Shown in pieces: positions 1 through 64,000 of a stretch of DNA of 64,000 nt. The number at the start of each line of letters is the position of its first letter. The stretch's first letter is position 1. Source of the stretch: Alphaproteobacteria bacterium (GTDB lineage Bacteria > Pseudomonadota > Alphaproteobacteria > Rickettsiales > SXRF01); the NCBI GenBank assembly GCA_025360605.1, contig JANYBV010000031.1, positions 129,063 to 193,062 on the forward strand, written 5' to 3'. The position numbers and the translations under genes are program-made. The notes under the pieces were generated by a model, which worked only from the letters and a program-made list of their open reading frames with translations, was not told the DNA's origin and did not search any database.

Positions 1-252
1 GCCGAGCTGGTTGGCATTACTGAATATAATCTGTCACGCATCATCAACCGCCATTTCGGGATGAATTTCAACGAGCTGATTAATGGCTACCGCATTGAAG
101 AAGCCAAAACGCGCCTGCGCAATGAATCGTCACAGATTACCGTGATTGGTTTTGAGGTGGGATTCAATTCGATTGCGTCATTCAACCGCGTATTCAGGAC
201 AAAGGTAGGGACATCGCCGACTGATTACCGCAACAACGAGCGCGTGCAGTAG
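1..252 (+). CDS. AraC-family transcriptional regulator, C-terminal part (partial, 5' end outside window)
   Basis: The reading frame is open from the first base, so the gene starts upstream of the window; 83 residues are visible. They form the DNA-binding domain of an AraC/XylS regulator. A first helix-turn-helix (around LVGITEYNLSRIINRHFG) is followed by the connecting helix with NELINGYRIEEAK, and a second HTH ends in the family signature GFNSIASFNRVFR, then GTSPTDYR. The family binds promoter DNA as an activator; the ligand-sensing N-terminal part is not seen, so the target and signal are unknown. The next gene is convergent, 35 bases away. Confidence 0.9.
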   Translation, partial: AELVGITEYNLSRIINRHFGMNFNELINGYRIEEAKTRLRNESSQITVIGFEVGFNSIASFNRVFRTKVGTSPTDYRNNERVQ

Positions 253-287
253 CCACACACGTCATCTTTGAAATAATGAGAAGGCCT

Positions 288-1715
288 CTAATACCCTGTG
301 AGAATCCGCTCGACCAGTTCGCCGATGGTCGGCACATATCCGTTGGAATAAAACGGATCCGAGGCAAAGCGGTAGGCGTTATGGCCGGAGAACATGAGCT
401 GTTCATCAATCGAGCTGCCGTGCGCAATGTCCTGCAATGTTTTCTGGATACAGAAGCTGCGTGGGTCGGCTTTCTTACCGGTGGTGAAATCATCATGGTC
501 TTTCCAGTTGGAAAAACGGCAATGGCTTAAGCAGCCCATACAATCCACCTGATCGATATGGATCTGTTTCGCCTTTGCGCTTGATACAAAAATCAGCGTA
601 GCATCCGGTGTTTTCATCGCATCATCGTAACCCTCGGCTTTCCAGCCCTCAGCGCGTGCTTTATCATCAGGCTGGACAAACACAGGGCGGCCACGCGCCC
701 CCACCGGCAACGGTTCCGAGAACAGGCCTTCTTGTTCCATGCGGTATTCAATCTGGCGTTCGCTCTGGCCGCGCAGGCCTTTGATGAAATCATTATTCAC
801 GGCTGACGAATAGAAACCCGTTGGGCTGAAGCGGTTGAGGAATACATCACCTTCCTTGAGTTTCGGCAGGCGCTGCTTCCATTCATCCGATACGGGGCTT
901 TCACGCGACAGGATAGGGCGGGTGCCGAACTGGAATGCAATCGGCCCGATATCCGGATTTCCAAGCCAGTGTTCCCATTCTTTTAAATGCCACGCACCAC
1001 CCGCCATAATAATGGGGGTGTCATTGAGGCCAAAGCTGTTCATGGCAGCCCGCAGCGCTGCAACGCGCGGATAGGGATCTTCCGGCTTTTGGGGGTCTTC
1101 GCTGTTGGAAAGACCGTTATGGCCGCCCGCCAGCCAAGGATCCTCATACACTACGGAGCCTAACCAATGCGCCGTTTTGTTGTAGGAGCGCTTCCACAGC
1201 GCGTTAAAAGCGCGTGCTGAGGAAATAATCGGATGATAAAATACTTTATAATGTTCTGCGATGTCGCCGAGGCGATATGGCATGCCTGCGCCACAGGTGA
1301 TGCCGTGGACAAGGCCGGGGGCTCCTTCAAGGATGCCGATCAGTACGCGTTCCGCACCGCCCATTTCCCACAGCACGTTGACATGCACACGGCCTTTGCC
1401 GCTGGCGACCTCATGCGCGATCTGGGCTTGCTGGATACCACCGCGTATACTTTGTACGACGAGTTCTTCATGACGTTCGCGGCGCGTGGTGCCGTGATAA
1501 ACATAAGGAATAGCTTTACCGCTGGCGTCAAACGTATCGGCGTTGACACCGGAGAATGTGCCTACGGCACCGGCAGCAGCAAACGCTCCTGCGGTGTGGC
1601 CGTTAGATACCGCTACACCTTTGCCACCCTCAACAATGGGAAGCACTTCTTTTCCGGAGAGAATAACGTTTTTGAGTTTATCGCGAAATGAGGGAACAGC
1701 AGCAGCTTGTAACAA
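288..1715 (-). CDS. NAD(P)H-dependent flavin oxidoreductase, nitronate monooxygenase family
   Basis: The 475-residue protein resembles the nitronate monooxygenase / 2-nitropropane dioxygenase family, FMN-dependent TIM-barrel enzymes. Visible family features are the N-terminal segment with PIVEGGKGVAVSNG, the AFAAAGAVGTFSG loop and the GITCGAGMPY motif near residue 135. At 475 residues it is longer than the usual 320-370. The C-terminal part carries an unusual Cys cluster (C-x2-C-x3-C with a further Cys about 20 residues later, roughly residues 391-423). The start is TTG: AAGGA lies 8 bases upstream on the minus strand and no in-frame ATG occurs early in the protein. The substrate is unknown; the family includes nitronate oxidases and enoyl-reductase-like enzymes. 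Confidence 0.85.
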   Translation of the reverse strand: MLQAAAVPSFRDKLKNVILSGKEVLPIVEGGKGVAVSNGHTAGAFAAAGAVGTFSGVNADTFDASGKAIPYVYHGTTRRERHEELVVQSIRGGIQQAQIAHEVASGKGRVHVNVLWEMGGAERVLIGILEGAPGLVHGITCGAGMPYRLGDIAEHYKVFYHPIISSARAFNALWKRSYNKTAHWLGSVVYEDPWLAGGHNGLSNSEDPQKPEDPYPRVAALRAAMNSFGLNDTPIIMAGGAWHLKEWEHWLGNPDIGPIAFQFGTRPILSRESPVSDEWKQRLPKLKEGDVFLNRFSPTGFYSSAVNNDFIKGLRGQSERQIEYRMEQEGLFSEPLPVGARGRPVFVQPDDKARAEGWKAEGYDDAMKTPDATLIFVSSAKAKQIHIDQVDCMGCLSHCRFSNWKDHDDFTTGKKADPRSFCIQKTLQDIAHGSSIDEQLMFSGHNAYRFASDPFYSNGYVPTIGELVERILTGY

Positions 1716-1808
1716 TTGGTATGTCCTTAGGTTCTGTATGAAAGGCTGATTATAGGCATAAAGATCAGGAACACAATCTAGAATTTTGGCCCGATTTCTG
1801 GCGGGATT

Positions 1809-2555
1809 TCAAAGTTCTTTACGCCAGCTCTTGGGCCAGAAAATCCAGTGTCTCACATGTAGCATGTGCCGTACAGGGCTTTTGACCACCAGCATCAGGA
1901 TGCCTATGGATAGTAAGCACCAGACGGCAGGCCACTCATTATGGTTGTCTGTCAGTAGCTGGGACAGGAATGGCCCCACCAGATAATGGAACACCACCGC
2001 CCGCCATGAGCCGTAGAGCAGGGGCATCAGGAAGCCGGTCAGCACATAACCCGGATAGCCATCGCTTAAGGGGCGGAAGCCAGCATGGACGAAATAATTG
2101 CCGATGCCGTTGGTGGGCACGTCCCACGCGATATGCCAGTTGCCATGCACTGAGCATAACCGTTCTGCGCACAACGGACGGATCGGGTCGCACACGCCTG
2201 CCCATGTCATCGGGTAGAGCTGGATGAGCGTGAAGATAGAGCCGATAAAACACAAGGCATAAACCGGAATATAAATGCGTTTGCGGATGGAGGCGGGGAT
2301 AAAATAGAGGGTGACGGCGTTGATAAAAAACGGCTGGAACGTAATGTGCAGATACCCCAACAGGGTGGCAATCTGGTTCGATGGGTTTAAGCACTCGTCA
2401 ATGACTGAATAGGTGAAGGCCTGAAGCAACTCCATCAGGGAAAAATATCCCAGCGCAATCCACAGCGGGGCGGGTTCTTTTTTCCACGCGGCATACACCG
2501 TGGTGGCGATACCCATGGTGGCCAATACTGCCGATGCCTGGCCGTTCCAACACAT
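1809..2555 (-). CDS. Polytopic membrane protein, DUF5765-like
   Basis: This 248-residue protein consists largely of hydrophobic helices, about seven by eye, for example near residues 8-25, 33-50, 62-80, 90-110, 160-185 and 195-225. It begins with MCWNGQASA and carries several Cys and Trp residues at helix ends. It resembles a proteobacterial family of unknown function that I recall as DUF5765; the name is from memory and unchecked. No catalytic motif is visible. It lies upstream of the flavin oxidoreductase on the same strand, with a 93-base gap, so co-transcription is possible. Confidence 0.7.
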   Translation of the reverse strand: MCWNGQASAVLATMGIATTVYAAWKKEPAPLWIALGYFSLMELLQAFTYSVIDECLNPSNQIATLLGYLHITFQPFFINAVTLYFIPASIRKRIYIPVYALCFIGSIFTLIQLYPMTWAGVCDPIRPLCAERLCSVHGNWHIAWDVPTNGIGNYFVHAGFRPLSDGYPGYVLTGFLMPLLYGSWRAVVFHYLVGPFLSQLLTDNHNEWPAVWCLLSIGILMLVVKSPVRHMLHVRHWIFWPKSWRKEL

Positions 2556-2654
2556 ATAAGGGTATGCCTTTCTGGGGAGATTTAGACGCGAACGATTATG
2601 CAGGTAACATGAATTATCCGCGAAGTCTATCTGCTAAGAATATAAGGACAAAAT

Positions 2655-2700
2655 AAAACCCCCGCCGCTTGGGCCTTGCGGCTTGGGCGGCGGGGGTTTT
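2655..2700 (-). terminator. Strong GC-rich intrinsic terminator, probably bidirectional
   Basis: A perfect 14-bp stem is flanked by A and T tracts: AAAACCCCCGCCGC at 2655-2668 pairs with GCGGCGGGGGTTTT at 2687-2700, around an 18-base loop. Read on the minus strand it lies directly after the small gene at 2727-2912 and ends in TTTTATTTTG, so it most likely ends that transcript. The symmetric A/T tracts would let it work on the plus strand as well, although no plus-strand gene ends nearby. Confidence 0.85.
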
Positions 2701-2726
2701 GCATCTGGTGATCTGCTGTTGCGCTT

Positions 2727-2912
2727 TTAACGGCGCACAATCACACGCATGCCATGTCTGTACCTGTTACGGTGCGGATCATGGTGTGGGTCATGGTGAG
2801 GGATAAAATACCCCGGACCCTGATAGCGATTCCTCTTCTTCTTCGGTGCAGGCGGATTGAGTCCCGCATTCACGAGAAGAACCATGCCGACGAACCATGT
2901 TGGCATTTTCAC
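2727..2912 (-). CDS. Small His/Arg-rich peptide, possibly exported
   Basis: The 61-residue product is not recognised. A short hydrophobic N-terminus (WFVGMVLLVNAG) could be a signal or anchor segment. It is followed by a basic stretch (PAPKKKRNRYQ) and a His-Asp-Pro repeat (HHDPHHDPHRNRYRHG). The start is a GTG with AAGGA 8 bases upstream; an ATG two codons in is worse placed. A strong terminator begins 27 bases after the stop, which supports a real transcript. His-rich peptides can bind metal, but that is only inference. It could still be a chance reading frame. Confidence 0.55.
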   Translation of the reverse strand: MKMPTWFVGMVLLVNAGLNPPAPKKKRNRYQGPGYFIPHHDPHHDPHRNRYRHGMRVIVRR

Positions 2913-3095
2913 GGACGTAGTCCTTATAGCAGGTGGGATTGGCTTTTACCTGTTACTCTGAACAGGGGGTGGTATAGGACCTGACCCCTATAGACCTCTT
3001 TCCAACATGGAAAGATAAAGCCAAAAACATATCATGGGTAGTGCCTGCGGAAGGGATTGTCAATAAAGCCTGATTAACTCAATGAAAAACATCGA

Positions 3096-5927
3096 TTAAT
3101 GCGCATCACCCCAATGTTTTCCGCTGCCAGTTTCCACCGTCAGCGGGATTGAAAGCTGGGCGGCATTTTCCATGTGTTGCTTGATCAGCGGCTGCTTGGC
3201 GGCAACGGCTTCATCTTTTACTTCAAAGACCAGTTCGTCATGCACCTGCAACAGCATGCGGCATTCCGGCGAGACAAGCGTTTTATCAATAGTGATCATC
3301 GCTTTTTTGATGATGTCAGCGGCAGTTCCCTGAAGCGGCGCGTTGATGGCGGCGCGTTCAGAGAATTGGCGGCGCGCGCCGTTTTTGTCGTTAATCCCCG
3401 GAACATGGCAGCGCCTGCCGAAAAGGGTGACGACATAGCCGTTGGCGCGGGCGAATTCCTTGCTGACTTCCATATAGTCGCGGATGCCTGGGTACTGGGC
3501 GAAATAACGCTCGATATACGCGCCCGCTTCCGAGCGGCCAATGCCGAGGCGGGCAGCCAGACCGTGGGCGCTGATGCCGTAGATGATGCCGAAATTGATG
3601 GTTTTGGCCTTGCGGCGCAGGTCGCTGTTTACTTCGCTGACAGGGACGCCAAACATCTGGCTGGCGGTGATGGCGTGGATGTCATCGCCGTTGCGGAAGG
3701 CCTCTTTGAGCGTCGGGATATCGGCCATGTGCGCGAGCAGGCGTAGTTCAATCTGCGAATAGTCAGCGGATAACAGTGTGCAGCCTTCCTCGGCGATAAA
3801 GGCCTCGCGGATTTTTTTGCCTTCCAGCGTGCGGATGGGGATATTTTGCAGGTTGGGATCGCTGGAGCTCAAGCGTCCGGTGGAGGTAAGCGCCATGGCG
3901 TAGCTGGTGTGGACGCGGTGGGTGGCGGGGTCGATCTGTTCGGCCAGCGCATCGCTGTAGGTGCTTTTGAGTTTCGACAGCTGCCGCCACTCGATCACCT
4001 TGGCAGGTAGCGCATGGCCTTGTTCGGCAAGTTCTTCGAGTACGTCGCTGTCGGTGGTGTAGGCTCCGGTTTTGGCGGATTTTTTGCCGCCTTCGAGCTG
4101 TAATTTATCGAACAGTATTTCGCCCAGCTGTTTAGGCGAGCCGACATTAAATTCCTGACCGGCGAGCTGGTAAATCTCCTGCTCGTATTCTTTCATGCGT
4201 GTGCCAAAATCGGCGGAAAGGGCGGATAGTTGCGCAAGATCAACCTTAATGCCTTCACTTTCCATGCGCGCCAGCACCTTGGTCAGCGGGCGCTCGATGG
4301 TTTCGTACAGGGTGGCAAGTTTCTGTGCGAGTACCTGCGGTTTAAAATATTCGTAAAGGCGCAATGTAATATCCGCGTCTTCTGCCGCGTAATTACAAGC
4401 CTTCTCCAGATCCACCGCGTCAAAACGAAGGCGGTTTTTTCCCGTTCCCGTTACGTCGTCATAGCTGATGGTTTTATAGCCGAGGTAACGCTCGGCCAGT
4501 TCGTCCATGCTTTGTCCGTGTTCACCGGCGTGGAGGATGTAGGAAAGCAGCATGCTGTCTTCAGTGGTATGCAGGCGTATGCCGTAGCGTTGTATGATCA
4601 GCAGGTCGTATTTGATATTGTGGCCGATGATGGTGACGCTGTCGTCTTCCAGCAGCGGCTTCAACAGTGCAAGGGCACGCTCCAGCGGGATTTGCCCTTC
4701 GAGGGGCACGTGATGGGTGGCCTTTACATCCTCGTCACCAAACAGGCTCGATTGGGTGGGGGCAGATACGGTTTTGACATGGGCCAGCGGCACGTAACAG
4801 GCTTCACCTGCTTCTACGCACAATGAAAATCCGACAAGCTCGGCACGCATGGCACTAAGTGAGGTGGTTTCGGTGTCAAAGGCGACTCTGCCTTTGTTGC
4901 CGGCTTTGGCAATCCACTGCGCGAGTGTGGCTTCATCCGTCACCAACGCATAAGATTTTTCGATAACGCTGGCGGCTACTTGCGGTGCGGCAACAGGCGT
5001 TTGCGGTACGAAGTTCACTACGGATGCGGGCAGGTTGGACTTCTGCTGAAACTTGAGCGCAAGGGATTTAAACCCGTGCAGCGTCATGAACTCCAGCAGC
5101 TTTTCCGGTGCCGGTTCACGCGTCACCAGCGTGTCCAGCGGCGGCAGGTTCGGCACATCGGATTTCAGCGTGATAAGCTGGCGCGACAGGCGCGCTTTGT
5201 CCGTATTCTGGAGTATCGTTTCGCGGCGCTTGTCCTGTTTGATCTCTCCGGCGCGTGCCAGCAGCGTGTCAAGATCGCCAAAATGATTGATCAGTTCGGC
5301 GGCTGTTTTCGGGCCGATGCCGGGGACTCCGGGGACGTTGTCGGAGCTGTCACCCATCAGCGATAATACGTCCAGTACCTTGTCGGGGCCTACGCCGAAT
5401 TTCTCCTGCACCTGCGTTTCATTGATCGGGCGGTCGTTCATGGCGTCATACATCTCGACACCGTTACCGATCAGCTGCATCAGGTCTTTGTCGGACGATA
5501 CAATCACCACCTTCATGCCGCGCTGTTGCGCTTCTTTGGCATAGGTGGCGATGATATCGTCCGCCTCGTAATCGTTCATTTCAATGCACGGCAGGTTGAG
5601 CGCAACGGTGGCATCGCGCACGAGGGCAAATTGCGGGATCAGATCGTCCGGCGCAGGTGGCCGGTGGGCTTTATACTCGGGGTAGATATCGTTGCGGAAC
5701 GTCTTGCGGGCGGCATCGAAAATCACCGCCATGGAGTCGCCCTGATGCGATTCCATCAGCTTCATGATCATGGTCACAAACCCGTACACGGCCTTCACCG
5801 GAACGCCTTGCGGGTTGGTCATATCGCGTTTGATGGCGTAATAGGCGCGGAAGATAAATCCGGAACCGTCGATCAGGTACAGTGTGTGCGGCAATGGCAT
5901 GGCTAAGGGCAGGGGTGACAGGTTCAT
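3096..5927 (-). CDS. polA: DNA polymerase I
   Basis: The product (943 residues, normal length) is DNA polymerase I, which removes RNA primers and fills gaps in replication and repair. The N-terminal 5' nuclease begins LYLIDGSGFIFRAYYA and covers about residues 12-270. A 3'-5' exonuclease domain is present with an intact DxE motif (FDTETTSLS, near 350), so proofreading is probably active. Polymerase motif A (LSADYSQIELR) is near 717, motif B (RRKAKTINFGIIYG) near 770 and motif C (LQVHDELVFE) at 893. Two in-frame ATGs, at codons 1 and 10, are possible starts; neither has a clear ribosome site. It is divergent from the esterase at 6031. Confidence 0.97.
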   Translation of the reverse strand: MNLSPLPLAMPLPHTLYLIDGSGFIFRAYYAIKRDMTNPQGVPVKAVYGFVTMIMKLMESHQGDSMAVIFDAARKTFRNDIYPEYKAHRPPAPDDLIPQFALVRDATVALNLPCIEMNDYEADDIIATYAKEAQQRGMKVVIVSSDKDLMQLIGNGVEMYDAMNDRPINETQVQEKFGVGPDKVLDVLSLMGDSSDNVPGVPGIGPKTAAELINHFGDLDTLLARAGEIKQDKRRETILQNTDKARLSRQLITLKSDVPNLPPLDTLVTREPAPEKLLEFMTLHGFKSLALKFQQKSNLPASVVNFVPQTPVAAPQVAASVIEKSYALVTDEATLAQWIAKAGNKGRVAFDTETTSLSAMRAELVGFSLCVEAGEACYVPLAHVKTVSAPTQSSLFGDEDVKATHHVPLEGQIPLERALALLKPLLEDDSVTIIGHNIKYDLLIIQRYGIRLHTTEDSMLLSYILHAGEHGQSMDELAERYLGYKTISYDDVTGTGKNRLRFDAVDLEKACNYAAEDADITLRLYEYFKPQVLAQKLATLYETIERPLTKVLARMESEGIKVDLAQLSALSADFGTRMKEYEQEIYQLAGQEFNVGSPKQLGEILFDKLQLEGGKKSAKTGAYTTDSDVLEELAEQGHALPAKVIEWRQLSKLKSTYSDALAEQIDPATHRVHTSYAMALTSTGRLSSSDPNLQNIPIRTLEGKKIREAFIAEEGCTLLSADYSQIELRLLAHMADIPTLKEAFRNGDDIHAITASQMFGVPVSEVNSDLRRKAKTINFGIIYGISAHGLAARLGIGRSEAGAYIERYFAQYPGIRDYMEVSKEFARANGYVVTLFGRRCHVPGINDKNGARRQFSERAAINAPLQGTAADIIKKAMITIDKTLVSPECRMLLQVHDELVFEVKDEAVAAKQPLIKQHMENAAQLSIPLTVETGSGKHWGDAH

Positions 5928-6030
5928 AGACCATCAGTATATAGAAGTTGCGTTTGAAGCACAATAATCGTATTAATTTTTTCATCTTATTCCCGTTAAT
6001 AACCCCTTATGTATTTCACAGGCCAGCACC

Positions 6031-6693
6031 ATGAACCATGATATTGCCCATCTGAACGGTCCCATCCGCAAGCCACGCTCCGGCGACCCTGCAAAGCAGC
6101 TGGTTGTGTTACTCCATGGCTGGGGAGCCGATGGGGCTAACTTGATTGACCTTGCCGACATGTTCGCGCCCATCTTACCAGATGCGTTCTTCGTGGCGCC
6201 CAATGCCCCGTACCCGTGCGAGGCCAACCCGTTTGGCTACCAGTGGTTTTCACTCATGGACCGCCAGCCGCAGCACATGCTCGAAGGCGTGAATAACGCC
6301 GCTAATATCGTCAATCATTTCATCGACCATGCGCTGCAGGACCTGAAGCTGACCGGCGATAAAGTGATCCTGATCGGATTTTCGCAAGGCACGATGACAG
6401 CGTTGCATGTCGCCCTGCACCGCAAGCCGCAAATTGCCGCGATGATCGGATTTTCCGGTGCGCTGGTGGGTGCGGAAACTATTCCTGCGGGTATCGTGTC
6501 GCGTCCGGCCATGTGCCTGATTCACGGTGAATCCGACGAGGTGGTGCCGTTTGCGTCGATGAAACTGGCGACCGATGTGCTGAAAAAATGCAGCGTGGAT
6601 GTGGAAGCGCACCCAAGGCCGTTCCTTGGCCATAGCATTGATATGGAAGGCATCACCGCGGCCAGCCGCTTCCTGCAACGTGTAGGCGTATAA
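6031..6693 (+). CDS. Alpha/beta hydrolase, phospholipase/carboxylesterase (YpfH-like)
   Basis: The product (220 residues) belongs to the phospholipase/carboxylesterase branch of alpha/beta hydrolases, cytosolic serine esterases of broad specificity. The oxyanion segment VVLLHGWGADG is near residue 25. The nucleophile elbow GFSQG holds the catalytic Ser near 118, the acid is the Asp in GESDEVV near 170, and the His is in GHSIDMEG near 207. No signal peptide is present. It stands alone, divergent from polA and 117 bases before zapA. The natural substrate is unknown. Confidence 0.88.
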   Translation: MNHDIAHLNGPIRKPRSGDPAKQLVVLLHGWGADGANLIDLADMFAPILPDAFFVAPNAPYPCEANPFGYQWFSLMDRQPQHMLEGVNNAANIVNHFIDHALQDLKLTGDKVILIGFSQGTMTALHVALHRKPQIAAMIGFSGALVGAETIPAGIVSRPAMCLIHGESDEVVPFASMKLATDVLKKCSVDVEAHPRPFLGHSIDMEGITAASRFLQRVGV

Positions 6694-6810
6694 CGCAAAT
6701 TATAATGACAAAGCCTTGGTGCGGTGGCTAGAATACATTCATCCTGCCGTGCGTTGATTTCGCGGTGTGTATCGTTAACCTATTAAAAAACAACAGAAAA
6801 GGTTTTTTGT

Positions 6811-7188
6811 ATGGCTCAGGTTCGCATTCGCCTTAACAGCCGTGAATATGATGTTGCCTGTGATGACGGGCAGGAAGACCACCTGCGGGGCTTGGCTGGA
6901 GCGGTCGATGACCGCATTAAATCCCTGATTAAAGTGATGGGTACGAATCCGGGTGAGTCGATGGCCATGGTGTTGACCTCGCTGATGATGGCCGATGAAC
7001 TTATTGAAAACAAAAAAGAAATTGTAAAAATAGCTGCTGAAGTACAGCGTTTGTCCCTGCTGGTCAATGATGACAAGAAGCTGGAACAGGAAGGTCGTAT
7101 GATCGAGATGGAGTCAGCGATGGCGACCACTTTGGAAGAAATTGCCCTGCGCATTGAAAAGATTGCGGAAGCGATAGAAGTAAGCTAG
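6811..7188 (+). CDS. zapA: Cell division protein ZapA
   Basis: The 125-residue protein matches ZapA, which binds and bundles FtsZ at the division ring. The N-terminal globular part begins with VRIRLNSREYDVACDDGQEDHLRGLA, of which the stretch around residues 5-30 is typical of the family. The C-terminal part, from about residue 65 to the end, is a long Glu/Lys/Leu-rich helix that should form a coiled coil. AAAGG lies 9 bases before the ATG. Its position just before a 6S-like RNA and 5-formyl-THF cyclo-ligase is the common alphaproteobacterial arrangement and supports the call. Confidence 0.92.
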   Translation: MAQVRIRLNSREYDVACDDGQEDHLRGLAGAVDDRIKSLIKVMGTNPGESMAMVLTSLMMADELIENKKEIVKIAAEVQRLSLLVNDDKKLEQEGRMIEMESAMATTLEEIALRIEKIAEAIEVS

Positions 7189-7194
7189 ACTCAG

Positions 7195-7375
7195 CCCCGA
7201 ACGGTTCTGCTCGGTACGTTTGGTACATTGTCCCTTGGACCAATATCCTTCTTTGGGGTGCTGTCTCTGGCAAGGGCCTAGCTCTTGCACATATGGTGCC
7301 CACTTTACTGACGGGTCGAATGCGGCTTGTTTCAACCGACGGCCATGGTGGTTCCGTTCACTTTTCCTGTCGAAT
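7195..7375 (+). ncRNA. ssrS: 6S RNA (SsrS), RNA polymerase regulator
   Basis: The 241 bases between zapA and the formyl-THF cyclo-ligase gene have no good reading frame and fold into a long rod, as 6S RNA does. A closing stem pairs GAACGG (7199-7204) with CCGTTC (7354-7359). Further stems pair TCGGT (7211-7215) with ACCGA (7335-7339) and CATT (7226-7229) with AATG, and a terminal hairpin pairs 7270-7276 with 7282-7288. 6S RNA mimics an open promoter and binds housekeeping RNA polymerase. The call rests mainly on the conserved position plus this folding; the ends are approximate. Confidence 0.72.
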
Positions 7376-7429
7376 ATTGCAATTAATTACTCTAGACTCC
7401 GCCGCAAAAGTCGTTAAAGCGGTGGCCTG

Positions 7430-8011
7430 ATGCAACGTAATTCCCCATTAGATAAAAATAATATCAGAATTCAGATTCTTGCGAAAAGAGAACGCATGGA
7501 TATTGTCCTTGCTGCCGAACTGGCCAAAACACTCATCGCTAAGCTTATGCCTATCATTTCCGGTGATGCAACGACCGTTGCTGGCTATCGCCCGATCAGA
7601 AATGAAGTCGATATTACCGAGGCCATGCAGCATTGTGCCGATCGTGGGCAGCGACTGTGCCTGCCGGTGATTGAGGCGCAGGATAAGCCGCTGTTTTTTC
7701 GTAGGTGGCGGATGAGCGATGTACTGGAAAAAGGACGTTACGGGGTCGATGTGCCGCCGATTGATGCGCCCACGTCGAGGCCCTATGTGGTATTGGTGCC
7801 GCTGGTGGCGTTTGACCGCAGCGGTCACCGCCTTGGTTACGGTGCGGGCTATTATGACCGCACGATACGTGCCCTGCGCGCCTTGCAAAAACCGATGCAG
7901 ATCATCGGTGTGGCGTATAGCTTTCAGGAAGTGGAACATATTCCGGCGGATATAAATGATGAAAAACTCGATGTGATTGTCACGGACAAAGAAATGATCA
8001 GGTGCTTATGA
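7430..8011 (+). CDS. 5-formyltetrahydrofolate cyclo-ligase
   Basis: The 193-residue enzyme converts 5-formyl-THF to 5,10-methenyl-THF with ATP, returning the storage folate to one-carbon metabolism. Family features are the pyrrolidine-binding segment GYRPIRNEVDI near residue 47, LCLPVI near 75, and the C-terminal signature VPLVAFDRSGHRLGYGAGYYDR near 125-145, with the Gly-rich phosphate loop. It follows the 6S RNA locus as in many proteobacteria, where the two are often co-transcribed. Its TGA stop overlaps the ATG of the next gene (ATGA). Confidence 0.94.
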   Translation: MQRNSPLDKNNIRIQILAKRERMDIVLAAELAKTLIAKLMPIISGDATTVAGYRPIRNEVDITEAMQHCADRGQRLCLPVIEAQDKPLFFRRWRMSDVLEKGRYGVDVPPIDAPTSRPYVVLVPLVAFDRSGHRLGYGAGYYDRTIRALRALQKPMQIIGVAYSFQEVEHIPADINDEKLDVIVTDKEMIRCL

Positions 8012-8808
8012 AAATACTCTTCTGCGGTGATGTGGTGGGACGTTCCGGCCGCGATGCGATCGTTGAATACGTTCCCAAGTTGCGCAAGGAGATGGGGCTG
8101 GATTTTATTATCGTCAACGGCGATAACGCGGCGGCGGGATTTGGTATTACGTCCGGTATCTGCAAAGAATTTTATGACGCGGGTGTGGATGTCATTACTG
8201 GCGGCGACCATATCTGGGACCAGAAGGAAATAATCCCGTTTCTGGCTACCGAAAAACGATTGTTACGCCCCCAGAATTTTCCAGAAAAAACTCCGGGAAC
8301 CGGCCATAACATCTACACGTTATCCACAGGCAAAAAAATCATGGTTATCCACCTGCTCGGGCAGGTGTTTCATAAAGAAAATGCTAACTGCCCGTTTTTA
8401 ATAGCGGATAAGGTGCTTGAATCTGCCCGCCTCGGGCAAAATGTGGCAGCAATCCTCGTCGATTTCCATGCCGAAGCGACCTCGGAAAAGACTGCAATGG
8501 GACAATATCTGAATGGCCGTGTCAGCATGGTGGTGGGCAGCCATACCCACATACCTACCCACGATGCGCGAGTGCTTTCCAAGGGCACTGCCTATCAGAC
8601 CGATGCCGGTATGTGTGGCGACTATGATTCGGTGATCGGTTTTAAGCCGGAATCGCCACTGGAACGGTTCCTGACCAAGGTAGGAAAAGCCAAACTCGAA
8701 GCGGCCAGTGGTAAGGGAACGTTGTGTGGCTTGGTGGTGGAGATTAATGATTCCACCGGACTGGCGACGAAATGCACCCCCCTGCAATACCCGCAGCCGC
8801 TTGGGTAG
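8008..8808 (+). CDS. YmdB-family metallophosphoesterase (TIGR00282-like)
   Basis: This 266-residue protein is of the YmdB family, dinuclear-metal phosphoesterases; Bacillus YmdB acts on 2',3'-cyclic nucleotides. Metal-binding motifs are FCGDVVGRSGRDA at the N-terminus, VNGDNAAAG near residue 38, TGGDHIWD near 67, and the His pair in GSHTHIPTHDARVL near 175, followed by TDAGMCGDYDSVIGF. The ATG at 8008 overlaps the upstream stop; a GTG two codons earlier is possible but less likely. It ends 6 bases before yaaA, so an operon is probable. The role in this organism is unknown. Confidence 0.9.
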   Translation: MKILFCGDVVGRSGRDAIVEYVPKLRKEMGLDFIIVNGDNAAAGFGITSGICKEFYDAGVDVITGGDHIWDQKEIIPFLATEKRLLRPQNFPEKTPGTGHNIYTLSTGKKIMVIHLLGQVFHKENANCPFLIADKVLESARLGQNVAAILVDFHAEATSEKTAMGQYLNGRVSMVVGSHTHIPTHDARVLSKGTAYQTDAGMCGDYDSVIGFKPESPLERFLTKVGKAKLEAASGKGTLCGLVVEINDSTGLATKCTPLQYPQPLG

Positions 8809-8814
8809 TGCCGT

Positions 8815-9585
8815 ATGATTGTTTTATTATCCCCTTCAAAAACATTGGATTATGATACTCTTGCCGTGACCAAGCTGCACAGCCAGCCGGACATGCTCAA
8901 TGATTCCTTGCTGCTGATCAAGACACTGAAAAAATATTCCCCTGCAAAAATTGCCACACTGATGGATCTCAGCGATAAGCTGGCGCACCTGAATTATGAT
9001 CGGTATCAAACCTTTAGCGCACCTTTTACTCCCGATAATGCGCGTCAGGCGCTGCTGGCATTCAAAGGTGACGTTTATGCACCGATGGAGGTGGCGTCCT
9101 ACACTAAGAAGCAGTTCGAATTTGCCCAAGCCCACCTGCGGATTTTGTCGGGGTTATATGGCTTGCTCAAACCGCTCGACCTGATGCAACCCTACCGCCT
9201 CGAGATGGGAACAAGCCTTCCTAATCCGCGTGGAAAAGACCTCTATAAATTTTGGGGAAACCGCATTACAAAGGCCATCAATAATACGATAAAAGATCAT
9301 AAAATTAAAACAGTTATTAATCTTGCCTCAGTGGAATATTTCCACTCGGTGAAGCCGGAATTACTGGATGGGAAGTTGCTGACCATCGCCTTTAAGGAAA
9401 AGGAAAAGCAAAAGAGTGGCTTAAAAGTGATTGGTTTGTTCGCCAAAAAGGCGCGCGGCATGATGGCCAATTTCATCATTAAAAACGGGATCGATGACAG
9501 TGCCGAGCTAAAAGCCTTCACGCAGGACGGCTACAGCTACCAGCGGACCCTCTCAAATGAACAAGAGTGGGTATTTACCCGCTGA
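8815..9585 (+). CDS. yaaA: YaaA family peroxide-stress protein (DUF328)
   Basis: The 256-residue protein matches YaaA/DUF328, which in E. coli lowers free iron and DNA damage under hydrogen peroxide. Family motifs are LLSPSKTLDYD at the start, LSGLYGLLKPLDLMQPYRLEMG near residues 106-127, and NLASVEYF near 175. The C-terminus has ARGMMANFIIKN and a final WVFTR. It ends 9 bases before the convergent PEP-carboxylase-like gene. Cytosolic; the biochemical activity of the family is still loosely defined. Confidence 0.93.
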   Translation: MIVLLSPSKTLDYDTLAVTKLHSQPDMLNDSLLLIKTLKKYSPAKIATLMDLSDKLAHLNYDRYQTFSAPFTPDNARQALLAFKGDVYAPMEVASYTKKQFEFAQAHLRILSGLYGLLKPLDLMQPYRLEMGTSLPNPRGKDLYKFWGNRITKAINNTIKDHKIKTVINLASVEYFHSVKPELLDGKLLTIAFKEKEKQKSGLKVIGLFAKKARGMMANFIIKNGIDDSAELKAFTQDGYSYQRTLSNEQEWVFTR

Positions 9586-9594
9586 CAAGCGCAA

Positions 9595-12500
9595 TTACAC
9601 CGCAGTCTGAACCGATTGTTCGGTTTCCTTGCGGATGGCCCACCACGGACGGCTGAGGGCACGCGGAGCGTTTTCAAAACACTCGTTGCACGCACCCATG
9701 CGGTAATAGATCGGGTCAAATACCTTCGCGTCCGCCTGAATCTCTTTGACGCCGCCACGCAGGTAATGCCCTTCGGTTTTAACTGCTTTATCAAACTCTT
9801 TTGCCAGCGACCGGCGGGCAGGGGTGATATGGGTGAGTGAATCTTCCATCTGCAAACGCAAGGGTGACGGCAGCTTGGCCAGAATCTGTTTCTGGATGTT
9901 TTTGAAATCCATCTCAGGGGCTGGTTTACCCGTGACCCTACTGTGCAATGTCAGCAACACCTGTCCGACTTTCTGCTGTTCCATATCGACCTTGGCGAGC
10001 GAGTAGACGGCCAATGTCCGCTTATCTTCTAAGGAAAGAGCGCCCAGCCAGTCGAGTTCACGTTCCTTAGTGATGGAGCGTGGTTCTTCTTCCGATTGCT
10101 TGGCGGTTTCACGTTTGAAACGTTCAATGATCTCTCCGGCGGCCGTATTGTTTTCTGCCAGTGATGCCATCTCCACTACACCCAGATGTTTTTCACGATC
10201 CTTCAAATAGACTTTACCGTCTTCGACGATGCGTTCTTTGCCCAGATATCTCCATGCGGATTCAAGGTCGGACATGACCACGCCGAAGGTGGCGCGGTTG
10301 ACGACATCCTGTGTTTTGGTATCTTCCCGATACAGTTTTTCCAGCACCGAGATATCTTCGGCACCGCTTAGGATGGCATCGGCGTGCATAAATTTGCTGA
10401 CCCCGAAGAACATGGACGTGCAACTACCCGACACGTTCAGTGCCGCACCAAAACCAATAGCACGCATTTTTTCAACGTCGGCCACCGGCGGGAAGGTGTT
10501 GGTATCGGCTGCGCCTTTGATACGCGCCAGCGGACGGGCGGCATAAGACGTAAGTTTTACAAATTTATCGGCGGAAAAAGCCATCATGGCAGCAAATTCA
10601 GGCGATTTATAGAGTTCCTGATACGAATCCATAGCGGCATCGCAACGGGCACCCGTTTCTGATTTCCATAACTGGTCGGTGGCGGGAAAACCTACCAGAT
10701 TACCAAGGTTGAGCTGGGCAAGCACACCCTGTCGTAATTTATCGGTAGGGATGTTGCCTGGTACATCCGGATCGCCGTGGCCGGTATCTTCGCTGCTTGG
10801 GGTTGCTTTATTGGGAATACCCATCATGCGCTTGACGAAGCGCGAGATTGTGGCAAGTGATTTATGGGCGATGTTATTGGAGGTCTGGCGCATGGAACGG
10901 CCCTGAGTCGTTTCATACGAAGTGGAAACCGGCTGGCTGCGGTGGATGCCGCCGCCGGAACCGGTGTAATCAACCAGCAGTACCGGATTAGGTTTGCCAT
11001 CCGTATCCGTCTGGTTGAGCAATGCCTCACGCAGCTCGGCAATGGCATGCTGGGTGAGTGCTGCACCGGCAGGGCCGGTGGATTTCATGATGTCGCTGCC
11101 AGCGAACATGACCATTTTGGTATGCTTGATTTCGGTGGTTTCATCTCCGTCATTGACCTCAATCCCATAGGCCCTTTTGACATCCGCCACCTTCAGGCGC
11201 TCGTAATCTGGCTCGCCTGTTTTGGTTAGCTTGTTTTTCTCCAGCTTCAGTGCAAGGCTGTCGCTGCTGATAGCCTCCTGATGGGTCTGAAAATGCTTGT
11301 TTTTATACGCATCCATGACGATGTCGTTAATGCGGCTCACCTGTTCACGGTATTCTACCAGTGGCACGATCTCTACGTGTTTGGCGGCATCGGTCGGTTC
11401 TACCAGTTTAAGCAGTGCCAACGCTTCCAGTACATCGGTGGTGTCGCGGCACTCAGCAATCAGGTATTGCGGAATGGCGTCAGGATTATGTGCCGCTAGC
11501 TCCATACCTTTCAAGGTTTCATGGAGGTTGCCCCCACGCTCCCCTTCCTTGGCGGGTTTTTGTGCTTTCATTTCGCGCTGGACGGCATCACGCACCGATT
11601 GCGACTGGTCGTCATGTGCGGCCAGTATATCCATCAGTGTTTCGATGGCCTGCCTGCGGTCGGATGCGGCGGCGCCGAGTGCGGCGGCCACTTCAGGAAT
11701 TTTGATGACTTCCTCCATGACTTCTTCGTGCATTTCGCCATTTTCACGAATCTGTGAACGCAAGGCATAATTACCGAAACAATGCATCTGTGTTACCAGC
11801 ACATCCATCTCACTGAGGATTGGGTGAGCGCCCTGTGAGTTATCTATGAAAGGCGGGAATTTAACCCCTTTGACCGCCATCTTGCGAATGCCTTCCATGG
11901 CTTCGATCATCTCGTCGGCTGAAGTAAACGGTGTTTCAATATCCGTAAAATTCGCTGCGCTGCGCACATGGCGTGCAGCCGCATCCCGTCTGTTATTGTC
12001 ACCAACAGGGCGTTTGGCTACGTAGTTATTGAGGAATTTATCGCCCGTGCTTTCATCGTTTCCGTCAGGCAGATATTCAGGAGAAATACCGGCAATGATT
12101 TTATGGAAAGCCGTTTTTAGTCCAGCTACGGCTGTTTTCAGTGATTCAGGACTGTCTGCCTTGACAGTAGCTTCCATGTCATTGAGCATTTCGGCGATAT
12201 TCACCGCGTATTGCAAAGACATAATGTTACGGTTGCGTTCAATCCCCCATGACAGCCGTGCTTCGGTCATGTCGGGTTTGCTGTCACGGTCGCCTGGCGA
12301 CCATGTGCAAGGGTCCAGCAGGCGCGAGAAATGCCTTAATTCATCGGCTGTCAGTGCGGTGTGGTTGCGCAGGCCGCTACGAGTTGCCGGATCGATTACG
12401 CCCAGCATCATCTGCGGAATGGCGTCGAAGGCCAGTTCTGAAAATTCAATGCTACGCGTGATCTCGTCTTCAATTTTCAGGGCCTTGGTCACAGGCTTCA

Positions 12501-13095
12501 TTTCGGTAAACAAATCCATCAGGCGCTTTTTCAACCAGCCTTGTTCTTCAAAATCCAGACTACCTGATCCGCTGGCAACTTTGGTGAATAAGGTGGGGCG
12601 CTCTTCAATAGCATGGTGGAGCTTGATTTCCGCTTCGATGGCACCTGAGTCCAGCATTTCCGTAGGGTGGGGAGTCTGAACGATCCCCTTTTTGTACAGC
12701 GGAAGATAGCTCAACACCTTGCGGTAGGAACTCTCGTCTTTCTTATCCTGTGCTGCGAAATAATCGAATATCTCGTTGAAGCCGTTAAAGCGCTTATCAT
12801 ATTCGTTGGTTGCGTTGATGTTGCCTGCCGCGTCATAGGCGCAGCGCGTGACGATTTCACTGAACATGCGCTTCTTGTCTTCATTTTCCCCTTCAAGATC
12901 GCAGATATTAAGCAACGTTTCGGCAAACTTGTCGCCGTCAATAGGAGTGTAGCGGTCGGCGTGGGCTTTTCTTTTGTGCTCTTTCCTCGCCTCCTGATAA
13001 TTTTTGAGAGAAAATTGTCCGGTAGGGGATTCACGGTCTGCCAGTATTTTTTCTTCAAGTGGTGTCAGTGGTCTTGGAGCGGATGTGTCGGCCAT
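9595..13095 (-). CDS. Divergent phosphoenolpyruvate carboxylase-like protein
   Basis: The 1166-residue protein is related to PEP carboxylase but is about 250 residues longer than the usual enzyme. Recognisable landmarks in the right order are QTPHPTEM near residue 140 (the active-site HPTE), VPLVEYREQ near 577 (PLFET region), FAGSDIMKSTGPAG near 665 (family GYSDSxKDxG), GSGGGIHRSQ near 715 (family GRGGxxGRGG), ARPLARIKG near 870 (SRPSKR) and MRAIGFGAALN near 892 (LRAIPWIFAW). The first Arg of the GRGG loop is Ser, the FAW core is lost, and the usual C-terminal QNTG is replaced by QSVQTAV. An AGGGA lies 7 bases before the ATG. Carboxylase activity cannot be assumed. Confidence 0.78.
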   Translation of the reverse strand: MADTSAPRPLTPLEEKILADRESPTGQFSLKNYQEARKEHKRKAHADRYTPIDGDKFAETLLNICDLEGENEDKKRMFSEIVTRCAYDAAGNINATNEYDKRFNGFNEIFDYFAAQDKKDESSYRKVLSYLPLYKKGIVQTPHPTEMLDSGAIEAEIKLHHAIEERPTLFTKVASGSGSLDFEEQGWLKKRLMDLFTEMKPVTKALKIEDEITRSIEFSELAFDAIPQMMLGVIDPATRSGLRNHTALTADELRHFSRLLDPCTWSPGDRDSKPDMTEARLSWGIERNRNIMSLQYAVNIAEMLNDMEATVKADSPESLKTAVAGLKTAFHKIIAGISPEYLPDGNDESTGDKFLNNYVAKRPVGDNNRRDAAARHVRSAANFTDIETPFTSADEMIEAMEGIRKMAVKGVKFPPFIDNSQGAHPILSEMDVLVTQMHCFGNYALRSQIRENGEMHEEVMEEVIKIPEVAAALGAAASDRRQAIETLMDILAAHDDQSQSVRDAVQREMKAQKPAKEGERGGNLHETLKGMELAAHNPDAIPQYLIAECRDTTDVLEALALLKLVEPTDAAKHVEIVPLVEYREQVSRINDIVMDAYKNKHFQTHQEAISSDSLALKLEKNKLTKTGEPDYERLKVADVKRAYGIEVNDGDETTEIKHTKMVMFAGSDIMKSTGPAGAALTQHAIAELREALLNQTDTDGKPNPVLLVDYTGSGGGIHRSQPVSTSYETTQGRSMRQTSNNIAHKSLATISRFVKRMMGIPNKATPSSEDTGHGDPDVPGNIPTDKLRQGVLAQLNLGNLVGFPATDQLWKSETGARCDAAMDSYQELYKSPEFAAMMAFSADKFVKLTSYAARPLARIKGAADTNTFPPVADVEKMRAIGFGAALNVSGSCTSMFFGVSKFMHADAILSGAEDISVLEKLYREDTKTQDVVNRATFGVVMSDLESAWRYLGKERIVEDGKVYLKDREKHLGVVEMASLAENNTAAGEIIERFKRETAKQSEEEPRSITKERELDWLGALSLEDKRTLAVYSLAKVDMEQQKVGQVLLTLHSRVTGKPAPEMDFKNIQKQILAKLPSPLRLQMEDSLTHITPARRSLAKEFDKAVKTEGHYLRGGVKEIQADAKVFDPIYYRMGACNECFENAPRALSRPWWAIRKETEQSVQTAV

Positions 13096-13155
13096 GTGTC
13101 GTCCCTGATATTTTTTTATGAGTCATTACGTTACAATATATCACACCATTACTAA

Positions 13156-13181
13156 TTAACACTAAAGGGAATTAGTGTTAA
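13156..13181. repeat. Perfect 10-bp inverted repeat upstream of the PEPC-like gene
   Basis: TTAACACTAA (13156-13165) and TTAGTGTTAA (13172-13181) form a perfect inverted repeat around a 6-base spacer. It sits in the AT-rich 191-base gap between the TadE-like gene and the PEPC-like gene, about 60 bases before the latter's ATG. On the minus strand it is not followed by a T run, so an operator for the PEPC-like gene fits better than a terminator; on the plus strand GTTTTT follows. A second, smaller hairpin (GTCC-GCAA-GGAC) lies about 80 bases away at about 13263-13274. Confidence 0.5.
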
Positions 13182-13286
13182 GTTTTTATTACAGAATCCT
13201 AACGGGGAAGTTTGTTAATTTAATAAATATCAATAGATTGGTTTATTTTTAGCTGGTTAGTGTCCGCAAGGACTAATCGTTAATTC

Positions 13287-13904
13287 TCAACGTATGGGGC
13301 CGCCGCCGCCGCCCAGCACTGTCAGCAATCCCTGACGTGGTTTGAACACGGATATTTTATAGAGGGTCTGAGGCTTGAAAAAAGGTAGGAAATTGCCGGA
13401 CGAGCTGAGTATTGGCGAATATTGCAGGAATGCTTCGGCTACGATCACATTCTGGTTAGGCTGCACAGGATAATTGGACGGAAGGGTCGCAGGGCCATGC
13501 GCGATGCCGATATGGCTGGCATCGCTGCCCAGTATTTTATACTGCCAGCTGATGCAAGGTACGTTGATTACCGGACATACGGGAATAGGCAATGTTAATA
13601 CGGTCACACTGGCAACGGAAGAAAAGATCACCGTTCCGTTGAAAGTATAGGGCTTCATGATCTGCGGTACGGCCAGTCCAAAACCATTGAGGGTCGCGGG
13701 CGATACCGTGGTGCCCTGCGTGGTGAAGTCGGCCATGGAGCTGGCAAGTTTATCCAGTTTCTGGTTGAGGAGGATAAAATTGGTCAGCTCGACCAGCCCA
13801 ACCAGCATGATTAAAAGCAACGGTAATATGATGGCAAATTCAATCATCGCCACTCCGGCATTACCGATTCTGACAAGGTGTTTTAGCAGGGTTTTTGCTG
13901 ACAT
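13287..13904 (-). CDS. TadE-like pilus-assembly pseudopilin protein
   Basis: The 205-residue protein has the TadE layout: a short basic N-terminus, then GNAGVAMIEFAIILPLLLIMLVG as the single membrane helix near residues 13-36, with the conserved Glu of the pseudopilin motif (MIEFA). The rest is a secreted domain ending in a Gly-rich tail (GGGGGPIR). TadE-type minor pseudopilins help assemble Flp/Tad pili. Its ATG overlaps the stop of the upstream TadE-like gene by one base (TGATG), so the pair is translationally coupled. No other tad genes except a TadG-like one are nearby. Confidence 0.82.
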   Translation of the reverse strand: MSAKTLLKHLVRIGNAGVAMIEFAIILPLLLIMLVGLVELTNFILLNQKLDKLASSMADFTTQGTTVSPATLNGFGLAVPQIMKPYTFNGTVIFSSVASVTVLTLPIPVCPVINVPCISWQYKILGSDASHIGIAHGPATLPSNYPVQPNQNVIVAEAFLQYSPILSSSGNFLPFFKPQTLYKISVFKPRQGLLTVLGGGGGPIR

Positions 13905-14467
13905 CAGAACTGCTCGTTTCTTACGGTCGTGGTGGCGGTAATGTTATAGGTACCACCGCTTCCGATAAAGGCAGACATGAGTGGTGTGAATAATTTCCAC
14001 GGGTACGATACGGTATATACCACTACTGCACCAGCGCCGCCTGCATTGGTTGCGCCCTGATCGATATCAAATACCCCGTTACCGTTGACATCGACAAAAT
14101 TGACCCCCGGAACACCCGGGCAAGGAGCTACAGGAGGGGAAATACAGGGCTCCGGCTGTCCTATGTTGCTGAAACTATTGTAAGAAAGAATAGTAATTTT
14201 CAATAATGCCGGATTGAGGAACCCGCCTGAAAAAGTGTTGACCTGAGTGCGTATGTACGCCTCACGGCTGGTATTGAGTGTGGTGAAACCGGTTTTACCG
14301 ATGCGCGAACCGACATTGGTGGCTCCTTCGAGGGCGGTATTGATAAAAAATATAAGGCCAAGCTCAATAAATCCCATTAAAATCAGAAACAAAGCGGGTG
14401 CTACGACCGCGAACTCGATCATAGCCACACCGTCTTGGTTTGCTTTCAGTGATCGCTTGCGTAGCAT
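13904..14467 (-). CDS. TadE-like pilus-assembly protein
   Basis: The protein is 187 residues from the ATG at 14467, chosen because AGGAG lies 6 bases upstream; a longer reading frame would need a GTG with no ribosome site. After a basic start (MLRKRSLKANQDG) comes a TadE helix with VAMIEFAVVAPALFLILMGF at about residues 14-33, containing the MIEFA motif. A secreted domain follows; it holds a VDVNGNGVFDI segment that looks like a Ca-binding DxNxNGxxD loop. The pair is divergent from the TadG-like gene over a 173-base intergenic region that probably holds both promoters. Confidence 0.82.
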   Translation of the reverse strand: MLRKRSLKANQDGVAMIEFAVVAPALFLILMGFIELGLIFFINTALEGATNVGSRIGKTGFTTLNTSREAYIRTQVNTFSGGFLNPALLKITILSYNSFSNIGQPEPCISPPVAPCPGVPGVNFVDVNGNGVFDIDQGATNAGGAGAVVVYTVSYPWKLFTPLMSAFIGSGGTYNITATTTVRNEQF

Positions 14468-14640
14468 TGGTACTCCTATGGAATAGCGGCTGGCGTAATC
14501 TATCACAGCCTCACATGTATTAGCATAGGGTAAAACACTTAATAAAAAGTAATATTTTCATTTAAAATCGAGTTATTAACGCGAAATTCACTAAAATCCT
14601 GTATCATGTAACATCGGTCTAAAGGACATAAAAACCTCAT

Positions 14641-15948
14641 ATGATATTGAAAAATAAACTTATCAGGACGGAATCGGGCGGGGTTGTCATTCTGGTGGCG
14701 ATCATGTTACCGCTGTTGATGATGATCCTTGGGGTCACGATTGATCTGGGACGGTCCTATGCCGCACGATCCAAGGCGCAGACGGCCTCGGATGCGGCGC
14801 TTCTGGGGGCGGTGTCCACCGCCAGCACGCTGGCGGTGAATACGGAAATGACACGGCTTTTTAATGCCAACTACCCTGCCAATTACATGGGTGGTACGGC
14901 AGTTAACATTGTGGTTACCGCGGTCTCGCAGGGACAATACACCGCGCAGGTGTCCTTTAATGTTCCCACAGTGATCATGAAAATATTTGGTACCACTACC
15001 CAGCAAATTTCCGTGCACTCCACCGTGAATTCCGGATACCAGTTGTCTGCGCCGCAGACGCTGGAGCTGGCACTGGTGTTTGATAATTCGGGCGTTGCCA
15101 ATACCGCTGCCATGCGGTTGGCGGCGAATTCGATGGTCAATATTCTATTCGGGGCCTCCAACACCCTCAGTAACGTCCATGTCAGCATGATTCCTTACGA
15201 TGTGGCGGTGGATGTGGGGAATAATCATGCCACATGGGTGCTGCCTGCATGGCTGGCACGATATAACCAGTTCAGTACATTGGCGGGCGGTGGCAGGGGA
15301 TTCCTTGCCAACCGCAATAATGACGCCCCCCCTGATGCGCTGGTGGATGTGAGTGATGCCGCTCCCACCACGAATACCACAAGGTTCCGCACACCCGTTG
15401 CCTATGGAGCCGGTCTCCCCCTTAATGCGGGGCTTAATCCTGATTATGAGACTACGAATAAACTCGCGCTGATGCAATTCGGCCTGAACAGCAAACCCAA
15501 CCTGCTGAATGCTTTTGCTACCATGCAGCCCACGGGTGGCAACCTGCGTATTGATGTGGGTTTGTTATGGGGATGGCTGAGCCTGTCACCCAACTGGCAG
15601 GGACGGTTTAATCCCGCGCTCCCCGGATTGCCAGCGGCGACGAGTCCAGTGGTGGGAAAGCGGATGGTGCTGGTGGTAACAGGAAAAAATAACGTCTATA
15701 CAGGGCAGGTCAACAAATCGAATGACGATACCACCACCAAGCAAATGTGCGATGCCATCAAGTCACGCAGCATTACACTTTACGTGGTTGCCTATGGGGC
15801 TTCCGGTAGCTACAATTTTAACCTGTTGCAGAATTGCGCCACTGCCACCACCTACTTCTACCCTGCTTCAACAGGGGCGGCACTGGTGAGCGCATTTAAC
15901 TCGATCGCCGATTCTATCCAGTATGATACACTCCGTCTGGTGCAGTGA
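14641..15948 (+). CDS. TadG-like pilus-assembly protein with degenerate von Willebrand A domain
   Basis: The 435-residue protein starts with a TadE/TadG-type membrane helix (ESGGVVILVAIMLPLLMMIL, residues 11-30), then a GVTIDLGRSYAARSKAQTASDAA-like region near 31-55 typical of Flp-assembly TadG. From about residue 140 a vWA-type fold is suggested by LELALVFDNSG and, later, RMVLVVTGKNN. The metal-site motif is degraded: DxSxS reads DNSGV, and the later TDG reads VTG. It may therefore work as a structural surface protein rather than a metal-dependent adhesin. An AAGGA lies about 15 bases upstream, rather far from the ATG. Confidence 0.75.
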   Translation: MILKNKLIRTESGGVVILVAIMLPLLMMILGVTIDLGRSYAARSKAQTASDAALLGAVSTASTLAVNTEMTRLFNANYPANYMGGTAVNIVVTAVSQGQYTAQVSFNVPTVIMKIFGTTTQQISVHSTVNSGYQLSAPQTLELALVFDNSGVANTAAMRLAANSMVNILFGASNTLSNVHVSMIPYDVAVDVGNNHATWVLPAWLARYNQFSTLAGGGRGFLANRNNDAPPDALVDVSDAAPTTNTTRFRTPVAYGAGLPLNAGLNPDYETTNKLALMQFGLNSKPNLLNAFATMQPTGGNLRIDVGLLWGWLSLSPNWQGRFNPALPGLPAATSPVVGKRMVLVVTGKNNVYTGQVNKSNDDTTTKQMCDAIKSRSITLYVVAYGASGSYNFNLLQNCATATTYFYPASTGAALVSAFNSIADSIQYDTLRLVQ

Positions 15949-15955
15949 GCGTGAT

Positions 15956-16636
15956 ATGCCAGACAATGATTCTAGCCCTGTTATCAAACTTCCCTATATC
16001 TCGGTGTTAAATGGGATTCCTTCGGATACGCCTGCATTTGCCCGTGCCCACAAAATTTTGTCCAAAGCGGCAAAGGCAGGATTCCGCTGGCCCAATGCCG
16101 GACTTGTGCTGGACAAAATTACCGAAGAACTCGATGAAGTGAAAAAAGCGGCCGCCGCGCAGGATAAAGCCCATACCGCCGAGGAAATCGGTGATGTGTT
16201 ATCAGCGATTACCACGCTGGTGGTGTTTACGCAGTCCGAACCCATCACGCAACATACGCTACCGGTATTGGAACCGCATGACTCCGACGCATTGTTGGCG
16301 CAGGTGGATGAGGCATTTGCCAAGGTGAAAACCGCCGTGACAGAGAATAACACCGATAATACCAGCGGCGCGGTGCATGAGCTGGCGGCAGCGGTGGTGG
16401 CGTTTGCAAACTATCAGGGTATTGATGCGGAAGCGGCGCTGCAACGTACGAATGATAAATTCGTCTATCGCTTTGATGCGGTGAGCAAAGAACTACATCA
16501 TGAAGGTCTGACCATGGAGACGGGACACCCCAACAGCATTTCACTCGGCAAGGTGATCGGGCGCTGGAACACGTATAAGGATGTACCTGAAAACGCAGAA
16601 ACGCAAGGCAGCAGGCTGGACTATTCGTCCTTGTGA
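15956..16636 (+). CDS. MazG-like nucleotide pyrophosphohydrolase
   Basis: From the ATG at 15956 the protein is 226 residues; an upstream in-frame ATG would overlap the TadG-like gene by 26 bases. It has the two-domain MazG layout. The first half holds the metal-binding EELDEVKKA and [10 protein letters not shown] motifs (EExxE and ExxD) near residues 58-87. The second half keeps the hydrophobic pattern and the tail [19 protein letters not shown] but lacks the acidic EExxE and ExxD residues, so only the first site should be catalytic. MazG removes pyrophosphate from abnormal or excess NTPs. Its 3' end overlaps the convergent argB by 16 bases. Confidence 0.85.
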
Positions 16637-17532
16637 ATCATCGTGCCGGCACCGTATTTGGTAAAGGTTTCCAGCAACAACACGTGCGGCAGGCGGCCAT
16701 CAAGAATGTGAGCGGCTTCCACGTCGTTTTCAATGGCGTGCATACAGGTTTCAATCTTTGGAATCATGCCACCGGAAATCACACCGTCCTTCACCATTTT
16801 CTGCGCTTCACGGATGGTCAGCGAGCTGACGAGTTCCTTGTTTTTATTCAACACACCCGCTACATCGGTCAGGATCATCAGCTTGGCTGCGGCCAGTGCG
16901 GCAGCGATTGCACCTGCCACCGTATCGGCGTTGATGTTGTAGGTCTCACCGTTGGCACCGATGCCAATGGGTGCGATAACGGGAATTATGTCGGATTCGG
17001 CGAATTCCTGTAACAGCGTTGGGTCAATGCGTACCGGTTCGCCGACGAAACCGAGGTCGAGAATTTTTTCAATGTTGGAATCCGGATCGCGCACACTGCG
17101 GCGCAATTTGCGTGCCTCAATGAGGTGGCCGTCCTTGCCGGACAAACCGACTGCGATGCCTCCGGCAGCATTGATTTCCGAAACAATCTGTTTGTTGATG
17201 GAACCGGACAATACCATTTCCACGATTTCAACGGTGGCGGAATCGGTCACGCGCAACCCGTCAACAAACGAGCTTTGTATTTTTAAACGGTCGAGCATTT
17301 TGCCGATCTGCGGACCGCCGCCATGCACGACAATCGGGTTGATACCCACTTGCTTCAGCATCACGATGTCTTCGGCAAATTTGCGTGCAAGGCTGGCATC
17401 GCCCATGGCGTGGCCGCCGTATTTCACGACAAAGGTTTCATTGGCAAATTTACGCATGTACGGCAGCGCCTCGGACAAGGTGGCGGCCGTTTTAAGCCAT
17501 GCTTCAGGTGTTTCCAGCGGTTTGGTTTTCAT
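16621..17532 (-). CDS. argB: Acetylglutamate kinase
   Basis: The 303-residue enzyme phosphorylates N-acetyl-L-glutamate, the second step of arginine synthesis. It belongs to the amino-acid kinase fold: [11 protein letters not shown] near residue 35 (phosphate Lys and Gly loop), [10 protein letters not shown] near 68, [15 protein letters not shown] near 130-145, and the C-terminal GGMIPKIE with GTMIHKDE at the end. The ATG at 17532, encoding MKTKPLET, is preferred to one 19 codons earlier because the longer form would overlap engB. It is the last gene of the rpmH-to-argB leftward cluster, 16 bases after engB. Confidence 0.95.
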
Positions 17533-17548
17533 CGTCTCGGACTCGTTT

Positions 17549-18184
17549 TTAGATAATGGCGAACGGGATGAGTTGTTCTTGGAGTTCATAGATACCCTCT
17601 TTGCGTAATGAACTTGTGGCTATCACCTCAGGATGGGCGGCCACATGCGCCCCAATCGATTTTGTTGTGGATTCCAGTAATACGCTTAATTCTTTGGCTG
17701 TCAACGCATCGATTTTAGTGAGGATAATCTGGTAATTAACCGAAGAATTATCCAGTAGTGTCATAAATTCATCGTCTTTTTCCATGATGCCGCGGCGTGC
17801 ATCAATCAGCAGGCAGGCGCGCTTGAGCGACGTGCGGCCCAGCAGGTAGCTGCGGATCATCTCGTCCCATTCGCTTTTACGCGCTTTGGAGACTTTCGCA
17901 TAGCCGTACCCCGGCATATCGACCAGCACGAGGTGGTAGCCGAGGGCAAAAAAATTGAGCTGCTTGGTCAACCCCGGATTAGGAGACGTTCTGGCCAGTG
18001 CTTTCTGTCCCACCAGCGCATTGACAAGGCTGGATTTTCCCACGTTCGAGCGCCCGATGAATGCGATCTCTGGTGCGGTGACGGGCGGTAAGGATTCAAC
18101 CGAACCGGCACCGGCGATGAATTCACAATGCTTGGTGAATAGCGGGTGTGGGGTAAAGGTATCTGCCACGGGAGTTATACTCAC
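17549..18184 (-). CDS. engB: Ribosome-biogenesis GTPase EngB/YsxC
   Basis: The 211-residue GTPase has all G motifs: G1 [17 protein letters not shown] near residue 44, G2 with [11 protein letters not shown] near 73, G3 DMPGYGYA near 93, and G4 TKID near 155. EngB assists assembly of the large ribosomal subunit and is usually essential. Its ATG overlaps the yidC stop by 4 bases, so the two are translationally coupled. yidC-engB-argB is a common alphaproteobacterial order. Confidence 0.95.
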
Positions 18185-19971
18185 GACGGACTCGCCGTAA
18201 CCAGTGTCCCTTTGTTGCCCGATCCATCATTCTTGGGAGTATGGCGCTGGGTAATAAAACGCTGCTGGAGGATGGAAAGGATGTTGCTCCATGCCCAGTA
18301 TAATACGAAACCGGAAGCCATCTTATCAAAGAAGATAAGCATCATGTAGGGCATGTAGGTCATCATTTTTGCCTGCACTGGATCGGCAGGTTTAGGCTGC
18401 TGGTTGGTTTGGATAATCATCGTTATGCAGTAGACGATCGGCAGCAAACCGATATGCATCCAGCTTGGTGGCTCCCACGCGAACAGGCCAAAACCGGTGA
18501 ACAGGTTGGAAGGATCGGCGGCGGATAAATCTTTAATCCAGCCATAAAACGGTGCGTGGCGTAACTCGATGGTGACGTTTAACCCGCGGAACAGGGCGAG
18601 GAACACGATAAGCTGCATCAGCACCGGCAGGCAGCCGGCGGCAGGATTGACTTTCTCGCGCTTGTACAACTCGCGGGTGGCTTTGTGCAGACCGATCTGG
18701 TCATCAACGTGGCGCTCGCGGATTTTTTGCATTTCCGGTTGCAGGGCCCGCATCTGCGCCATGCTTTTGAAGGATTTGTTGGCCAGCGGGAACATCGCCA
18801 TTTTCACGAAGATAATGAAGATCAGGATGGCGACACCGAAATTGCCCGTAGCGTGGAACAGCGCGTTCACCACCATGCACATCGGCTTAGCGAGGAAGTA
18901 AAAACTGCCGAAATCCAGCGCGCGGTCAAAGAGCGGCAGCGGCGGGATATGTGCATCTGTATTGCCGTTGGCGTAGGAGTCCAGCACTTTGAGTTCTTTT
19001 GCACCGGCAAATAAACGCATCGAGAAATGGTCGGTGCTGCCATTGGCCACTGTGCGTGCTTCAGTTAAATAATCGACCTGAAAGCGGTCTTGGCTGTTTT
19101 TGATGTAATGGCTGACGGTGACTTTGGCGCGGTCGGTTTCAGGGATGAGTGCGGTCAGCCAGTAGTGATCGCTGATGCCGAACCAGCCGGACGTGTCTTC
19201 GTACACTTTCGTGCCTTTGTCTTTCAGTTCTTTGTAGGCCACTTCAGTGAGCGTTCCGCCCATTACGCCAATGGGGCCTTCGTGCAGGAATGCAGCCTGT
19301 TTGGGCATTTCATAGGTACGGTTGATGTAAGCATACGGGATGACGCTGATGTCATGGCCGCTGTTGTTATCGATGCTTTGCTGGATGCTGAACATGTAGT
19401 TTACATCGAGAGAGATAGCGAGGTGGTAGGTTACGCCATCGTCGTTTTTCCAGTCGAGATGGACGGTCTCGCCGGACTGCAATTGTTTTTTATCGGCCTT
19501 CCAATCCGAATGCTGGTCAGGCACCTTGGTTTTCTCATCGCCCGCCACCCAGCCTGCCTGTACGAAATAGCTTTCCGGATCACCATTAGGTGAAAGCAGT
19601 GTCAGCTCGGGGCTATTGGCATCAATAGATTTACGGTATTTGGCTAAGGTCAGGTCGTCGAAGCGTGCGCCTTTGAGCGCAATTGAGCCATGCAATTTAT
19701 CCGAGTTGATGGTGACGCGTTCAGAGGTAGCGAGGCGTTGTTCGCGCGTGAGTGTAGGGTTTTCATCGGTTTCTGCAATGTCTTTGCCTGCCACGGTCTG
19801 GGTATGTTTGAGCTGTTCTTTCTGACGGGTTTCCGTTACTTGCGAAGCAAGGTGTGCCAGTGCCTGACGGCGCGGCCATTCCACCTTGAACTGCCAGCCA
19901 ATCAATATTACGGCAGCCAGAAAGATGGCTATAAACAGACGTTGGTAATCGGTATCATCACGTGGGTGCAT
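18181..19971 (-). CDS. yidC: Membrane protein insertase YidC
   Basis: The 596-residue insertase helps membrane proteins enter and fold in the inner membrane, alone or with SecYEG. The N-terminal helix (LFIAIFLAAVILIGWQF, near residues 12-28) is followed by the long periplasmic domain to about 350 that is typical of Gram-negative YidC. The insertase core begins near 365 with the conserved hydrophobic segments VAILIFIIFVKMAMFPL and FPLANKSFKSMAQMRALQPE at about 385-415. Helices near 450, 505-530 and 545-565 complete it. Length is normal. It starts 2 bases after yidD. Confidence 0.97.
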   Translation of the reverse strand: MHPRDDTDYQRLFIAIFLAAVILIGWQFKVEWPRRQALAHLASQVTETRQKEQLKHTQTVAGKDIAETDENPTLTREQRLATSERVTINSDKLHGSIALKGARFDDLTLAKYRKSIDANSPELTLLSPNGDPESYFVQAGWVAGDEKTKVPDQHSDWKADKKQLQSGETVHLDWKNDDGVTYHLAISLDVNYMFSIQQSIDNNSGHDISVIPYAYINRTYEMPKQAAFLHEGPIGVMGGTLTEVAYKELKDKGTKVYEDTSGWFGISDHYWLTALIPETDRAKVTVSHYIKNSQDRFQVDYLTEARTVANGSTDHFSMRLFAGAKELKVLDSYANGNTDAHIPPLPLFDRALDFGSFYFLAKPMCMVVNALFHATGNFGVAILIFIIFVKMAMFPLANKSFKSMAQMRALQPEMQKIRERHVDDQIGLHKATRELYKREKVNPAAGCLPVLMQLIVFLALFRGLNVTIELRHAPFYGWIKDLSAADPSNLFTGFGLFAWEPPSWMHIGLLPIVYCITMIIQTNQQPKPADPVQAKMMTYMPYMMLIFFDKMASGFVLYWAWSNILSILQQRFITQRHTPKNDGSGNKGTLVTASPS

Positions 19972-19973
19972 AT

Positions 19974-20219
19974 CTACTTCTTCGAATGGGGAGGAACAGG
20001 ATCAAAGCCGGTCGGGCCAAAAGGATTGCAGCGCAATACGCGGCGTAGGGTAAGAAAACTGCCTTTTACTGCGCCATGCGACTCCAGCGCCTCAACGGCA
20101 TAGTGTGAGCAGCTGGGGCTGAAACGGCAGCACGCACCAAGCCACGGCGAAAGGCACCACTGGTACAATCGTACCAGCGCGATAGCGGATTTTTTGGCAA
20201 CTACGGTAATGCTTTTCAT
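19974..20219 (-). CDS. yidD: Membrane protein insertion efficiency factor YidD
   Basis: The 81-residue protein is YidD, a small membrane-associated factor that helps YidC-dependent insertion. It shows the family pattern: RLYQWCLSPWLG near residue 17, CRFSPSCSHYAVEALESHG near 32-50 with the conserved Cys residues, then GVLRCNPFGPTGFDPVP-like text here reading RVLRCNPFGPTGFDPVP. Its start overlaps the rnpA stop by 4 bases. Confidence 0.96.
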   Translation of the reverse strand: MKSITVVAKKSAIALVRLYQWCLSPWLGACCRFSPSCSHYAVEALESHGAVKGSFLTLRRVLRCNPFGPTGFDPVPPHSKK

Positions 20220-20596
20220 GGATTTTCAGTCGGCTTATTCTGATTGTCGTTCTTCATAGAGGTTATTCTGGAAAATGCAAATTCCATATCGCGCACCAAT
20301 ACCTGAAAATCACACTCTTTGGCCTTGTGCCTCGGAACCATCACATAATCATGCCACGGTAGGGTGTAGGGTGTGGCGGATTGTCGCACTGCTTCGCGTA
20401 AACGGCGTTTGATTCTATTGCGGGTAACGGCATTACCCATTTTCTTGGTTACGGTGAAACCGAAGCGCGGAGGTTCTCCGGTGTAATGCCCTTCAGGGCG
20501 CGGGAGCATCTGTAAAATGAATGTGCCGGTAATAAAGCGTTTACCTTTGGCGGTAACGGACAGGAAGTCGGCGCGTTTTTTGATGGTATTCAACAT
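20216..20596 (-). CDS. rnpA: Ribonuclease P protein component
   Basis: The 126-residue protein is the protein subunit of RNase P, which matures tRNA 5' ends together with the RNA subunit (encoded elsewhere). The signature RNRIKRRLREAVR near residue 60 is the RNA-binding RNR motif. The N-terminal KRADFLSVTAKGKRF and the FGFTVTKKMGNAVTRN segments are also typical. It lies between rpmH and yidD, the near-universal order. Confidence 0.96.
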   Translation of the reverse strand: MLNTIKKRADFLSVTAKGKRFITGTFILQMLPRPEGHYTGEPPRFGFTVTKKMGNAVTRNRIKRRLREAVRQSATPYTLPWHDYVMVPRHKAKECDFQVLVRDMEFAFSRITSMKNDNQNKPTENP

Positions 20597-20662
20597 GATA
20601 CACCTGTGGCTTAAGCCAAATCAGGCCATTACAAGCGGCCAGCTATGCGCAGGTAGAAATAA

Positions 20663-20797
20663 TTACGCAGAGAGCTTCTTACGGCCTTTGGCACGGCGAG
20701 CATTAATAACTCGGCGCCCACCTACAGTGGCCATGCGTGCACGGAATCCATGACGGCGCTTGCGAACAAGATTACTGGGCTGATAGGTACGTTTCAT
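20663..20797 (-). CDS. rpmH: 50S ribosomal protein L34
   Basis: A 44-residue frame begins at the ATG ending at 20797 and reads [18 protein letters not shown], then [19 protein letters not shown] before TAA, a textbook L34. It is very basic, as expected for this large-subunit protein. AGGA lies 8 bases upstream. It is the first gene of the leftward cluster and follows a near-consensus promoter about 80 bases upstream. Confidence 0.97.
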
Positions 20798-20876
20798 CGG
20801 AAATATCCTGAAATTCTAGTAAATTAGCTTTCCAAGTCTGTCATCACTGTAATGAATTCTGACTCAGGGAAGGAGG

Positions 20877-20905
20877 TTTATAGCGACTCGTACCTACACT
20901 GTCAA
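20877..20905 (-). promoter_or_regulatory. Near-consensus housekeeping promoter for rpmH
   Basis: On the minus strand TTGACA (20905-20900) and TATAAA (20882-20877) are separated by exactly 17 bases. This is a near-perfect housekeeping sigma promoter, with initiation expected near 20870 and an approximately 70-base leader before rpmH. It probably drives rpmH-rnpA-yidD-yidC-engB-argB. The rest of the 287-base gap up to 21085 shows no gene. Confidence 0.8.
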
Positions 20906-21084
20906 CGATAATATCTGTCCCTGAAAAGGACGTAAATATTAAAAAATATGCAGTATTTACAAGCAGATGTCCTAAACCTTTTATTAATCAGCCTCAGGTA
21001 AACTCTAAGAAAAGTAGGGTGTTACAGGCAATTCTGTCTGTGCGCCGCACGATCACCGCGTACCAACCATAACGGCTTTATAGA

Positions 21085-22557
21085 ATGTTTGCCCATCTGC
21101 GCATATTTTCCTTCATCAGTATTCTGCTGGTATGCGCTGCAGCTTTTTTTGGCGGCACGTATCTCAATGACCGCGCGGTGGAAGACCTCACACAACTGGT
21201 CGAAAAAAGTAATGCCAACCTTGCTCACGGCTATGTCAATTCTGTGTGGAAACGCTACCGTGACCAGATTGTGCCGTTGCTGGCGAATCCGGCTGATCTG
21301 AAAAATAATGCGGTGGTAGGTGAATTTGCGCGTGAGACGGTGCAATACTTTCAGAACATGCCGCTGACGCGCGTCAATATCTACAGCCCGTATGGCCAGC
21401 TGCTGTTATCGGATAATGTCAGCCTGACTAAAAAACTGGCGAATAATCCGTCTTCGCCAGATGTTGGCTTTGTGGTGAAACACTACAAAGGTGCCAGCCG
21501 CAGCAGCCAGATACTGACAGACATGACATTGCTGAATGAAGATCACATTAAGCTGGTGCAAACGATCAGCCCATTTACCGATAGTGTGGAAGGGATCGGT
21601 AATGCCGCGCCAGACGGGGCGCTTGAAATTCTGTTCGATATCACCGAACAATATGACGGCTTACGAAGCTTCCAGTATGTTGCTGGAGGGGCGCTGGTGG
21701 GGATTGTTCTCTTTTTCATTAGCATCTTGCTGATGAGCGCTAAAAAGGCGGAAAATATTATCGCCAAGCAGCACGAAGCCAATATGGAACTGACCGAAGC
21801 GGCCGCTGCCGCCGAAGCGGAAAACCGTGAAAAATCCCAGTTCCTCGCCAATATCAGCCATGAGCTGCGTACGCCACTGAACGCTATTATTGGGTTCTCC
21901 GACATCATCAAGAAAGAAATGATGCCGCAGATCGAAGATAAGAAATACCATGATTATATCGGCGATATCCATTCGTCGGGCGTTCACCTGCTCAGTCTGA
22001 TTAATGACATTCTCGATTATTCTAAGGCGGAAGCCGGAAAACTGGTGCTGGAAGTGTCGGAAGTGAACGCCAGCAAGCTGGTGCAAAACAGTATGCGCCT
22101 TGTGTCGCCACGTGCCGAAGCGGCCAATGTGAAGCTGTTGGAACAGCTGCCGAAGGAAGCCATCATCATGATTACCGACGGCAAGAAATTCAAACAGGTA
22201 CTGCTTAACCTGTTGTCCAATGCCGTGAAATTTACCCCTGCGGGTGGGCAGGTGCTGGTGACGGCGTGGCAAAATATTGCCGACGATACCTTCTCCTTTG
22301 AAGTGGAAGATACTGGTATCGGGATTGTACCGAAGGATATTTCCCGTGCTATGGCGCCGTTCGGGCAGGTAGATAACACGCTCAAGCGTAAATATGAGGG
22401 TACGGGCCTTGGTTTGCCGCTGACGAAAAAGTTTGTGGAATTAATGGGTGGAAAGTTTAAAATCGAAAGCGAACTGAACAAAGGCACCAAAATTACCTTC
22501 ACCATGCCGCGCGAACTTAAAGAACGCGACGGCGTGACCGTTAAACAGGCATCGTAA
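21085..22557 (+). CDS. Membrane sensor histidine kinase (PleC/DivJ-type HisKA)
   Basis: The 490-residue kinase has a first membrane helix near residues 5-25, a periplasmic sensor domain of about 175 residues, a second helix near 203-222, and an Ala/Glu-rich linker. The HisKA domain contains [20 protein letters not shown] with the phospho-acceptor His near 256, resembling PleC/DivJ kinases. The ATPase domain has NLLSNAVKF (N box, near 378), EDTGIGI (G1, near 412) and GTGLGLPL (G2, near 450). No response regulator is adjacent. panB follows after 8 bases, so they may share a transcript. The signal is unknown. Confidence 0.92.
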
Positions 22558-22565
22558 TAACTCTC

Positions 22566-23375
22566 ATGGTTAAACGTCTTACCGCTGTTGATATCGCCGC
22601 CCGCAAGGGAGCTTCCCCGCTTGTTGTGCTGACCAGCTACACCGCGCCGATGGCCTCCGTGCTGGACAGCCATGTCGATATATTGCTGGTGGGCGATTCC
22701 CTTGGCATGGTGGTGTATGGCTTTGACAGCACCTTACCGGTAACGCTCGATATGATGATTAACCACGGTGCGGCGGTGGTGCGTGGTTCTAAACGTGCGC
22801 TGGTGGTGGTGGATATGCCGTTTGGCAGCTATCAGGCCAGCAAGGAAGAGGCGTTCCATGCCTGCGCGCGCGTGATGGCGCAGACAGGTGCGCAAGCCGT
22901 GAAGCTTGAAGGCGGTGCAGAAATGGCGGAAACTATCCGTTTTCTGGTCATGCGCGGCATTCCGGTGATGGGACATGTGGGGTTGATGCCGCAGCGGGTG
23001 AATGCGCTGGGTGGATATCGTTATCAGGGACGCAGCGACAGCGAAGCGGCTACCATTCTGCATGATGCACAGGCGGTGGAGCAGGCAGGCGTGTTTTCCA
23101 TGGTGATGGAAGGGGTCAAAGAAGAGGTGGCACGGCATGTGACGGGGCAATTGCGCGTGCCAACCATCGGTATCGGTGCCTCACCTGCATGTGATGGTCA
23201 GGTGCTCGTCATCGACGACATGCTCGGCTTCAATAGCGGCTATGTACCCGGATTCGTCAAAACCTATGCCCATCTGGCCGAAGCGGTGGAGCAGGCCGTC
23301 AAAACCTATGCCGAAGAGGTGCGCAACCGCACATTCCCAAGTGCCGAATACTGCTATCCGCTGAAGAAAAATTAG
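22566..23375 (+). CDS. panB: 3-methyl-2-oxobutanoate hydroxymethyltransferase
   Basis: The 269-residue enzyme makes ketopantoate from alpha-ketoisovalerate and methylene-THF, the first step of pantothenate synthesis. Motifs are [13 protein letters not shown] near residue 20, [11 protein letters not shown] near 42 with a metal-binding Asp, the second Asp in VVDMPFGSY near 82, KLEGG near 114, HVGLMPQ near 137 and [15 protein letters not shown] near 200. The catalytic Glu lies in VMEGV near 180. panC is not next to it. Confidence 0.95.
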
Positions 23376-23456
23376 TCTGAGGCTCTTATTTCCTGCTTTA
23401 CAGCGCCGACGGCGGGCGTATGCTCTGGTTAATATCCAGAAACAACAGGTATTCAC

Positions 23457-24491
23457 GTGTCATCCCAAGCTTCGGTGGTGCTAAGCGATCCGCTTTCCAC
23501 TGCGTCTTCTCTCCTGTCACCGGAAATGGTCATTGCGGCTTCCAAGCGCATTGCGCCGTTCATTCACCGCACCCCGCTGGCAAGTAGTGAGCTGCTGAAC
23601 CAGTGGCTCGGCCATGACATTATCTTCAAGATGGAGAACATGCAGAAGAGCGGCTCGTTTAAAATACGCGGGGCGTTGAATGCGCTGCTGACCTTAAAAG
23701 AACAAAATTGCCTGCCGGAAAAAATGGTGGCGTTCAGTTCGGGCAACCATGCGGCAGCGGTGGCGAAGGTGGGCAAGCTGCTGGGCATCGATACCACCAT
23801 AATCATGCCGTCGTTTGTCTCCAAAGTGAAACAACACGCCACCAAAGGTTACGGCGCGAAACTCATCCTCACCGATACGCGCCCGCAAGCGGAAGCCATG
23901 GCAGCGGAGTTGCAGGCCAAAGGCGTGTGGCTGTTGCATCCTTATGACGATGACACCGTGATCGCAGGGCAGGGTACGGCTTGTTATGAATCGCTGGAAG
24001 ATGGTGCAAAACCTGATGCCATATTCGCGGTATGTGGCGGTGGTGGGTTGTTGTCGGGTACATGGCTGGCGGCGCAGCTGCTGGCTCCGCAGGCGAAGAT
24101 ATTTGGCTGTGAACCAACACTGGGCAACGATGCTACGCGTTCGTTCCGCAGCGGCCATATCGTGGGATTTGACGCCACGCCGATGACCATTGCCGACGGC
24201 GCACGCACGCTGAAAGTGGCGCAGCGCACCTTTGCCTATTTGCAGAAGCTGGATGATTTTTACGAAGTTGACGAGCAGGACATTCTCTACTGGACGCAGT
24301 GGTTGCAGCATGTGCTGAAAGCGGTGGTGGAACCGACGGCTGCTGTGCCGATGGCGGCGGCTTTTGCATGGCTAAAAACGCAGACACAGAAGCGCCGTGT
24401 GCTGGTGATGCTGTCGGGGGGGAATATTGATACCACCACGCATCAGAAAATCTGGGAAAAAGATTACTTAGCGAACGTACCTTCGCTGTAA
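23457..24491 (+). CDS. Threonine/serine dehydratase-like PLP enzyme (fold type II)
   Basis: The 344-residue protein belongs to the fold-type II PLP family. The PLP Lys is in SGSFKIRGA near residue 67, SSGNHAAAVAKVG near 95 holds the substrate loop, and CGGGGLLSG near 196 is the phosphate-binding Gly loop. It lacks a C-terminal ACT regulatory domain, as in catabolic threonine dehydratases and serine racemases, so either of those fits. The start is GTG with CAGGT upstream. It ends 4 bases before a convergent gene. Confidence 0.88.
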   Translation: MSSQASVVLSDPLSTASSLLSPEMVIAASKRIAPFIHRTPLASSELLNQWLGHDIIFKMENMQKSGSFKIRGALNALLTLKEQNCLPEKMVAFSSGNHAAAVAKVGKLLGIDTTIIMPSFVSKVKQHATKGYGAKLILTDTRPQAEAMAAELQAKGVWLLHPYDDDTVIAGQGTACYESLEDGAKPDAIFAVCGGGGLLSGTWLAAQLLAPQAKIFGCEPTLGNDATRSFRSGHIVGFDATPMTIADGARTLKVAQRTFAYLQKLDDFYEVDEQDILYWTQWLQHVLKAVVEPTAAVPMAAAFAWLKTQTQKRRVLVMLSGGNIDTTTHQKIWEKDYLANVPSL

Positions 24492-24495
24492 AGCT

Positions 24496-24954
24496 CTAGC
24501 CGAGCCACGCTTCGCGGGCGATGCCAAACGAGCTGGCGAGCGTGTGGAACGCATTGATCTGTGCGAGTGAGGACGAATCCGTGGAAGGAGTGGTCCCATC
24601 CTTGGAGTACGTGCTGCGGGCCAGTCCGGCGACGGTGCCATTGGCGGTGAGCAATTCCGTTGTATCGTCATCCGTCAGCGTTTTATTCTGTACGACATTG
24701 GTCAAAGTTGCCTTAAGTGGCGCGAGTGCTGTGTGGTATCGCTCATTGGCCATGAGCGAGGTGTCCAGCAACTGTCGGGCCTGATCGGCGGAAATCGGGT
24801 TGCCCTGTGTGTCAATCAGCGCATAGCCGTCGGTTTTGTCTTCAGGGAGATGGGTGCGTTTCGGGCTTAGGCCACGGTCTTCCGCCGTGGGGAGCTTCCG
24901 CTGCGGGTCGCTGACAGGGTAGACCGGCGGTACAGGTGTGATCTTATCAACCAT
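24496..24954 (-). CDS. Hypothetical protein following greA
   Basis: The 152-residue product is not recognised. It starts with a Pro-rich, charged segment (MVDKITPVPPVYPVSDP and on to about residue 45), then a helical region near 55-100, and a Ser/Thr-rich C-terminus ending in REAWLG. No membrane helix or signal peptide is visible. It begins 6 bases after the greA stop on the same strand, so it is most likely the last gene of the carB-greA transcript. Confidence 0.6.
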   Translation of the reverse strand: MVDKITPVPPVYPVSDPQRKLPTAEDRGLSPKRTHLPEDKTDGYALIDTQGNPISADQARQLLDTSLMANERYHTALAPLKATLTNVVQNKTLTDDDTTELLTANGTVAGLARSTYSKDGTTPSTDSSSLAQINAFHTLASSFGIAREAWLG

Positions 24955-24960
24955 AAGTCC

Positions 24961-25434
24961 CTATTTGTATTGTATATTCAATACTTCGTATTCTTTGCTC
25001 CCCTTGGGAGTCTTGACTTCCACTGTATCACCAACCTTCTTGTTGATCAAGGCACGGGCAATCGGGGCGGTGATGGAGATTTTATTTTCTTTAATTTCAG
25101 CTTCATACTCGCCTACAATCTGGTAAGTGATTTTGTCGCCGCTCTCCACATCCTCGAGGGTCACCGAGGCACCGAATTTAATCGTGTCATTTTTCAGTGA
25201 TGTAACGTCAATGACATCGGCGCGAGAAACACGAGCTTCCAGCTCGCCGATGCGTCCTTCGATAAAGCTCTGTTTTTCCTTGGCGGCGGCATATTCGGCG
25301 TTTTCCGACAGGTCGCCGTGTGCGCGCGCTTCGGAAATAGCGGCGATAATCGCAGGGCGGTCGACGCTTTTAAGCTGCTTCAGTTCCGCTTCCATGCGGG
25401 TATAGCCTTGCGCGGTGATAGGAAATTTTTCCAT
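24961..25434 (-). CDS. greA: Transcription elongation factor GreA
   Basis: The 157-residue protein is GreA, which stimulates RNA cleavage in stalled RNA polymerase. The N-terminal coiled coil (to about residue 75) contains the tip acidic pair in ARAHGDLSENAEYAAAKE near 33-50, and the C-terminal domain ends in KKVGDTVEVKTPKGSKEYEV-type text. It follows carB by 25 bases, the common proteobacterial order. Confidence 0.96.
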   Translation of the reverse strand: MEKFPITAQGYTRMEAELKQLKSVDRPAIIAAISEARAHGDLSENAEYAAAKEKQSFIEGRIGELEARVSRADVIDVTSLKNDTIKFGASVTLEDVESGDKITYQIVGEYEAEIKENKISITAPIARALINKKVGDTVEVKTPKGSKEYEVLNIQYK

Positions 25435-25459
25435 AGGTTACGTTCACAATTCTGATGGG

Positions 25460-28400
25460 TTAGGACGCGGCAAAATATTCCTGAACGGACTTCACGTCAA
25501 GACCCCCGCCTTGTTTAATCGCGGCAATGGCCTGCGCCACGGCACGCGCACCTGCCACGGTGGTATAATATGGAATTTTGCCCAGCAGCGCGGTGCGGCG
25601 GATGGAAAACGAGTCCACCAGTGACTGCGAACCGTCGGTGGTGTTGATGACGAGCGCAATCTTGTTGTCTTTCAACTGGTCAACGATATGCGGACGGCCT
25701 TCACGTACTTTATTCACTATTTCTACGGCGATGCCCGCTTCTTTCAGGAAGTTGGCGGTGCCGCGTGTGGCCACCAGCGTAAAGCCCAGTTCGGCAAGTT
25801 GTTTGGCGACAGGAGTGATGTGGGCTTTGTCGGATTCTTTCACCGATACGAAGACGCAACCGGACTGTGGCAGGGTGCTGCCTGCGGATAATTGTGACTT
25901 GGCGAAGGCGCGGGCGAAGTCGCGGTCGATGCCCATGGCTTCGCCGGTGGATTTCATTTCTGGCCCAAGGATAACGTCAACTCCGGGGAAACGGGCGAAT
26001 GGAAAAACCGCTTCCTTCACAGCAACATGTTGAACTTTTTTTATGTCCTCAAGGTGGAATGATTTCAGTTTTTCACCTGCCATTAGGCGTGAGGCGATTT
26101 TAGCAATCGGGATGCCGATCGACTTGGCGACGAAGGGGACGGTCCGGCTGGCGCGCGGGTTCACCTCAATCAGGTAAATCTCCCCGTTTTTAATCGCAAA
26201 CTGCACGTTCATTAATCCGATGACCTTCAGGCCTTTGGCCAGTGCCACGGTTTGTTCTCTGACCTGTTTCAAGATGGATTCATCGAGGGAATAAGGCGGC
26301 AAGGAGCAGGCGGAGTCACCCGAATGGATACCGGCCTCTTCAATATGCTGCATGATTCCGGCTACGAACACGTCGTTGCCATCGCTCAGCGCATCGACAT
26401 CCAGCTCAGTGGCATCCTGTAAATACGAGTCGATGAGAATAGGGCCGTCGCCGAACAGTTTGGTCAGCTCGCCGATATAATTTTCCAGCGTTTGCTTGTC
26501 ATACATGATGGCCATGCCGCGGCCACCCAGCACATAAGACGGGCGCACCAGCAGCGGGAAGCCGATATGGTCGGAGGCCTTCATCACCTCTTCGGTGTTC
26601 AGCGCAATGGCGCTGTTCGGCTGTTTAAGTTTGAGCTTGTCCACGAGTTTGCGGAAACGGTCGCGATCCTCGGCGAGGTCGATGGAATCGGGCGAGGTGC
26701 CGATGATGGGTACGCCGGCTTTTTCGAGGGCGCGGGCGAGTTTCAGCGGCGTTTGCCCGCCGAACTGCACTATCACGCCTTTGACGGTGCCGCGTTCCTG
26801 TTCTTTGTGGATGATTTCCAGCACGTCTTCGACGGTCAGCGGTTCGAAGTATAAACGATCGGAAGTGTCATAGTCCGTCGAGACGGTTTCGGGATTGCAA
26901 TTGACCATAATGGTTTCGTATTTCGCCTCTTTCAGGGCGTAGGCGGCGTGGACGCAGCAATAGTCGAACTCAATGCCCTGACCGATGCGGTTGGGGCCGC
27001 CGCCGAGAATAATGATCTTCACGCGGTTGGTGGGGTTGGATTCGCAAGCCGTGTCAGTGGCTTTCGCCTTTGCGGGGTCGAGGTATTGCACCTTGGGATT
27101 TTCGTAGGTGGAATACATGTACGGTGTTCCTGAATCGAACTCGGCCGCGCAGGTGTCTACCCGCTTGAAGACAGGGCGGATATTTAAATTATGGCGCAGG
27201 GTGGCGATGTCGGATGGCAGGGTTTTGGTCAGCTCGGCGATGCGGGCATCGGAAAAACCCATGCGCTTGAGTTCATATAGTTCGGTGGCGAGCGCTTCGG
27301 GGTCGAGCTTCATTTGTTTGCGGAACTCGAGGTCCTGTATACGCGATTCCGCCTGCACAATGGATTCCAGCTGGCGGACAAACCATGGGTCGAACTTGGC
27401 AATAGCGCATATTTCATCGACATGCATGCCCATGCGCAGTGCCTGCGCGGCGACGAGCAGGCGGTCAGGGGTCTGGCGAGCCAGCGCCGTGCGGGCGGCG
27501 TCTAAGTCCTTTAAGGGGATTTCGTTGAGGCCGGTGAGGCCGATCTCTAAGGAACGCAGTGCCTTCTGTAGGGATTCGGCAAAGCTGCGGCCCATGGCCA
27601 TGGCCTCACCGACCGATTTCATGGCGGTGGAGAGCAGCGGTTCGGTGCCAGGGAATTTCTCGAAGGTGAAGCGCGGGATTTTGGTGACGACATAGTCGAT
27701 GGTCGGCTCGAAGGACGCAGGCGTAACCTTGGTAACATCATTCAGGATTTCATCAAGCGTGTAGCCCACTGCCAGCTTGGCGGCAACTTTGGCGATAGGG
27801 AAACCGGTGGCCTTGGAGGCGAGCGCCGAAGAACGCGATACGCGCGGATTCATTTCAATGACAATCATGCGCCCGTCTTTCGGGTTCACCGCGAACTGCA
27901 CGTTAGAACCGCCGGTATCGACACCGATCTCGCGCAATACCGCAAACGAGGCATCGCGCATGATCTGGTATTCTTTGTCGGTCAAGGTGAGCGAGGGGGC
28001 GACGGTGATGGAATCACCGGTATGCACACCCATCGGGTCGACGTTTTCAATCGAGCAGACGATGATGCAGTTGTCAGCGCTGTCGCGCACGACTTCCATT
28101 TCGTATTCTTTCCACCCCAGAACCGATTCGTCGATGAGGACTTCAGTGGTGGGCGAGGCATCAAGGCCGCTCTTAATGATGGCTTCGAATTCTTCCATGT
28201 TATAGGCGATACCGCCACCCGAGCCGCCCATGGTGAATGACGGGCGGATCACCGCTGGCAACCCGACATACTCAAGCACTTTCAGGGCTTCTGCAAGCGT
28301 GTGGGCGATGCCGTTTTTGGGAACATCGAGGCCGATTTTCTTCATGGCGATGTTGAACAGCTCGCGGTTTTCGGCTTTGTTGATGGACTCCAGACGCGCA

Positions 28401-28750
28401 CCGATGAGTTCCACGTTGTATTTTTCCAGTACGCCCGACTCCGCGAGAGCCTTGGCGCAGTTAAGCGCGGTTTGGCCGCCCATGGTGGGCAGCAGCGCAT
28501 CGGGGCGTTCCTTGGCGATAATTTTGGTCACCATGTCCGGTGTGATTGGCTCGATATAGGTGGCATCGGCCAGCTCGGGGTCGGTCATGATGGTGGCAGG
28601 GTTGGAATTCACCAGAATGATGCGGTAGCCTTCGGCGCGCAGGGTCTTGCAGGCTTGCGTGCCTGAATAGTCGAATTCGCAGGCCTGACCGATAACGATA
28701 GGGCCGGCGCCGATGATGAGAATGGATTTAATGTCTGTGCGTTTTGGCAT
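25460..28750 (-). CDS. carB: Carbamoyl-phosphate synthase large subunit
   Basis: From the ATG at 28750, encoding [16 protein letters not shown], the subunit is 1096 residues, the normal length. A longer frame starts 23 codons earlier without support; AGAAGAA precedes the chosen ATG. The two homologous synthetase halves are visible: the first with [19 protein letters not shown] and [10 protein letters not shown], the second beginning at about 560 with [16 protein letters not shown] and GGQTPLKLA. The C-terminal allosteric domain (from about 950) contains [14 protein letters not shown]. With carA it makes carbamoyl phosphate for pyrimidines and arginine. Five accessory genes separate it from carA. 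Confidence 0.97.
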
Positions 28751-28823
28751 GGATTTCTTCTGTTGGTAGTGTGATTTCAACCTTGCTCTGCGTTTTAGCG
28801 GAAGTGCGTGTTGCGTCAAGCAT

Positions 28824-30314
28824 CTAGTGAACCCGTAGGAATAGGTGAGCGTTTGGCCCTGTAAAGGCGTCTCTCCATCCTTTTTTGTTTATAAAACGGT
28901 CGATTAATGGGGCGTTGGTATTGGATATCAATATGCCACCTACTCCATAATGATCCAGTATCCCCTCCCAGCCTGGCATACCTACCACGATGGTGGAGTA
29001 ATCATGGAGGATTTGAGGGGGGAACGCGGTTTCGGTGCGTGGGTCAACGAATACGGGGATTCTCCCGCGGGTGGTATATTCTAGTATAGCAGCCAGATTG
29101 AAATCGGTCAGGAGGCGTGGATTATCAACGTTTTTATCAATATAGGCGATTTCAGGATTCAGGTCGGGGATGTACGGATTCTGGTCCTGATAGACACCGG
29201 CGGCAGAAGATGTTGGTAGCCACAGAAGGGTTGCGAGGCAGGCGGCAGCGGCGATATAGGCAGGCGGACGTTCATTATAGCGTTTGGCACACAGAGTTAA
29301 AAAACCCAGTGCGGAGGTGGGCATGTATTGCCGCAAGCCGCAGGCAGTGACAGGGGCAGAGATAACGGCAAAAATTGAAAAATGCCGTGTGCTGGTCAGG
29401 CCAAAGAACAACCAGAGATACGATAAAAGACGGACGGTGCGTAGTGACTCAGTGCACATATAAGGTGCGGCAAACAGAAAAACGATTATATAGCCTTTCA
29501 GCATCAGCTCATGCGCGGACGCATTGAAGGGACGCCATTCAACGATAAGCCCGCTGCTTGCATCGTTAAACGGGCGGATGACGGCCTCGGCTATATTCAC
29601 TCCGTAGGGATTACACAATATGGCCAAAAATGTCACAATTCCGGTGAGGAAAAGAGCGCGTGCCAGTGATTTATTACGGGTGTAGAGTGCCTCGGCAAAA
29701 AAGACTGCAATCAACATGCCACCGACGATAAAACCGCCGTGCATATTCACCCATAATAGCATGGATAATGGTAGTAAAACCAGCCAGCGGTGTGATAATT
29801 TTTGGGTGGTGATACCGAGCAATAGCAATATCCACCAGCTATTCATCAGGTCGGTGATCTGGAGCGGGCGCAGGTTGAGCGAGAGCAAGGGAAGCAGGCT
29901 GGCGGTGGTGACAAGTGCCATGGCAATGCTGCCGCTTTGCAGGGCGCAGTTGGCAAAAATAAGGACGATGATCAGGGCAATAATCATGGCATTCACAGCA
30001 AAGGCAGCATGCCAGCCGGAATGTTCGTGGAGGTAGCTGAAACCTATGTCCCATAGCCATGAGATATTCAGCCAGCGGTAACTACCAGCGGTGAACGACC
30101 ATGAGTCGGTGAGTGGAATCCCTCCTTTTTCGCGGATGAGATCGCCGGTGGCGAGGTGCCAGAACGGGTCGGTGTCGTCAAACATACTACTGACAAAGCC
30201 GGTGACGGTGCAGGCGATGGCGACGAACAACAGGCCGCAAAGCGACAACAATGCGTAACGTGCGACGGTAGGTGAAGTGTTGTAATTACTTTGTGCTTTG
30301 TTCATATTATTCAT
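28824..30314 (-). CDS. Polytopic membrane protein, paralogue A (GT-C-like)
   Basis: The 496-residue protein has about ten hydrophobic helices and a soluble C-terminal domain. The first loop carries [15 protein letters not shown] near residues 46-60, and the C-terminus has [14 protein letters not shown] and RGIPVFVD-like text ([12 protein letters not shown], near 425). The gene at 35801-37270 encodes a clear paralogue with the same motifs. An acidic motif in the first periplasmic loop of a multi-helix protein is reminiscent of GT-C glycosyltransferases, but this is inference and no family is recognised. It lies between a secreted protein and carB. Confidence 0.7.
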
Positions 30315-30336
30315 ACCAGCATATCATGGGTGTCAC

Positions 30337-30852
30337 TCAGGGTTTTCCGGTAAAAATCGTTTTCGGAGGGGTAGGTGTGCAAGGCTCCTTTGGGCAGGGG
30401 CCGGTTTTCTGCGAGACGACTTCCTGCAGTTTGAAAATATCGACATCGAGCTTGTATTTTAGTTGCAGGCGTTCGTGGGTTTCTTCCTGCTCGATGGTGT
30501 AGGTCATTGAGCTGTCGGCCTTGTCAAAATGGTAGCTCAGGCACATAAAGGCCACGCCATATTCGAGCTTCGAGCGGTTGATGTCGGGATTGTATTCCTC
30601 GATAAACAGCGGATCAAAATGCGGGATGCCGCCTTCGATTTTGACGAGATCGACGGTGTAGCCGTACTGGCCATGTTCACCGGCAGTGCCACTGTAAATC
30701 AGGAAGCGGTTGTTGCCGAGGCTGACGGTTTCCTGTTTCAGTATGTCCTGTTCGGACATCTGCTTGCGTGCGGTGGCGGCGTGGGCAGGTAATGCCAATA
30801 ACGCGGCGCTGAGAAAAAATGGGAGGAGGCGGTTAGGTGATGACATGGGCAT
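30337..30852 (-). CDS. Secreted protein of unknown function
   Basis: The 171-residue product has a clear signal peptide: MPMSSPNRLLPFFLSAALLA, then LPAHA as a likely cleavage site near residue 25. A second ATG two codons in is an equally good start. The mature part is mostly soluble and mixed in charge, with CPKEPCTPTPPKT near the C-terminus. No family is recognised. It overlaps the end of nucleotidyltransferase copy C by 20 bases and precedes membrane paralogue A by 22 bases, consistent with one transcript. Confidence 0.65.
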   Translation of the reverse strand: MPMSSPNRLLPFFLSAALLALPAHAATARKQMSEQDILKQETVSLGNNRFLIYSGTAGEHGQYGYTVDLVKIEGGIPHFDPLFIEEYNPDINRSKLEYGVAFMCLSYHFDKADSSMTYTIEQEETHERLQLKYKLDVDIFKLQEVVSQKTGPCPKEPCTPTPPKTIFTGKP

Positions 30853-31579
30853 GTATATACGGTTTGATAATGGTTAACATTTTATCGGCGGTCTTTTTAA
30901 TTTCAGCGATATAAGTTGGCATGCGCTGATAGATAGGAAGAAGTATGTCAGGTGGCTGCGGTAATTTACTGGTATGGTAGTCCTCTAACATGCGTTCCCA
31001 CAAGAGGCGATTATCCAGCCATCCCTCCATATAGGCTTCGCGGAAGGTGGTAAGCGGCGTGTTGGTGTGCATGCCGTGAATGGCGATGCATTTGCGTACC
31101 ATGACCCAGACGCAATCCATGCAGGCATGGAAAGATTCAAGGATTTGCTTGGCTTTAGCTTCATCAGGTATGCCAACGAAGCTAGGCATGTAATTAACCC
31201 AGCCGGTCAGCTTCTCGTGCCAGATGCGGAAAAACTCATCCAGATTGTCCCTGACGATGGTTGTGCTGCCGTAGGTTTTTAAATAGAGCAACTGGCGTTT
31301 ATAGAGCAGGATATTGCGGTGTTCGGGGTCGGTGACTTTATCAAGGCGGATGGCATCAACGCGCATGAGGATTTCATCGTTATAGCGTGCGGTACGGAAG
31401 GCTTTGTTCCACTCCTCATCCGTAGCTAGCGGGCAGCAGATGGCCAGATCAATGTCGGAGCGCTCATGATGGTCGCCGCGCGCACGCGAACCGGTCAGAT
31501 AAATAGCCTCTACAAAAGGAAACGCCTTCAGCTCCTGAAAAAAACGGTAGTCTTCTAGTGCTTTGCCGTCAATGTGCAT
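30833..31579 (-). CDS. Nucleotidyltransferase-HEPN-like fusion protein, copy C
   Basis: The 248-residue protein starts with a minimal nucleotidyltransferase domain: LTGSRARGD then DIDLAI near residues 28-47 gives the GSx10DxD motif, and a third Asp is in MRVDAIRLD near 80. From about residue 120 an all-helical domain (FHACMDCVWVMVRKC, then TFREAYMEGWL and MLEDYHTS) resembles HI0074-type nucleotidyltransferase substrate-binding proteins. It is the last and most diverged of three tandem paralogues. It begins inside the end of copy B with an 11-base overlap. Confidence 0.82.
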   Translation of the reverse strand: MHIDGKALEDYRFFQELKAFPFVEAIYLTGSRARGDHHERSDIDLAICCPLATDEEWNKAFRTARYNDEILMRVDAIRLDKVTDPEHRNILLYKRQLLYLKTYGSTTIVRDNLDEFFRIWHEKLTGWVNYMPSFVGIPDEAKAKQILESFHACMDCVWVMVRKCIAIHGMHTNTPLTTFREAYMEGWLDNRLLWERMLEDYHTSKLPQPPDILLPIYQRMPTYIAEIKKTADKMLTIIKPYIHAHVIT

Positions 31580-32318
31580 GTTCGTAAGGCTTGATCAGGT
31601 GTTTCATGGTGTCGGTGGCTTCGCGCAGCGCATGGACATACTGTGGTAAGCGCTCGTACACCCTACGCCGTTTTTCTTCCGTCGAGTCATAGCGGGTTTC
31701 GTAATGATCTTCAACCATCGCTTCCCACACCGCACGGTCGGTAATCCAGCCTTCTGTAATGGCTTCACGTAAGGTGGAGAGTGGGTTGTTGGTATTCAGC
31801 CCATGAAGTGCCAGACATTTTCGGTATAGAACCCATGCACAGGAAAATCCGGAATGAAAGCTCTGCAACGCCTTTTGCACATGCTCATCACTCAGTATTT
31901 CGCTCGACGATAACTGCTCTTCCAGATAGTTGGCCCAGCCGAGCATTTTTTCATTCCACGAGGTGATGAATTCCAGCTTGTAGGACAAGCTCCAGCGGTG
32001 CTTGGCAAAAGTTTCCTTGAGGTAAAGCAATTTCCGGTCACGGATGATCTGGTTTAAAAAAGGCAGGTCTTTGTTGGTGTCAAGGCGGGCGATGTCTACT
32101 TTCAGCAGAAGTTCATTATTGTTGGTGACGATTTTGCGCAGTTCGGCCCATTGCTCATCGGTGGCGCCATTGCATACTACGCCCAGATCGATATCAGAAT
32201 TAGCGCGGTTATCGCCGCGTGCCCATGAACCATACAGATAAACCGCCTCTACCAGCGGATTGGCGATCAGCTCCTGAAAGAAGCGGTAGTCTTCAAGATG
32301 TTTTCCGTCAATGAGCAT
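31569..32318 (-). CDS. Nucleotidyltransferase-HEPN-like fusion protein, copy B
   Basis: This copy has the same two-domain plan as its neighbours: GSWARGDNRANSDIDLGVV-type nucleotidyltransferase motif near residue 30, third Asp in LKVDIARLD, then the helical domain with CAWVLYRKCLALHG, STLREAITEGWI and VEDHYETRYDSTEEKRRR. The ATG at 32318 (MLIDGKH) matches copy C's start and overlaps copy A's stop; an ATG two codons earlier is also possible. It is much closer to copy A than to copy C at the DNA level, so the A/B duplication is the more recent one. Confidence 0.83.
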   Translation of the reverse strand: MLIDGKHLEDYRFFQELIANPLVEAVYLYGSWARGDNRANSDIDLGVVCNGATDEQWAELRKIVTNNNELLLKVDIARLDTNKDLPFLNQIIRDRKLLYLKETFAKHRWSLSYKLEFITSWNEKMLGWANYLEEQLSSSEILSDEHVQKALQSFHSGFSCAWVLYRKCLALHGLNTNNPLSTLREAITEGWITDRAVWEAMVEDHYETRYDSTEEKRRRVYERLPQYVHALREATDTMKHLIKPYEHAH

Positions 32319-33057
32319 GTTCATATGGCTTTATCAGTTGTTTCATGGTGTCGGCGGCTTCGCGCAGCGCATGTGCGTACTGCGGTAAGCGCTCGTACAC
32401 CCTACGCCGTTTTTCTTCCGTTGAGTCATAACGGGTTTCATAATAGTCCTCAACCATTGCTTCCCACACCGCACGGTCGGTGATCCAGCCCTCAATGCAG
32501 GCTTCACGCAAAGTGGAGAGCGGAGTGTTTGTGTACATCCCATGCAACTCAAGACACCTACGGTACAGCACCCACGCACAATCAAAGCCAGTATGAAAAC
32601 TATGCAACGCTTTTTGTATAAAATCATCTGTTGGCGTTTCACCCGACGATAACTGCCCTTTCAGATAGTTGGCCCAACCAAGCACTTTCTCATTCCACGT
32701 AGTGATGAATTCCAGTTTTTCTGATAAACCGCAGCGGAGTGAGTCGATGGGTTCTTTCAGATAAAGCAATTTCCGGTCGCGGATGATACGGTATAAAAAA
32801 AGTAGATCCTTGTTGGTATCAAGGCGGGAAATATCCACTTTTACCAAGAGTTCGTTATTGTCGATGACTTTTTTCCGCAATCCATCCCATTCTTCTTCGG
32901 TTGCGCCATTACACACTACACCCAGATCGATATCGGAATTGGGGCGGTTATCGCCGCGAGCCCGCGAGCCATGTAGATAGACGGCTTCCACCAGTGGATT
33001 GGCTATCAGCTCTTTAAAAAAACGGTAGTCCTCAATGTTTTTCTCGTCGATGCTCAT
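32308..33057 (-). CDS. Nucleotidyltransferase-HEPN-like fusion protein, copy A
   Basis: The first copy in transcription order, 249 residues. The nucleotidyltransferase motif is GSRARGDNRPNSDIDLG near residue 30, with VKVDISRLDTN near 80. The C-terminal helical domain carries CAWVLYRRCLELHG, TLREACIEGWI and VEDYYETRYDST, as in HI0074-like proteins. All three copies keep the catalytic acidic residues, so nucleotide transfer is plausible, but the substrate is unknown. It starts 82 bases after carA on the same strand. Related families include minimal antitoxin nucleotidyltransferases and antibiotic nucleotidyltransferases. Confidence 0.83.
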   Translation of the reverse strand: MSIDEKNIEDYRFFKELIANPLVEAVYLHGSRARGDNRPNSDIDLGVVCNGATEEEWDGLRKKVIDNNELLVKVDISRLDTNKDLLFLYRIIRDRKLLYLKEPIDSLRCGLSEKLEFITTWNEKVLGWANYLKGQLSSGETPTDDFIQKALHSFHTGFDCAWVLYRRCLELHGMYTNTPLSTLREACIEGWITDRAVWEAMVEDYYETRYDSTEEKRRRVYERLPQYAHALREAADTMKQLIKPYEHAH

Positions 33058-33139
33058 GCGGGACAGGCACTATGAGTGGTGTGATTGGCTAACAACGGTT
33101 CCGGAAATCCAAGAATGTGAATTCCTGACACCTGAGTGG

Positions 33140-34309
33140 TCATTTCCGGCTGCCCATCATCGTGACGAAGTCATCAAACAGATATTGGCTGTCATGCGGG
33201 CCAGGGGAGGATTCAGGATGGTATTGCACACAAAATACCGGCTTGTCGGTAACGCGCAGGCCTTCGACGGTGCCGTCGAATAAGGATACATGCGATACTT
33301 TGACGTTTGCCGGAAGACTGTCCGCCACTACGGCAAACCCGTGGTTCTGGCTGGTGATTTCCACCGCGCCGGTGGCAAGGTTTTTCACCGGCTGGTTGGC
33401 ACCGCGATGGCCTTGTGCCAGCTTTTCTGTTTTGCCACCGAGTGCCAGCCCCAGCAGCTGGTGTCCGAGGCAGATGCCAAAAATAGGAGTTCCCGATGCA
33501 ATCAGTTTTTTAAGTATAGGGGTTGAATACGTACCGGTGGCGGCAGGGTCCCCCGGACCGTTGGACAGAAAAATACCATCGGGTTTGTGGGCAAGGATAT
33601 CTTCGGCTTTGGTTTTTGCAGGCACCACGGTGACTTTGCAGCCGCGTTCGGCAAGCGAGCGCAGGATGTTGAGTTTCTGGCCGTAATCAATGGCGACGAC
33701 ATGGTATTTTTGTTTAAATGCCGGATATTTTTCAGGCGGCAGGCGCCATGTTCCTTCGGTCCATTCATAGGGCTTTTTGGTGCTGACAGTGGCGGCCAGC
33801 TCAAGGCCCGCCATGTTAGGTGCATCGGCAAGGCGTGCTTTGGCTTCTTGCAAGGCCTCAATCGTCAGTAGCACTTTGCTGGAAATAATCACAGCGTTTT
33901 GTGCCCCACCTTTGCGGATGTGATGGGTCAGTGCGCGGGTATCCACCCCACAAATGCCGGTAATGCCCTGCTGGATAAGCCATGTGTTAAAGTGGGTGCC
34001 GCTGCGAAAATTGGAATCCCGTGTAATTTCTTCGCGAATGACCAGCCCGCTGGCCACCGGTTTGACGGTTTCATTATCCTGAGTGTTGCAACCGACGTTG
34101 CCAATATGCGGGAAGGTAAACGTAATGATCTGGCTAGCGAAGGATGGGTCGGTGAGTATTTCCTGATAACCGGTCATGGCGGTGTTGAAGCAGATTTCAC
34201 CAATGCCGTACCCTTCTGCGCCAATGCCCTGACCAAAAAATAACCTGCCATCCGCCAGAATCAGGCAGGCATTAGCATCGTCAGGGATTGCAACGGCAGA
34301 ATGTGACAT
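33140..34309 (-). CDS. carA: Carbamoyl-phosphate synthase small subunit
   Basis: The 389-residue glutaminase subunit supplies ammonia to carB. The N-terminal domain has LADGRLFFGQGIGAEG near residue 20 and EICFNTAMTGYQE near 40. The C-terminal class I amidotransferase has the nucleophile Cys in GICLGHQLLG near 276 and the His-Glu pair in QYHPESSPGPHDS near 360. The ATG at 34309 is preferred over a TTG seven codons earlier. It is separated from carB by about 4.4 kb and five other genes on the same strand. A short palindrome (GGCAAATTGCC, 34341-34351) lies just upstream. Confidence 0.96.
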   Translation of the reverse strand: MSHSAVAIPDDANACLILADGRLFFGQGIGAEGYGIGEICFNTAMTGYQEILTDPSFASQIITFTFPHIGNVGCNTQDNETVKPVASGLVIREEITRDSNFRSGTHFNTWLIQQGITGICGVDTRALTHHIRKGGAQNAVIISSKVLLTIEALQEAKARLADAPNMAGLELAATVSTKKPYEWTEGTWRLPPEKYPAFKQKYHVVAIDYGQKLNILRSLAERGCKVTVVPAKTKAEDILAHKPDGIFLSNGPGDPAATGTYSTPILKKLIASGTPIFGICLGHQLLGLALGGKTEKLAQGHRGANQPVKNLATGAVEITSQNHGFAVVADSLPANVKVSHVSLFDGTVEGLRVTDKPVFCVQYHPESSPGPHDSQYLFDDFVTMMGSRK

Positions 34310-34361
34310 GTATTTCTTGGTCTTTTCCAATAATAATCAAGGCAAATTGCCCGCACATTAG

Positions 34362-34387
34362 AGAAACCCCTTATCTGCGTCAAGGGG
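34362..34387 (-). terminator. Intrinsic terminator after the ankyrin-like gene
   Basis: On the minus strand CCCCTT (34387-34382) pairs with AAGGGG (34372-34367) around a 9-base loop, followed by TTTCTCT. It sits 28 bases after the stop of the gene at 34415-35686 and before carA, so it probably separates these two transcripts. The stem is only 6 bp and the T tract is interrupted. Confidence 0.5.
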
Positions 34388-34414
34388 CTATCACTTATGC
34401 TTCGCCATTGGCTC

Positions 34415-35686
34415 CTAATGATTAATACTTATCGAGGGCTTAATGGGGTCATTGTTCGAAAGTGACAGGATCCGCTTCAGCCAAACGGGCTGTTTCTCAT
34501 GGTAGGGGGTTTCGTACAGCTCGGTACGGGTTTCTTGACGGTAGAGATTATGGATTTGCTTGCGGGCTTCTTCGGGACCAAAGTTGTCAAAAAACAAGGT
34601 GATCACCGCATCTACCAGAAAAGGATTAGGCGACCCTTTCTCTTCATTTACCCATGTGGCACAGTGAAACACGTTGAAGTTGTCATGTGATGTTCTGAGG
34701 AGTTCTTTTTTAAATTTTGCGGTGGCGGCCAGTTTGGATTCACTGGTTGCGACCAGTGCATCCATCAGGTCATCGCTAAAAGCGGCAAATGTGTCTTTAT
34801 TCCCTGTGAAGGCAGCTTCATGAAGTGGGGTGAGTCCTGCAAACCATGGATGGGTGAATTGTTTGAGGTAGGTTTCATTATCCAAATGATGGTCTTTATG
34901 TAAACGGGCTATTTTCGATGCCAGTACCCTGTAAATAGATGTGTTACCTGACTTAATGGCGCGAAGTAGCGGCGTGACATTTTTCTTGTCCGGTTTGATA
35001 AATTGCTCGGCGTAGGTTTTGTCATCAATAATTCCCTGCTTGTGCAGCACCAGCAATTCGGTAGTAATCTTATTGTATACTGTTGTGTTGGCTGACGCGG
35101 TAGCGGACAGCAGCAGGCTGTATCCTGCCTGTGTTTCGATGAGGAACTGATCGGCATAGGTTTGATCGGAGATCAGCTTGCGTTTGCGCAGGTCTGTAAT
35201 TTCGTTGAGAACACTATCTACCAGATCAGGGGATCCGATGGCGACCGCATCACTCAGCGGTGAAAATTTGTCATTGGTCAGGGACGTCATTACCCGCGCG
35301 TAGGCTTCCCATGTCAGCGCGTTTTGTTCGGATGGTTCGCGCTGTTCATTGCGGGCGGCTTCTTCCTTACAAAAATCGGTCAGGAGTTCAAAGACAGCCT
35401 GAGATTTAGCAATACGCAAATCAGGGTTGCATTTGATTTTATCGATGAACGGTAGGTGTAATACATCAATGATATGAGAGCATTTATTGATGCTGGGTTC
35501 CAGCAGAATGTCAGGATGGTCCAGTGCTTTGGTTTTTAGGAAGTTTTCAATACGGTTGTAGCACCATTCCGCTGTTTCCGAGTCATTGGCCCTGAAGGCC
35601 ATATCCTTGATCAGGTCATGTAATTCATCGCCAAGCGCAGTGCGTATGCGAAGAAAATCACGCTGTGGACGGTTCGGATGGTTCAT
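34415..35686 (-). CDS. Protein with ankyrin-like internal repeats
   Basis: From the ATG at 35686 the protein is 423 residues; a TTG 20 codons earlier is the alternative. The middle region, about residues 140-320, repeats a 55-60 residue unit: SPLSDAVAIGSPDLVDSVL, YSLLLSATASANTTVY, TPLLRAIKSGNTSIY and TPLHEAAFTGNKDTF, separated by linkers ending in (D/Q)TYxxQF. The last is a canonical ankyrin helix pair, the others are diverged. The N-terminal part is helical and not recognised. No signal peptide. Ankyrin proteins mediate protein binding and are common in host-associated alphaproteobacteria; the target here is unknown. Confidence 0.72.
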   Translation of the reverse strand: MNHPNRPQRDFLRIRTALGDELHDLIKDMAFRANDSETAEWCYNRIENFLKTKALDHPDILLEPSINKCSHIIDVLHLPFIDKIKCNPDLRIAKSQAVFELLTDFCKEEAARNEQREPSEQNALTWEAYARVMTSLTNDKFSPLSDAVAIGSPDLVDSVLNEITDLRKRKLISDQTYADQFLIETQAGYSLLLSATASANTTVYNKITTELLVLHKQGIIDDKTYAEQFIKPDKKNVTPLLRAIKSGNTSIYRVLASKIARLHKDHHLDNETYLKQFTHPWFAGLTPLHEAAFTGNKDTFAAFSDDLMDALVATSESKLAATAKFKKELLRTSHDNFNVFHCATWVNEEKGSPNPFLVDAVITLFFDNFGPEEARKQIHNLYRQETRTELYETPYHEKQPVWLKRILSLSNNDPIKPSISINH

Positions 35687-35800
35687 TCCGTTTATGTTCC
35701 TGATTAATAGTAAACGATTATTAACTTTTATACGGGATAAAGTCAAACCCTATATACAACAAAATAAATAGCTAAAATTTATATAATTGTTGTAATTCAA

Positions 35801-37270
35801 TTACTTGTTAATAACGTAGATATTTGCGGTGTGGCCTTTAAAAGCCAGATGCCAGCCTTTGAGGTTCCTGAATCGCTTGTTATAACCTTCATCACCGACA
35901 GGAATAATCGCACCATCCAGCTGATAACGTTTAATAATATCTTCCCAGCCGGCGCTTTCTTGATTGAATGCCATGTAGTCTTTGATTACTGGGATGGGAT
36001 AGACGATAGCGCTGCGCCCATCCATAAAGACTGGTACTTTACCGTGCGTGAGGAACAGCAACACTCCACTAAGATTATAGGTGTTTAAAAATCTTCCCTG
36101 CGGGTACTTGGTTTCAAGATAGGTAATTTCGGGGGATAGGTCCGGCATGGGTAAAAAACCGTTCATGCCATAGGCACGTGACGCCGAGGGCGAAAAAAGC
36201 CACATGCTGGTGGCAACAGTGGCTACCAGCATGGCGCTCATTGCCTTGTGGGTGCTAAAAAGATCCATGCTTTTTTTGATAAGGCGTTGCACAAATAGCG
36301 GTTGTGGACGCTGGGGTTGTGATTTTTGTAACTGGCTGGCGATGGCAAGCGCCAGCGGCGGGGCGGAAACCACGGCAAAGATGCGTAAGTTGCGGGTGAA
36401 GATGATACTGATTCCCATCCAGAAACAAGAAATCAAACGTTCGGCTGGTGTAAGCGGTATGCGCCGAAGCAGCACCAGACCGATAAATAATAGAAAATAA
36501 AAAATGATGGCGATATTACCGGTATCTAATTGCAGGGTGCGGAATTCCTGAATAATTGAAACGCTGGGATCGTTTGGTATGAGCAGCAGATTTATAAATG
36601 CGTTGATGCCGTAGGGATTAATAAGAGACGTCAGAACACTTAAGGATCCGGCTACGATCATCGTGCGGAGCAATTCCCATCGCTTCTGTATTAAAAACTC
36701 AAGACTGAAAAATCCCATCAGGAAAAAGCCGAAGATGAATCCGCCGTATAAATTTACCCAAAAGAACATCAGTACCGGCAAGGCGAAAAGCCAGCGCTGC
36801 GGGAAGCGGCGCAGACTCACGTGCGTCAGGAGTAACATGGTTAATGCGATAAATAGCAGGCCGATGCGGTGTGGGCGGAAACTGACATCAAACAAGCACC
36901 CGCATGATAACACTGTTGCCAGAATGGCGCTGAACCACTCGCCCGAACGCAGCATGCAACTGGCAAAAATGACTGCTAAGGTGGCGGCGATCAGAATGCT
37001 GTTAAACATGACAATGCCTTGCCAGCCGTAAGATTCCAAGACATAGCTGCTGATGGTGTCAAAGCCCCATGAATAGATATACCAAGGTGTTTCTCCGGCA
37101 GTGAATGAAAATACATCATGCTTGGGAATGGCGCCAAGGCTACGGATGGCATCACCAGTGGCTATGTGCCAGTAAGTATCGGGATCCGCGAACATCATTG
37201 TGAAGGCGGTAGGTAAAAGCAGGGCAAAACCAATAAACACTGCACAGGAAAAAAAGACAGTGGTTGGCAT
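35801..37270 (-). CDS. Polytopic membrane protein, paralogue B (GT-C-like)
   Basis: The 489-residue protein shares its layout with the gene at 28824-30314: FADPDTYWHIATGDAIRSLG near residues 28-47, about ten helices, then PDLSPEITYLETKYP and GKVPVFMDGRSAIVYP near 420, and a final region with GWEDIIKRYQLDGAIIP. Many helices hold basic residues at their ends. No enzyme family is recognised. A 30-residue N-terminal hydrophobic segment acts as the first helix. It ends the stretch before phaZ, 8 bases away on the same strand, so co-transcription with phaZ is possible. Confidence 0.7.
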   Translation of the reverse strand: MPTTVFFSCAVFIGFALLLPTAFTMMFADPDTYWHIATGDAIRSLGAIPKHDVFSFTAGETPWYIYSWGFDTISSYVLESYGWQGIVMFNSILIAATLAVIFASCMLRSGEWFSAILATVLSCGCLFDVSFRPHRIGLLFIALTMLLLTHVSLRRFPQRWLFALPVLMFFWVNLYGGFIFGFFLMGFFSLEFLIQKRWELLRTMIVAGSLSVLTSLINPYGINAFINLLLIPNDPSVSIIQEFRTLQLDTGNIAIIFYFLLFIGLVLLRRIPLTPAERLISCFWMGISIIFTRNLRIFAVVSAPPLALAIASQLQKSQPQRPQPLFVQRLIKKSMDLFSTHKAMSAMLVATVATSMWLFSPSASRAYGMNGFLPMPDLSPEITYLETKYPQGRFLNTYNLSGVLLFLTHGKVPVFMDGRSAIVYPIPVIKDYMAFNQESAGWEDIIKRYQLDGAIIPVGDEGYNKRFRNLKGWHLAFKGHTANIYVINK

Positions 37271-37278
37271 GGATAAAA

Positions 37279-38523
37279 TTATTTTTCTTGTTTTTCGACA
37301 AAATCCACAATGATGGGCACAACGTGTTCACGGAATTTACGGCCGTTAAAAATGCCGTAATGCCCTACACCTTTTTGCACGAAATGCTTGCGCATGGATG
37401 GGGACAGGCTGCTACAGAGTTTCTGCGCCGCCTCGGTCTGGCCAACGCCGGAAATATCGTCCAGCTCGCCTTCGAGCGTGAGCAGTGCGGTCTTGGTGAT
37501 GGCGGATGGTTTTACCTTCTTACCTTTGAAGACGAACTCGCCCTTTGGCAGCAGGTGACGCTGAAACACCTGATCGATGCTCTCTAAATAAAACTCGGCC
37601 GGCAGATCGCACACGGAGAGATATTCGTCATAGAATTTCCTGTGTGCGGCGGCGCTATCACCATCGCCTTGTACGAGGTGCTTGTAGAGGTCTTTATGCG
37701 CGTCGATATGGCGGTCGAGGTTGAGCTGCATGAAGCCGGAAAGCTGCATGAAACCAGGGTACACGCGGCGCATAAATCCGGGGTAGTTGAACGGTACACG
37801 GGTAATTACGTTGGTTTCAAACCAGTGCAGCGGTTTTTCTGCTGCCAGTTTATTGACCTTGGTGGGGTTGACGCGCGTATCAATCGGCCCGCCGATTAAA
37901 GTCATCGAACGTGGCGCGGCCTTGTCGCCCATTTCGTTCATCACGCTCATAGCGATCAGCACCGGAACAGACGGTTGGCACACGGCCATTAAATGCACAT
38001 CCGGCCCGAGCAGGCGCGAAAACTCAATCGTGTAATCGATATAGTCTTCCAGATGGAAATTGCCGTGGATCATGCCAACGTTGCGGGCATCGAGCCAGTC
38101 GGTGATGTACATGTCCATGAACGGAAGCAATGCTTCTACCGTGCCGCGCAACAAGCTGGCATGGTGGCCGGACATTGGTGCAACCAGAAGCATTTTAGGC
38201 TGTTCTTTTTTGATATCCTTACGGAAATGCAGCAAGCGGCAGAAAGGTTTTTTTGCTACCACATCTTCAAAAACCTCAACGCGTTTACCGTCCACGAGAG
38301 TATGGTGAATGCCGAAGTCCGGCTTGCCGTAACGGTGCGTTACACGCTCTACCAGCTCGGATGCAGCGGCCATGTGGCGGCCATAACCGGTATAGCTTAA
38401 CGGGCTGAGCGGATGGCTGTGAAATGTTTTGCTGGCGTTAGCGAGCATATTGATGGGGGTAATCGCCGCGTAATGCATTTCATGGAGGTTGTAGAGGGAC
38501 ATATTCTCACGCATGTGAATCAT
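37279..38523 (-). CDS. phaZ: Intracellular polyhydroxyalkanoate depolymerase
   Basis: From the ATG at 38523 (AGGA 7 bases upstream) the enzyme is 414 residues, typical for intracellular PHB depolymerases. It degrades stored poly-3-hydroxybutyrate. Family features are HEMHYAAITPINMLA near residue 18, LLVAPMSGHHASLLRGTVEAL near 112, DWLDARNVGMIHG near 145, and the nucleophile Ser in AVCQPSVPVL near 180. The acid is in EGELDDISG near 345 and the His in GVGHYGIFNG near 390. The organism therefore probably stores PHB. Confidence 0.93.
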   Translation of the reverse strand: MIHMRENMSLYNLHEMHYAAITPINMLANASKTFHSHPLSPLSYTGYGRHMAAASELVERVTHRYGKPDFGIHHTLVDGKRVEVFEDVVAKKPFCRLLHFRKDIKKEQPKMLLVAPMSGHHASLLRGTVEALLPFMDMYITDWLDARNVGMIHGNFHLEDYIDYTIEFSRLLGPDVHLMAVCQPSVPVLIAMSVMNEMGDKAAPRSMTLIGGPIDTRVNPTKVNKLAAEKPLHWFETNVITRVPFNYPGFMRRVYPGFMQLSGFMQLNLDRHIDAHKDLYKHLVQGDGDSAAAHRKFYDEYLSVCDLPAEFYLESIDQVFQRHLLPKGEFVFKGKKVKPSAITKTALLTLEGELDDISGVGQTEAAQKLCSSLSPSMRKHFVQKGVGHYGIFNGRKFREHVVPIIVDFVEKQEK

Positions 38524-38718
38524 GGGTATTCCTATTTTAAACATAAACATTACACGACATTACTCCATATTGTACGCTATGTTAAATAAATTAAATATTA
38601 ATTTATCCCGAAAAGAGTCAGGTTTTTCGCGTTTTACGCGAGGTTTGAATAGTGTTGCGTGTTGCATTAGGGCTGCGGCTCTGGTAACAGAGTCTGATTC
38701 TAACCATTTGATTCACTT

Positions 38719-39036
38719 ATGAATGAAACACAATACCACCAGATGGCCGATGCGGCACTGGAGCAGATTGCAGAAATGCTCGAAAAACCGGATGCCAAAG
38801 GAATGATCGAACTTGAAGTGCAAGGCGGCATCGTGACCATTGAGCTGGATGATGGCAAACAGTTTATTGTCAGCAAACACGCACCTTCGAAGCAAATCTG
38901 GCTTTCGTCACCGCTGAGTGGCGGCTTGCATTTCAGTTATGATAATGCGCATCAGGATTGGCGGCTGGCCGACCAGCGCAGCCTGCAACCGTTGCTGCTG
39001 GCGGAACTGAAACAACTGGCGGGAGTTGAGGTATGA
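38719..39036 (+). CDS. cyaY: Iron-binding frataxin-like protein CyaY
   Basis: The 105-residue protein is a bacterial frataxin, an iron-binding regulator of iron-sulphur cluster assembly. The fold pattern is visible: an N-terminal helix (YHQMADAALEQIAEMLE), beta strands with GIVTIELDDGKQFIVSKHAPSKQIWLSSP-type text near 34-65, then GGLHFSY and the C-terminal helix (LQPLLLAELKQLAG). Normal length. Its stop overlaps the next start by 4 bases. Confidence 0.92.
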   Translation: MNETQYHQMADAALEQIAEMLEKPDAKGMIELEVQGGIVTIELDDGKQFIVSKHAPSKQIWLSSPLSGGLHFSYDNAHQDWRLADQRSLQPLLLAELKQLAGVEV

Positions 39037-39590
39037 GCAGGGATTTCAGGGGGGAATTGCTGCAACGGCTGTTGCAAACCCAGCGCGATACCTATGCGTG
39101 GCTGGGGGCTGTGCGCTATGTGGTGTATTCAAGCGATGTGCCGAAACCAGAAGAGCATGAGGATGACAGAGATTCAGGCAGGAAAAGAGTGTCCAGTGAT
39201 ATCCAAACTTCTTCCGATAGCTGGTATGAAGCACTGAATACCCAATTGATGGGCGCGTTCAGATGCGCGGAAGGGGCGTTGTCCAATGAATGGGCAAAAC
39301 AGCGCGACCCAAGGCATACGGGCCCTGACGCGGAAGAGAATTTTGCCCATTCCTTCGAATCGAATATCGCTGCCATTGCACGTACGGTGCTGGAGACTGA
39401 AAAAAAAATCGATGGTGGGCGGATCAATGAAAGCAAGCAAATGCGTGATTCCATCGGTTGGGTAAAGGCCGACCTGAAAGCGTTGATATCGCTCTATGAA
39501 GAACATTTGCATGAACTGACCATGTCGGTATCGAATGATGATTTGCTCGGTCTTCGCGCACAGATTATGGATGGGCGGACGCGGTCATGA
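39033..39590 (+). CDS. Hypothetical protein between cyaY and an ABC exporter
   Basis: The 185-residue product is soluble, mainly helical and rich in charged residues, with no signal peptide, membrane helix or known motif. It overlaps cyaY by 4 bases and the following ABC transporter by 4 bases, so the three are translationally coupled. Its conserved placement, rather than its sequence, is the main clue to function. Confidence 0.65.
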   Translation: MSRDFRGELLQRLLQTQRDTYAWLGAVRYVVYSSDVPKPEEHEDDRDSGRKRVSSDIQTSSDSWYEALNTQLMGAFRCAEGALSNEWAKQRDPRHTGPDAEENFAHSFESNIAAIARTVLETEKKIDGGRINESKQMRDSIGWVKADLKALISLYEEHLHELTMSVSNDDLLGLRAQIMDGRTRS

Positions 39591-41365
39591 GCAGTAAAAA
39601 CACCGCCGAGTTGCGCCCCAAAGGTGATGTCAAAAAACTACAATCGCTGCTGCATTACTTGAAACCGTACCGTGTGCGCATGGCGTTTGCGATTGTCGCG
39701 CTGGTGATTTCATCCTCGTCCGTACTGGGCATGGGCGCGGCGTTGCGCTATCTGGTGGATGAGGGGTTGAGCAAGGGTGACAGCGTGATGCTGGACCATG
39801 CGTTCGAGATTCTGATCGGTGTGATTATGTTGCTTTCCATCTCGACATTCACGCGTTTTTATCTGGTGTCATATATCGGTGAAAGTGTGGTTGCCGATAT
39901 TCGTAATGATGTCTACCGCCATCTGGTCGAGATGCATATCGGCTTCTTCGAAACCACGCGTACCGGCGAGCTGGTGTCGCGCCTGACGACGGATACAACG
40001 CTTCTGCAAACCGTAGTGGGCAGCACGCTTTCCGTGGCGGCACGCAACCTTTTATTGTTGGTGGGCGGCCTTGGTCTGCTGTGTTATACCAATGCCCGAC
40101 TGACGGGTTACCTGCTGATGATTGTTCCGCTGGTGGTGGTGCCGATTATTTTGCTGGGACGGCGCGTGCGTGCTTCGGCGCGTGAATCGCAAAGCCGTGT
40201 CGCCGATATCAGTTCACAGGCGGAAGAAAGCATCAATGCTATTCGCACCGTACAGTCGATGACACTGGAAAATTATGAAAAAGAGCGTTTCGCCAGCGAT
40301 GTCGATAATGCGCTGCAAGCATCGCTCAACCGCATCCGTCTGCGTGCGTTTCTCACTGCCTTTGTCATCATGCTCGTGTTCGGCGCGATTGTCACCGTGC
40401 TGTGGATGGGTGGCAAAGACGTAATCGCTGGGCGCATTTCGCATGGGCAGCTCTCGGCCTTCGTGTTTTATTCGGTGGTGGTGGCGGGCGCGGTGGGAGC
40501 CATTTCAGAAGTATGGGCAGATCTGCAACGTGCCGCCGGAGCCGCCGAGCGCTTAAGTGAATTATTATCTGTCGTGCCGGAAATCACCTCTCCCCCTCTG
40601 GCGGTGGCGGTATCCAAAACCGCACCTGCTCAGATCAGTTTTGAGCATGTGACTTTTACCTATCCAACACGCCCTGAAAAAGCCGCCATCCACGATTTCA
40701 CCCTTGATATTAAAGCGGGGCAGACGGTAGCGCTGGTCGGCCCGTCAGGTGCGGGGAAAACCACGTTGTTCCAGCTTTTGATGCGTTTTTATGATCCTGA
40801 TAGCGGGGTGGTGCGCCTGAACGGAACGGATATGAAACTGCTGTCGCTTGCCGATTTGCGCGGCATGACCGGTATCGTACCGCAGGACCCCGTCATTTTT
40901 TATGGTACGGCGCGTGACAATATCCGCATGGGCAATATCACGGCCAGTGACGACGAGGTGATGCAGGCGGCGAAAGCGGCATCGGCACTAGAATTTTTAG
41001 AGAAAATGCCCCAAGGGTTGGATACGTTTGTCGGTGAAAAAGGTGTGCAGTTGTCCGGTGGCCAGCGCCAGCGCATCGCTATTGCACGCGCACTGGTGCG
41101 TAATCCGAGATTGCTGCTGCTCGATGAAGCGACCAGCTCGCTGGATTCCGAAAATGAGCACATCATTCAGGAAGCCATGGTGCGGCTGATGGAAGGGCGC
41201 ACGACGTTTGTGATCGCCCACCGCCTCGCTACCATCACTCGTGCGGACGTCATTGTGCTGGTCAATGGCGGGAAAATAGAAGCCATGGGGACCCACAAGG
41301 AACTGCTGGTGAAAAGCCCCCTATACGCACGGCTCGCCGAGCTGCAGTTTAAAACAGCTGCTTAG
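39587..41365 (+). CDS. ABC transporter with fused membrane and ATPase domains (MsbA-related)
   Basis: The 592-residue half-transporter has a six-helix membrane domain over about residues 25-320 and a C-terminal ATPase. Walker A is GPSGAGKTT near 387, the signature LSGGQRQRIAIARA near 488, Walker B LLLLDEATSSLD near 510, and the switch His lies in IAHRLAT near 545. It resembles the MsbA-related exporters common in alphaproteobacteria, which dimerise; the substrate (lipid, drug or peptide) cannot be told. It forms an operon with cyaY and the 185-residue hypothetical protein. Confidence 0.9.
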   Translation: MSSKNTAELRPKGDVKKLQSLLHYLKPYRVRMAFAIVALVISSSSVLGMGAALRYLVDEGLSKGDSVMLDHAFEILIGVIMLLSISTFTRFYLVSYIGESVVADIRNDVYRHLVEMHIGFFETTRTGELVSRLTTDTTLLQTVVGSTLSVAARNLLLLVGGLGLLCYTNARLTGYLLMIVPLVVVPIILLGRRVRASARESQSRVADISSQAEESINAIRTVQSMTLENYEKERFASDVDNALQASLNRIRLRAFLTAFVIMLVFGAIVTVLWMGGKDVIAGRISHGQLSAFVFYSVVVAGAVGAISEVWADLQRAAGAAERLSELLSVVPEITSPPLAVAVSKTAPAQISFEHVTFTYPTRPEKAAIHDFTLDIKAGQTVALVGPSGAGKTTLFQLLMRFYDPDSGVVRLNGTDMKLLSLADLRGMTGIVPQDPVIFYGTARDNIRMGNITASDDEVMQAAKAASALEFLEKMPQGLDTFVGEKGVQLSGGQRQRIAIARALVRNPRLLLLDEATSSLDSENEHIIQEAMVRLMEGRTTFVIAHRLATITRADVIVLVNGGKIEAMGTHKELLVKSPLYARLAELQFKTAA

Positions 41366-41477
41366 TAACTGTTTTATAATCATTATTATTGTATCGTCAG
41401 GGCTTAAGGAAATAGTAACAAAATATTGCTACAGTCTAAGCTGGTCAAAATATTAAAAACCCTTTCTGTACAACACC

Positions 41478-42551
41478 ATGACAAGCCCTAATGTAAAAAA
41501 TATCCATCTGCCATGGCACCAGCGCGAGGAATACTGGATTACGTTGTGCCCTAAAGACGATGGTTTTTTACCGCCGGTGAAGACCTGCCTTGAGCAGTTG
41601 GGTTTTCATAAATCCAGCGATTGCGGCATGACCTTGCGTACGGGTAAGGACTGGAAAAAAGCATGGGACAATGTACATGCCAGCCTTGCAAAGCTCGATG
41701 CGCTGGAGTCGCTTGAAGTTATTTTTTCCCCTGATATCGAAGGCCCTGCGAAACGTTCGGAATCGCAACCTAAAGACCTTGCCTCGATTCATCTGGTGGC
41801 GGAAGCCATGTGGCTAGGCGATGCGCTGCTTGATGACCGCCTGATGTGCTACCTGCAACCGGTAATGGCTGCTAACGACAAAATTTTTGGTTACGAATCC
41901 TTTGCCCGCGTCAAAGGTGTGGATGGAAAAATTATCGGCGGAGACAAGATTTTTGCCGCCAGCAAGATGCTGGGCATTGACTACATGATCGACCGCCTGC
42001 TGCACATTCAGGCGATCAAAACGTTCGTTGGCAGCGATTTTAACGGCTTCCTGTTCGTCAACTTCTTCCCCGGATTTATTCACCGTCCATCCGTTTATCT
42101 GGAAGGGTTAGGCGAAACAGCAAAAAGTTTTGGCGTGTTGTCCAAGCATATCGTGCTGGATTTTACCAACTCCGAGACACCTCGTGATATCCACCATCTC
42201 AACAGCGTGTGCGACTATGCGCGTTCGCGTGGTTACTCCATCGCTCTTGACGATATCTCGTCGCTCGATAGCGCCAAGCGACTGATTCCTGAAATCCGCC
42301 CCGACTTTGTAAAAATTGATATGCATCTGGCCAACAAGGTGCTGGAAGCAGGCAAGCGTGAAATTATCCGCGCGCTCGTTGATCTGACGCATGAAGTCGG
42401 TGGCACCGCCATTGCCGAAGGTGTCGAAACACAGGATGATTATCAGGCCCTGAAACTGGTGGGGGTTGATTTGTTTCAGGGGTATTTATTCTCTGCGCCC
42501 GTTCCTGTCGAGACGGCGCTGGCCCGCAATACGGGTGCTGTGGCTACATGA
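41478..42551 (+). CDS. EAL-domain protein with degenerate loop 6
   Basis: The 357-residue protein has an unrecognised N-terminal part of about 110 residues and a C-terminal EAL domain. The motif reads YESFARV (Glu kept), the Asn is kept in FVNFFPGF, and DD is kept in IALDDISS, as are FVKID and AEGVE. However, the ELTE stretch reads DFTN, and the DDFGTGYSS loop 6 is replaced by DDISSLDSA. Cyclic-di-GMP hydrolysis is therefore doubtful, and a c-di-GMP sensor or inactive partner is possible. Its stop overlaps the next ATG by 4 bases. Confidence 0.83.
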   Translation: MTSPNVKNIHLPWHQREEYWITLCPKDDGFLPPVKTCLEQLGFHKSSDCGMTLRTGKDWKKAWDNVHASLAKLDALESLEVIFSPDIEGPAKRSESQPKDLASIHLVAEAMWLGDALLDDRLMCYLQPVMAANDKIFGYESFARVKGVDGKIIGGDKIFAASKMLGIDYMIDRLLHIQAIKTFVGSDFNGFLFVNFFPGFIHRPSVYLEGLGETAKSFGVLSKHIVLDFTNSETPRDIHHLNSVCDYARSRGYSIALDDISSLDSAKRLIPEIRPDFVKIDMHLANKVLEAGKREIIRALVDLTHEVGGTAIAEGVETQDDYQALKLVGVDLFQGYLFSAPVPVETALARNTGAVAT

Positions 42552-43237
42552 AAATTCATGTGCTGCTGCATGTGTCCTTTGAAGGGCCGGCGAATATCCT
42601 CAAATGGGCAGCACTGAAAGGTCATAGCGTGACCGCCACCCCCTTTTTTGAACCGCAATGGTCCTTGCCTTCCACCGATAATGTCGATTTGCTGATTATT
42701 ATGGGCGGGCCGATGGGCGTGTATGACGAGGCGGAGTATCCGTGGCTGAGTCAGGAAAAAGCATTCATCCGCGATTGTATCGATGCCGGACGCGCCGTGT
42801 TTGGCATCTGTCTGGGAGCGCAGCTGGCGGCAGAGGTGCTGGGGGCAAAAGTCTATCCCAACGGGCAGAAAGAAATTGGCTGGTTCCCGCTTGAAAAAAC
42901 GTCGATTCCGCATCCGGTGTTATTTGATATGGCCCCTGACCAGATGGTGTTCCACTGGCACGGTGATACGTTCGATCTGCCCAAGGGCGCTTTGTTGCTT
43001 GCCAGCTCTGAAGCCTGCAAGCATCAGGCGTTTATCTGGAACGAACAGGTGCTGGGGTTCCAGTTCCATATGGAAATGTCCGGCGAGCATATCGACCTGC
43101 TGATCCAGAATTGCTTTCAGGATATGAAAGATAAAACTCCGTTTGTGCAGTCGGGTGCCGAGATTGAAAAAGGCTACGGACATGCCGAGGTGCTGTCGCC
43201 TTTACTGGATAGTATCCTGACGCGCTTTATGAGCTAG
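42548..43237 (+). CDS. Class I glutamine amidotransferase (GMP synthase-like)
   Basis: The 229-residue protein is a stand-alone class I glutamine amidotransferase. The oxyanion segment is IIMGGPMGVYDE near residue 50, the nucleophile Cys is in FGICLGAQLAAEVL near 85, and the His-Glu pair in GFQFHMEMS near 175. FHWHGDTFDLP near 138 is typical of the GMP-synthase-like subgroup. Some members hydrolyse gamma-glutamyl compounds. It is translationally coupled to the EAL-domain gene. Its 3' end overlaps the convergent acyltransferase by 11 bases. Confidence 0.88.
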   Translation: MKIHVLLHVSFEGPANILKWAALKGHSVTATPFFEPQWSLPSTDNVDLLIIMGGPMGVYDEAEYPWLSQEKAFIRDCIDAGRAVFGICLGAQLAAEVLGAKVYPNGQKEIGWFPLEKTSIPHPVLFDMAPDQMVFHWHGDTFDLPKGALLLASSEACKHQAFIWNEQVLGFQFHMEMSGEHIDLLIQNCFQDMKDKTPFVQSGAEIEKGYGHAEVLSPLLDSILTRFMS

Positions 43238-44327
43238 GCACATCAAAGGCCAGCAAGGGTGAAGCTTTTTTTAGCAGCCAGTTTACTAGGCGGTTTCGGT
43301 GATGGAAATACATCCAGTTATCCTCAAGTGTGCTGCCTAGGCGCAGTTTGGTTTCGTAGCCCGCCTGACCGCTTTGATAGGTGTGCAGCCCCTTATCGAG
43401 GGCGTATTGCAGGTTGGCGAACCAGCTGATGAAATAAAGATTATGCTCTTGCCCAGCATCTGTTCGCATGCAGAAAAATTTATCGAGCAGGCGGCCATGC
43501 CCCTCCAGCATCAGGTTGCAGCCGACGAGTGTGTCGCCGTGGAAATACAGCGAGCAGATGCCGTGCGGGCTTTGGGCGACGTTTAGGAAATACTCGCGTG
43601 TGAGTTCCTCAAACTGTAAGTCGCTTCGGCCTTTGGTTTCCAGATACATGGCATATATATCCTCCATGTAGGGTTCGATATTACGTGTGTATTCGATGCG
43701 TATATCGGCTTTTTTCTTCAGTTTTCGGCGCATGTCCTTGCGCGTATTAGCACTTAAAGATGCGAGATATTCCTCGGTGCTTGTAAATGCCATTGGCGAT
43801 AGGGCGGTGGGCATTCCCGCCACTCGGTGGAAATCTTTGCCACTCATCACATCATCAAACAATACCTTGTTGGCATTATTCACATCTTTGAACGCCAAAA
43901 GGTTGGTTTGGTGCGCGGCGGTATCTTCGATAAAGTAATCAAGTAGCAGGCGGAACCATTCGCGCTTTTGCTCGTTTGTGCCATCTTGGTGCATTGCAAT
44001 TTGGCATGTTTCTGTCGCAAATGAACCAATACACCCCAATTTTAGGGTCAATAAACGTGGAAAAATGCCTTTTATGCGCATAAGAACGCGTTTTATGCCC
44101 CCTTCAGCGGTGGTAGCGAGGTCATAATCAGTAAAAAAGGCGGGGAAACCGGCGAGTAAGGTGTCGCCTTCCATCAGTGCGTAATAGCATAGCCGGAAAC
44201 CGCTGATGCCAGCGCGTTCCAAAGCGAGTCCATAATCGTAATCCTCAAGCTCCGCCGTGAAACAACGGTTCCACGCGTCACGCGGAAGGTCGGCGATTGT
44301 GTCGAAACGCTTCGCCTTAAGTGGCAT
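43227..44327 (-). CDS. FemAB/GNAT-like acyltransferase (PF04339-type)
   Basis: From the ATG at 44327 the protein is 366 residues; a longer form starts 21 codons earlier. It resembles the FemAB-like branch of the GNAT fold (peptidoglycan-recognition/PF04339 type): RFDTIADLPRDAWNRCF at the start, GFPAFFTDYDLAT near 60, and the C-terminal TLVGCNLMLEGHGRLLDKF and YETKLRLGSTLEDNWMYFH-type segments near 290-340. These proteins transfer acyl or aminoacyl groups to amines. It is the last gene of the seven-gene leftward operon and overlaps the preceding hydrolase by 11 bases. Confidence 0.78.
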   Translation of the reverse strand: MPLKAKRFDTIADLPRDAWNRCFTAELEDYDYGLALERAGISGFRLCYYALMEGDTLLAGFPAFFTDYDLATTAEGGIKRVLMRIKGIFPRLLTLKLGCIGSFATETCQIAMHQDGTNEQKREWFRLLLDYFIEDTAAHQTNLLAFKDVNNANKVLFDDVMSGKDFHRVAGMPTALSPMAFTSTEEYLASLSANTRKDMRRKLKKKADIRIEYTRNIEPYMEDIYAMYLETKGRSDLQFEELTREYFLNVAQSPHGICSLYFHGDTLVGCNLMLEGHGRLLDKFFCMRTDAGQEHNLYFISWFANLQYALDKGLHTYQSGQAGYETKLRLGSTLEDNWMYFHHRNRLVNWLLKKASPLLAFDVPSS

Positions 44328-45120
44328 GGAGGGATTTCTCGAAATAGGCAGCCGTGAGGTCGGCGACTTTCTCATGTTCGCGATCGACATGAATCATGTG
44401 ATAGCTGTCTTCCAGCCAGTGTAGTTCGTGCGGCGCGGCCATATGTTTATCAATGTATATCGAATGGCGTGGGTGGCTTAAGTCATCCTCACGCGCGTGC
44501 ATGATGACGGCGGGGGTGGACATTTGCGGCAGGCTTTTTTTGAAGGCCTTCGACAGTGATAGCATTTCTTTCAGTGCGGGCACGGGGAAATCATCCAGCA
44601 CGCCTTCGGTGGAAAGGCGCTGCATGGCTTTGCGCAGGCGTTCGTCCTTGATGCCGATGCTTGGCGTTTCGGCAAACTGGATATCTTTGAAAAACGGAAT
44701 TTGCGCCGTCCATAGCGGCAGATAGGATAACACCTTATAATGGAACGGTACGTTCCAGCCGTCATAACGGAAGCAGGCGGAATAGAGCGCATTGGCCTTA
44801 AAAAGATCAGGCTGTTCCTTGGCGGCCATCATGCCGAGCTTGCCGCCGACACAAATACCCGCAGAAAACAGCGCATCCACGTTCGGGCGGAAGTCATTGG
44901 CGGCCACCAGCACGCTGTCCAGCCAGTCGCGCCAGCCGGTTTTAATCAGCGTGGCCTCATCCACGCCGTGACCTGCCAGCAGCGGCGCATACACGGTGTA
45001 GCCTTTTTTATTGAGCGCTTTGCCCACCCATTTCATTTCCGCAGGTACGCCGGTGAGGCCGTGTATCAGCAACACGCCTTTGCCATTGGTGCCTTCCATG
45101 CGGAAACTTAAATCGCTCAT
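44317..45120 (-). CDS. Alpha/beta hydrolase with Cys nucleophile elbow
   Basis: The 267-residue protein has a clear alpha/beta hydrolase layout: LLIHGLTGVPAEM near residue 17, YAPLLAGHG near 43, the acid in HAREDDLSH near 213 and the His in DSYHMIHVDRE near 240. The nucleophile elbow reads SAGICVGGKLG near 85, so the usual Ser is Cys (G-x-C-x-G). Cys nucleophiles occur in dienelactone hydrolases and some acyltransferases. This suggests transfer or thioester chemistry rather than ordinary esterase work, but that is inference. It lies in the seven-gene operon, after the desaturase. Confidence 0.82.
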   Translation of the reverse strand: MSDLSFRMEGTNGKGVLLIHGLTGVPAEMKWVGKALNKKGYTVYAPLLAGHGVDEATLIKTGWRDWLDSVLVAANDFRPNVDALFSAGICVGGKLGMMAAKEQPDLFKANALYSACFRYDGWNVPFHYKVLSYLPLWTAQIPFFKDIQFAETPSIGIKDERLRKAMQRLSTEGVLDDFPVPALKEMLSLSKAFKKSLPQMSTPAVIMHAREDDLSHPRHSIYIDKHMAAPHELHWLEDSYHMIHVDREHEKVADLTAAYFEKSLHAT

Positions 45121-45171
45121 AATTTTATCCTAGGCATGAAACGCAAAGCCGCCACACCAACCCTTTGTGTT

Positions 45172-46023
45172 TCATGCTGCCTGATTCATCTCAAGGAAAC
45201 CCAGCGCATGGCAATGCTTTATCACATGCACGCCTTCGGCTTTTTGCTGGTCGCGGATAGATTCATGGAACTGCTTCATTTTCATCCAGTGCATGCGCGG
45301 ACGGAAATGATGTTCGGCGTGGTAACCGTTATTGAACCAGATGAGGTTATAGAGCGTATTATAGCTACTGACACCCCACGCAATCGGTTTGTCGGGATTA
45401 GCGCCGTAATGCTCGAAATAGCCGTTGAGCGAGGACAGGCAGTTGCCCAGATAGTTGAACGCAATCATCACCGCGAGTGATTTCCAGCTAATGAACGCCA
45501 TCACAATCACCATCAGCGCGAGGCACACCAGCTCAATAATACCGAAATGCGCGTTGGCAGGGCTTTGTTTGTGAAGGCCTTTGTACAGTGCCTTGATGTC
45601 GTCGCGGAAAAAGCTTTTGAACGCGTACGACCAGATGTTTTCCGGTTTGCCGTCGCGTCCGTATTTATAGATGGAAAGCCAGTCCACCGTTTCGCCCTTG
45701 TCGTTGGGCAGGTCGGAGTTGCCGCTGTGGTGGCGGTTATGCACCCATGTGTAAAAGGCCTGCGAGAAACCGATAGCGAGCGATTCGACCAGACTGAAGG
45801 CGCGGTTGAGTGCGTGTGAATTGAAATAGGCGTTATGCAGAAAGTTGTGCGAAATGCCGTTGATATTCCATGAAATGCTTACCGCATAGAGGCACAATAG
45901 CGGCAGCGATACGACCAGTGGCAGCACCGGCAGGTTGAAAAATAACCAGATGACAAACCACAGATGCGCGATGCCTGCGATGACAGGGATAATATCCCAG
46001 TTAGAATGTGTGAAGAGTTTCAT
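45172..46023 (-). CDS. Membrane fatty-acid desaturase
   Basis: The 283-residue protein has the three His boxes of membrane di-iron desaturases: SHNFLHNAY (HxxxH, near residue 60), WVHNRHHSGN (HxxHH, near 92) and YHAEHHFRP (HxxHH, near 235). Paired helices lie near 10-50 and 160-190. It introduces a double bond, or hydroxylates, an acyl-type substrate in the membrane with an electron donor encoded elsewhere. Its start overlaps the ureohydrolase stop by 4 bases. The hydrolase follows 51 bases later. Confidence 0.9.
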   Translation of the reverse strand: MKLFTHSNWDIIPVIAGIAHLWFVIWLFFNLPVLPLVVSLPLLCLYAVSISWNINGISHNFLHNAYFNSHALNRAFSLVESLAIGFSQAFYTWVHNRHHSGNSDLPNDKGETVDWLSIYKYGRDGKPENIWSYAFKSFFRDDIKALYKGLHKQSPANAHFGIIELVCLALMVIVMAFISWKSLAVMIAFNYLGNCLSSLNGYFEHYGANPDKPIAWGVSSYNTLYNLIWFNNGYHAEHHFRPRMHWMKMKQFHESIRDQQKAEGVHVIKHCHALGFLEMNQAA

Positions 46024-46919
46024 ACCGCCTCACGAATACAGTTGAGTAAAGCAAGATTGCTCGCCTGATTGACTGCCGAGGCTATGGCCATATTGATATG
46101 TTTGGGCTGGTCAATCAGCGATTCGAGTGTTTTTAACGCCACATGCAGCTTACGTCCAGCGTAATGCGCGGGGCTGTAATCTCCGGTAACGTCAATGCCG
46201 ATGGCATGGTGTTTGGACAGGATGAAACGCATCGTTGATAACAGGCGGTCAATGGGCATGTTACCCTGATCCCAGTTGGTAATGGCATCGACATGGGAAA
46301 GCACATCTTTGTCGATGGTAATGTAGACGTTGCGGGTGGTAATAGCAGAGCGAAGATTGGCCAAAAACTCATCCTCGGCCATGTCATCAATGTCCAGCGC
46401 GCGGAAACGGCTGCTGGGGGAGTGCCACGGCATCAGGTCGATCTTGCCGTCCTGCCACGCTTTCAGGTTGGCGCCCTTGATCCACGGGCGCACGAGGTCG
46501 CGGCTGCACACGCCGATGGTGATGACCTTGTTAACTTGCGGCAGGTCGAGGGCACGGTTGACCCACGAGCCGCAATGCATACCGCTGCTGTGCATGACCC
46601 AGTCGGGGTGGTTATCAAAATGGATGACGGTAAACGGTTCGCCGCTGGTTTCTGCGAGCATACCGATCAGCAGCGCGCTGATATGGTGGAAATCGCCGGA
46701 GCCCATGAAGGTGACTACCGTATCTTTATTGTGCGTGCGGGCGATGGAACGCAGCAATGTCTGGCGCAGTTCTTCGAGATTTTGCTCCTTACCCCACAGC
46801 CGCACATGCGCTGCTTCCTGCTGGGCGTTGGTTTCGCGGGCATTGAGTTTCATGCTGGCTTGCATGAAATCCGGCTGCGATTTCAATGCATCGTCAAGGT
46901 GGAGCAGATTCAGGATCAT
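46020..46919 (-). CDS. Ureohydrolase (arginase/agmatinase family)
   Basis: The 299-residue protein has the metal-binding motifs of ureohydrolases: GSGDFHHIS near residue 73 (family GGDHS), HFDNHPDW near 97 (DxHxD), and ITIDKDVLSHVD near 195 (DxDxxxxD). All Mn ligands seem present. The family hydrolyses guanidino compounds such as arginine, agmatine and guanidinobutyrate to the amine plus urea; the exact substrate is not visible. It lies between the DUF4337-like gene (6 bases) and the desaturase, and may free an amine for the later steps. Confidence 0.85.
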   Translation of the reverse strand: MILNLLHLDDALKSQPDFMQASMKLNARETNAQQEAAHVRLWGKEQNLEELRQTLLRSIARTHNKDTVVTFMGSGDFHHISALLIGMLAETSGEPFTVIHFDNHPDWVMHSSGMHCGSWVNRALDLPQVNKVITIGVCSRDLVRPWIKGANLKAWQDGKIDLMPWHSPSSRFRALDIDDMAEDEFLANLRSAITTRNVYITIDKDVLSHVDAITNWDQGNMPIDRLLSTMRFILSKHHAIGIDVTGDYSPAHYAGRKLHVALKTLESLIDQPKHINMAIASAVNQASNLALLNCIREAV

Positions 46920-46925
46920 ACAAAA

Positions 46926-47462
46926 CTAGTGTAAAAACGCGACGGCCGCATAATAAAGGCCACCCAACGACAGTAATAACGTCATATACAGGAAGTGGTG
47001 GCGCTTGGTGATCGCTGCCATAGCGGTGATGGCAATGGCAATCTGGAAGGCGGTAACCGACTTGGCCAGCGTTTCGTGCTGGTGCATGAAATACTGGGAT
47101 TTATTTTCTTCCTCAGTGGCTTGTTCCTTGATTTCTTCCTGTTCTTTTTTGTAGCGGGCGAGTTTTTCTGTTAAGGCATCAGCGGCACCGGCCTTGTTTT
47201 TTTCCAGCAAATCGCTGTGCATCTCGGTGATAACGGCTTTGATGCCCTTGGCCTGATAATAGCCCCAGTGGTCGGTGGCGTGCATTTGTTCCAGCATGGC
47301 TTCGTTGGCATAATGCGCGGCATAAAGGCCGCAGGTGGCGGCAGCTACGGCAAGTACGGCGGAAATCAGGGCAGCAAACAGAAGCCAGCTTTCTTTGCTG
47401 TGTTCGGCATGGTGGTTGATGGCTTCCTGCTGGTCTTCAACGGAAATTTCAAGTTCTTCCAT
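46926..47462 (-). CDS. DUF4337-like membrane protein
   Basis: The 178-residue protein has an acidic N-terminus (MEELEISVEDQQEAINHHAEHSKES, residues 1-25), a helix near 30-50 (LLFAALISAVLAVAAATCG), a long charged helical region to about 130 that could form a coiled coil, and two C-terminal helices near 130-175. This matches DUF4337 as I recall it; function is unknown. It sits inside the operon, 3 bases after the aminotransferase and 6 before the ureohydrolase. Confidence 0.75.
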   Translation of the reverse strand: MEELEISVEDQQEAINHHAEHSKESWLLFAALISAVLAVAAATCGLYAAHYANEAMLEQMHATDHWGYYQAKGIKAVITEMHSDLLEKNKAGAADALTEKLARYKKEQEEIKEQATEEENKSQYFMHQHETLAKSVTAFQIAIAITAMAAITKRHHFLYMTLLLSLGGLYYAAVAFLH

Positions 47463-47465
47463 GAC

Positions 47466-48899
47466 CTAAAAACCTGTTTTCTGGCACCTGCGGATGAGTT
47501 GGTCGATCAAGTTGAGGCCAAGATCGATTTCCTCATGAGAAATGGTGAGTGCCGGTGCGAAGGTGATCACGTTTTTGTGATAGCCGCCAATGTCGAGTAC
47601 GAGGCCGTATTTCTTTCCATTTACTACGAGGTCGCCCTTCATGGCTTCGTCGCACATGCGGTCGGTCATCGCCTTGTCGGGGGTGAAGCCGTCTTCGGTG
47701 CAGATTTCAGCGCGTAGCGCCAGACCCAGACCATCAACATCGCCGATGATTTTGTGCTTTTTCTGGAGTTCCTTCAGGCCTTCGAGGAAATATTTGCCTT
47801 TGGACATCACCATCGTTTCGAAATCGGTTTCCGCGAATACGCGCATGGTTTCCAGACCCGCAGCCGTACCGATTGGGTTAGAGGCGAAGGTGGAATGCGT
47901 CGATCCAGGTGGGAAGATCGTCGGGTTGATCATTGCTTCTTTGGCCCAGATGCCTGACAGCGGGTTGAGGCCGTTGGTGAGCGCTTTGCCGAATACGAGA
48001 ACATCAGGGGTAACGCCGAAATGTTCAATCGAGAACAGCTTGCCGGTGCGGTAGAAACCCATCTGGATTTCATCGACAACCATTAAAATACCGTATTTAT
48101 CGAGGACTTTTTTCAGTTCCGAGAAATAGTTCATTGGCGGGATAACGTAGCCGCCGGTGCCCTGCAATGGTTCAACATAAAATGCGGCATATTCGCATTT
48201 TTGTGCTTTAGGATCCCATACGCCGTAATATTCGGTTTCGAACATGCGGGCGAATTTTTTCACACATTCATGGCCGTATTCTTCTTTGGTCATGCCTTTC
48301 GGGCCACGGAACAAATATGGGAATTCGATGAACTGCGCGCGGTCGCCAAAATGGCCGTAGCGGCGGCGGTAACGGTAACTCGACGTGATGGCGGATGCAC
48401 CGAGCGTGCGGCCATGGTAGCCGCCTTCAAAGGCGAACATCAGGCTTTTACCACCAGTATAATTGCGGACGATTTTGAGCGAGTCTTCCACTGCCTGCGA
48501 ACCGCCGACGTTGAAATGGATGCGCCCTTTTTCGCCACCGAATTTCTTTTCCATGTGCTGGGCGAGCATGGCGGAAAGCTCGATTTTTTCGCGGTGCAGA
48601 TATTGCGATGCTACCTGCGGCAGCTGGTCGAGCTGGCGTTTTACGGCGTTGTTGATGCGTGGGTGCGCATAACCGAGATTAACGGCAGAATACCACATTT
48701 GCAGGTCGAGGAAGGGTGTGCCGGCGGCATCGTACATGTAGGAGCCTTCGCAGCGGTCAAAGATTTTTGGTTCTTCGAGGTAATGAACCGTATCACCGAA
48801 CGAGCAATATTTCTTTTCCATTTCCAGCAGTTCTTTTTCCGGAATAGAAAAGGTTTCATCTGCGGGCTTTACCGCGGTGAGTACGGGGGCATTACGCAT
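47466..48899 (-). CDS. Class III PLP aminotransferase
   Basis: The 477-residue enzyme is a class III (omega-type) aminotransferase, the group that uses GABA, ornithine, putrescine or similar amines. Signatures are NVGGSQAVEDSLKIVRNYTG near residue 130, FEGGYHGRTLGASAI near 158, VVDEIQMGFYRTG near 272 (cofactor Asp), and the PLP Lys in FGKALTNGLNPLSG near 303. It overlaps the HAD phosphatase gene by 8 bases and is 3 bases before the DUF4337-like gene. The substrate is probably an amine related to the ureohydrolase product, by context only. Confidence 0.88.
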   Translation of the reverse strand: MRNAPVLTAVKPADETFSIPEKELLEMEKKYCSFGDTVHYLEEPKIFDRCEGSYMYDAAGTPFLDLQMWYSAVNLGYAHPRINNAVKRQLDQLPQVASQYLHREKIELSAMLAQHMEKKFGGEKGRIHFNVGGSQAVEDSLKIVRNYTGGKSLMFAFEGGYHGRTLGASAITSSYRYRRRYGHFGDRAQFIEFPYLFRGPKGMTKEEYGHECVKKFARMFETEYYGVWDPKAQKCEYAAFYVEPLQGTGGYVIPPMNYFSELKKVLDKYGILMVVDEIQMGFYRTGKLFSIEHFGVTPDVLVFGKALTNGLNPLSGIWAKEAMINPTIFPPGSTHSTFASNPIGTAAGLETMRVFAETDFETMVMSKGKYFLEGLKELQKKHKIIGDVDGLGLALRAEICTEDGFTPDKAMTDRMCDEAMKGDLVVNGKKYGLVLDIGGYHKNVITFAPALTISHEEIDLGLNLIDQLIRRCQKTGF

Positions 48900-49596
48900 A
48901 GATTTCTTCCTTGGTTAGTGGCGGGAATACGAGGTCGTGTTGCTCGATGTAGTTGAGGAGCAGTACGGAGGCTTCAGAAAAACTAGTAAATGGCTGATGT
49001 GGTAATTCCTGCTGCTGGCAATAGGCGAGCAGAGAATCTTTGGCGAGGATGAAATCAGCCTCTTCCGCGCTTACACAATAATCCGAGCGGCCATCGCCGA
49101 CATAGAGGATTTTGCCGGAGTTTGTTAAGGTACGCATCTGGCGAGAAATGGCGCATTTGCAGGTCGATTGCTGGGAGCTGCAACCCGCGTTGGCGAAGGG
49201 GGATGATAATTCCCAGCGGTCTTCCTTCACATGGGCAAGGTGGCTGGCGATGACGTGCAGGTGGCTGAGGCCGTGGCGCTTGAGTACGTATTTTATCACA
49301 TAATCCAAGCCATCACTTGCGATGATGAGCGGCACATTGTTCTTGGCGCAAACAGCGGCAAATGATTTGAAATGCGGATCAATATGAATGCTGTCAGCCA
49401 GTGCATCGACTTGTGCGGGGGTGGCACGCAACAGATCGATTTGTTGCTGCATGCAGGCACGCGAACCGATGTGGCCTTTTTTCCACGCATCTTCTACTTC
49501 CATCCACTCGGGGAGAGCATATTGCTCAAGAAGTGCATCCGTTGCATCTTCGGCGGTGATCGTGTGGTCGAAGTCACAGAGTACAGCTAAACTCAT
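48892..49596 (-). CDS. HAD-superfamily phosphatase (MtnX/SerB-like)
   Basis: The 234-residue protein is a HAD-type phosphatase of the MtnX/phosphoserine phosphatase group. Motif I is LCDFDHTIT near residue 6 (DxD), motif II ASDG near 93, and motif IV GDGRSDYC near 157. It is cytosolic and removes phosphate from a small organic substrate. It is the first gene of the seven-gene operon, and AGGAAA precedes its ATG by 5 bases. The 107-base gap upstream contains no gene; a CTGTA/TACAG inverted repeat lies near 49633-49649. Confidence 0.85.
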   Translation of the reverse strand: MSLAVLCDFDHTITAEDATDALLEQYALPEWMEVEDAWKKGHIGSRACMQQQIDLLRATPAQVDALADSIHIDPHFKSFAAVCAKNNVPLIIASDGLDYVIKYVLKRHGLSHLHVIASHLAHVKEDRWELSSPFANAGCSSQQSTCKCAISRQMRTLTNSGKILYVGDGRSDYCVSAEEADFILAKDSLLAYCQQQELPHQPFTSFSEASVLLLNYIEQHDLVFPPLTKEEIYA

Positions 49597-49703
49597 TAAT
49601 TTTCCTGCTCTTGCATATTAGTGGCCATTACAGACTGTATACTCTCTACAGGTTGAAACTGATGCCAAGATGAAGCCAAGGTGAAGATAGATGATTTTTA
49701 TGC

Positions 49704-51086
49704 CTAAAGCGTAAAGCGGATAACCACGCATAAGCCCTTGTTATTTTCTGGGGTTTTCATGGTTATTTCGGCGTTTAGCAAGTCTGCAATCTGGCTGGCA
49801 ATGGCAAGACCAAGGCCGCTTCCCGATTGTTTGGTGCCGGAAATGCGGTAAAAACGGTCGAATACCTTGGCTCGTTCGGATTCAGGAATTCCGGCGCCGC
49901 TGTCAGTGATCGCAATCGTCATCTGCGCGGCATCACGGGTTGCAGTAATTGCGATATGTCCGTCTTCGGGCGTATATTTGACAGCGTTTTCAAGGATAGT
50001 GCCTATTAGCGTGCGTAGTAATTCCGGCTGGCTTTGAAGTGTTAATGACTTATCCACCTGAATATCTATCAGTTGGTTTTTATGCATGATTTTGTTGGCA
50101 AGCATGTTGAGCGCTTCCGTAATGATTTGCTCAACATGAACCGTTTCAAGGGTGATATTCTGGCTAGACATGCGCGACATTAACAAGAGCTGATCCATCA
50201 GTTTGGAGGTGCGGTCAACACCCGCCAGCAATTCTGCAAGCTGAACGGAAGATGTCGGATCTTTGATGGATTTACTCAATAATTGCGCCTGTAGCTTTAA
50301 TGCAGAAAGCGGCGTTCGCAGCTCATGCGCGGCATGATCAATAAACTCACGTTCATGCACCAGCGCTTCTTCCAGTTTGGAGAGCAGGGAATTAACTGAA
50401 TTGGCCAAAGGTTTCAGTTCTTTGGGCAGGTAATCGGAGTCCATATAGGAAAGATCCGTAGGCGAGCGTGTGGCGAGTTTTCCGGCTAACTGGCGCAGCC
50501 CCTTCAGACCAAAACCAACACCAATAGAAAACAGCAATCCAAGTACTGGCAGCGCAATCAATAATGGAGCCAGAATGTCCAGCAGGATATCGAGCTGCAT
50601 AATATCGCGGTCACGAAGGTTTTCAATCGTGGTGACCACCAGATTATTTTGATCATCGTGAATGGAAAAAGTGCGCCAGATGTCTTTTCCTAACGTGAAA
50701 TTGCTAAATCCCTTCGCAAAAGGTTTGTCAGGAAACATATCCGCATTGTCCGAGTGCATGACCAGTTTGCCCTTGTACCAGACACGAAAGGCGCGCCACT
50801 GTGCATAATCCAGCATGGAGTCTTTTTCGACATTGCCTAGCAGGTTGGCTGTTTTCTCAGCGTCAAAAGCTTCCACTGCAAAGGCAGACATACGGCCATC
50901 TTTGGAGTCTTCTTCCAGAATTTCCCAGAGGATTCCCGCTTCGGTAATCAGCTGGGCGTCATAGTCTTCGGAAATATTGATGCGGGCGCTGTGCAGGCCG
51001 AGCAGGCCGACGACAATCATGGTCAGTACATTCAGTCCCGCAACACACAGGAAAAGGCGAAGAGTGAGTGAACTTGGACGTTTCAT
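49704..51086 (-). CDS. Sensor histidine kinase, QseC/PmrB-like
   Basis: The 460-residue kinase has a membrane helix near residues 9-29, a periplasmic domain to about 165 as in QseC-type sensors, a second helix near 168-192 and a HAMP-like linker. The phospho-acceptor His is in DHAAHELRTPLSALK near 255. The ATPase domain has ENAVKYTPEDG near 370, ITDSGAGIPESE (G1) near 395 and GSGLGLAIASQI (G2) near 425. Its ATG overlaps the response-regulator stop by 4 bases. By position it probably controls the adjacent sugar-modification genes, as PmrB/QseC do for lipid A modification. Confidence 0.92.
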   Translation of the reverse strand: MKRPSSLTLRLFLCVAGLNVLTMIVVGLLGLHSARINISEDYDAQLITEAGILWEILEEDSKDGRMSAFAVEAFDAEKTANLLGNVEKDSMLDYAQWRAFRVWYKGKLVMHSDNADMFPDKPFAKGFSNFTLGKDIWRTFSIHDDQNNLVVTTIENLRDRDIMQLDILLDILAPLLIALPVLGLLFSIGVGFGLKGLRQLAGKLATRSPTDLSYMDSDYLPKELKPLANSVNSLLSKLEEALVHEREFIDHAAHELRTPLSALKLQAQLLSKSIKDPTSSVQLAELLAGVDRTSKLMDQLLLMSRMSSQNITLETVHVEQIITEALNMLANKIMHKNQLIDIQVDKSLTLQSQPELLRTLIGTILENAVKYTPEDGHIAITATRDAAQMTIAITDSGAGIPESERAKVFDRFYRISGTKQSGSGLGLAIASQIADLLNAEITMKTPENNKGLCVVIRFTL

Positions 51087-51739
51087 GCTTTCACCATGTA
51101 GCCGACACCCCGCAGCGTATGAATAAATTCCTTGCCGAGCTTTTTACGCAGGTTGTAGATGCTAACTTCGACCGTGTTGCTGTCTACTTCCTCACTCCAG
51201 CCATACAGCGATTCTTCTATCTCGGCCTTGCTGACGATTTTATTAATACGCTCCATCAGAAGGCTGCATACACGCAGTTCCTTGGCGGTCAGTATAACCT
51301 GCTCACCGTTTTTTGTGAGGGTGCGTGAGGTGGTATTGAGTTCAATATCACCCGCGCGCAAGGTGGCATCCGAACGGTCCTGCACACGCCGCGTGAGCGA
51401 GCGGATGCGTGCGAGTAGCTCCTCAAAATCAAACGGTTTAGTCAGGTAGTCGTCGGCGCCGGAATCTAGCCCCTTAACCTTGTATTCCAGTGAATCCATA
51501 GCAGTCAGCATCAACACCGGCAGATTCTTGCTGGTGGAGCGCAGCTTTTTGACCACTTCAATGCCGGATAATTTGGGGAGGTTCATGTCCAGCAGCATAA
51601 GATCGAACTGGCTGGTTTCAGTGGCGAGGAGGGCGGCTTCACCGTCTTCCACCCATTCAATGTTGTGGCCGGATTGTTCCAGACCACGTTTGAGGGAGTT
51701 TCCGAGCATGGTGTCATCTTCTACGAGTAGCAGACGCAT
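51083..51739 (-). CDS. OmpR-family response regulator, QseB/PmrA-like
   Basis: The 218-residue regulator has a receiver domain with VEDDTMLG near residue 6, the phospho-acceptor Asp in LMLLDMNLP near 51 and the Lys in YLTKPF near 101. The C-terminal winged helix (Trans_reg_C) covers about 125-218, with TAKELRVCSLLM and VEVSIYNLRKKLG. It is coupled to the kinase downstream and lies 12 bases after the ArnA-dehydrogenase-like gene, so it may control its own operon. Confidence 0.94.
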   Translation of the reverse strand: MRLLLVEDDTMLGNSLKRGLEQSGHNIEWVEDGEAALLATETSQFDLMLLDMNLPKLSGIEVVKKLRSTSKNLPVLMLTAMDSLEYKVKGLDSGADDYLTKPFDFEELLARIRSLTRRVQDRSDATLRAGDIELNTTSRTLTKNGEQVILTAKELRVCSLLMERINKIVSKAEIEESLYGWSEEVDSNTVEVSIYNLRKKLGKEFIHTLRGVGYMVKA

Positions 51740-51751
51740 AGCTTTGTGTCC

Positions 51752-52792
51752 TCAGGCAGTGGCCAGCAGTTTTTCCGTGTCGGCGTAATAATAGCTGATG
51801 GTTTTGCGGACCGCATCACGCATATTGGTGGTTGGCTTCCAGCCAAGAAGGTTGGCTGCCTTATTAATTTTTGGAACCCGTGTATCAATGTCCTGATAAC
51901 CGGCACCATAATATTCCTGACCATTGGCTACGGTGATTTTGACCTGCGAACGGATGGTCTCAAAGCCTTTAAACTCACGCATGATGTCCAGCATCATATC
52001 AGCAAGTTCGGCAATTGACGCCTCGTTGCCCGGATGGCCGATATTGAAAATCTGGTTGTTGGCACCGCCGTTTTTATTTTCAATGATGCGCACCAGCGCA
52101 TCGATGGCATCGTCGATATAGATGAAGCAGCGCTTCTGTGCGCCGCCATCAATAAGCACGATGTCTTTTTTATGGAGGATGTTGCTGAGAAACTTGGTGA
52201 CCACGCGGTTGGATTTGCCCTGCACCCACGGATTATCCAGCTTGGGGCCGAACCAGTTGAACGGGCGGAACAGGGTGTAGGACAGGCCGTGATGCGCTCC
52301 GTAAGCGTATATCACGCGGTCGAGCATTTGTTTCGAGCAGGAGTAAATCCAACGTTCTTTATTGATGGGGCCGGTTACAAGATTGCTGGTTTCCTCATCG
52401 TATGGGCTGTCCTCGCTCATGCCATATACTTCCGAGGTGGAAGGGAAAATCAGACGTTTCTTGTGCTTGACGCACATGCGGACGATCTGCAGATTGGCTT
52501 CGAAATCCAGCTCGAATACCGAGAGAGGTTCGTTGACATAGGTGGCGGGGTTGGCAATGGCAGCCAACGGCAAAACCACATCACATTCCGCTACGCGCGC
52601 TTCAATCCAGTCCATTTGCTTGCGAAGGTCACCCTCAACAAAATGAAAACGCGGATCGCCACGACTGTCACTGAGTTTTTCGGATGACAAATCCATGGCA
52701 AAAATCTCCCAGTCCTTATGTTTAAGGATGTGAGCGCTTAAATTGCTGCCAATGAAACCGTTGGCACCGATAATCAGTATTTTTTGGGTCAT
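51752..52792 (-). CDS. ArnA C-terminal-like UDP-sugar decarboxylase/dehydrogenase
   Basis: The 346-residue protein aligns with the C-terminal domain of ArnA, which oxidises and decarboxylates UDP-glucuronate to UDP-4-keto-arabinose. The NAD loop is GANGFIGS near residue 9. FPSTSEVYG near 117 carries the Ser and Glu, WIYSCSK near 148 holds the Tyr-x3-Lys pair, and KRCFIYIDD near 224 holds the Arg that, with the Glu, marks the decarboxylating type. The ArnA formyltransferase domain is absent. A 147-base gap separates it from the ArnB-like gene upstream. Confidence 0.87.
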   Translation of the reverse strand: MTQKILIIGANGFIGSNLSAHILKHKDWEIFAMDLSSEKLSDSRGDPRFHFVEGDLRKQMDWIEARVAECDVVLPLAAIANPATYVNEPLSVFELDFEANLQIVRMCVKHKKRLIFPSTSEVYGMSEDSPYDEETSNLVTGPINKERWIYSCSKQMLDRVIYAYGAHHGLSYTLFRPFNWFGPKLDNPWVQGKSNRVVTKFLSNILHKKDIVLIDGGAQKRCFIYIDDAIDALVRIIENKNGGANNQIFNIGHPGNEASIAELADMMLDIMREFKGFETIRSQVKITVANGQEYYGAGYQDIDTRVPKINKAANLLGWKPTTNMRDAVRKTISYYYADTEKLLATA

Positions 52793-52939
52793 AAATTCTA
52801 CTACGTTGGATTAAACCGCTTTGTTTCCTGTGCTGCCGCTGCTCACGTATAAGGCATACGCTGCGCTGCGGTTCTCGGAAACTTCGCTCTTAATCTCACC
52901 GTAGCGAATTTACCGAGGTACTGAATTTGCATACAGGAT

Positions 52940-54100
52940 CTAAACCCTTCCCAGTACTTTTTCCAGTGATTTCAGCACGCGGTCCTGTTCAGCCTCGGTC
53001 ATGGTGGGGAATAAGGGCAGGCTCATGATACGTTCACCCGAGCGCAAGGACTCAGGGAAATCAGTCGGTTGCCAGCCATACTGGTCTTTGTACCACGAGA
53101 AGGTGTGGGCAGACTGGTAATGTAGGCCGATACCGATATTTTCGGTTTTCATGGCATTGATAAAAGCGTCGCGATCCAGCCCTGCCTTATTGGTTTGCAG
53201 GCGCGGCGTGAACAGGTGCCATGCGTGGCGGTGGGCGTAGGCGGGAGCTTGGGGGAGGGTGAATTCGCTCCAGCTCGATAATTCCTTGCTATAAATGTCT
53301 GCCAGCCGGCGCCGCCGGTCGATAAAACCATCCAGTTCGGGGAGCTGGTGGATGCCCAGCGCCGCCTGAATATCCATCATGTTGTATTTGAATCCGGGCA
53401 TGGCAATGTCATATTGCTGGCTGCCGCTTTTAGCAAAGCGGTTGAAGGCATTACGGTCTATGCCATGAAATCGCAGGCGTTCTATTTTACTGATGACATC
53501 GGCATCGGAGGTGATGACGGCTCCGCCTTCGCCGGTAGTCATGTTTTTGTTGGGATGAAAACTCATCACCTGTATGTCGCCGAACGAACCGATGCGTTTG
53601 CCTTTATACTCCGCGCCGATGGCATGGGCGCAATCTTCGACCACGCGCAGGGAATGTTTGGCGGCGAGGGCATAAATGGGGTCGAGATCGACCGGAAGTC
53701 CGGCAAAATGTACGGGCATAATGACGCGGGTGCGTTTGGTAATGGCGGCTTCCAGTTTGGTAACATCCATGTTGAGTGTGCCCGCCTCGCTGTCTACCAG
53801 CACCGGTTTGCCACCGGCAAGGACGATGCAGTTGAGCGTGGCGGCAAAGGTCATCGGCGAGGTAATGACCTCGTCGCCTTCTTCAAGATTGAGTGCCAGC
53901 AATGCTACATGCAATCCCGCCGTAGCGGAGGATACACATAGCGCCCGCCGTCCGCCGTGATAGGCGGTGAGCATTTCTTCAAATTTTTGCACGCGCGGGC
54001 CGGTGGTGATCCACCCCGAACGCAAGGTGGCGACCACCTCTTCAATAGCGGCTTCGCTTAAAGCCGGTTTGGCAAAGGGTAAAAAAGGCAGTTCGGTCAT
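52940..54100 (-). CDS. arnB: ArnB-like UDP-4-amino-4-deoxy-arabinose aminotransferase
   Basis: From the ATG at 54100 (MTELPFLPFAKPAL) the enzyme is 386 residues. It is a DegT/DnrJ-type PLP aminotransferase closely resembling ArnB: LRSGWITTGP near residue 28, SSATAGLHVALLALNLEEGDE near 57-77, MPVHFAGLPVDLDPIYALA near 125, and the PLP Lys in SFHPNKNMTTGEGG near 182. ArnB aminates UDP-4-keto-arabinose to UDP-L-Ara4N. AAGAAAGAA is a good ribosome site. Its ATG overlaps the stop of the glycosyltransferase upstream (ATGA). Confidence 0.85.
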   Translation of the reverse strand: MTELPFLPFAKPALSEAAIEEVVATLRSGWITTGPRVQKFEEMLTAYHGGRRALCVSSATAGLHVALLALNLEEGDEVITSPMTFAATLNCIVLAGGKPVLVDSEAGTLNMDVTKLEAAITKRTRVIMPVHFAGLPVDLDPIYALAAKHSLRVVEDCAHAIGAEYKGKRIGSFGDIQVMSFHPNKNMTTGEGGAVITSDADVISKIERLRFHGIDRNAFNRFAKSGSQQYDIAMPGFKYNMMDIQAALGIHQLPELDGFIDRRRRLADIYSKELSSWSEFTLPQAPAYAHRHAWHLFTPRLQTNKAGLDRDAFINAMKTENIGIGLHYQSAHTFSWYKDQYGWQPTDFPESLRSGERIMSLPLFPTMTEAEQDRVLKSLEKVLGRV

Positions 54101-55779
54101 CGTGATTCTTTCTTCATGAGGATGGTCTTGCCATAGCTGGCGATGGGTTTTAAGTGGCATCCGGATGGAGACTTGAGGTCTTCCAGCCTGTTGGAATTAA
54201 TAAATACGAATACGTTGTGGGTGCTGGTAGCACAACGTTTCCAGAAGGTTTCGGGCGAGATCATCCAGTCATGCGTTTCGGGGTAATGTTCTACACCAAA
54301 AGTCAGCTCGCCTGTCCAGCCGACGACCGTGATGTTGCGCCCCAGATAAACAGGCAAATCCTGCCAGTAGGTGTCGTAAGCGGCTACGATATCCAGCGGT
54401 TTCAATTGCGGTAGCAATTCGACGGCGAGTGATTTGGTGCTGGCTTTATCCAGTGAACCGGCCATGAAATTGGCGGTGATGCCGGTGACCATACCAAAGC
54501 CCAGCAGCGACAGAATGAGTCTGGGCGTGGGGCATGGGCGCAACAATATTAACGAAAGCCATAGCAACACGGCTACCATCGGTAATAGCGGGATAAAAGA
54601 AATACTGCTGGTGACGGCGTTGATTTTCATTCCAAGGTTGCCGGACAATACCGGCGATAGTTGCGTCACCAGTATCAGTACACCAAACACTATGATTACC
54701 AGAATGGCATTCCGGCGCAGCGGTTCCAGCGGCAGGCTGTAATTCCACAATAGCGACAGGCGATGGCCCAGCAGGATGCATAGCGGCGGGAAAATCGGGA
54801 AGATGTAAGGCACGAGCTTGGAATGTGAGGTCGAGAAAAACAGCAGCGGCAACAGGATCCACAATAACAAAAACAACGTGTTTGGTTCGCGCCACTGGAT
54901 TTTCTTAAACACTGAAGGTAACAGGCCGCTCCAAGGCAAAAAACCCACCCATGTTACGGCGATGAAAAACCACCACGGCGCGGTGCGTTTATGTTCATTG
55001 GTCATGTAGCGAGTGAAATGCTCGTGGATGAAATAAAAATTCAGGAAATCGGGATGCGTCTGCGCCATTAGCAGGTGCCACTGCACGGTGATGGCCAGAA
55101 AAATTAGCGTTCCGGCAATTAGCTGTACTTCTTTAAGTAGCCGCCAGCGCCCGAGTATGGCAATCCACGCACCGATAACGAGTCCGGGGATGACAATGCC
55201 GATCAGCCCTTTGGTCATCACCGCCAGTGCCGAGGCCACATACATCAGCAGGTAGCGGTTACGTTTGCGGGATTTTTTCTGTGTGTGCTGGGCGGCAAGG
55301 AAACAGGCAAGGCAGGCGCTGATAAACAGGCTCACCGGCACGTCGAGTGTGGCCACACGGCTTAAGCCATAACCCATGACCGAGCTGGCCAGAACGCCGG
55401 CTGCCAGCAGGCCACTGGCGCGGCCATAAAGCAGGCGGGCGAGCGCGTAGGTGGTGAGGCAGGTGAAGGTCGTGAGCAGTGCCGTCATAAAACGTCCCGC
55501 AAATTCCCCCATGCCGAACGTGTGCATTACCAGTGCCTGCATCCAGTAAAACAGCGGCGGCTTTTCAAAGTACGGCACGCCGTTGATACGCGGGGTCAGC
55601 CAGTCTTCGGTGGCGAGCATCTGGCGGGGAAGCTCGATGTAGCGTGCCTCGCTGGGAATCAGGTAGGGGCGGGCACCAAGACCCAAGCAGAATAACAGGC
55701 CAACGGCCAGAAAAAGATGTATCAGGTCGCGGCGGTAACTTGCCTTAGGATTGATCGTCAGGTTAATGCCCATGTTCAC
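54097..55779 (-). CDS. ArnT-like glycosyltransferase 1 (PMT/GT83-type)
   Basis: The 560-residue protein is a polytopic GT-C transferase with about twelve helices. The N-terminal loop carries SEARYIELPRQMLATEDWLT near 39-58, and YFEKPPLFYWMQALVM near 69 is the conserved EKPP motif of ArnT and related transferases. ArnT moves Ara4N from undecaprenyl phosphate to lipid A at the periplasmic face. The C-terminal domain of about 130 residues is soluble. It overlaps the following ArnT-like gene by 17 bases and the ArnB-like gene by 4. Confidence 0.83.
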   Translation of the reverse strand: MNMGINLTINPKASYRRDLIHLFLAVGLLFCLGLGARPYLIPSEARYIELPRQMLATEDWLTPRINGVPYFEKPPLFYWMQALVMHTFGMGEFAGRFMTALLTTFTCLTTYALARLLYGRASGLLAAGVLASSVMGYGLSRVATLDVPVSLFISACLACFLAAQHTQKKSRKRNRYLLMYVASALAVMTKGLIGIVIPGLVIGAWIAILGRWRLLKEVQLIAGTLIFLAITVQWHLLMAQTHPDFLNFYFIHEHFTRYMTNEHKRTAPWWFFIAVTWVGFLPWSGLLPSVFKKIQWREPNTLFLLLWILLPLLFFSTSHSKLVPYIFPIFPPLCILLGHRLSLLWNYSLPLEPLRRNAILVIIVFGVLILVTQLSPVLSGNLGMKINAVTSSISFIPLLPMVAVLLWLSLILLRPCPTPRLILSLLGFGMVTGITANFMAGSLDKASTKSLAVELLPQLKPLDIVAAYDTYWQDLPVYLGRNITVVGWTGELTFGVEHYPETHDWMISPETFWKRCATSTHNVFVFINSNRLEDLKSPSGCHLKPIASYGKTILMKKESR

Positions 55780-57424
55780 ACATATTAATTACGGCAACGC
55801 GCCCTAAGCGCTTTATAATACAGACATGCTGCAAGTCCACTTTTAAGTCGCGTAGCCTGTCCATGGCTGCATACAGGTTCTTTTTCAGCACCACCATGGG
55901 AACTGCCGGTTTGCGTTTCGCCCATTCGTCCAAGGATAAAAACATCGAAGAGGTGGCTGGTTGTGAGGCCAGTTTTTTCTGGCCGTAGAGAAGATCGGCG
56001 GACTGGCTGTCAACAATCAGCAGTGGTTTTTTAACGTAAAAAGCGAAGGCGGAAATATCCTCGAATTCTTGGTACATGGCGACCGCTTCGCTGTCGCCTG
56101 CCTGTACATACTCGGCCATTTCCTTTTGTGATAATTTTTCACCGAACGACTCCACGCTGGCAATTAGCAACGGTAGCATCAGGAGGAGATGGGAACCCAG
56201 CAACGGCGCAAGCCAGTGTTGGGGAAGGCGCCAGCTCAGCACAATGGCAATCAGGCAATACACCGCACCAACTGCGATATGAATCCACGAAATTTCCTGA
56301 CAGGTGGCGAGCAGTTCGGTACTGGTGTTGGTGCATAGATGGTACATCAGCCATACCATGATGAACAGGCACACAAATGCGCCACTGGTGAGCGAACGCG
56401 TCACCCTGTCGCCTTTATCCATAAAGGGTTTGAGGTAAAGTGTGATAAGCATTACCAGCGGAGGCATGCCGACAATCATGTAATAGTTGGCCTTGGAGCC
56501 TGCGATCGAGAAAAATACCAGACAGAATAAAAACCACGACCACAGAAAGCGTGCCAAAGATGGGTACGAGCAGTGAGAGGGCTTGGTATTGCGTGTGAAA
56601 ATCAGGAGGAATAATGTCCACGGAATCAGGTAAAACAGGATTTTTGGCAGGTAATACCACCATGCGCCGGTGTGGTAATCATGTGGTTCGCGCTGGTTGA
56701 TAAAGCGCAGCCAATGCTCGTTCACAAAATAAAACCACGCAAAATCTTCGTTTTGCAGTGTAGCAGCGATATGCCAAGGTGCGGCAATCAGCAGGAAAAG
56801 TCCGATGCCCAGCGGTGACAGAAACTTCAGGTGATGCCACGACGGCTTTCGTTCCCACAGGTAAAATGAACCAATAATGCCACCGGCAAGAATGCAGGTG
56901 GTGAGGCCTTTGCTAAGCGCCGCCAAGGCAAGGCTTCCGTAAAACAAATGCAAATAACGTTTATTACTGTTTTGCTGCCACGTGAAAAACGAGAACATGG
57001 CAATGGAGAAAAAACAGGTCATGATCATATCACAAAGGATTTGCCGGCCAAATACCAGCATGGGAAGCGAGCTGATCAGCATGAGGGCAGCGAAAAGGCC
57101 GAGCGTGTCATTCCCTGTCGTTTTACGGGTGAAACGCTGGAGCGAGAATGCTGTGATAAAAAAAGCAAGGGCGGGAACCAGATGTACCGCCCACTCGTTG
57201 CGGCCGAACAGCGACATGGAAGCGGCCATCAGCCAGTAGAGCATCGGCGGTTTTTCGAGGTAGGGCACTCCGGCCAGATGCGGGATGATGAAGTTGCCGT
57301 TATCCAGCATGTCACGGGCAATAGAGGCATACATGCCCTCGTTATTGTCGAGCAACGGCGTGCTGCCAATTCCGTAGAAACAGCCAAAAACGATCAGAAA
57401 CCATGAAATAATGCGGAAACTCAT
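55763..57424 (-). CDS. ArnT-like glycosyltransferase 2 (PMT/GT83-type)
   Basis: The 553-residue paralogue of the adjacent transferase has LLDNNEGMYASIARDMLDNG near residue 23 and YLEKPPMLYWLMAASM near 55, the acidic and EKPP motifs of ArnT-like enzymes, about eleven helices, and a soluble C-terminal domain. Two such genes side by side suggest either two different sugars or two sites on the acceptor. It starts 39 bases after the MFS transporter gene, on the same strand. Confidence 0.82.
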   Translation of the reverse strand: MSFRIISWFLIVFGCFYGIGSTPLLDNNEGMYASIARDMLDNGNFIIPHLAGVPYLEKPPMLYWLMAASMSLFGRNEWAVHLVPALAFFITAFSLQRFTRKTTGNDTLGLFAALMLISSLPMLVFGRQILCDMIMTCFFSIAMFSFFTWQQNSNKRYLHLFYGSLALAALSKGLTTCILAGGIIGSFYLWERKPSWHHLKFLSPLGIGLFLLIAAPWHIAATLQNEDFAWFYFVNEHWLRFINQREPHDYHTGAWWYYLPKILFYLIPWTLFLLIFTRNTKPSHCSYPSLARFLWSWFLFCLVFFSIAGSKANYYMIVGMPPLVMLITLYLKPFMDKGDRVTRSLTSGAFVCLFIMVWLMYHLCTNTSTELLATCQEISWIHIAVGAVYCLIAIVLSWRLPQHWLAPLLGSHLLLMLPLLIASVESFGEKLSQKEMAEYVQAGDSEAVAMYQEFEDISAFAFYVKKPLLIVDSQSADLLYGQKKLASQPATSSMFLSLDEWAKRKPAVPMVVLKKNLYAAMDRLRDLKVDLQHVCIIKRLGRVAVINMCEHGH

Positions 57425-57463
57425 GCCGCAGAGGTATATATTGCGATGATTAGTGATGCAAGA

Positions 57464-58645
57464 TCAGTGTTTGCGGCGGAAGATAACCAGACCGGAAAAC
57501 AGGACGGATGCAAAGCTGGCACTGGCAGCAAACGTAGCGGCAGGACCAAAATTATCCCACAACATGCCGGCAATGATTCCCGAAGCCAGCATGGCGATGC
57601 CGGAAACCCCGTAAAAAACGCCAAACGCCGTGCCACGTAAATGTGCAGGGGCGTTGTCGGTCACCATGGCGGCTAGCAGCCCTTGCGAAAAAGCCATATG
57701 AAGTCCCCACAGGCCAACACCCGCCGCCAGCACCAGCACATCATTGCTGAGTGCCAGTGACACATTGGCCGCGATCAGGAACACGACGCTGAGCAACAGC
57801 AAGGAGGAACGATCCATGCGGTCGGATAACCGTCCCGCCGGATACGCGGCCAGCGCATAGACGATATTCATCACCACCATCACCATTGGCACCAGCGCTA
57901 TATCCACCCCGTCTGCTTTCGCTTTCAACAGTAAGAACGCATCCGACACGCGGGCGAGGGACAAAAGTGTGGCAAGGGCAACCACCTCCCAGTAGGTCTT
58001 GCCGATATGGCGTAGTTCACTGAATTTCAGCGTCTTGCGTTCGTCCACCGGATGGGTGGATTCCGGTTCCTTAACGCCGAAGGCCAGCACCACTACGGCG
58101 ATGAAGGCAGGAATCACGGCAATCCACAATACGTGCCGGATGTCACCGACATATAACGTCATATATACCATCGCCAGAATCGGGCCGAGAAACGCACCGA
58201 TGGTGTCCAGCGACTGGCGAAGCCCGAACGCGGCTCCGCGCAGCTCTGGCGGGGTGATGTCGGCAATCAGCGCGTCACGCGGTGCCCCGCGGATTCCTTT
58301 GCCGATACGGTCGATAAAACGTGCGGTCACCACCATCCCCAGCGAGTGTGCCAGCGGGAAAAGCGGCTTGGTGCAGGCAGCCATGCCATAGCCCATCAGG
58401 GTAATGAGTTTACGTTTGCCAAGGTAATCGCTCAAGGCTCCGGAGAAAATTTTGGTGATCAGTGCCGTGGCTTCGGCAATGCCTTCAATGAAGCCAATGG
58501 TGGTAACGCTGGCTCCCAATGCTGATACCATAAATAACGGCAGCAGGCTGTGAACCAGCTCGGAGGAAATGTCCATGAACATGCTGACCATACCCAGCGC
58601 CCAGATGGCCGAGGGGAGTTTTTTCGGCAATTGTTTAATGGGCAT
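57464..58645 (-). CDS. MFS transporter
   Basis: From the ATG at 58645 (MPIKQLPKKLP) the protein is 393 residues with twelve predicted helices. Family features include GALSDYLGKRKLITLMGYG near 65 (the MFS A-motif GxLxDxxGRRK) and FIDRIGKGIRGAPRDALIAD near 110-130. A longer frame upstream lies inside the CDF gene and is unlikely. It overlaps the CDF gene by 11 bases. The substrate is unknown; a fit with sugar, drug or metal export is possible. Confidence 0.87.
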   Translation of the reverse strand: MPIKQLPKKLPSAIWALGMVSMFMDISSELVHSLLPLFMVSALGASVTTIGFIEGIAEATALITKIFSGALSDYLGKRKLITLMGYGMAACTKPLFPLAHSLGMVVTARFIDRIGKGIRGAPRDALIADITPPELRGAAFGLRQSLDTIGAFLGPILAMVYMTLYVGDIRHVLWIAVIPAFIAVVVLAFGVKEPESTHPVDERKTLKFSELRHIGKTYWEVVALATLLSLARVSDAFLLLKAKADGVDIALVPMVMVVMNIVYALAAYPAGRLSDRMDRSSLLLLSVVFLIAANVSLALSNDVLVLAAGVGLWGLHMAFSQGLLAAMVTDNAPAHLRGTAFGVFYGVSGIAMLASGIIAGMLWDNFGPAATFAASASFASVLFSGLVIFRRKH

Positions 58646-59609
58646 GGCCGTGATCGTGGTGATGATCGTGGCTGTGTATATGCTCGGGTTCGCAGCCGGT
58701 GTGACATTCTCCGGTGGTATCGCCCATTTCGATCTGTACGGTGGCGTGATTGATGCGGAAGCGCTGTTCCAGCTCGTTGCGGATGGTTTGCAGGAACCGG
58801 TCACCCGGATGGCCCGCAGGCATCACCAAATGTGCCGACATGGCCACGCCCGTGGTGCTCATGGCCCAGATATGCAGATCATGCACCTCACGCACGCCGG
58901 CAAGACTGGCAAGAAACGTCCTCACCTCAGATGGTTCAATGCCCTCCGGAACGGCTTGCAGGGCGAGGGTGGTCGAGCCTTTGAGCAGCTGCCATGTGCT
59001 GAGGGTAATGACTACGACGATGGCAAGTCCAGCCAACGGGTCAAGCCATGTCCAGCCTGTATACATGAACACAAGGCCGGAAAGTACAACGCCCAGCGAA
59101 ATGGCGGCATCGGCTGCCATGTGGAGGAATGCGCCGCGCACGTTCAGGTCGTTTTTATCATGCCCGTGAAACAGCCATGCGGTCAGGCCATTGACGGCGA
59201 CACCAAGGCCAGCAACCACCATCACGGTGGTGGAGGCAGGTGCTTCTGGTGTGCCTAGACGCGAAAGGGCTTCCACGCCGATGCCGCCGACTACCAGTAA
59301 CAATAAAATGGCATTGGCAAGGCTGGCAAAAATCGACAGGCTCTGCAACCCGTAGGTAAACCGCTCGGAGGCTTCGCGCCGCGCCAGCAGTACCGCTACC
59401 CATGCCATGCACAAACCCAGCACATCGCTGGCATTGTGTCCCGCGTCGGCCAGCAAGGCGAGGGAATTGGCCTTTAGCCCGTAGATAATTTCCGCCGCGA
59501 CAAATGCGGTATTGAGTGCGATACCTGTTACAAAAGCACGGCTATGGTCATGCACCTGATGGTGCCCGTGGCCGCCGTGATGATGTGTGTGGTGGGTATG
59601 GGTGTTCAT
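58635..59609 (-). CDS. Cation diffusion facilitator (CDF) metal exporter
   Basis: The 324-residue protein is a CDF transporter of the CzcD/ZitB type. The N-terminus is His-rich (HTHHTHHHGGHGHH, then HDHSRAF) and the C-terminus ends with HIHSHDHHHDHGHAH. The transport-site motifs are DAGHNASD in TM2 and HMAADAAISLG in TM5. Six helices and a C-terminal soluble domain follow the family plan. It probably exports Zn, Co or similar divalent metals. It is divergent from the ABC permease gene. Confidence 0.92.
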   Translation of the reverse strand: MNTHTHHTHHHGGHGHHQVHDHSRAFVTGIALNTAFVAAEIIYGLKANSLALLADAGHNASDVLGLCMAWVAVLLARREASERFTYGLQSLSIFASLANAILLLLVVGGIGVEALSRLGTPEAPASTTVMVVAGLGVAVNGLTAWLFHGHDKNDLNVRGAFLHMAADAAISLGVVLSGLVFMYTGWTWLDPLAGLAIVVVITLSTWQLLKGSTTLALQAVPEGIEPSEVRTFLASLAGVREVHDLHIWAMSTTGVAMSAHLVMPAGHPGDRFLQTIRNELEQRFRINHATVQIEMGDTTGECHTGCEPEHIHSHDHHHDHGHAH

Positions 59610-59637
59610 GGTATTGTCCTACCAGACAATTCAACGA

Positions 59638-59666
59638 TTGACAAACCATCCGTAATTCACAATAAC
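59638..59666 (+). promoter_or_regulatory. Possible promoter for the ABC importer operon
   Basis: TTGACA (59638-59643) and AATAAC (59661-59666) are 17 bases apart in the gap between the divergent CDF and permease genes. The -35 is perfect, the -10 is weak. The expected start near 59673 would give a short leader; the AAGGAG ribosome site at 59678-59683 lies before the ATG at 59691. Confidence 0.4.
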
Positions 59667-59690
59667 GGCAGCACCTAAGGAGCATTCCGG

Positions 59691-61454
59691 ATGCAGGTTT
59701 CAGGCTTATCACAGCGTTTTGTCCCTCGCATTGCCTTCAGCGGAGCTGTTGGCAAGTCGGGAGTGCCGCGCCATGTCTGGTTCGATGCCATTGCCTTTGC
59801 TATCGTTATTTCGTTGTTCGTGTTTTTCTCATGGGGCATGAGCGAGATGGCTGCGCCCATCAGCAAGCTGGAACAAACCCCGATCAGCCTCGATATCGTT
59901 AATCTGCCGTCATACGCCTTGCGTACCACCCTGCGCATGCTGCTTGCAGTGCTGGCATCGCTGGTTTTTACCCTAATTTATGCCACGCTGGCGGCCAAAA
60001 GCCGCAAAGCCGGCCAAATCCTGATTCCTATTCTCGATATTTTGCAGTCGGTGCCGGTGCTGGGCTATATTTCCTTCACGGTCACCGGTTTTATTGCCCT
60101 GTTCCCCGGTAGCATGATGGGGGTAGAGTGCGCGGCGATTTTTGCTATTTTTACCTCGCAGGCATGGAACATGACCTTTAGCATGTACCAGTCGCTGACC
60201 ACCATTCCTAACGATATGAACGAAGCTTCGTTTGTGTTCAAGCTGTCCAGCTGGCAGAAATTCTGGAAAATGGAATTGCCTTACGCCATGCCCGGCCTGA
60301 TCTGGAACACCATGATGTCGATGTCGGGCGGGTGGTTTTTTGTGGTGGCTTCGGAAGCGATTACGGTGGGTAACCAGCAGATTACCCTTCCAGGGATCGG
60401 GTCTTATATTTCTCTGGCGATTGAACACAAGGACATGTCCGCCATCGGTTGGGCGATTTTTACCATGACGATCGTGATTTTACTCTATGACCAGCTTTTG
60501 TTCAGGCCGTTGGTGGCGTGGTCGGATAAATTCCGTTACGAACTTACCGCCAGTCAGGAAATTCCGCGCTCATGGGTGCTGACTCTCTTCGTCAAAAGCC
60601 GCCTGTGCCGCAAGCTTTTCAAGCCCGTTGGCTGGATTTCCCATAGGATCTTGCGTATCCGGTTGTTTAAGCAAAGCAGCAACTCTTTCCATTTCACCGA
60701 CTCGGAAGCACGCCTGTTCGATTATCTCTGGTATGCGCTGATAGTGCTGTTCGGGATTACAGCGTTGCGGCATCTGGCGGTGTTTCTGGTGATGAGCGTG
60801 GAGTGGCGGGATATTACCCATGTGACCTTCCTTGCCTGCATTACCATGCTGCGTGTGATTGTGCTGATTATACTGGCGTCCATTGTCTGGGTGCCGGTGG
60901 GTGTCTATATCGGGCTGCGGCCGAAAATGGCGGAGATGATCCAGCCGCTCGCGCAGTTCCTTGCCGCGTTTCCGGCGAATTTGTTATTTCCGGTGGCGGT
61001 ATTTGCCATCAGCCGCTATCACCTGAATCCGAACATATGGCTCAGTCCGCTGATGATTCTGGGCACGCAGTGGTATATCTTATTCAACGTCATCGCGGGG
61101 GCATCGGCATTTCCCAATGACCTGCGCGAGGCCTCACGCAACCTGCATGTCAAAGGCTGGCTGTGGTGGCGTAAAGTCATGCTACCTGGAGTATTTCCCT
61201 ATTATTTAACCGGCGCGATCACCGCCTCGGGCGGGGCGTGGAACGCCAGCATCGTTTCCGAGGTTGTCAGTTGGGGCGATCAGAGCTATGAAGCTGTGGG
61301 ACTTGGTGCCTACATCGCCCAGCAAACCAGCGCAGGGGATTATGCCCATATTGCGCTCGGGGTCGGGACGATGTCCTTTATTGTTGTGTTGTTTAATAAA
61401 TTTTTCTGGCGGCCGCTTTATAACGTGGCCGCACGAAAATTACGGTTTGATTGA
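59691..61454 (+). CDS. ABC transporter permease, two fused NitT/TauT-type domains
   Basis: The 587-residue permease contains two tandem binding-protein-dependent permease domains. Each has its EAA-type loop for coupling to the ATPase: MNEASFVFKLSSWQ near residue 178 and LREASRNLHVKGWLW near 478. About ten helices are seen. It most resembles the nitrate/sulfonate/taurine class. No substrate-binding protein lies nearby, so the substrate is unknown. The ATPase follows after 7 bases. Confidence 0.88.
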   Translation: MQVSGLSQRFVPRIAFSGAVGKSGVPRHVWFDAIAFAIVISLFVFFSWGMSEMAAPISKLEQTPISLDIVNLPSYALRTTLRMLLAVLASLVFTLIYATLAAKSRKAGQILIPILDILQSVPVLGYISFTVTGFIALFPGSMMGVECAAIFAIFTSQAWNMTFSMYQSLTTIPNDMNEASFVFKLSSWQKFWKMELPYAMPGLIWNTMMSMSGGWFFVVASEAITVGNQQITLPGIGSYISLAIEHKDMSAIGWAIFTMTIVILLYDQLLFRPLVAWSDKFRYELTASQEIPRSWVLTLFVKSRLCRKLFKPVGWISHRILRIRLFKQSSNSFHFTDSEARLFDYLWYALIVLFGITALRHLAVFLVMSVEWRDITHVTFLACITMLRVIVLIILASIVWVPVGVYIGLRPKMAEMIQPLAQFLAAFPANLLFPVAVFAISRYHLNPNIWLSPLMILGTQWYILFNVIAGASAFPNDLREASRNLHVKGWLWWRKVMLPGVFPYYLTGAITASGGAWNASIVSEVVSWGDQSYEAVGLGAYIAQQTSAGDYAHIALGVGTMSFIVVLFNKFFWRPLYNVAARKLRFD

Positions 61455-61461
61455 AAATTTT

Positions 61462-62757
61462 ATGACCGCATTGCTCGAACTGTCCACCATCACCCAGTCA
61501 TTCGCTAAAGGCGAAGGCCGCGAGCTTAAGGTGCTGGATAATGTGAATCTCACCCTTTCCGAAGGAGAGCTGGTGGGGCTGTTGGGCAAATCAGGTTCAG
61601 GTAAATCAACCTTGCTGCGGATTATAGCAGGGCTGATTACGCCCAGCGCAGGTAAGGTGGCTTTTCATGGACAAGGTGCTTCCGATAACGCACTGGATAT
61701 CTCCATGGTGTTCCAGAGTTTCGCTCTCTATCCGTGGTTGACGGTGTTGCAGAATGTGGAACTGGGGCTGGAAGCACTCGGCGTTCCCGAAAAGGAAATG
61801 CGTAAACGCGCGCTGGATGCCATCGATCTGATTGGTCTTGACGGGTATGAGTCCGCTTATCCGCGCGAGTTATCCGGTGGCATGAAACAGCGCGTAGGGT
61901 TTGCCCGCGCACTGGTGGTCAATCCGGCGCTGCTGTTGATGGATGAGCCGTTTTCGGCACTCGATGTGCTGACCGCCGAAACGCTGAAAACCGATTTCCT
62001 CGATCTGTGGATTGAACGCAAAATCCCCCTGAAATCGGTGTTGCTGGTTACCCATAACATTGAAGAAGCGGTGCTGATGTGCGACCGCATCCTGATTTTT
62101 TCGTCCAATCCGGGGCGTATTGCCGCAGAAATAAAAGTGGATATTCCGCACCCGCGCGACCGCCAGTCTGCCGCCTTTACTGCCATGGTGGAACAGATTT
62201 ACACACTGATGACATCGGGCATGCAAAAACGTGATTTTGCCAGCGTGCGCTCCAGCGAAATGACCATGCATGACAAGTTGCCGCGTGTGTCACCCAACCA
62301 GTTGTCGGGGTTGATGGAAGCGCTGATGGCATCGCCTTATAATGGTCGCGCCGATATTCCCGAACTCGATCAGGCGCTCGGCATGGGCACGGAAGATGTA
62401 CTGCATCTGGTGGAGGCGTTGCGTATTTTGAAGTTTGCCGAGGTGGCGGAGGGGGATATTCATTTAACCGCAGCGGGACAAATATTCGCTGATGCCGATA
62501 CGCAAAAGCGCAAACAGATTTTTGCCGAACACCTGATCCACAATATCCCGCTGGCGGCGTATGTGTACCGCGTGCTGCAAAGCCGTCCGGGAAATACCGC
62601 ACCGCGCATACGCTTTATCACCCAGCTTGAAGACCATATGGTGGAAGAAGATGCGATTGAAGCACTCTCGGCTGTCACCAGCTGGGGGCGATATGCCGAG
62701 TTGTTCGCCTATGATGATAATACGGAAATGTACAGCCTCGAAAATCCATCGGCGTAA
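61462..62757 (+). CDS. ABC transporter ATPase with AAA-associated C-terminal domain
   Basis: From the ATG at 61462 (MTALLELSTI) the protein is 431 residues. The ATPase domain has Walker A LGKSGSGKST near 41, the signature LSGGMKQRVGFARAL near 137, Walker B LLLMDEPFSALD near 160 and the switch His in VTHNIEEA near 198. From about residue 270 an extra helical domain follows, as in nitrate/sulfonate-type ATPases with an AAA-associated domain (PF09821 as I recall). A longer upstream frame overlaps the permease and is unlikely. It ends 14 bases before a convergent gene. Confidence 0.88.
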   Translation: MTALLELSTITQSFAKGEGRELKVLDNVNLTLSEGELVGLLGKSGSGKSTLLRIIAGLITPSAGKVAFHGQGASDNALDISMVFQSFALYPWLTVLQNVELGLEALGVPEKEMRKRALDAIDLIGLDGYESAYPRELSGGMKQRVGFARALVVNPALLLMDEPFSALDVLTAETLKTDFLDLWIERKIPLKSVLLVTHNIEEAVLMCDRILIFSSNPGRIAAEIKVDIPHPRDRQSAAFTAMVEQIYTLMTSGMQKRDFASVRSSEMTMHDKLPRVSPNQLSGLMEALMASPYNGRADIPELDQALGMGTEDVLHLVEALRILKFAEVAEGDIHLTAAGQIFADADTQKRKQIFAEHLIHNIPLAAYVYRVLQSRPGNTAPRIRFITQLEDHMVEEDAIEALSAVTSWGRYAELFAYDDNTEMYSLENPSA

Positions 62758-62771
62758 TATTGGCCGTCCGC

Positions 62772-63293
62772 TTACGCGACAAGATTATTGCCCTGATTAA
62801 TCACATTCTGCGCGTCTTTCAGCAACGTGGTGTTGTTGCTGTTGATGCGGGTGTTGTAGCTATTAATCAGGCTTTGCACCTGTGAGGTGGATTGCGATTT
62901 CTGCGCATGTGATGCCTGCGTGGCTTCAACCGCTGCTTGCGTTGGTTGGGTCGAGGTTTTTTCTGAAAGCAATGCGCTAAACAATCCCGCGAGCGGATTG
63001 GACGAAGTGCTGGCCGAACCCACCAGTGCCGAGGTGATGCTACCGCTGGACGTGGAATCGCTGACACCCTGTAACAATGACAAGACGTTCGGGGAAAGCC
63101 CGATCAGGTTATTCAGCGATGCAGACGAGGTGCTGGGGATGACAGGAGTCGCGGGCGAGGTGGGCGAGGCGGGGGTAGCCGTTTGCGTATCCGATGAAAC
63201 GGGCGCAGTATCTGCCACAGCCGTCAACGGCTGGTTGTTCTGCAACTGGCTTAAATACGTGCTTGGATTAAAACTGCCGATACTTCCGACCAT
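62772..63293 (-). CDS. Ser/Thr/Gln-rich hypothetical protein
   Basis: From the ATG at 63293 (MVGSIGSFNPSTYLSQLQ) the protein is 173 residues; a longer frame starts 31 codons earlier, but AGGA is 7 bases before this ATG. The sequence is low in complexity and rich in Ser, Thr, Ala and Gln, with a Pro/Thr stretch near 35-55 (ATPASPTSPATPVIPST) and a polar C-terminal helix (INSYNTRINSNNTTLLKDA). No signal peptide or membrane helix. Unknown. It is divergent from the similarly composed gene at 63454. Confidence 0.6.
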   Translation of the reverse strand: MVGSIGSFNPSTYLSQLQNNQPLTAVADTAPVSSDTQTATPASPTSPATPVIPSTSSASLNNLIGLSPNVLSLLQGVSDSTSSGSITSALVGSASTSSNPLAGLFSALLSEKTSTQPTQAAVEATQASHAQKSQSTSQVQSLINSYNTRINSNNTTLLKDAQNVINQGNNLVA

Positions 63294-63453
63294 AACGCCA
63301 TCCTGGCTAATATTTTTATACTTGTTAATTATATCACGGGTGGGGTTAAAAATCCACAAATGATGCAATCTATTGATTTGTATCATTAATTATTTTTTGG
63401 CGTATTTTTTGCTTTATGTGTCCCATCCAGTAATTTCCCGATCAGGAGGACAT

Positions 63454-64000
63454 ATGAGTACGATTAATAATTTGGGTAACTCCGGTTACTACCAGCTTTC
63501 AAACCCAAACGGCGGGCAGACCGGCGGCACATCCGGTTCCGGACAGACCGGAAGCACGCAGGCGCTGATTCAGGCGTTGTCGGGGGATACTAACTCCAAT
63601 AACACGAACAGTAACGATGCCTATCTGCTGAATTTAAGCCCACAGGCGAAACAATATCTCAGCAACACCGCTAACGGGACGAACCAGAGCTTTATCCTCA
63701 GTGACAAACAAAAACAGACGATCACCGACATCCTGACCAAATATAAAGATGCGCCGTACAATCAGGATACGTTCAATAAGATCCAGAACGATCTGAATGC
63801 AGCGGGCTTAAGCACCACCACCTTGTCGCTTCTGGATAAATCAAAATCCTTCAGTGCCACCAGCGTGCTGATTTCTGCGCTTAATGGCGGTATCGCCAGC
63901 GGTGCGGATGTGGGTGGGGTGCCGAGTGATACCGAGGAGCAGACGAAGTCCAGCAGCTATATCCAGAATATTATCAGCCAGTGGAAAAACCTGTCGGGTC
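63454..64000 (+). CDS. Gly/Ser/Asn-rich hypothetical protein (partial, runs off the end)
   Basis: An open frame of 182 codons begins at 63454 and continues past the window end. It has a strong ribosome site, AGGAGG at 63444-63449, 4 bases before the ATG. The start MSTINNLGNSGYYQLSNPNG is followed by a Gly/Thr/Ser-rich stretch (GGQTGGTSGSGQTGSTQ) and a polar helical region with SPQAKQYLSNTANGTNQSF near 68-86 and SDKQKQTITDILTKYKDAP near 90. No signal peptide is seen. No family is recognised; it resembles the divergent neighbour in composition only. Confidence 0.7.
   Translation, partial: MSTINNLGNSGYYQLSNPNGGQTGGTSGSGQTGSTQALIQALSGDTNSNNTNSNDAYLLNLSPQAKQYLSNTANGTNQSFILSDKQKQTITDILTKYKDAPYNQDTFNKIQNDLNAAGLSTTTLSLLDKSKSFSATSVLISALNGGIASGADVGGVPSDTEEQTKSSSYIQNIISQWKNLSG

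Follow-up and report, generated by a model that had tools for sequence, protein, structure and literature searches.

What is made by a seven-gene operon that brings together an aminotransferase, a phosphatase, an arginase-fold hydrolase, a desaturase, an alpha/beta hydrolase and a FemAB-like transferase? The operon lies at positions 43227–49596, on the minus strand, of the window, a 64,000-nucleotide stretch of DNA from a bacterium of the Rickettsiales. Comparison of gene content, motifs and predicted structures leads us to a reading that we hold to be about evenly balanced between right and wrong: that this is a dedicated operon for biosynthesis of an envelope lipid, placed under a PmrAB/QseBC-like two-component system.

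Operon layout and recurrence of the gene set

The initial annotation described seven leftward genes, and indeed all seven open reading frames are on the minus strand and carry the expected Pfam domains. In the order of transcription they encode an MtnX-like HAD-IB phosphatase (HAD, 48892–49596), a class III aminotransferase of a distinct subfamily (AT, 47466–48899), an accessory DUF4337 membrane protein (46926–47462; PF14235, 2.3e-31), an arginase-fold hydrolase (Ure, 46020–46919), a membrane fatty-acid desaturase-like protein (Des, 45172–46023), an alpha/beta hydrolase (AB, 44317–45120) and a FemAB-like tandem-GNAT transferase (Fem, 43227–44390). HAD and AT overlap by 8 bases and Ure and Des by 4; gaps of 3, 6 and 51 bases separate AT from DUF4337, DUF4337 from Ure and Des from AB. 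The overlap between AB and Fem is 74 bases when Fem is read from its first ATG (44390) and 11 bases when it is read from the ATG at 44327, which is the probable start because several homologues start near it; with this start, the annotated overlaps of 4–11 and gaps of 3–51 bases are valid. The close spacing backs the earlier view that the seven genes form a single transcription unit. An MsbA-like ABC transporter gene (39587–41365) lies on the other strand, ~1.9 kb past the operon's end.

The gene set co-occurs again both within the order and in other proteobacteria. AT and Ure genes are found in the same 9 of 90 related genomes, 8 of which also have Fem. Within the order, synteny of the set holds in seven further genomes, and an eighth has a partial set on a contig of only 3,980 bases; outside the order, synteny extends to Rhizobium, Agrobacterium, Caulobacter and Bosea, and to Pseudomonas with a variant gene order. 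Because of this synteny in the order and the recurrence as variants elsewhere, the grouping is beyond chance. A scan of the collection returned at least 585 relatives (E 1e-3), of which the best 80 were examined as loci; these belong to Rhizobium, Agrobacterium, Caulobacter, Bosea, Pseudomonas, Pigmentiphaga and Xanthomonadales, and many have the same enzymes, often with ArnE/ArnF-like subunits and a MipA-family gene. The AT marker was present in 25 of 398 sampled Pseudomonadota genomes, a patchy distribution that includes copies on plasmids.

Of the 71 loci that have 8 kb or more on each side (one contig, as L015 and L025, is counted twice), 53 carry both Ure and Fem, 1 has Fem without Ure, none has Ure without Fem and 17 have neither. 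HAD, AT and AB occurred without the other listed genes in 8 of these loci and AT, Ure and Fem alone in 5, and this may mean that the modules belong in part to different pathways. At the level of gene content, these comparisons show a core of HAD, AT and AB, usually extended by Ure and Fem and often by ArnE/ArnF-like subunits. The DUF4337 protein had been put forward as a possible anchor, a role that is weakened by its presence in only two of the eight loci of the order (L014 and L018) and in 0 of the 80 collection loci; judged by this distribution, it is not core. The annotation had recognised no described pathway in this combination, and none was found in the literature searched, the coverage of which leaves out most subscription papers. 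No Ure relatives were found among viral contigs, and phage records gave two distant matches only (28–33% identity over 61–67% of the query). None of the seven operon proteins matched an anti-phage defence model of PADLOC-DB at E 1e-5.

A two-component pair and a candidate tandem operator

Upstream of the operon is a two-component pair that, together with an operator in the intervening gap, was absent from the initial annotation. The sensor histidine kinase (49704–51086, minus strand) is QseC/PmrB-like, scoring below the cut-off of both the QseC model (224.4 bits, cut-off 475) and the PmrB model (154.7 bits, cut-off 314), and its stop is 107 bases before the HAD start. The OmpR-type response regulator (51083–51739, minus strand) is PmrA/QseB-like (PmrA model 213.7 bits, cut-off 330). 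arn-like genes lie immediately upstream within the window. Between the kinase and HAD, directly upstream of the operon's first gene, is a candidate response-regulator operator (49654–49686, minus strand) consisting of the 11-bp-spaced tandem repeats TCACCTTGGCT-TCATCTTGGCA-TCAGTTT.

The period of the repeat was evaluated in 31 upstream regions, which include that of the window and come partly from close relatives, after L026, L091, L064, L096, L102, L055 and L058 had been removed by hand from the regulator group. Against 60 shuffles made in two-base blocks, which are not the same as dinucleotide shuffles proper, period 11 gave a z of 14.7 and seven other periods gave −1.6 to 1.0; 44 other loci also had a weak excess at period 11 (z 4.5). 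The motif was present in 23 of 24 non-redundant regions, the exception being L094, as judged from the list of a sampler that places a site in every region. With a matrix trained without L094 and two duplicate sites, a site of at least 14 bits was found before the first genes in 32 of 33 scanned loci; scores on the training sites are not independent, since the matrix was built from them. L018, L029 and L059, all outside the training set, each have the site, and L090, with no such regulator nearby, has none of at least 14 bits. At the level of sequence, a conserved candidate tandem operator thus precedes the first gene where an OmpR-type regulator is present. Over the 22 operator sites shown there is no −10 box at one fixed distance.

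Genome-wide, the window site is the only zero-mismatch match to the 18-base operator consensus, a pattern derived partly from that same site; 4 matches have one mismatch and 50 have two. The 55 matches with up to two mismatches, against 9 in all for a backward control, may be weaker sites or may reflect base composition. A similar site lies ahead of a cyclopropane synthase gene in Phyllobacterium.

Neighbouring genes were counted over 89 loci, in which L015 and L025 are the same contig and one place is thus counted twice, using only matches above 50 bits, so that short SMR genes are under-counted. A histidine kinase and response regulator adjoin the operon in other loci as well. The inducing signal may differ among loci, because an NtrC-type regulator is near 28 of the 89 and an OmpR-type regulator near only 38.

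Enzymes of the set

AT is the best conserved gene, with 67–85% identity to the other nine aligned sequences. Its membership of class III is indicated by the Aminotran_3 domain (PF00202, 3e-78) together with a PLP-lysine motif, which, like DEIQ, is found in all 89 homologues; in none of the 25 NCBIfam models shown does AT reach the cut-off. HAD is assigned by TIGR01489 (101.8 bits, cut-off 81.55) and by HAD/Put_Phosphatase matches in Pfam (2.7e-14, 3.2e-13), contains the motifs DFDHT and GDGRSD, and has 2fea as its nearest solved sequence. Des (PF00487, FA_desaturase, 1.2e-26) carries the His boxes HNFLH, HNRHH and HAEHH. AB (PF12146, Hydrolase_4, 7.6e-17), whose relatives are LipS/monoacylglycerol lipases, has Cys where a Ser nucleophile is usual (GICVGG), in agreement with its annotation as a Cys-hydrolase.

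Ure had been annotated as a ureohydrolase acting on guanidino groups, and it is the fold and the metal site that stand. Ure matches PF00491 (1.3e-10), its predicted model (pLDDT 92.8) aligns with arginases and guanidinases at Z 22–24, and the binuclear metal-site motifs of ureohydrolases (His, DxHxD, DxD) are kept in 60 of 60 homologues and invariant in 22 aligned sequences; GSGD[FY]HH, DNHPD, DKD and TNWDQG likewise occur in all 60. A PDB sequence search with Ure alone gave no match at E 0.01, and one with the Ure alignment gave weak agmatinase/arginase matches only. In ureohydrolases the Glu of a DxxE motif near the C-terminus has a role in guanidinium binding. The agmatinase DVVE/DIVE aligns by profile on a DxxG in Ure, where all 60 homologues have D[VI]xG[DE], with a Gly that never varies and an acidic residue (Asp or Glu) after it. 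Hydrolysis of a guanidine by Ure is doubtful because the agmatinase Glu is thus replaced by Gly, and this part of the annotation is weakened.

Fem (PF04339, FemAB_like, 2.9e-08) has, in its predicted model (pLDDT 90.8), a tandem GNAT fold (best Z 22.9, 274 residues aligned, rmsd 2.8); a PDB sequence search with Fem alone gave no match at E 0.1. By title, the best 22 structure matches (Z 18.5–22.9) are FemX, FemA, Sbb17/Sba18, which their entries name as aminoacyl-tRNA-dependent peptide synthases, and MprF/lysyl-/alanyl-PG synthase domains. MprF/LpiA aminoacyl-phosphatidylglycerol synthases pair with an AcvB-type hydrolase, and the operon shares with this system both the tandem-GNAT fold and an alpha/beta hydrolase partner. 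Fem might then load a lipid amine or head group with an amino acid taken from tRNA, which AB would remove, and an unusual acceptor would come from the other enzymes. The modelled aminoacyl-tRNA-type matches at the top of the list and the overlap of the AB and Fem genes favour such a scheme. However, other tandem GNATs (Z 18.1) and N-myristoyltransferases (Z ~17), which are acyl-CoA users, follow closely with similar aligned lengths, so the fold does not fix the Fem donor; Fem (387 aa) matches the synthase domain only (residues ~27–382) and lacks the N-terminal membrane (flippase) domain of MprF; a xanthomonad version carries an ACP; and the operon adds AT, HAD, arginase-fold and desaturase genes. 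We regard this scheme as unlikely, and because it overlaps with the envelope-lipid reading, the probabilities of the two are not parts of one sum. A lysyl-PG synthase suspected beside Rhizobium loci from protein length was rejected, since the 821-aa neighbours are caspase-like by eye. Bacterial ceramide synthase was considered as a possible member of the Fem family; passages of one paper on this enzyme name no domain (PMC11324152). One Caulobacter genome has a strong PF04339 protein.

Neighbouring genes, known systems and the proposed pathway

Where might the product go? ArnE/ArnF-like subunits suggest a flippase. Four SMR proteins were tested and all had ArnE or ArnF as the best model, below cut-off: in L028, ArnE for SMR1 (49.5 bits, cut-off 92) and ArnF for SMR2 (49.6 bits, cut-off 99), and in L097, ArnF for both (51.1 and 39.3 bits). 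On contig C40 of the window genome, SMR1, a second desaturase and SMR2 are immediate neighbours, and this SMR pair could serve arn genes instead of the operon. The Arn (L-Ara4N)/PmrAB system of lipid A modification resembles the operon in its amine chemistry and may resemble it in its PmrA/PmrB-like two-component genes and, in relatives of the operon, the ArnE/ArnF-like subunits, all of which score below model cut-offs, whereas the operon itself has a class III aminotransferase, HAD, an arginase fold, a FemAB-like protein and a desaturase. ArnA is not conserved with the set: just 4 of 89 loci have a match to it within 9 kb. The count for ArnB is not decisive, as its cluster also takes in other DegT aminotransferases (labels ArnB 1, DegT 8 of 89); the Arn queries excluded ArnC, ArnD and ArnT.

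Synthesis of ornithine lipids by OlsB/OlsA involves N-acylation of an amine, the logic that we propose for the operon, and no operon protein is assigned to an Ols family in the Pfam/NCBIfam rows shown. Of the 89 loci, 48 have a MipA-family gene no more than 9 kb away. In Pseudomonas aeruginosa, one report describes MipA as induced and stabilised by polymyxins and as a proposed co-sensor of ParRS (PMC10936184); that system and many related loci alike have a MipA-family gene near two-component genes. The related loci place MipA beside a biosynthetic set, whereas the window operon has no MipA nearby.

Transport genes raise the alternative of a secreted metabolite, such as a lipo-amine antibiotic, surfactant or signal, in which a small acyl-amine would leave through MacB/HlyD/TolC-type export and the ArnE/F-like proteins would act as exporters. 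Within 9 kb there is a MacB-type permease in 14, HlyD in 13, a TolC-like protein in 10 and ABC ATPase-like matches in 33 of 89 loci; in the A. fabrum and X. sacchari plasmid loci TolC, ABC and HlyD/adaptor genes adjoin the set, and a xanthomonad version includes a beta-ketoacyl-ACP synthase (KAS) with its ACP. The patchy spread, the plasmid copies of AT and the MsbA-like gene beyond the operon point the same way. Yet 75 of 89 loci, some of them short, have no MacB-type permease within 9 kb, the PmrA/QseB-like regulator and MipA indicate the envelope, and a desaturase is a membrane enzyme, all of which make secretion rather improbable, if slightly less so than the MprF-like scheme. Importers, in turn, would suit catabolism or scavenging of plant or soil amines, guanidines or lipids, for which aminotransferases, arginase-fold and lipase-like enzymes are typical and to which the many soil and plant carriers would be suited. 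Judged by eye, Pseudomonas loci have an amino-acid-type ABC permease nearby in 9 cases and a binding protein in 7, and Dpp-type permeases are near 5–6 other loci. These importers are limited to few lineages, however, and catabolism offers no evident place for Des, Fem, the ArnE/F-like subunits, KAS/ACP or the PmrA/QseB-like regulator; we consider it very improbable.

An acylated amine or amino-lipid product, as the initial annotation suggested, is plausible on the sequence evidence: an acyl/amine lipid fits Des, the FemX/NMT fold of Fem, the KAS and ACP of xanthomonads, the ArnE/F-like subunits and a cyclopropane synthase that 29 of the 89 loci have in their vicinity. In the envelope-lipid pathway that we propose, the sensor kinase would detect envelope stress, from cationic peptides or similar, and the regulator would activate the operon. 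AT may aminate a precursor, either a small molecule or an acyl compound, HAD would take off a phosphate, and Ure would hydrolyse a C–N bond, probably not that of a plain guanidine. Fem would join an acyl, or perhaps aminoacyl, group to the amine; Des, with cyclopropane synthase in relatives, would tailor the chain; and AB, by way of an acyl-enzyme on Cys or Ser, might trim or transfer an acyl group. In the window genome a second locus encodes the ArnE/F-like subunits, which could flip the product to the periplasmic leaflet.

A more specific and tentative idea, which we hold to be doubtful, is that the product is a new class of cationic membrane lipid, a PmrA-like-induced alternative to L-Ara4N or lysyl-PG against cationic peptides in plant and soil proteobacteria; here AT and a non-guanidine Ure would make the amine, with FemX-fold acyl or aminoacyl joining and ArnE/F-like flipping. 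If the broader envelope-lipid reading is right, an inducible pathway that had gone unrecognised is spread across proteobacteria, and its carriers among the best 80 loci include plant-associated pseudomonads and relatives of symbionts. A number of PmrA-like regulators, MipA proteins and an arginase-fold family whose active site is altered would then have a function, and bacteria would have a further way of tolerating cationic peptides such as those of plant nodules.

Operon architecture and candidate flippase genes

ORF calling and a domain search recovered the seven leftward genes of the initial annotation, with the domains it had named, on the minus strand at 43227-49596. Their spacings are -8, 3, 6, -4, 51 and -74 bases, and the overlaps of 4-11 bases originally described are upheld if a later start is used for the FemAB-like gene, which reduces the last overlap from -74 to -11. 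A two-component pair (response regulator and histidine kinase) lies upstream, with 107 bases separating the end of the kinase gene from the HAD start. The pair is preceded by arn-like genes (51752-57424) that run into it, ending 12 bases from the response regulator; they encode the dehydrogenase part only of ArnA, an ArnB-like protein and two tandem ArnT-like proteins, and ArnC, ArnD, ArnE and ArnF were not recognised among the ORFs scanned there. About 1.9 kb past the operon end, on the other strand, an MsbA-like ABC transporter gene (39587-41365) scores 779.8 bits against TIGR02204, just below the cut-off of 780.4; a relative of this gene is also found near the operon in L014, a locus of the same order.

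The window operon contains no SMR-family gene. On contig C40 of the same genome, a second cluster (L148:6848-9507) comprises a sugar-nucleotide epimerase-like gene, recognised by eye, followed by an ArnE/F-type SMR gene (SMR1), a desaturase paralogue and a second SMR gene (SMR2), the last three adjacent to one another. These SMR genes may serve the operon, or else the neighbouring arn-like genes. In loci of relatives, ArnE and ArnF are the best-scoring models for the small SMR genes at L028, and ArnF is the best for both of those at L097, all below cut-off.

Conservation and spread of the gene set

Among 90 related genomes, the arginase-fold protein occurs in nine, the window's own counted, and the aminotransferase in the same nine (E 1e-120 or better). 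The FemAB-like protein is present in eight of these, the 3,980-base contig of the ninth (G053) stopping before its gene could show. Of the eight other genomes retrieved, seven keep the order HAD, aminotransferase, arginase-fold, desaturase, alpha/beta hydrolase, FemAB-like, each with a regulator and/or kinase adjoining the operon; at the eighth locus (L020), which is the truncated contig, the desaturase is on the opposite strand. Within these eight loci DUF4337 appears only in L014 and L018, and a small EamA/SMR-type gene lies between the arginase-fold and desaturase genes in five (L015, L017, L018, L019 and L021).

A profile search of genome contigs returned at least 585 aminotransferase relatives at E 1e-3, of which the best 80, with nine loci from genome searches, make up the 89 loci studied (one contig appears twice, as L015 and L025). 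The subfamily is found in 25 of 398 Pseudomonadota genomes at E 1e-150, including the window's own; within the class, 2 of 289 genomes have it at E 1e-120, one being the window's own. With a threshold of more than 50 bits and a search range of 9 kb, neighbours in the 89 loci are the alpha/beta hydrolase (81), HAD (75), kinase (64), arginase-fold (63), FemAB-like (63), SMR2 (54), MipA (48), SMR1 (39), OmpR-type regulator (38), desaturase (36), cyclopropane synthase (29) and NtrC-type regulator (28). In the 71 loci with at least 8 kb on each side, arginase-fold and FemAB-like genes occur together in 53, FemAB-like alone in one, arginase-fold alone in none and neither in 17; a desaturase without an arginase-fold gene was seen at 0 of 71. 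Importer-like genes, recognised by eye, recur near some loci, which leaves a catabolic role for the operon a small probability.

The aminotransferase is carried on 34 plasmid records, chiefly from Rhizobium, Agrobacterium and Bartonella. Four plasmid regions were read: Rhizobium sp. BG4 has the full set including the desaturase; A. fabrum has the set without it; X. sacchari has the genes in a different arrangement, accompanied by a beta-ketoacyl-ACP synthase, an ACP and a DegT-type aminotransferase; and Bartonella sp. has only three, for the aminotransferase, a GNAT protein and, where the arginase-fold gene would lie, another protein. A reduced set of aminotransferase, FemAB and arginase fold occurs at two further places. 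On a Bartonella plasmid (L107:9956-16005) it lies next to a DltB-like MBOAT acyltransferase, and at L063:9830-20757 it adjoins a CphA-associated ABC transporter (1362 bits) together with genes that, by eye, are cyanophycin-synthetase-like. Two small unannotated records from human faeces labelled Bacteriophage sp., MT837186.1 and MT837145.1, contain remote arginase-fold relatives (identity 33% and 28%, respectively).

A candidate operator and the MipA neighbourhood

Regulators of the PhoB/OmpR type bind tandem 11-bp repeats. Upstream of the HAD gene, loci with an OmpR-type regulator (31 regions, the window counted) carry a period-11 direct repeat, with a mean of 7.03 of 8 matches observed versus 4.92 for the null (z 14.7); seven other periods gave z from -1.6 to 1.0 in the same regions, and the period-11 z for the 44 other loci was 4.5. 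Of 24 non-redundant upstream regions, 23 fit the motif TTTCATTTTCGCATCATTTTC, and the candidate operator in the window (49654-49686) comprises about three units. The 18-base consensus of this candidate operator has a single zero-mismatch match in the whole 2.68-Mb genome. In Phyllobacterium a 27.8-bit operator-like site is also found upstream of a cyclopropane synthase gene. Near two Rhizobium-type loci, genes for an 821-aa caspase-like protein (by eye; L032:18102-20567 and L040:18146-20611) have strong operator-like sites upstream (26.2 and 24.3 bits, respectively).

A MipA-family gene, assigned by Pfam on one representative, lies near 48 of the 89 loci; none is near the window operon. P. aeruginosa MipA is reported to be induced by polymyxins via ParRS and stabilised by them, and is proposed as a co-sensor; in the same study most of the mipA genes screened adjoin a two-component system (PMC10936184).

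Enzymes and the predicted pathway

The PLP-lysine motif is present in 89 of 89 aminotransferases, the HAD motifs in 75 of 75, the metal-site motifs in 60 of 60 arginase-fold proteins and, for the three His boxes of the desaturase, the counts are 35, 36 and 34 of 36 sequences. The arginase-fold model (pLDDT 92.8) matches arginases and guanidinases at Z 22-24, but the Glu of the agmatinase DxxE aligns in this family with an invariant Gly, then Asp or Glu.

The nucleophile of the alpha/beta hydrolase (window 44317-45120, Cys; loci L025-L104) switches between Cys and Ser inside one family, mostly following desaturase presence. Among 81 sequences there are 39 Cys, 41 Ser and one unparsed (L024; Ser on inspection), and a desaturase accompanies 34 of the 39 Cys-type versus 0 of the 41 Ser-type hydrolases; L082, outside this count, pairs a Ser-type hydrolase with a desaturase. 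The hydrolase tree indicates that this association is partly one of shared ancestry.

For the FemAB-like model (pLDDT 90.8) the top match is Sbb17 (Z 22.9), followed by FemX, FemA and MprF domains (Z 18.5-21.6) and N-myristoyltransferases (about 17). Because both kinds of fold match, the predicted donor would be either an aminoacyl-tRNA or an acyl thioester. An MprF-like aminoacylation system is one of two main rival explanations, the other being a pathway for a secreted metabolite. The simplest reading is that the operon encodes a regulated envelope-lipid pathway, whose step order, substrates and product we infer. Its control and candidate flippase resemble those of the Arn system whereas its enzymes do not, and for this reason we place it within a known kind of system, two-component-controlled envelope modification.
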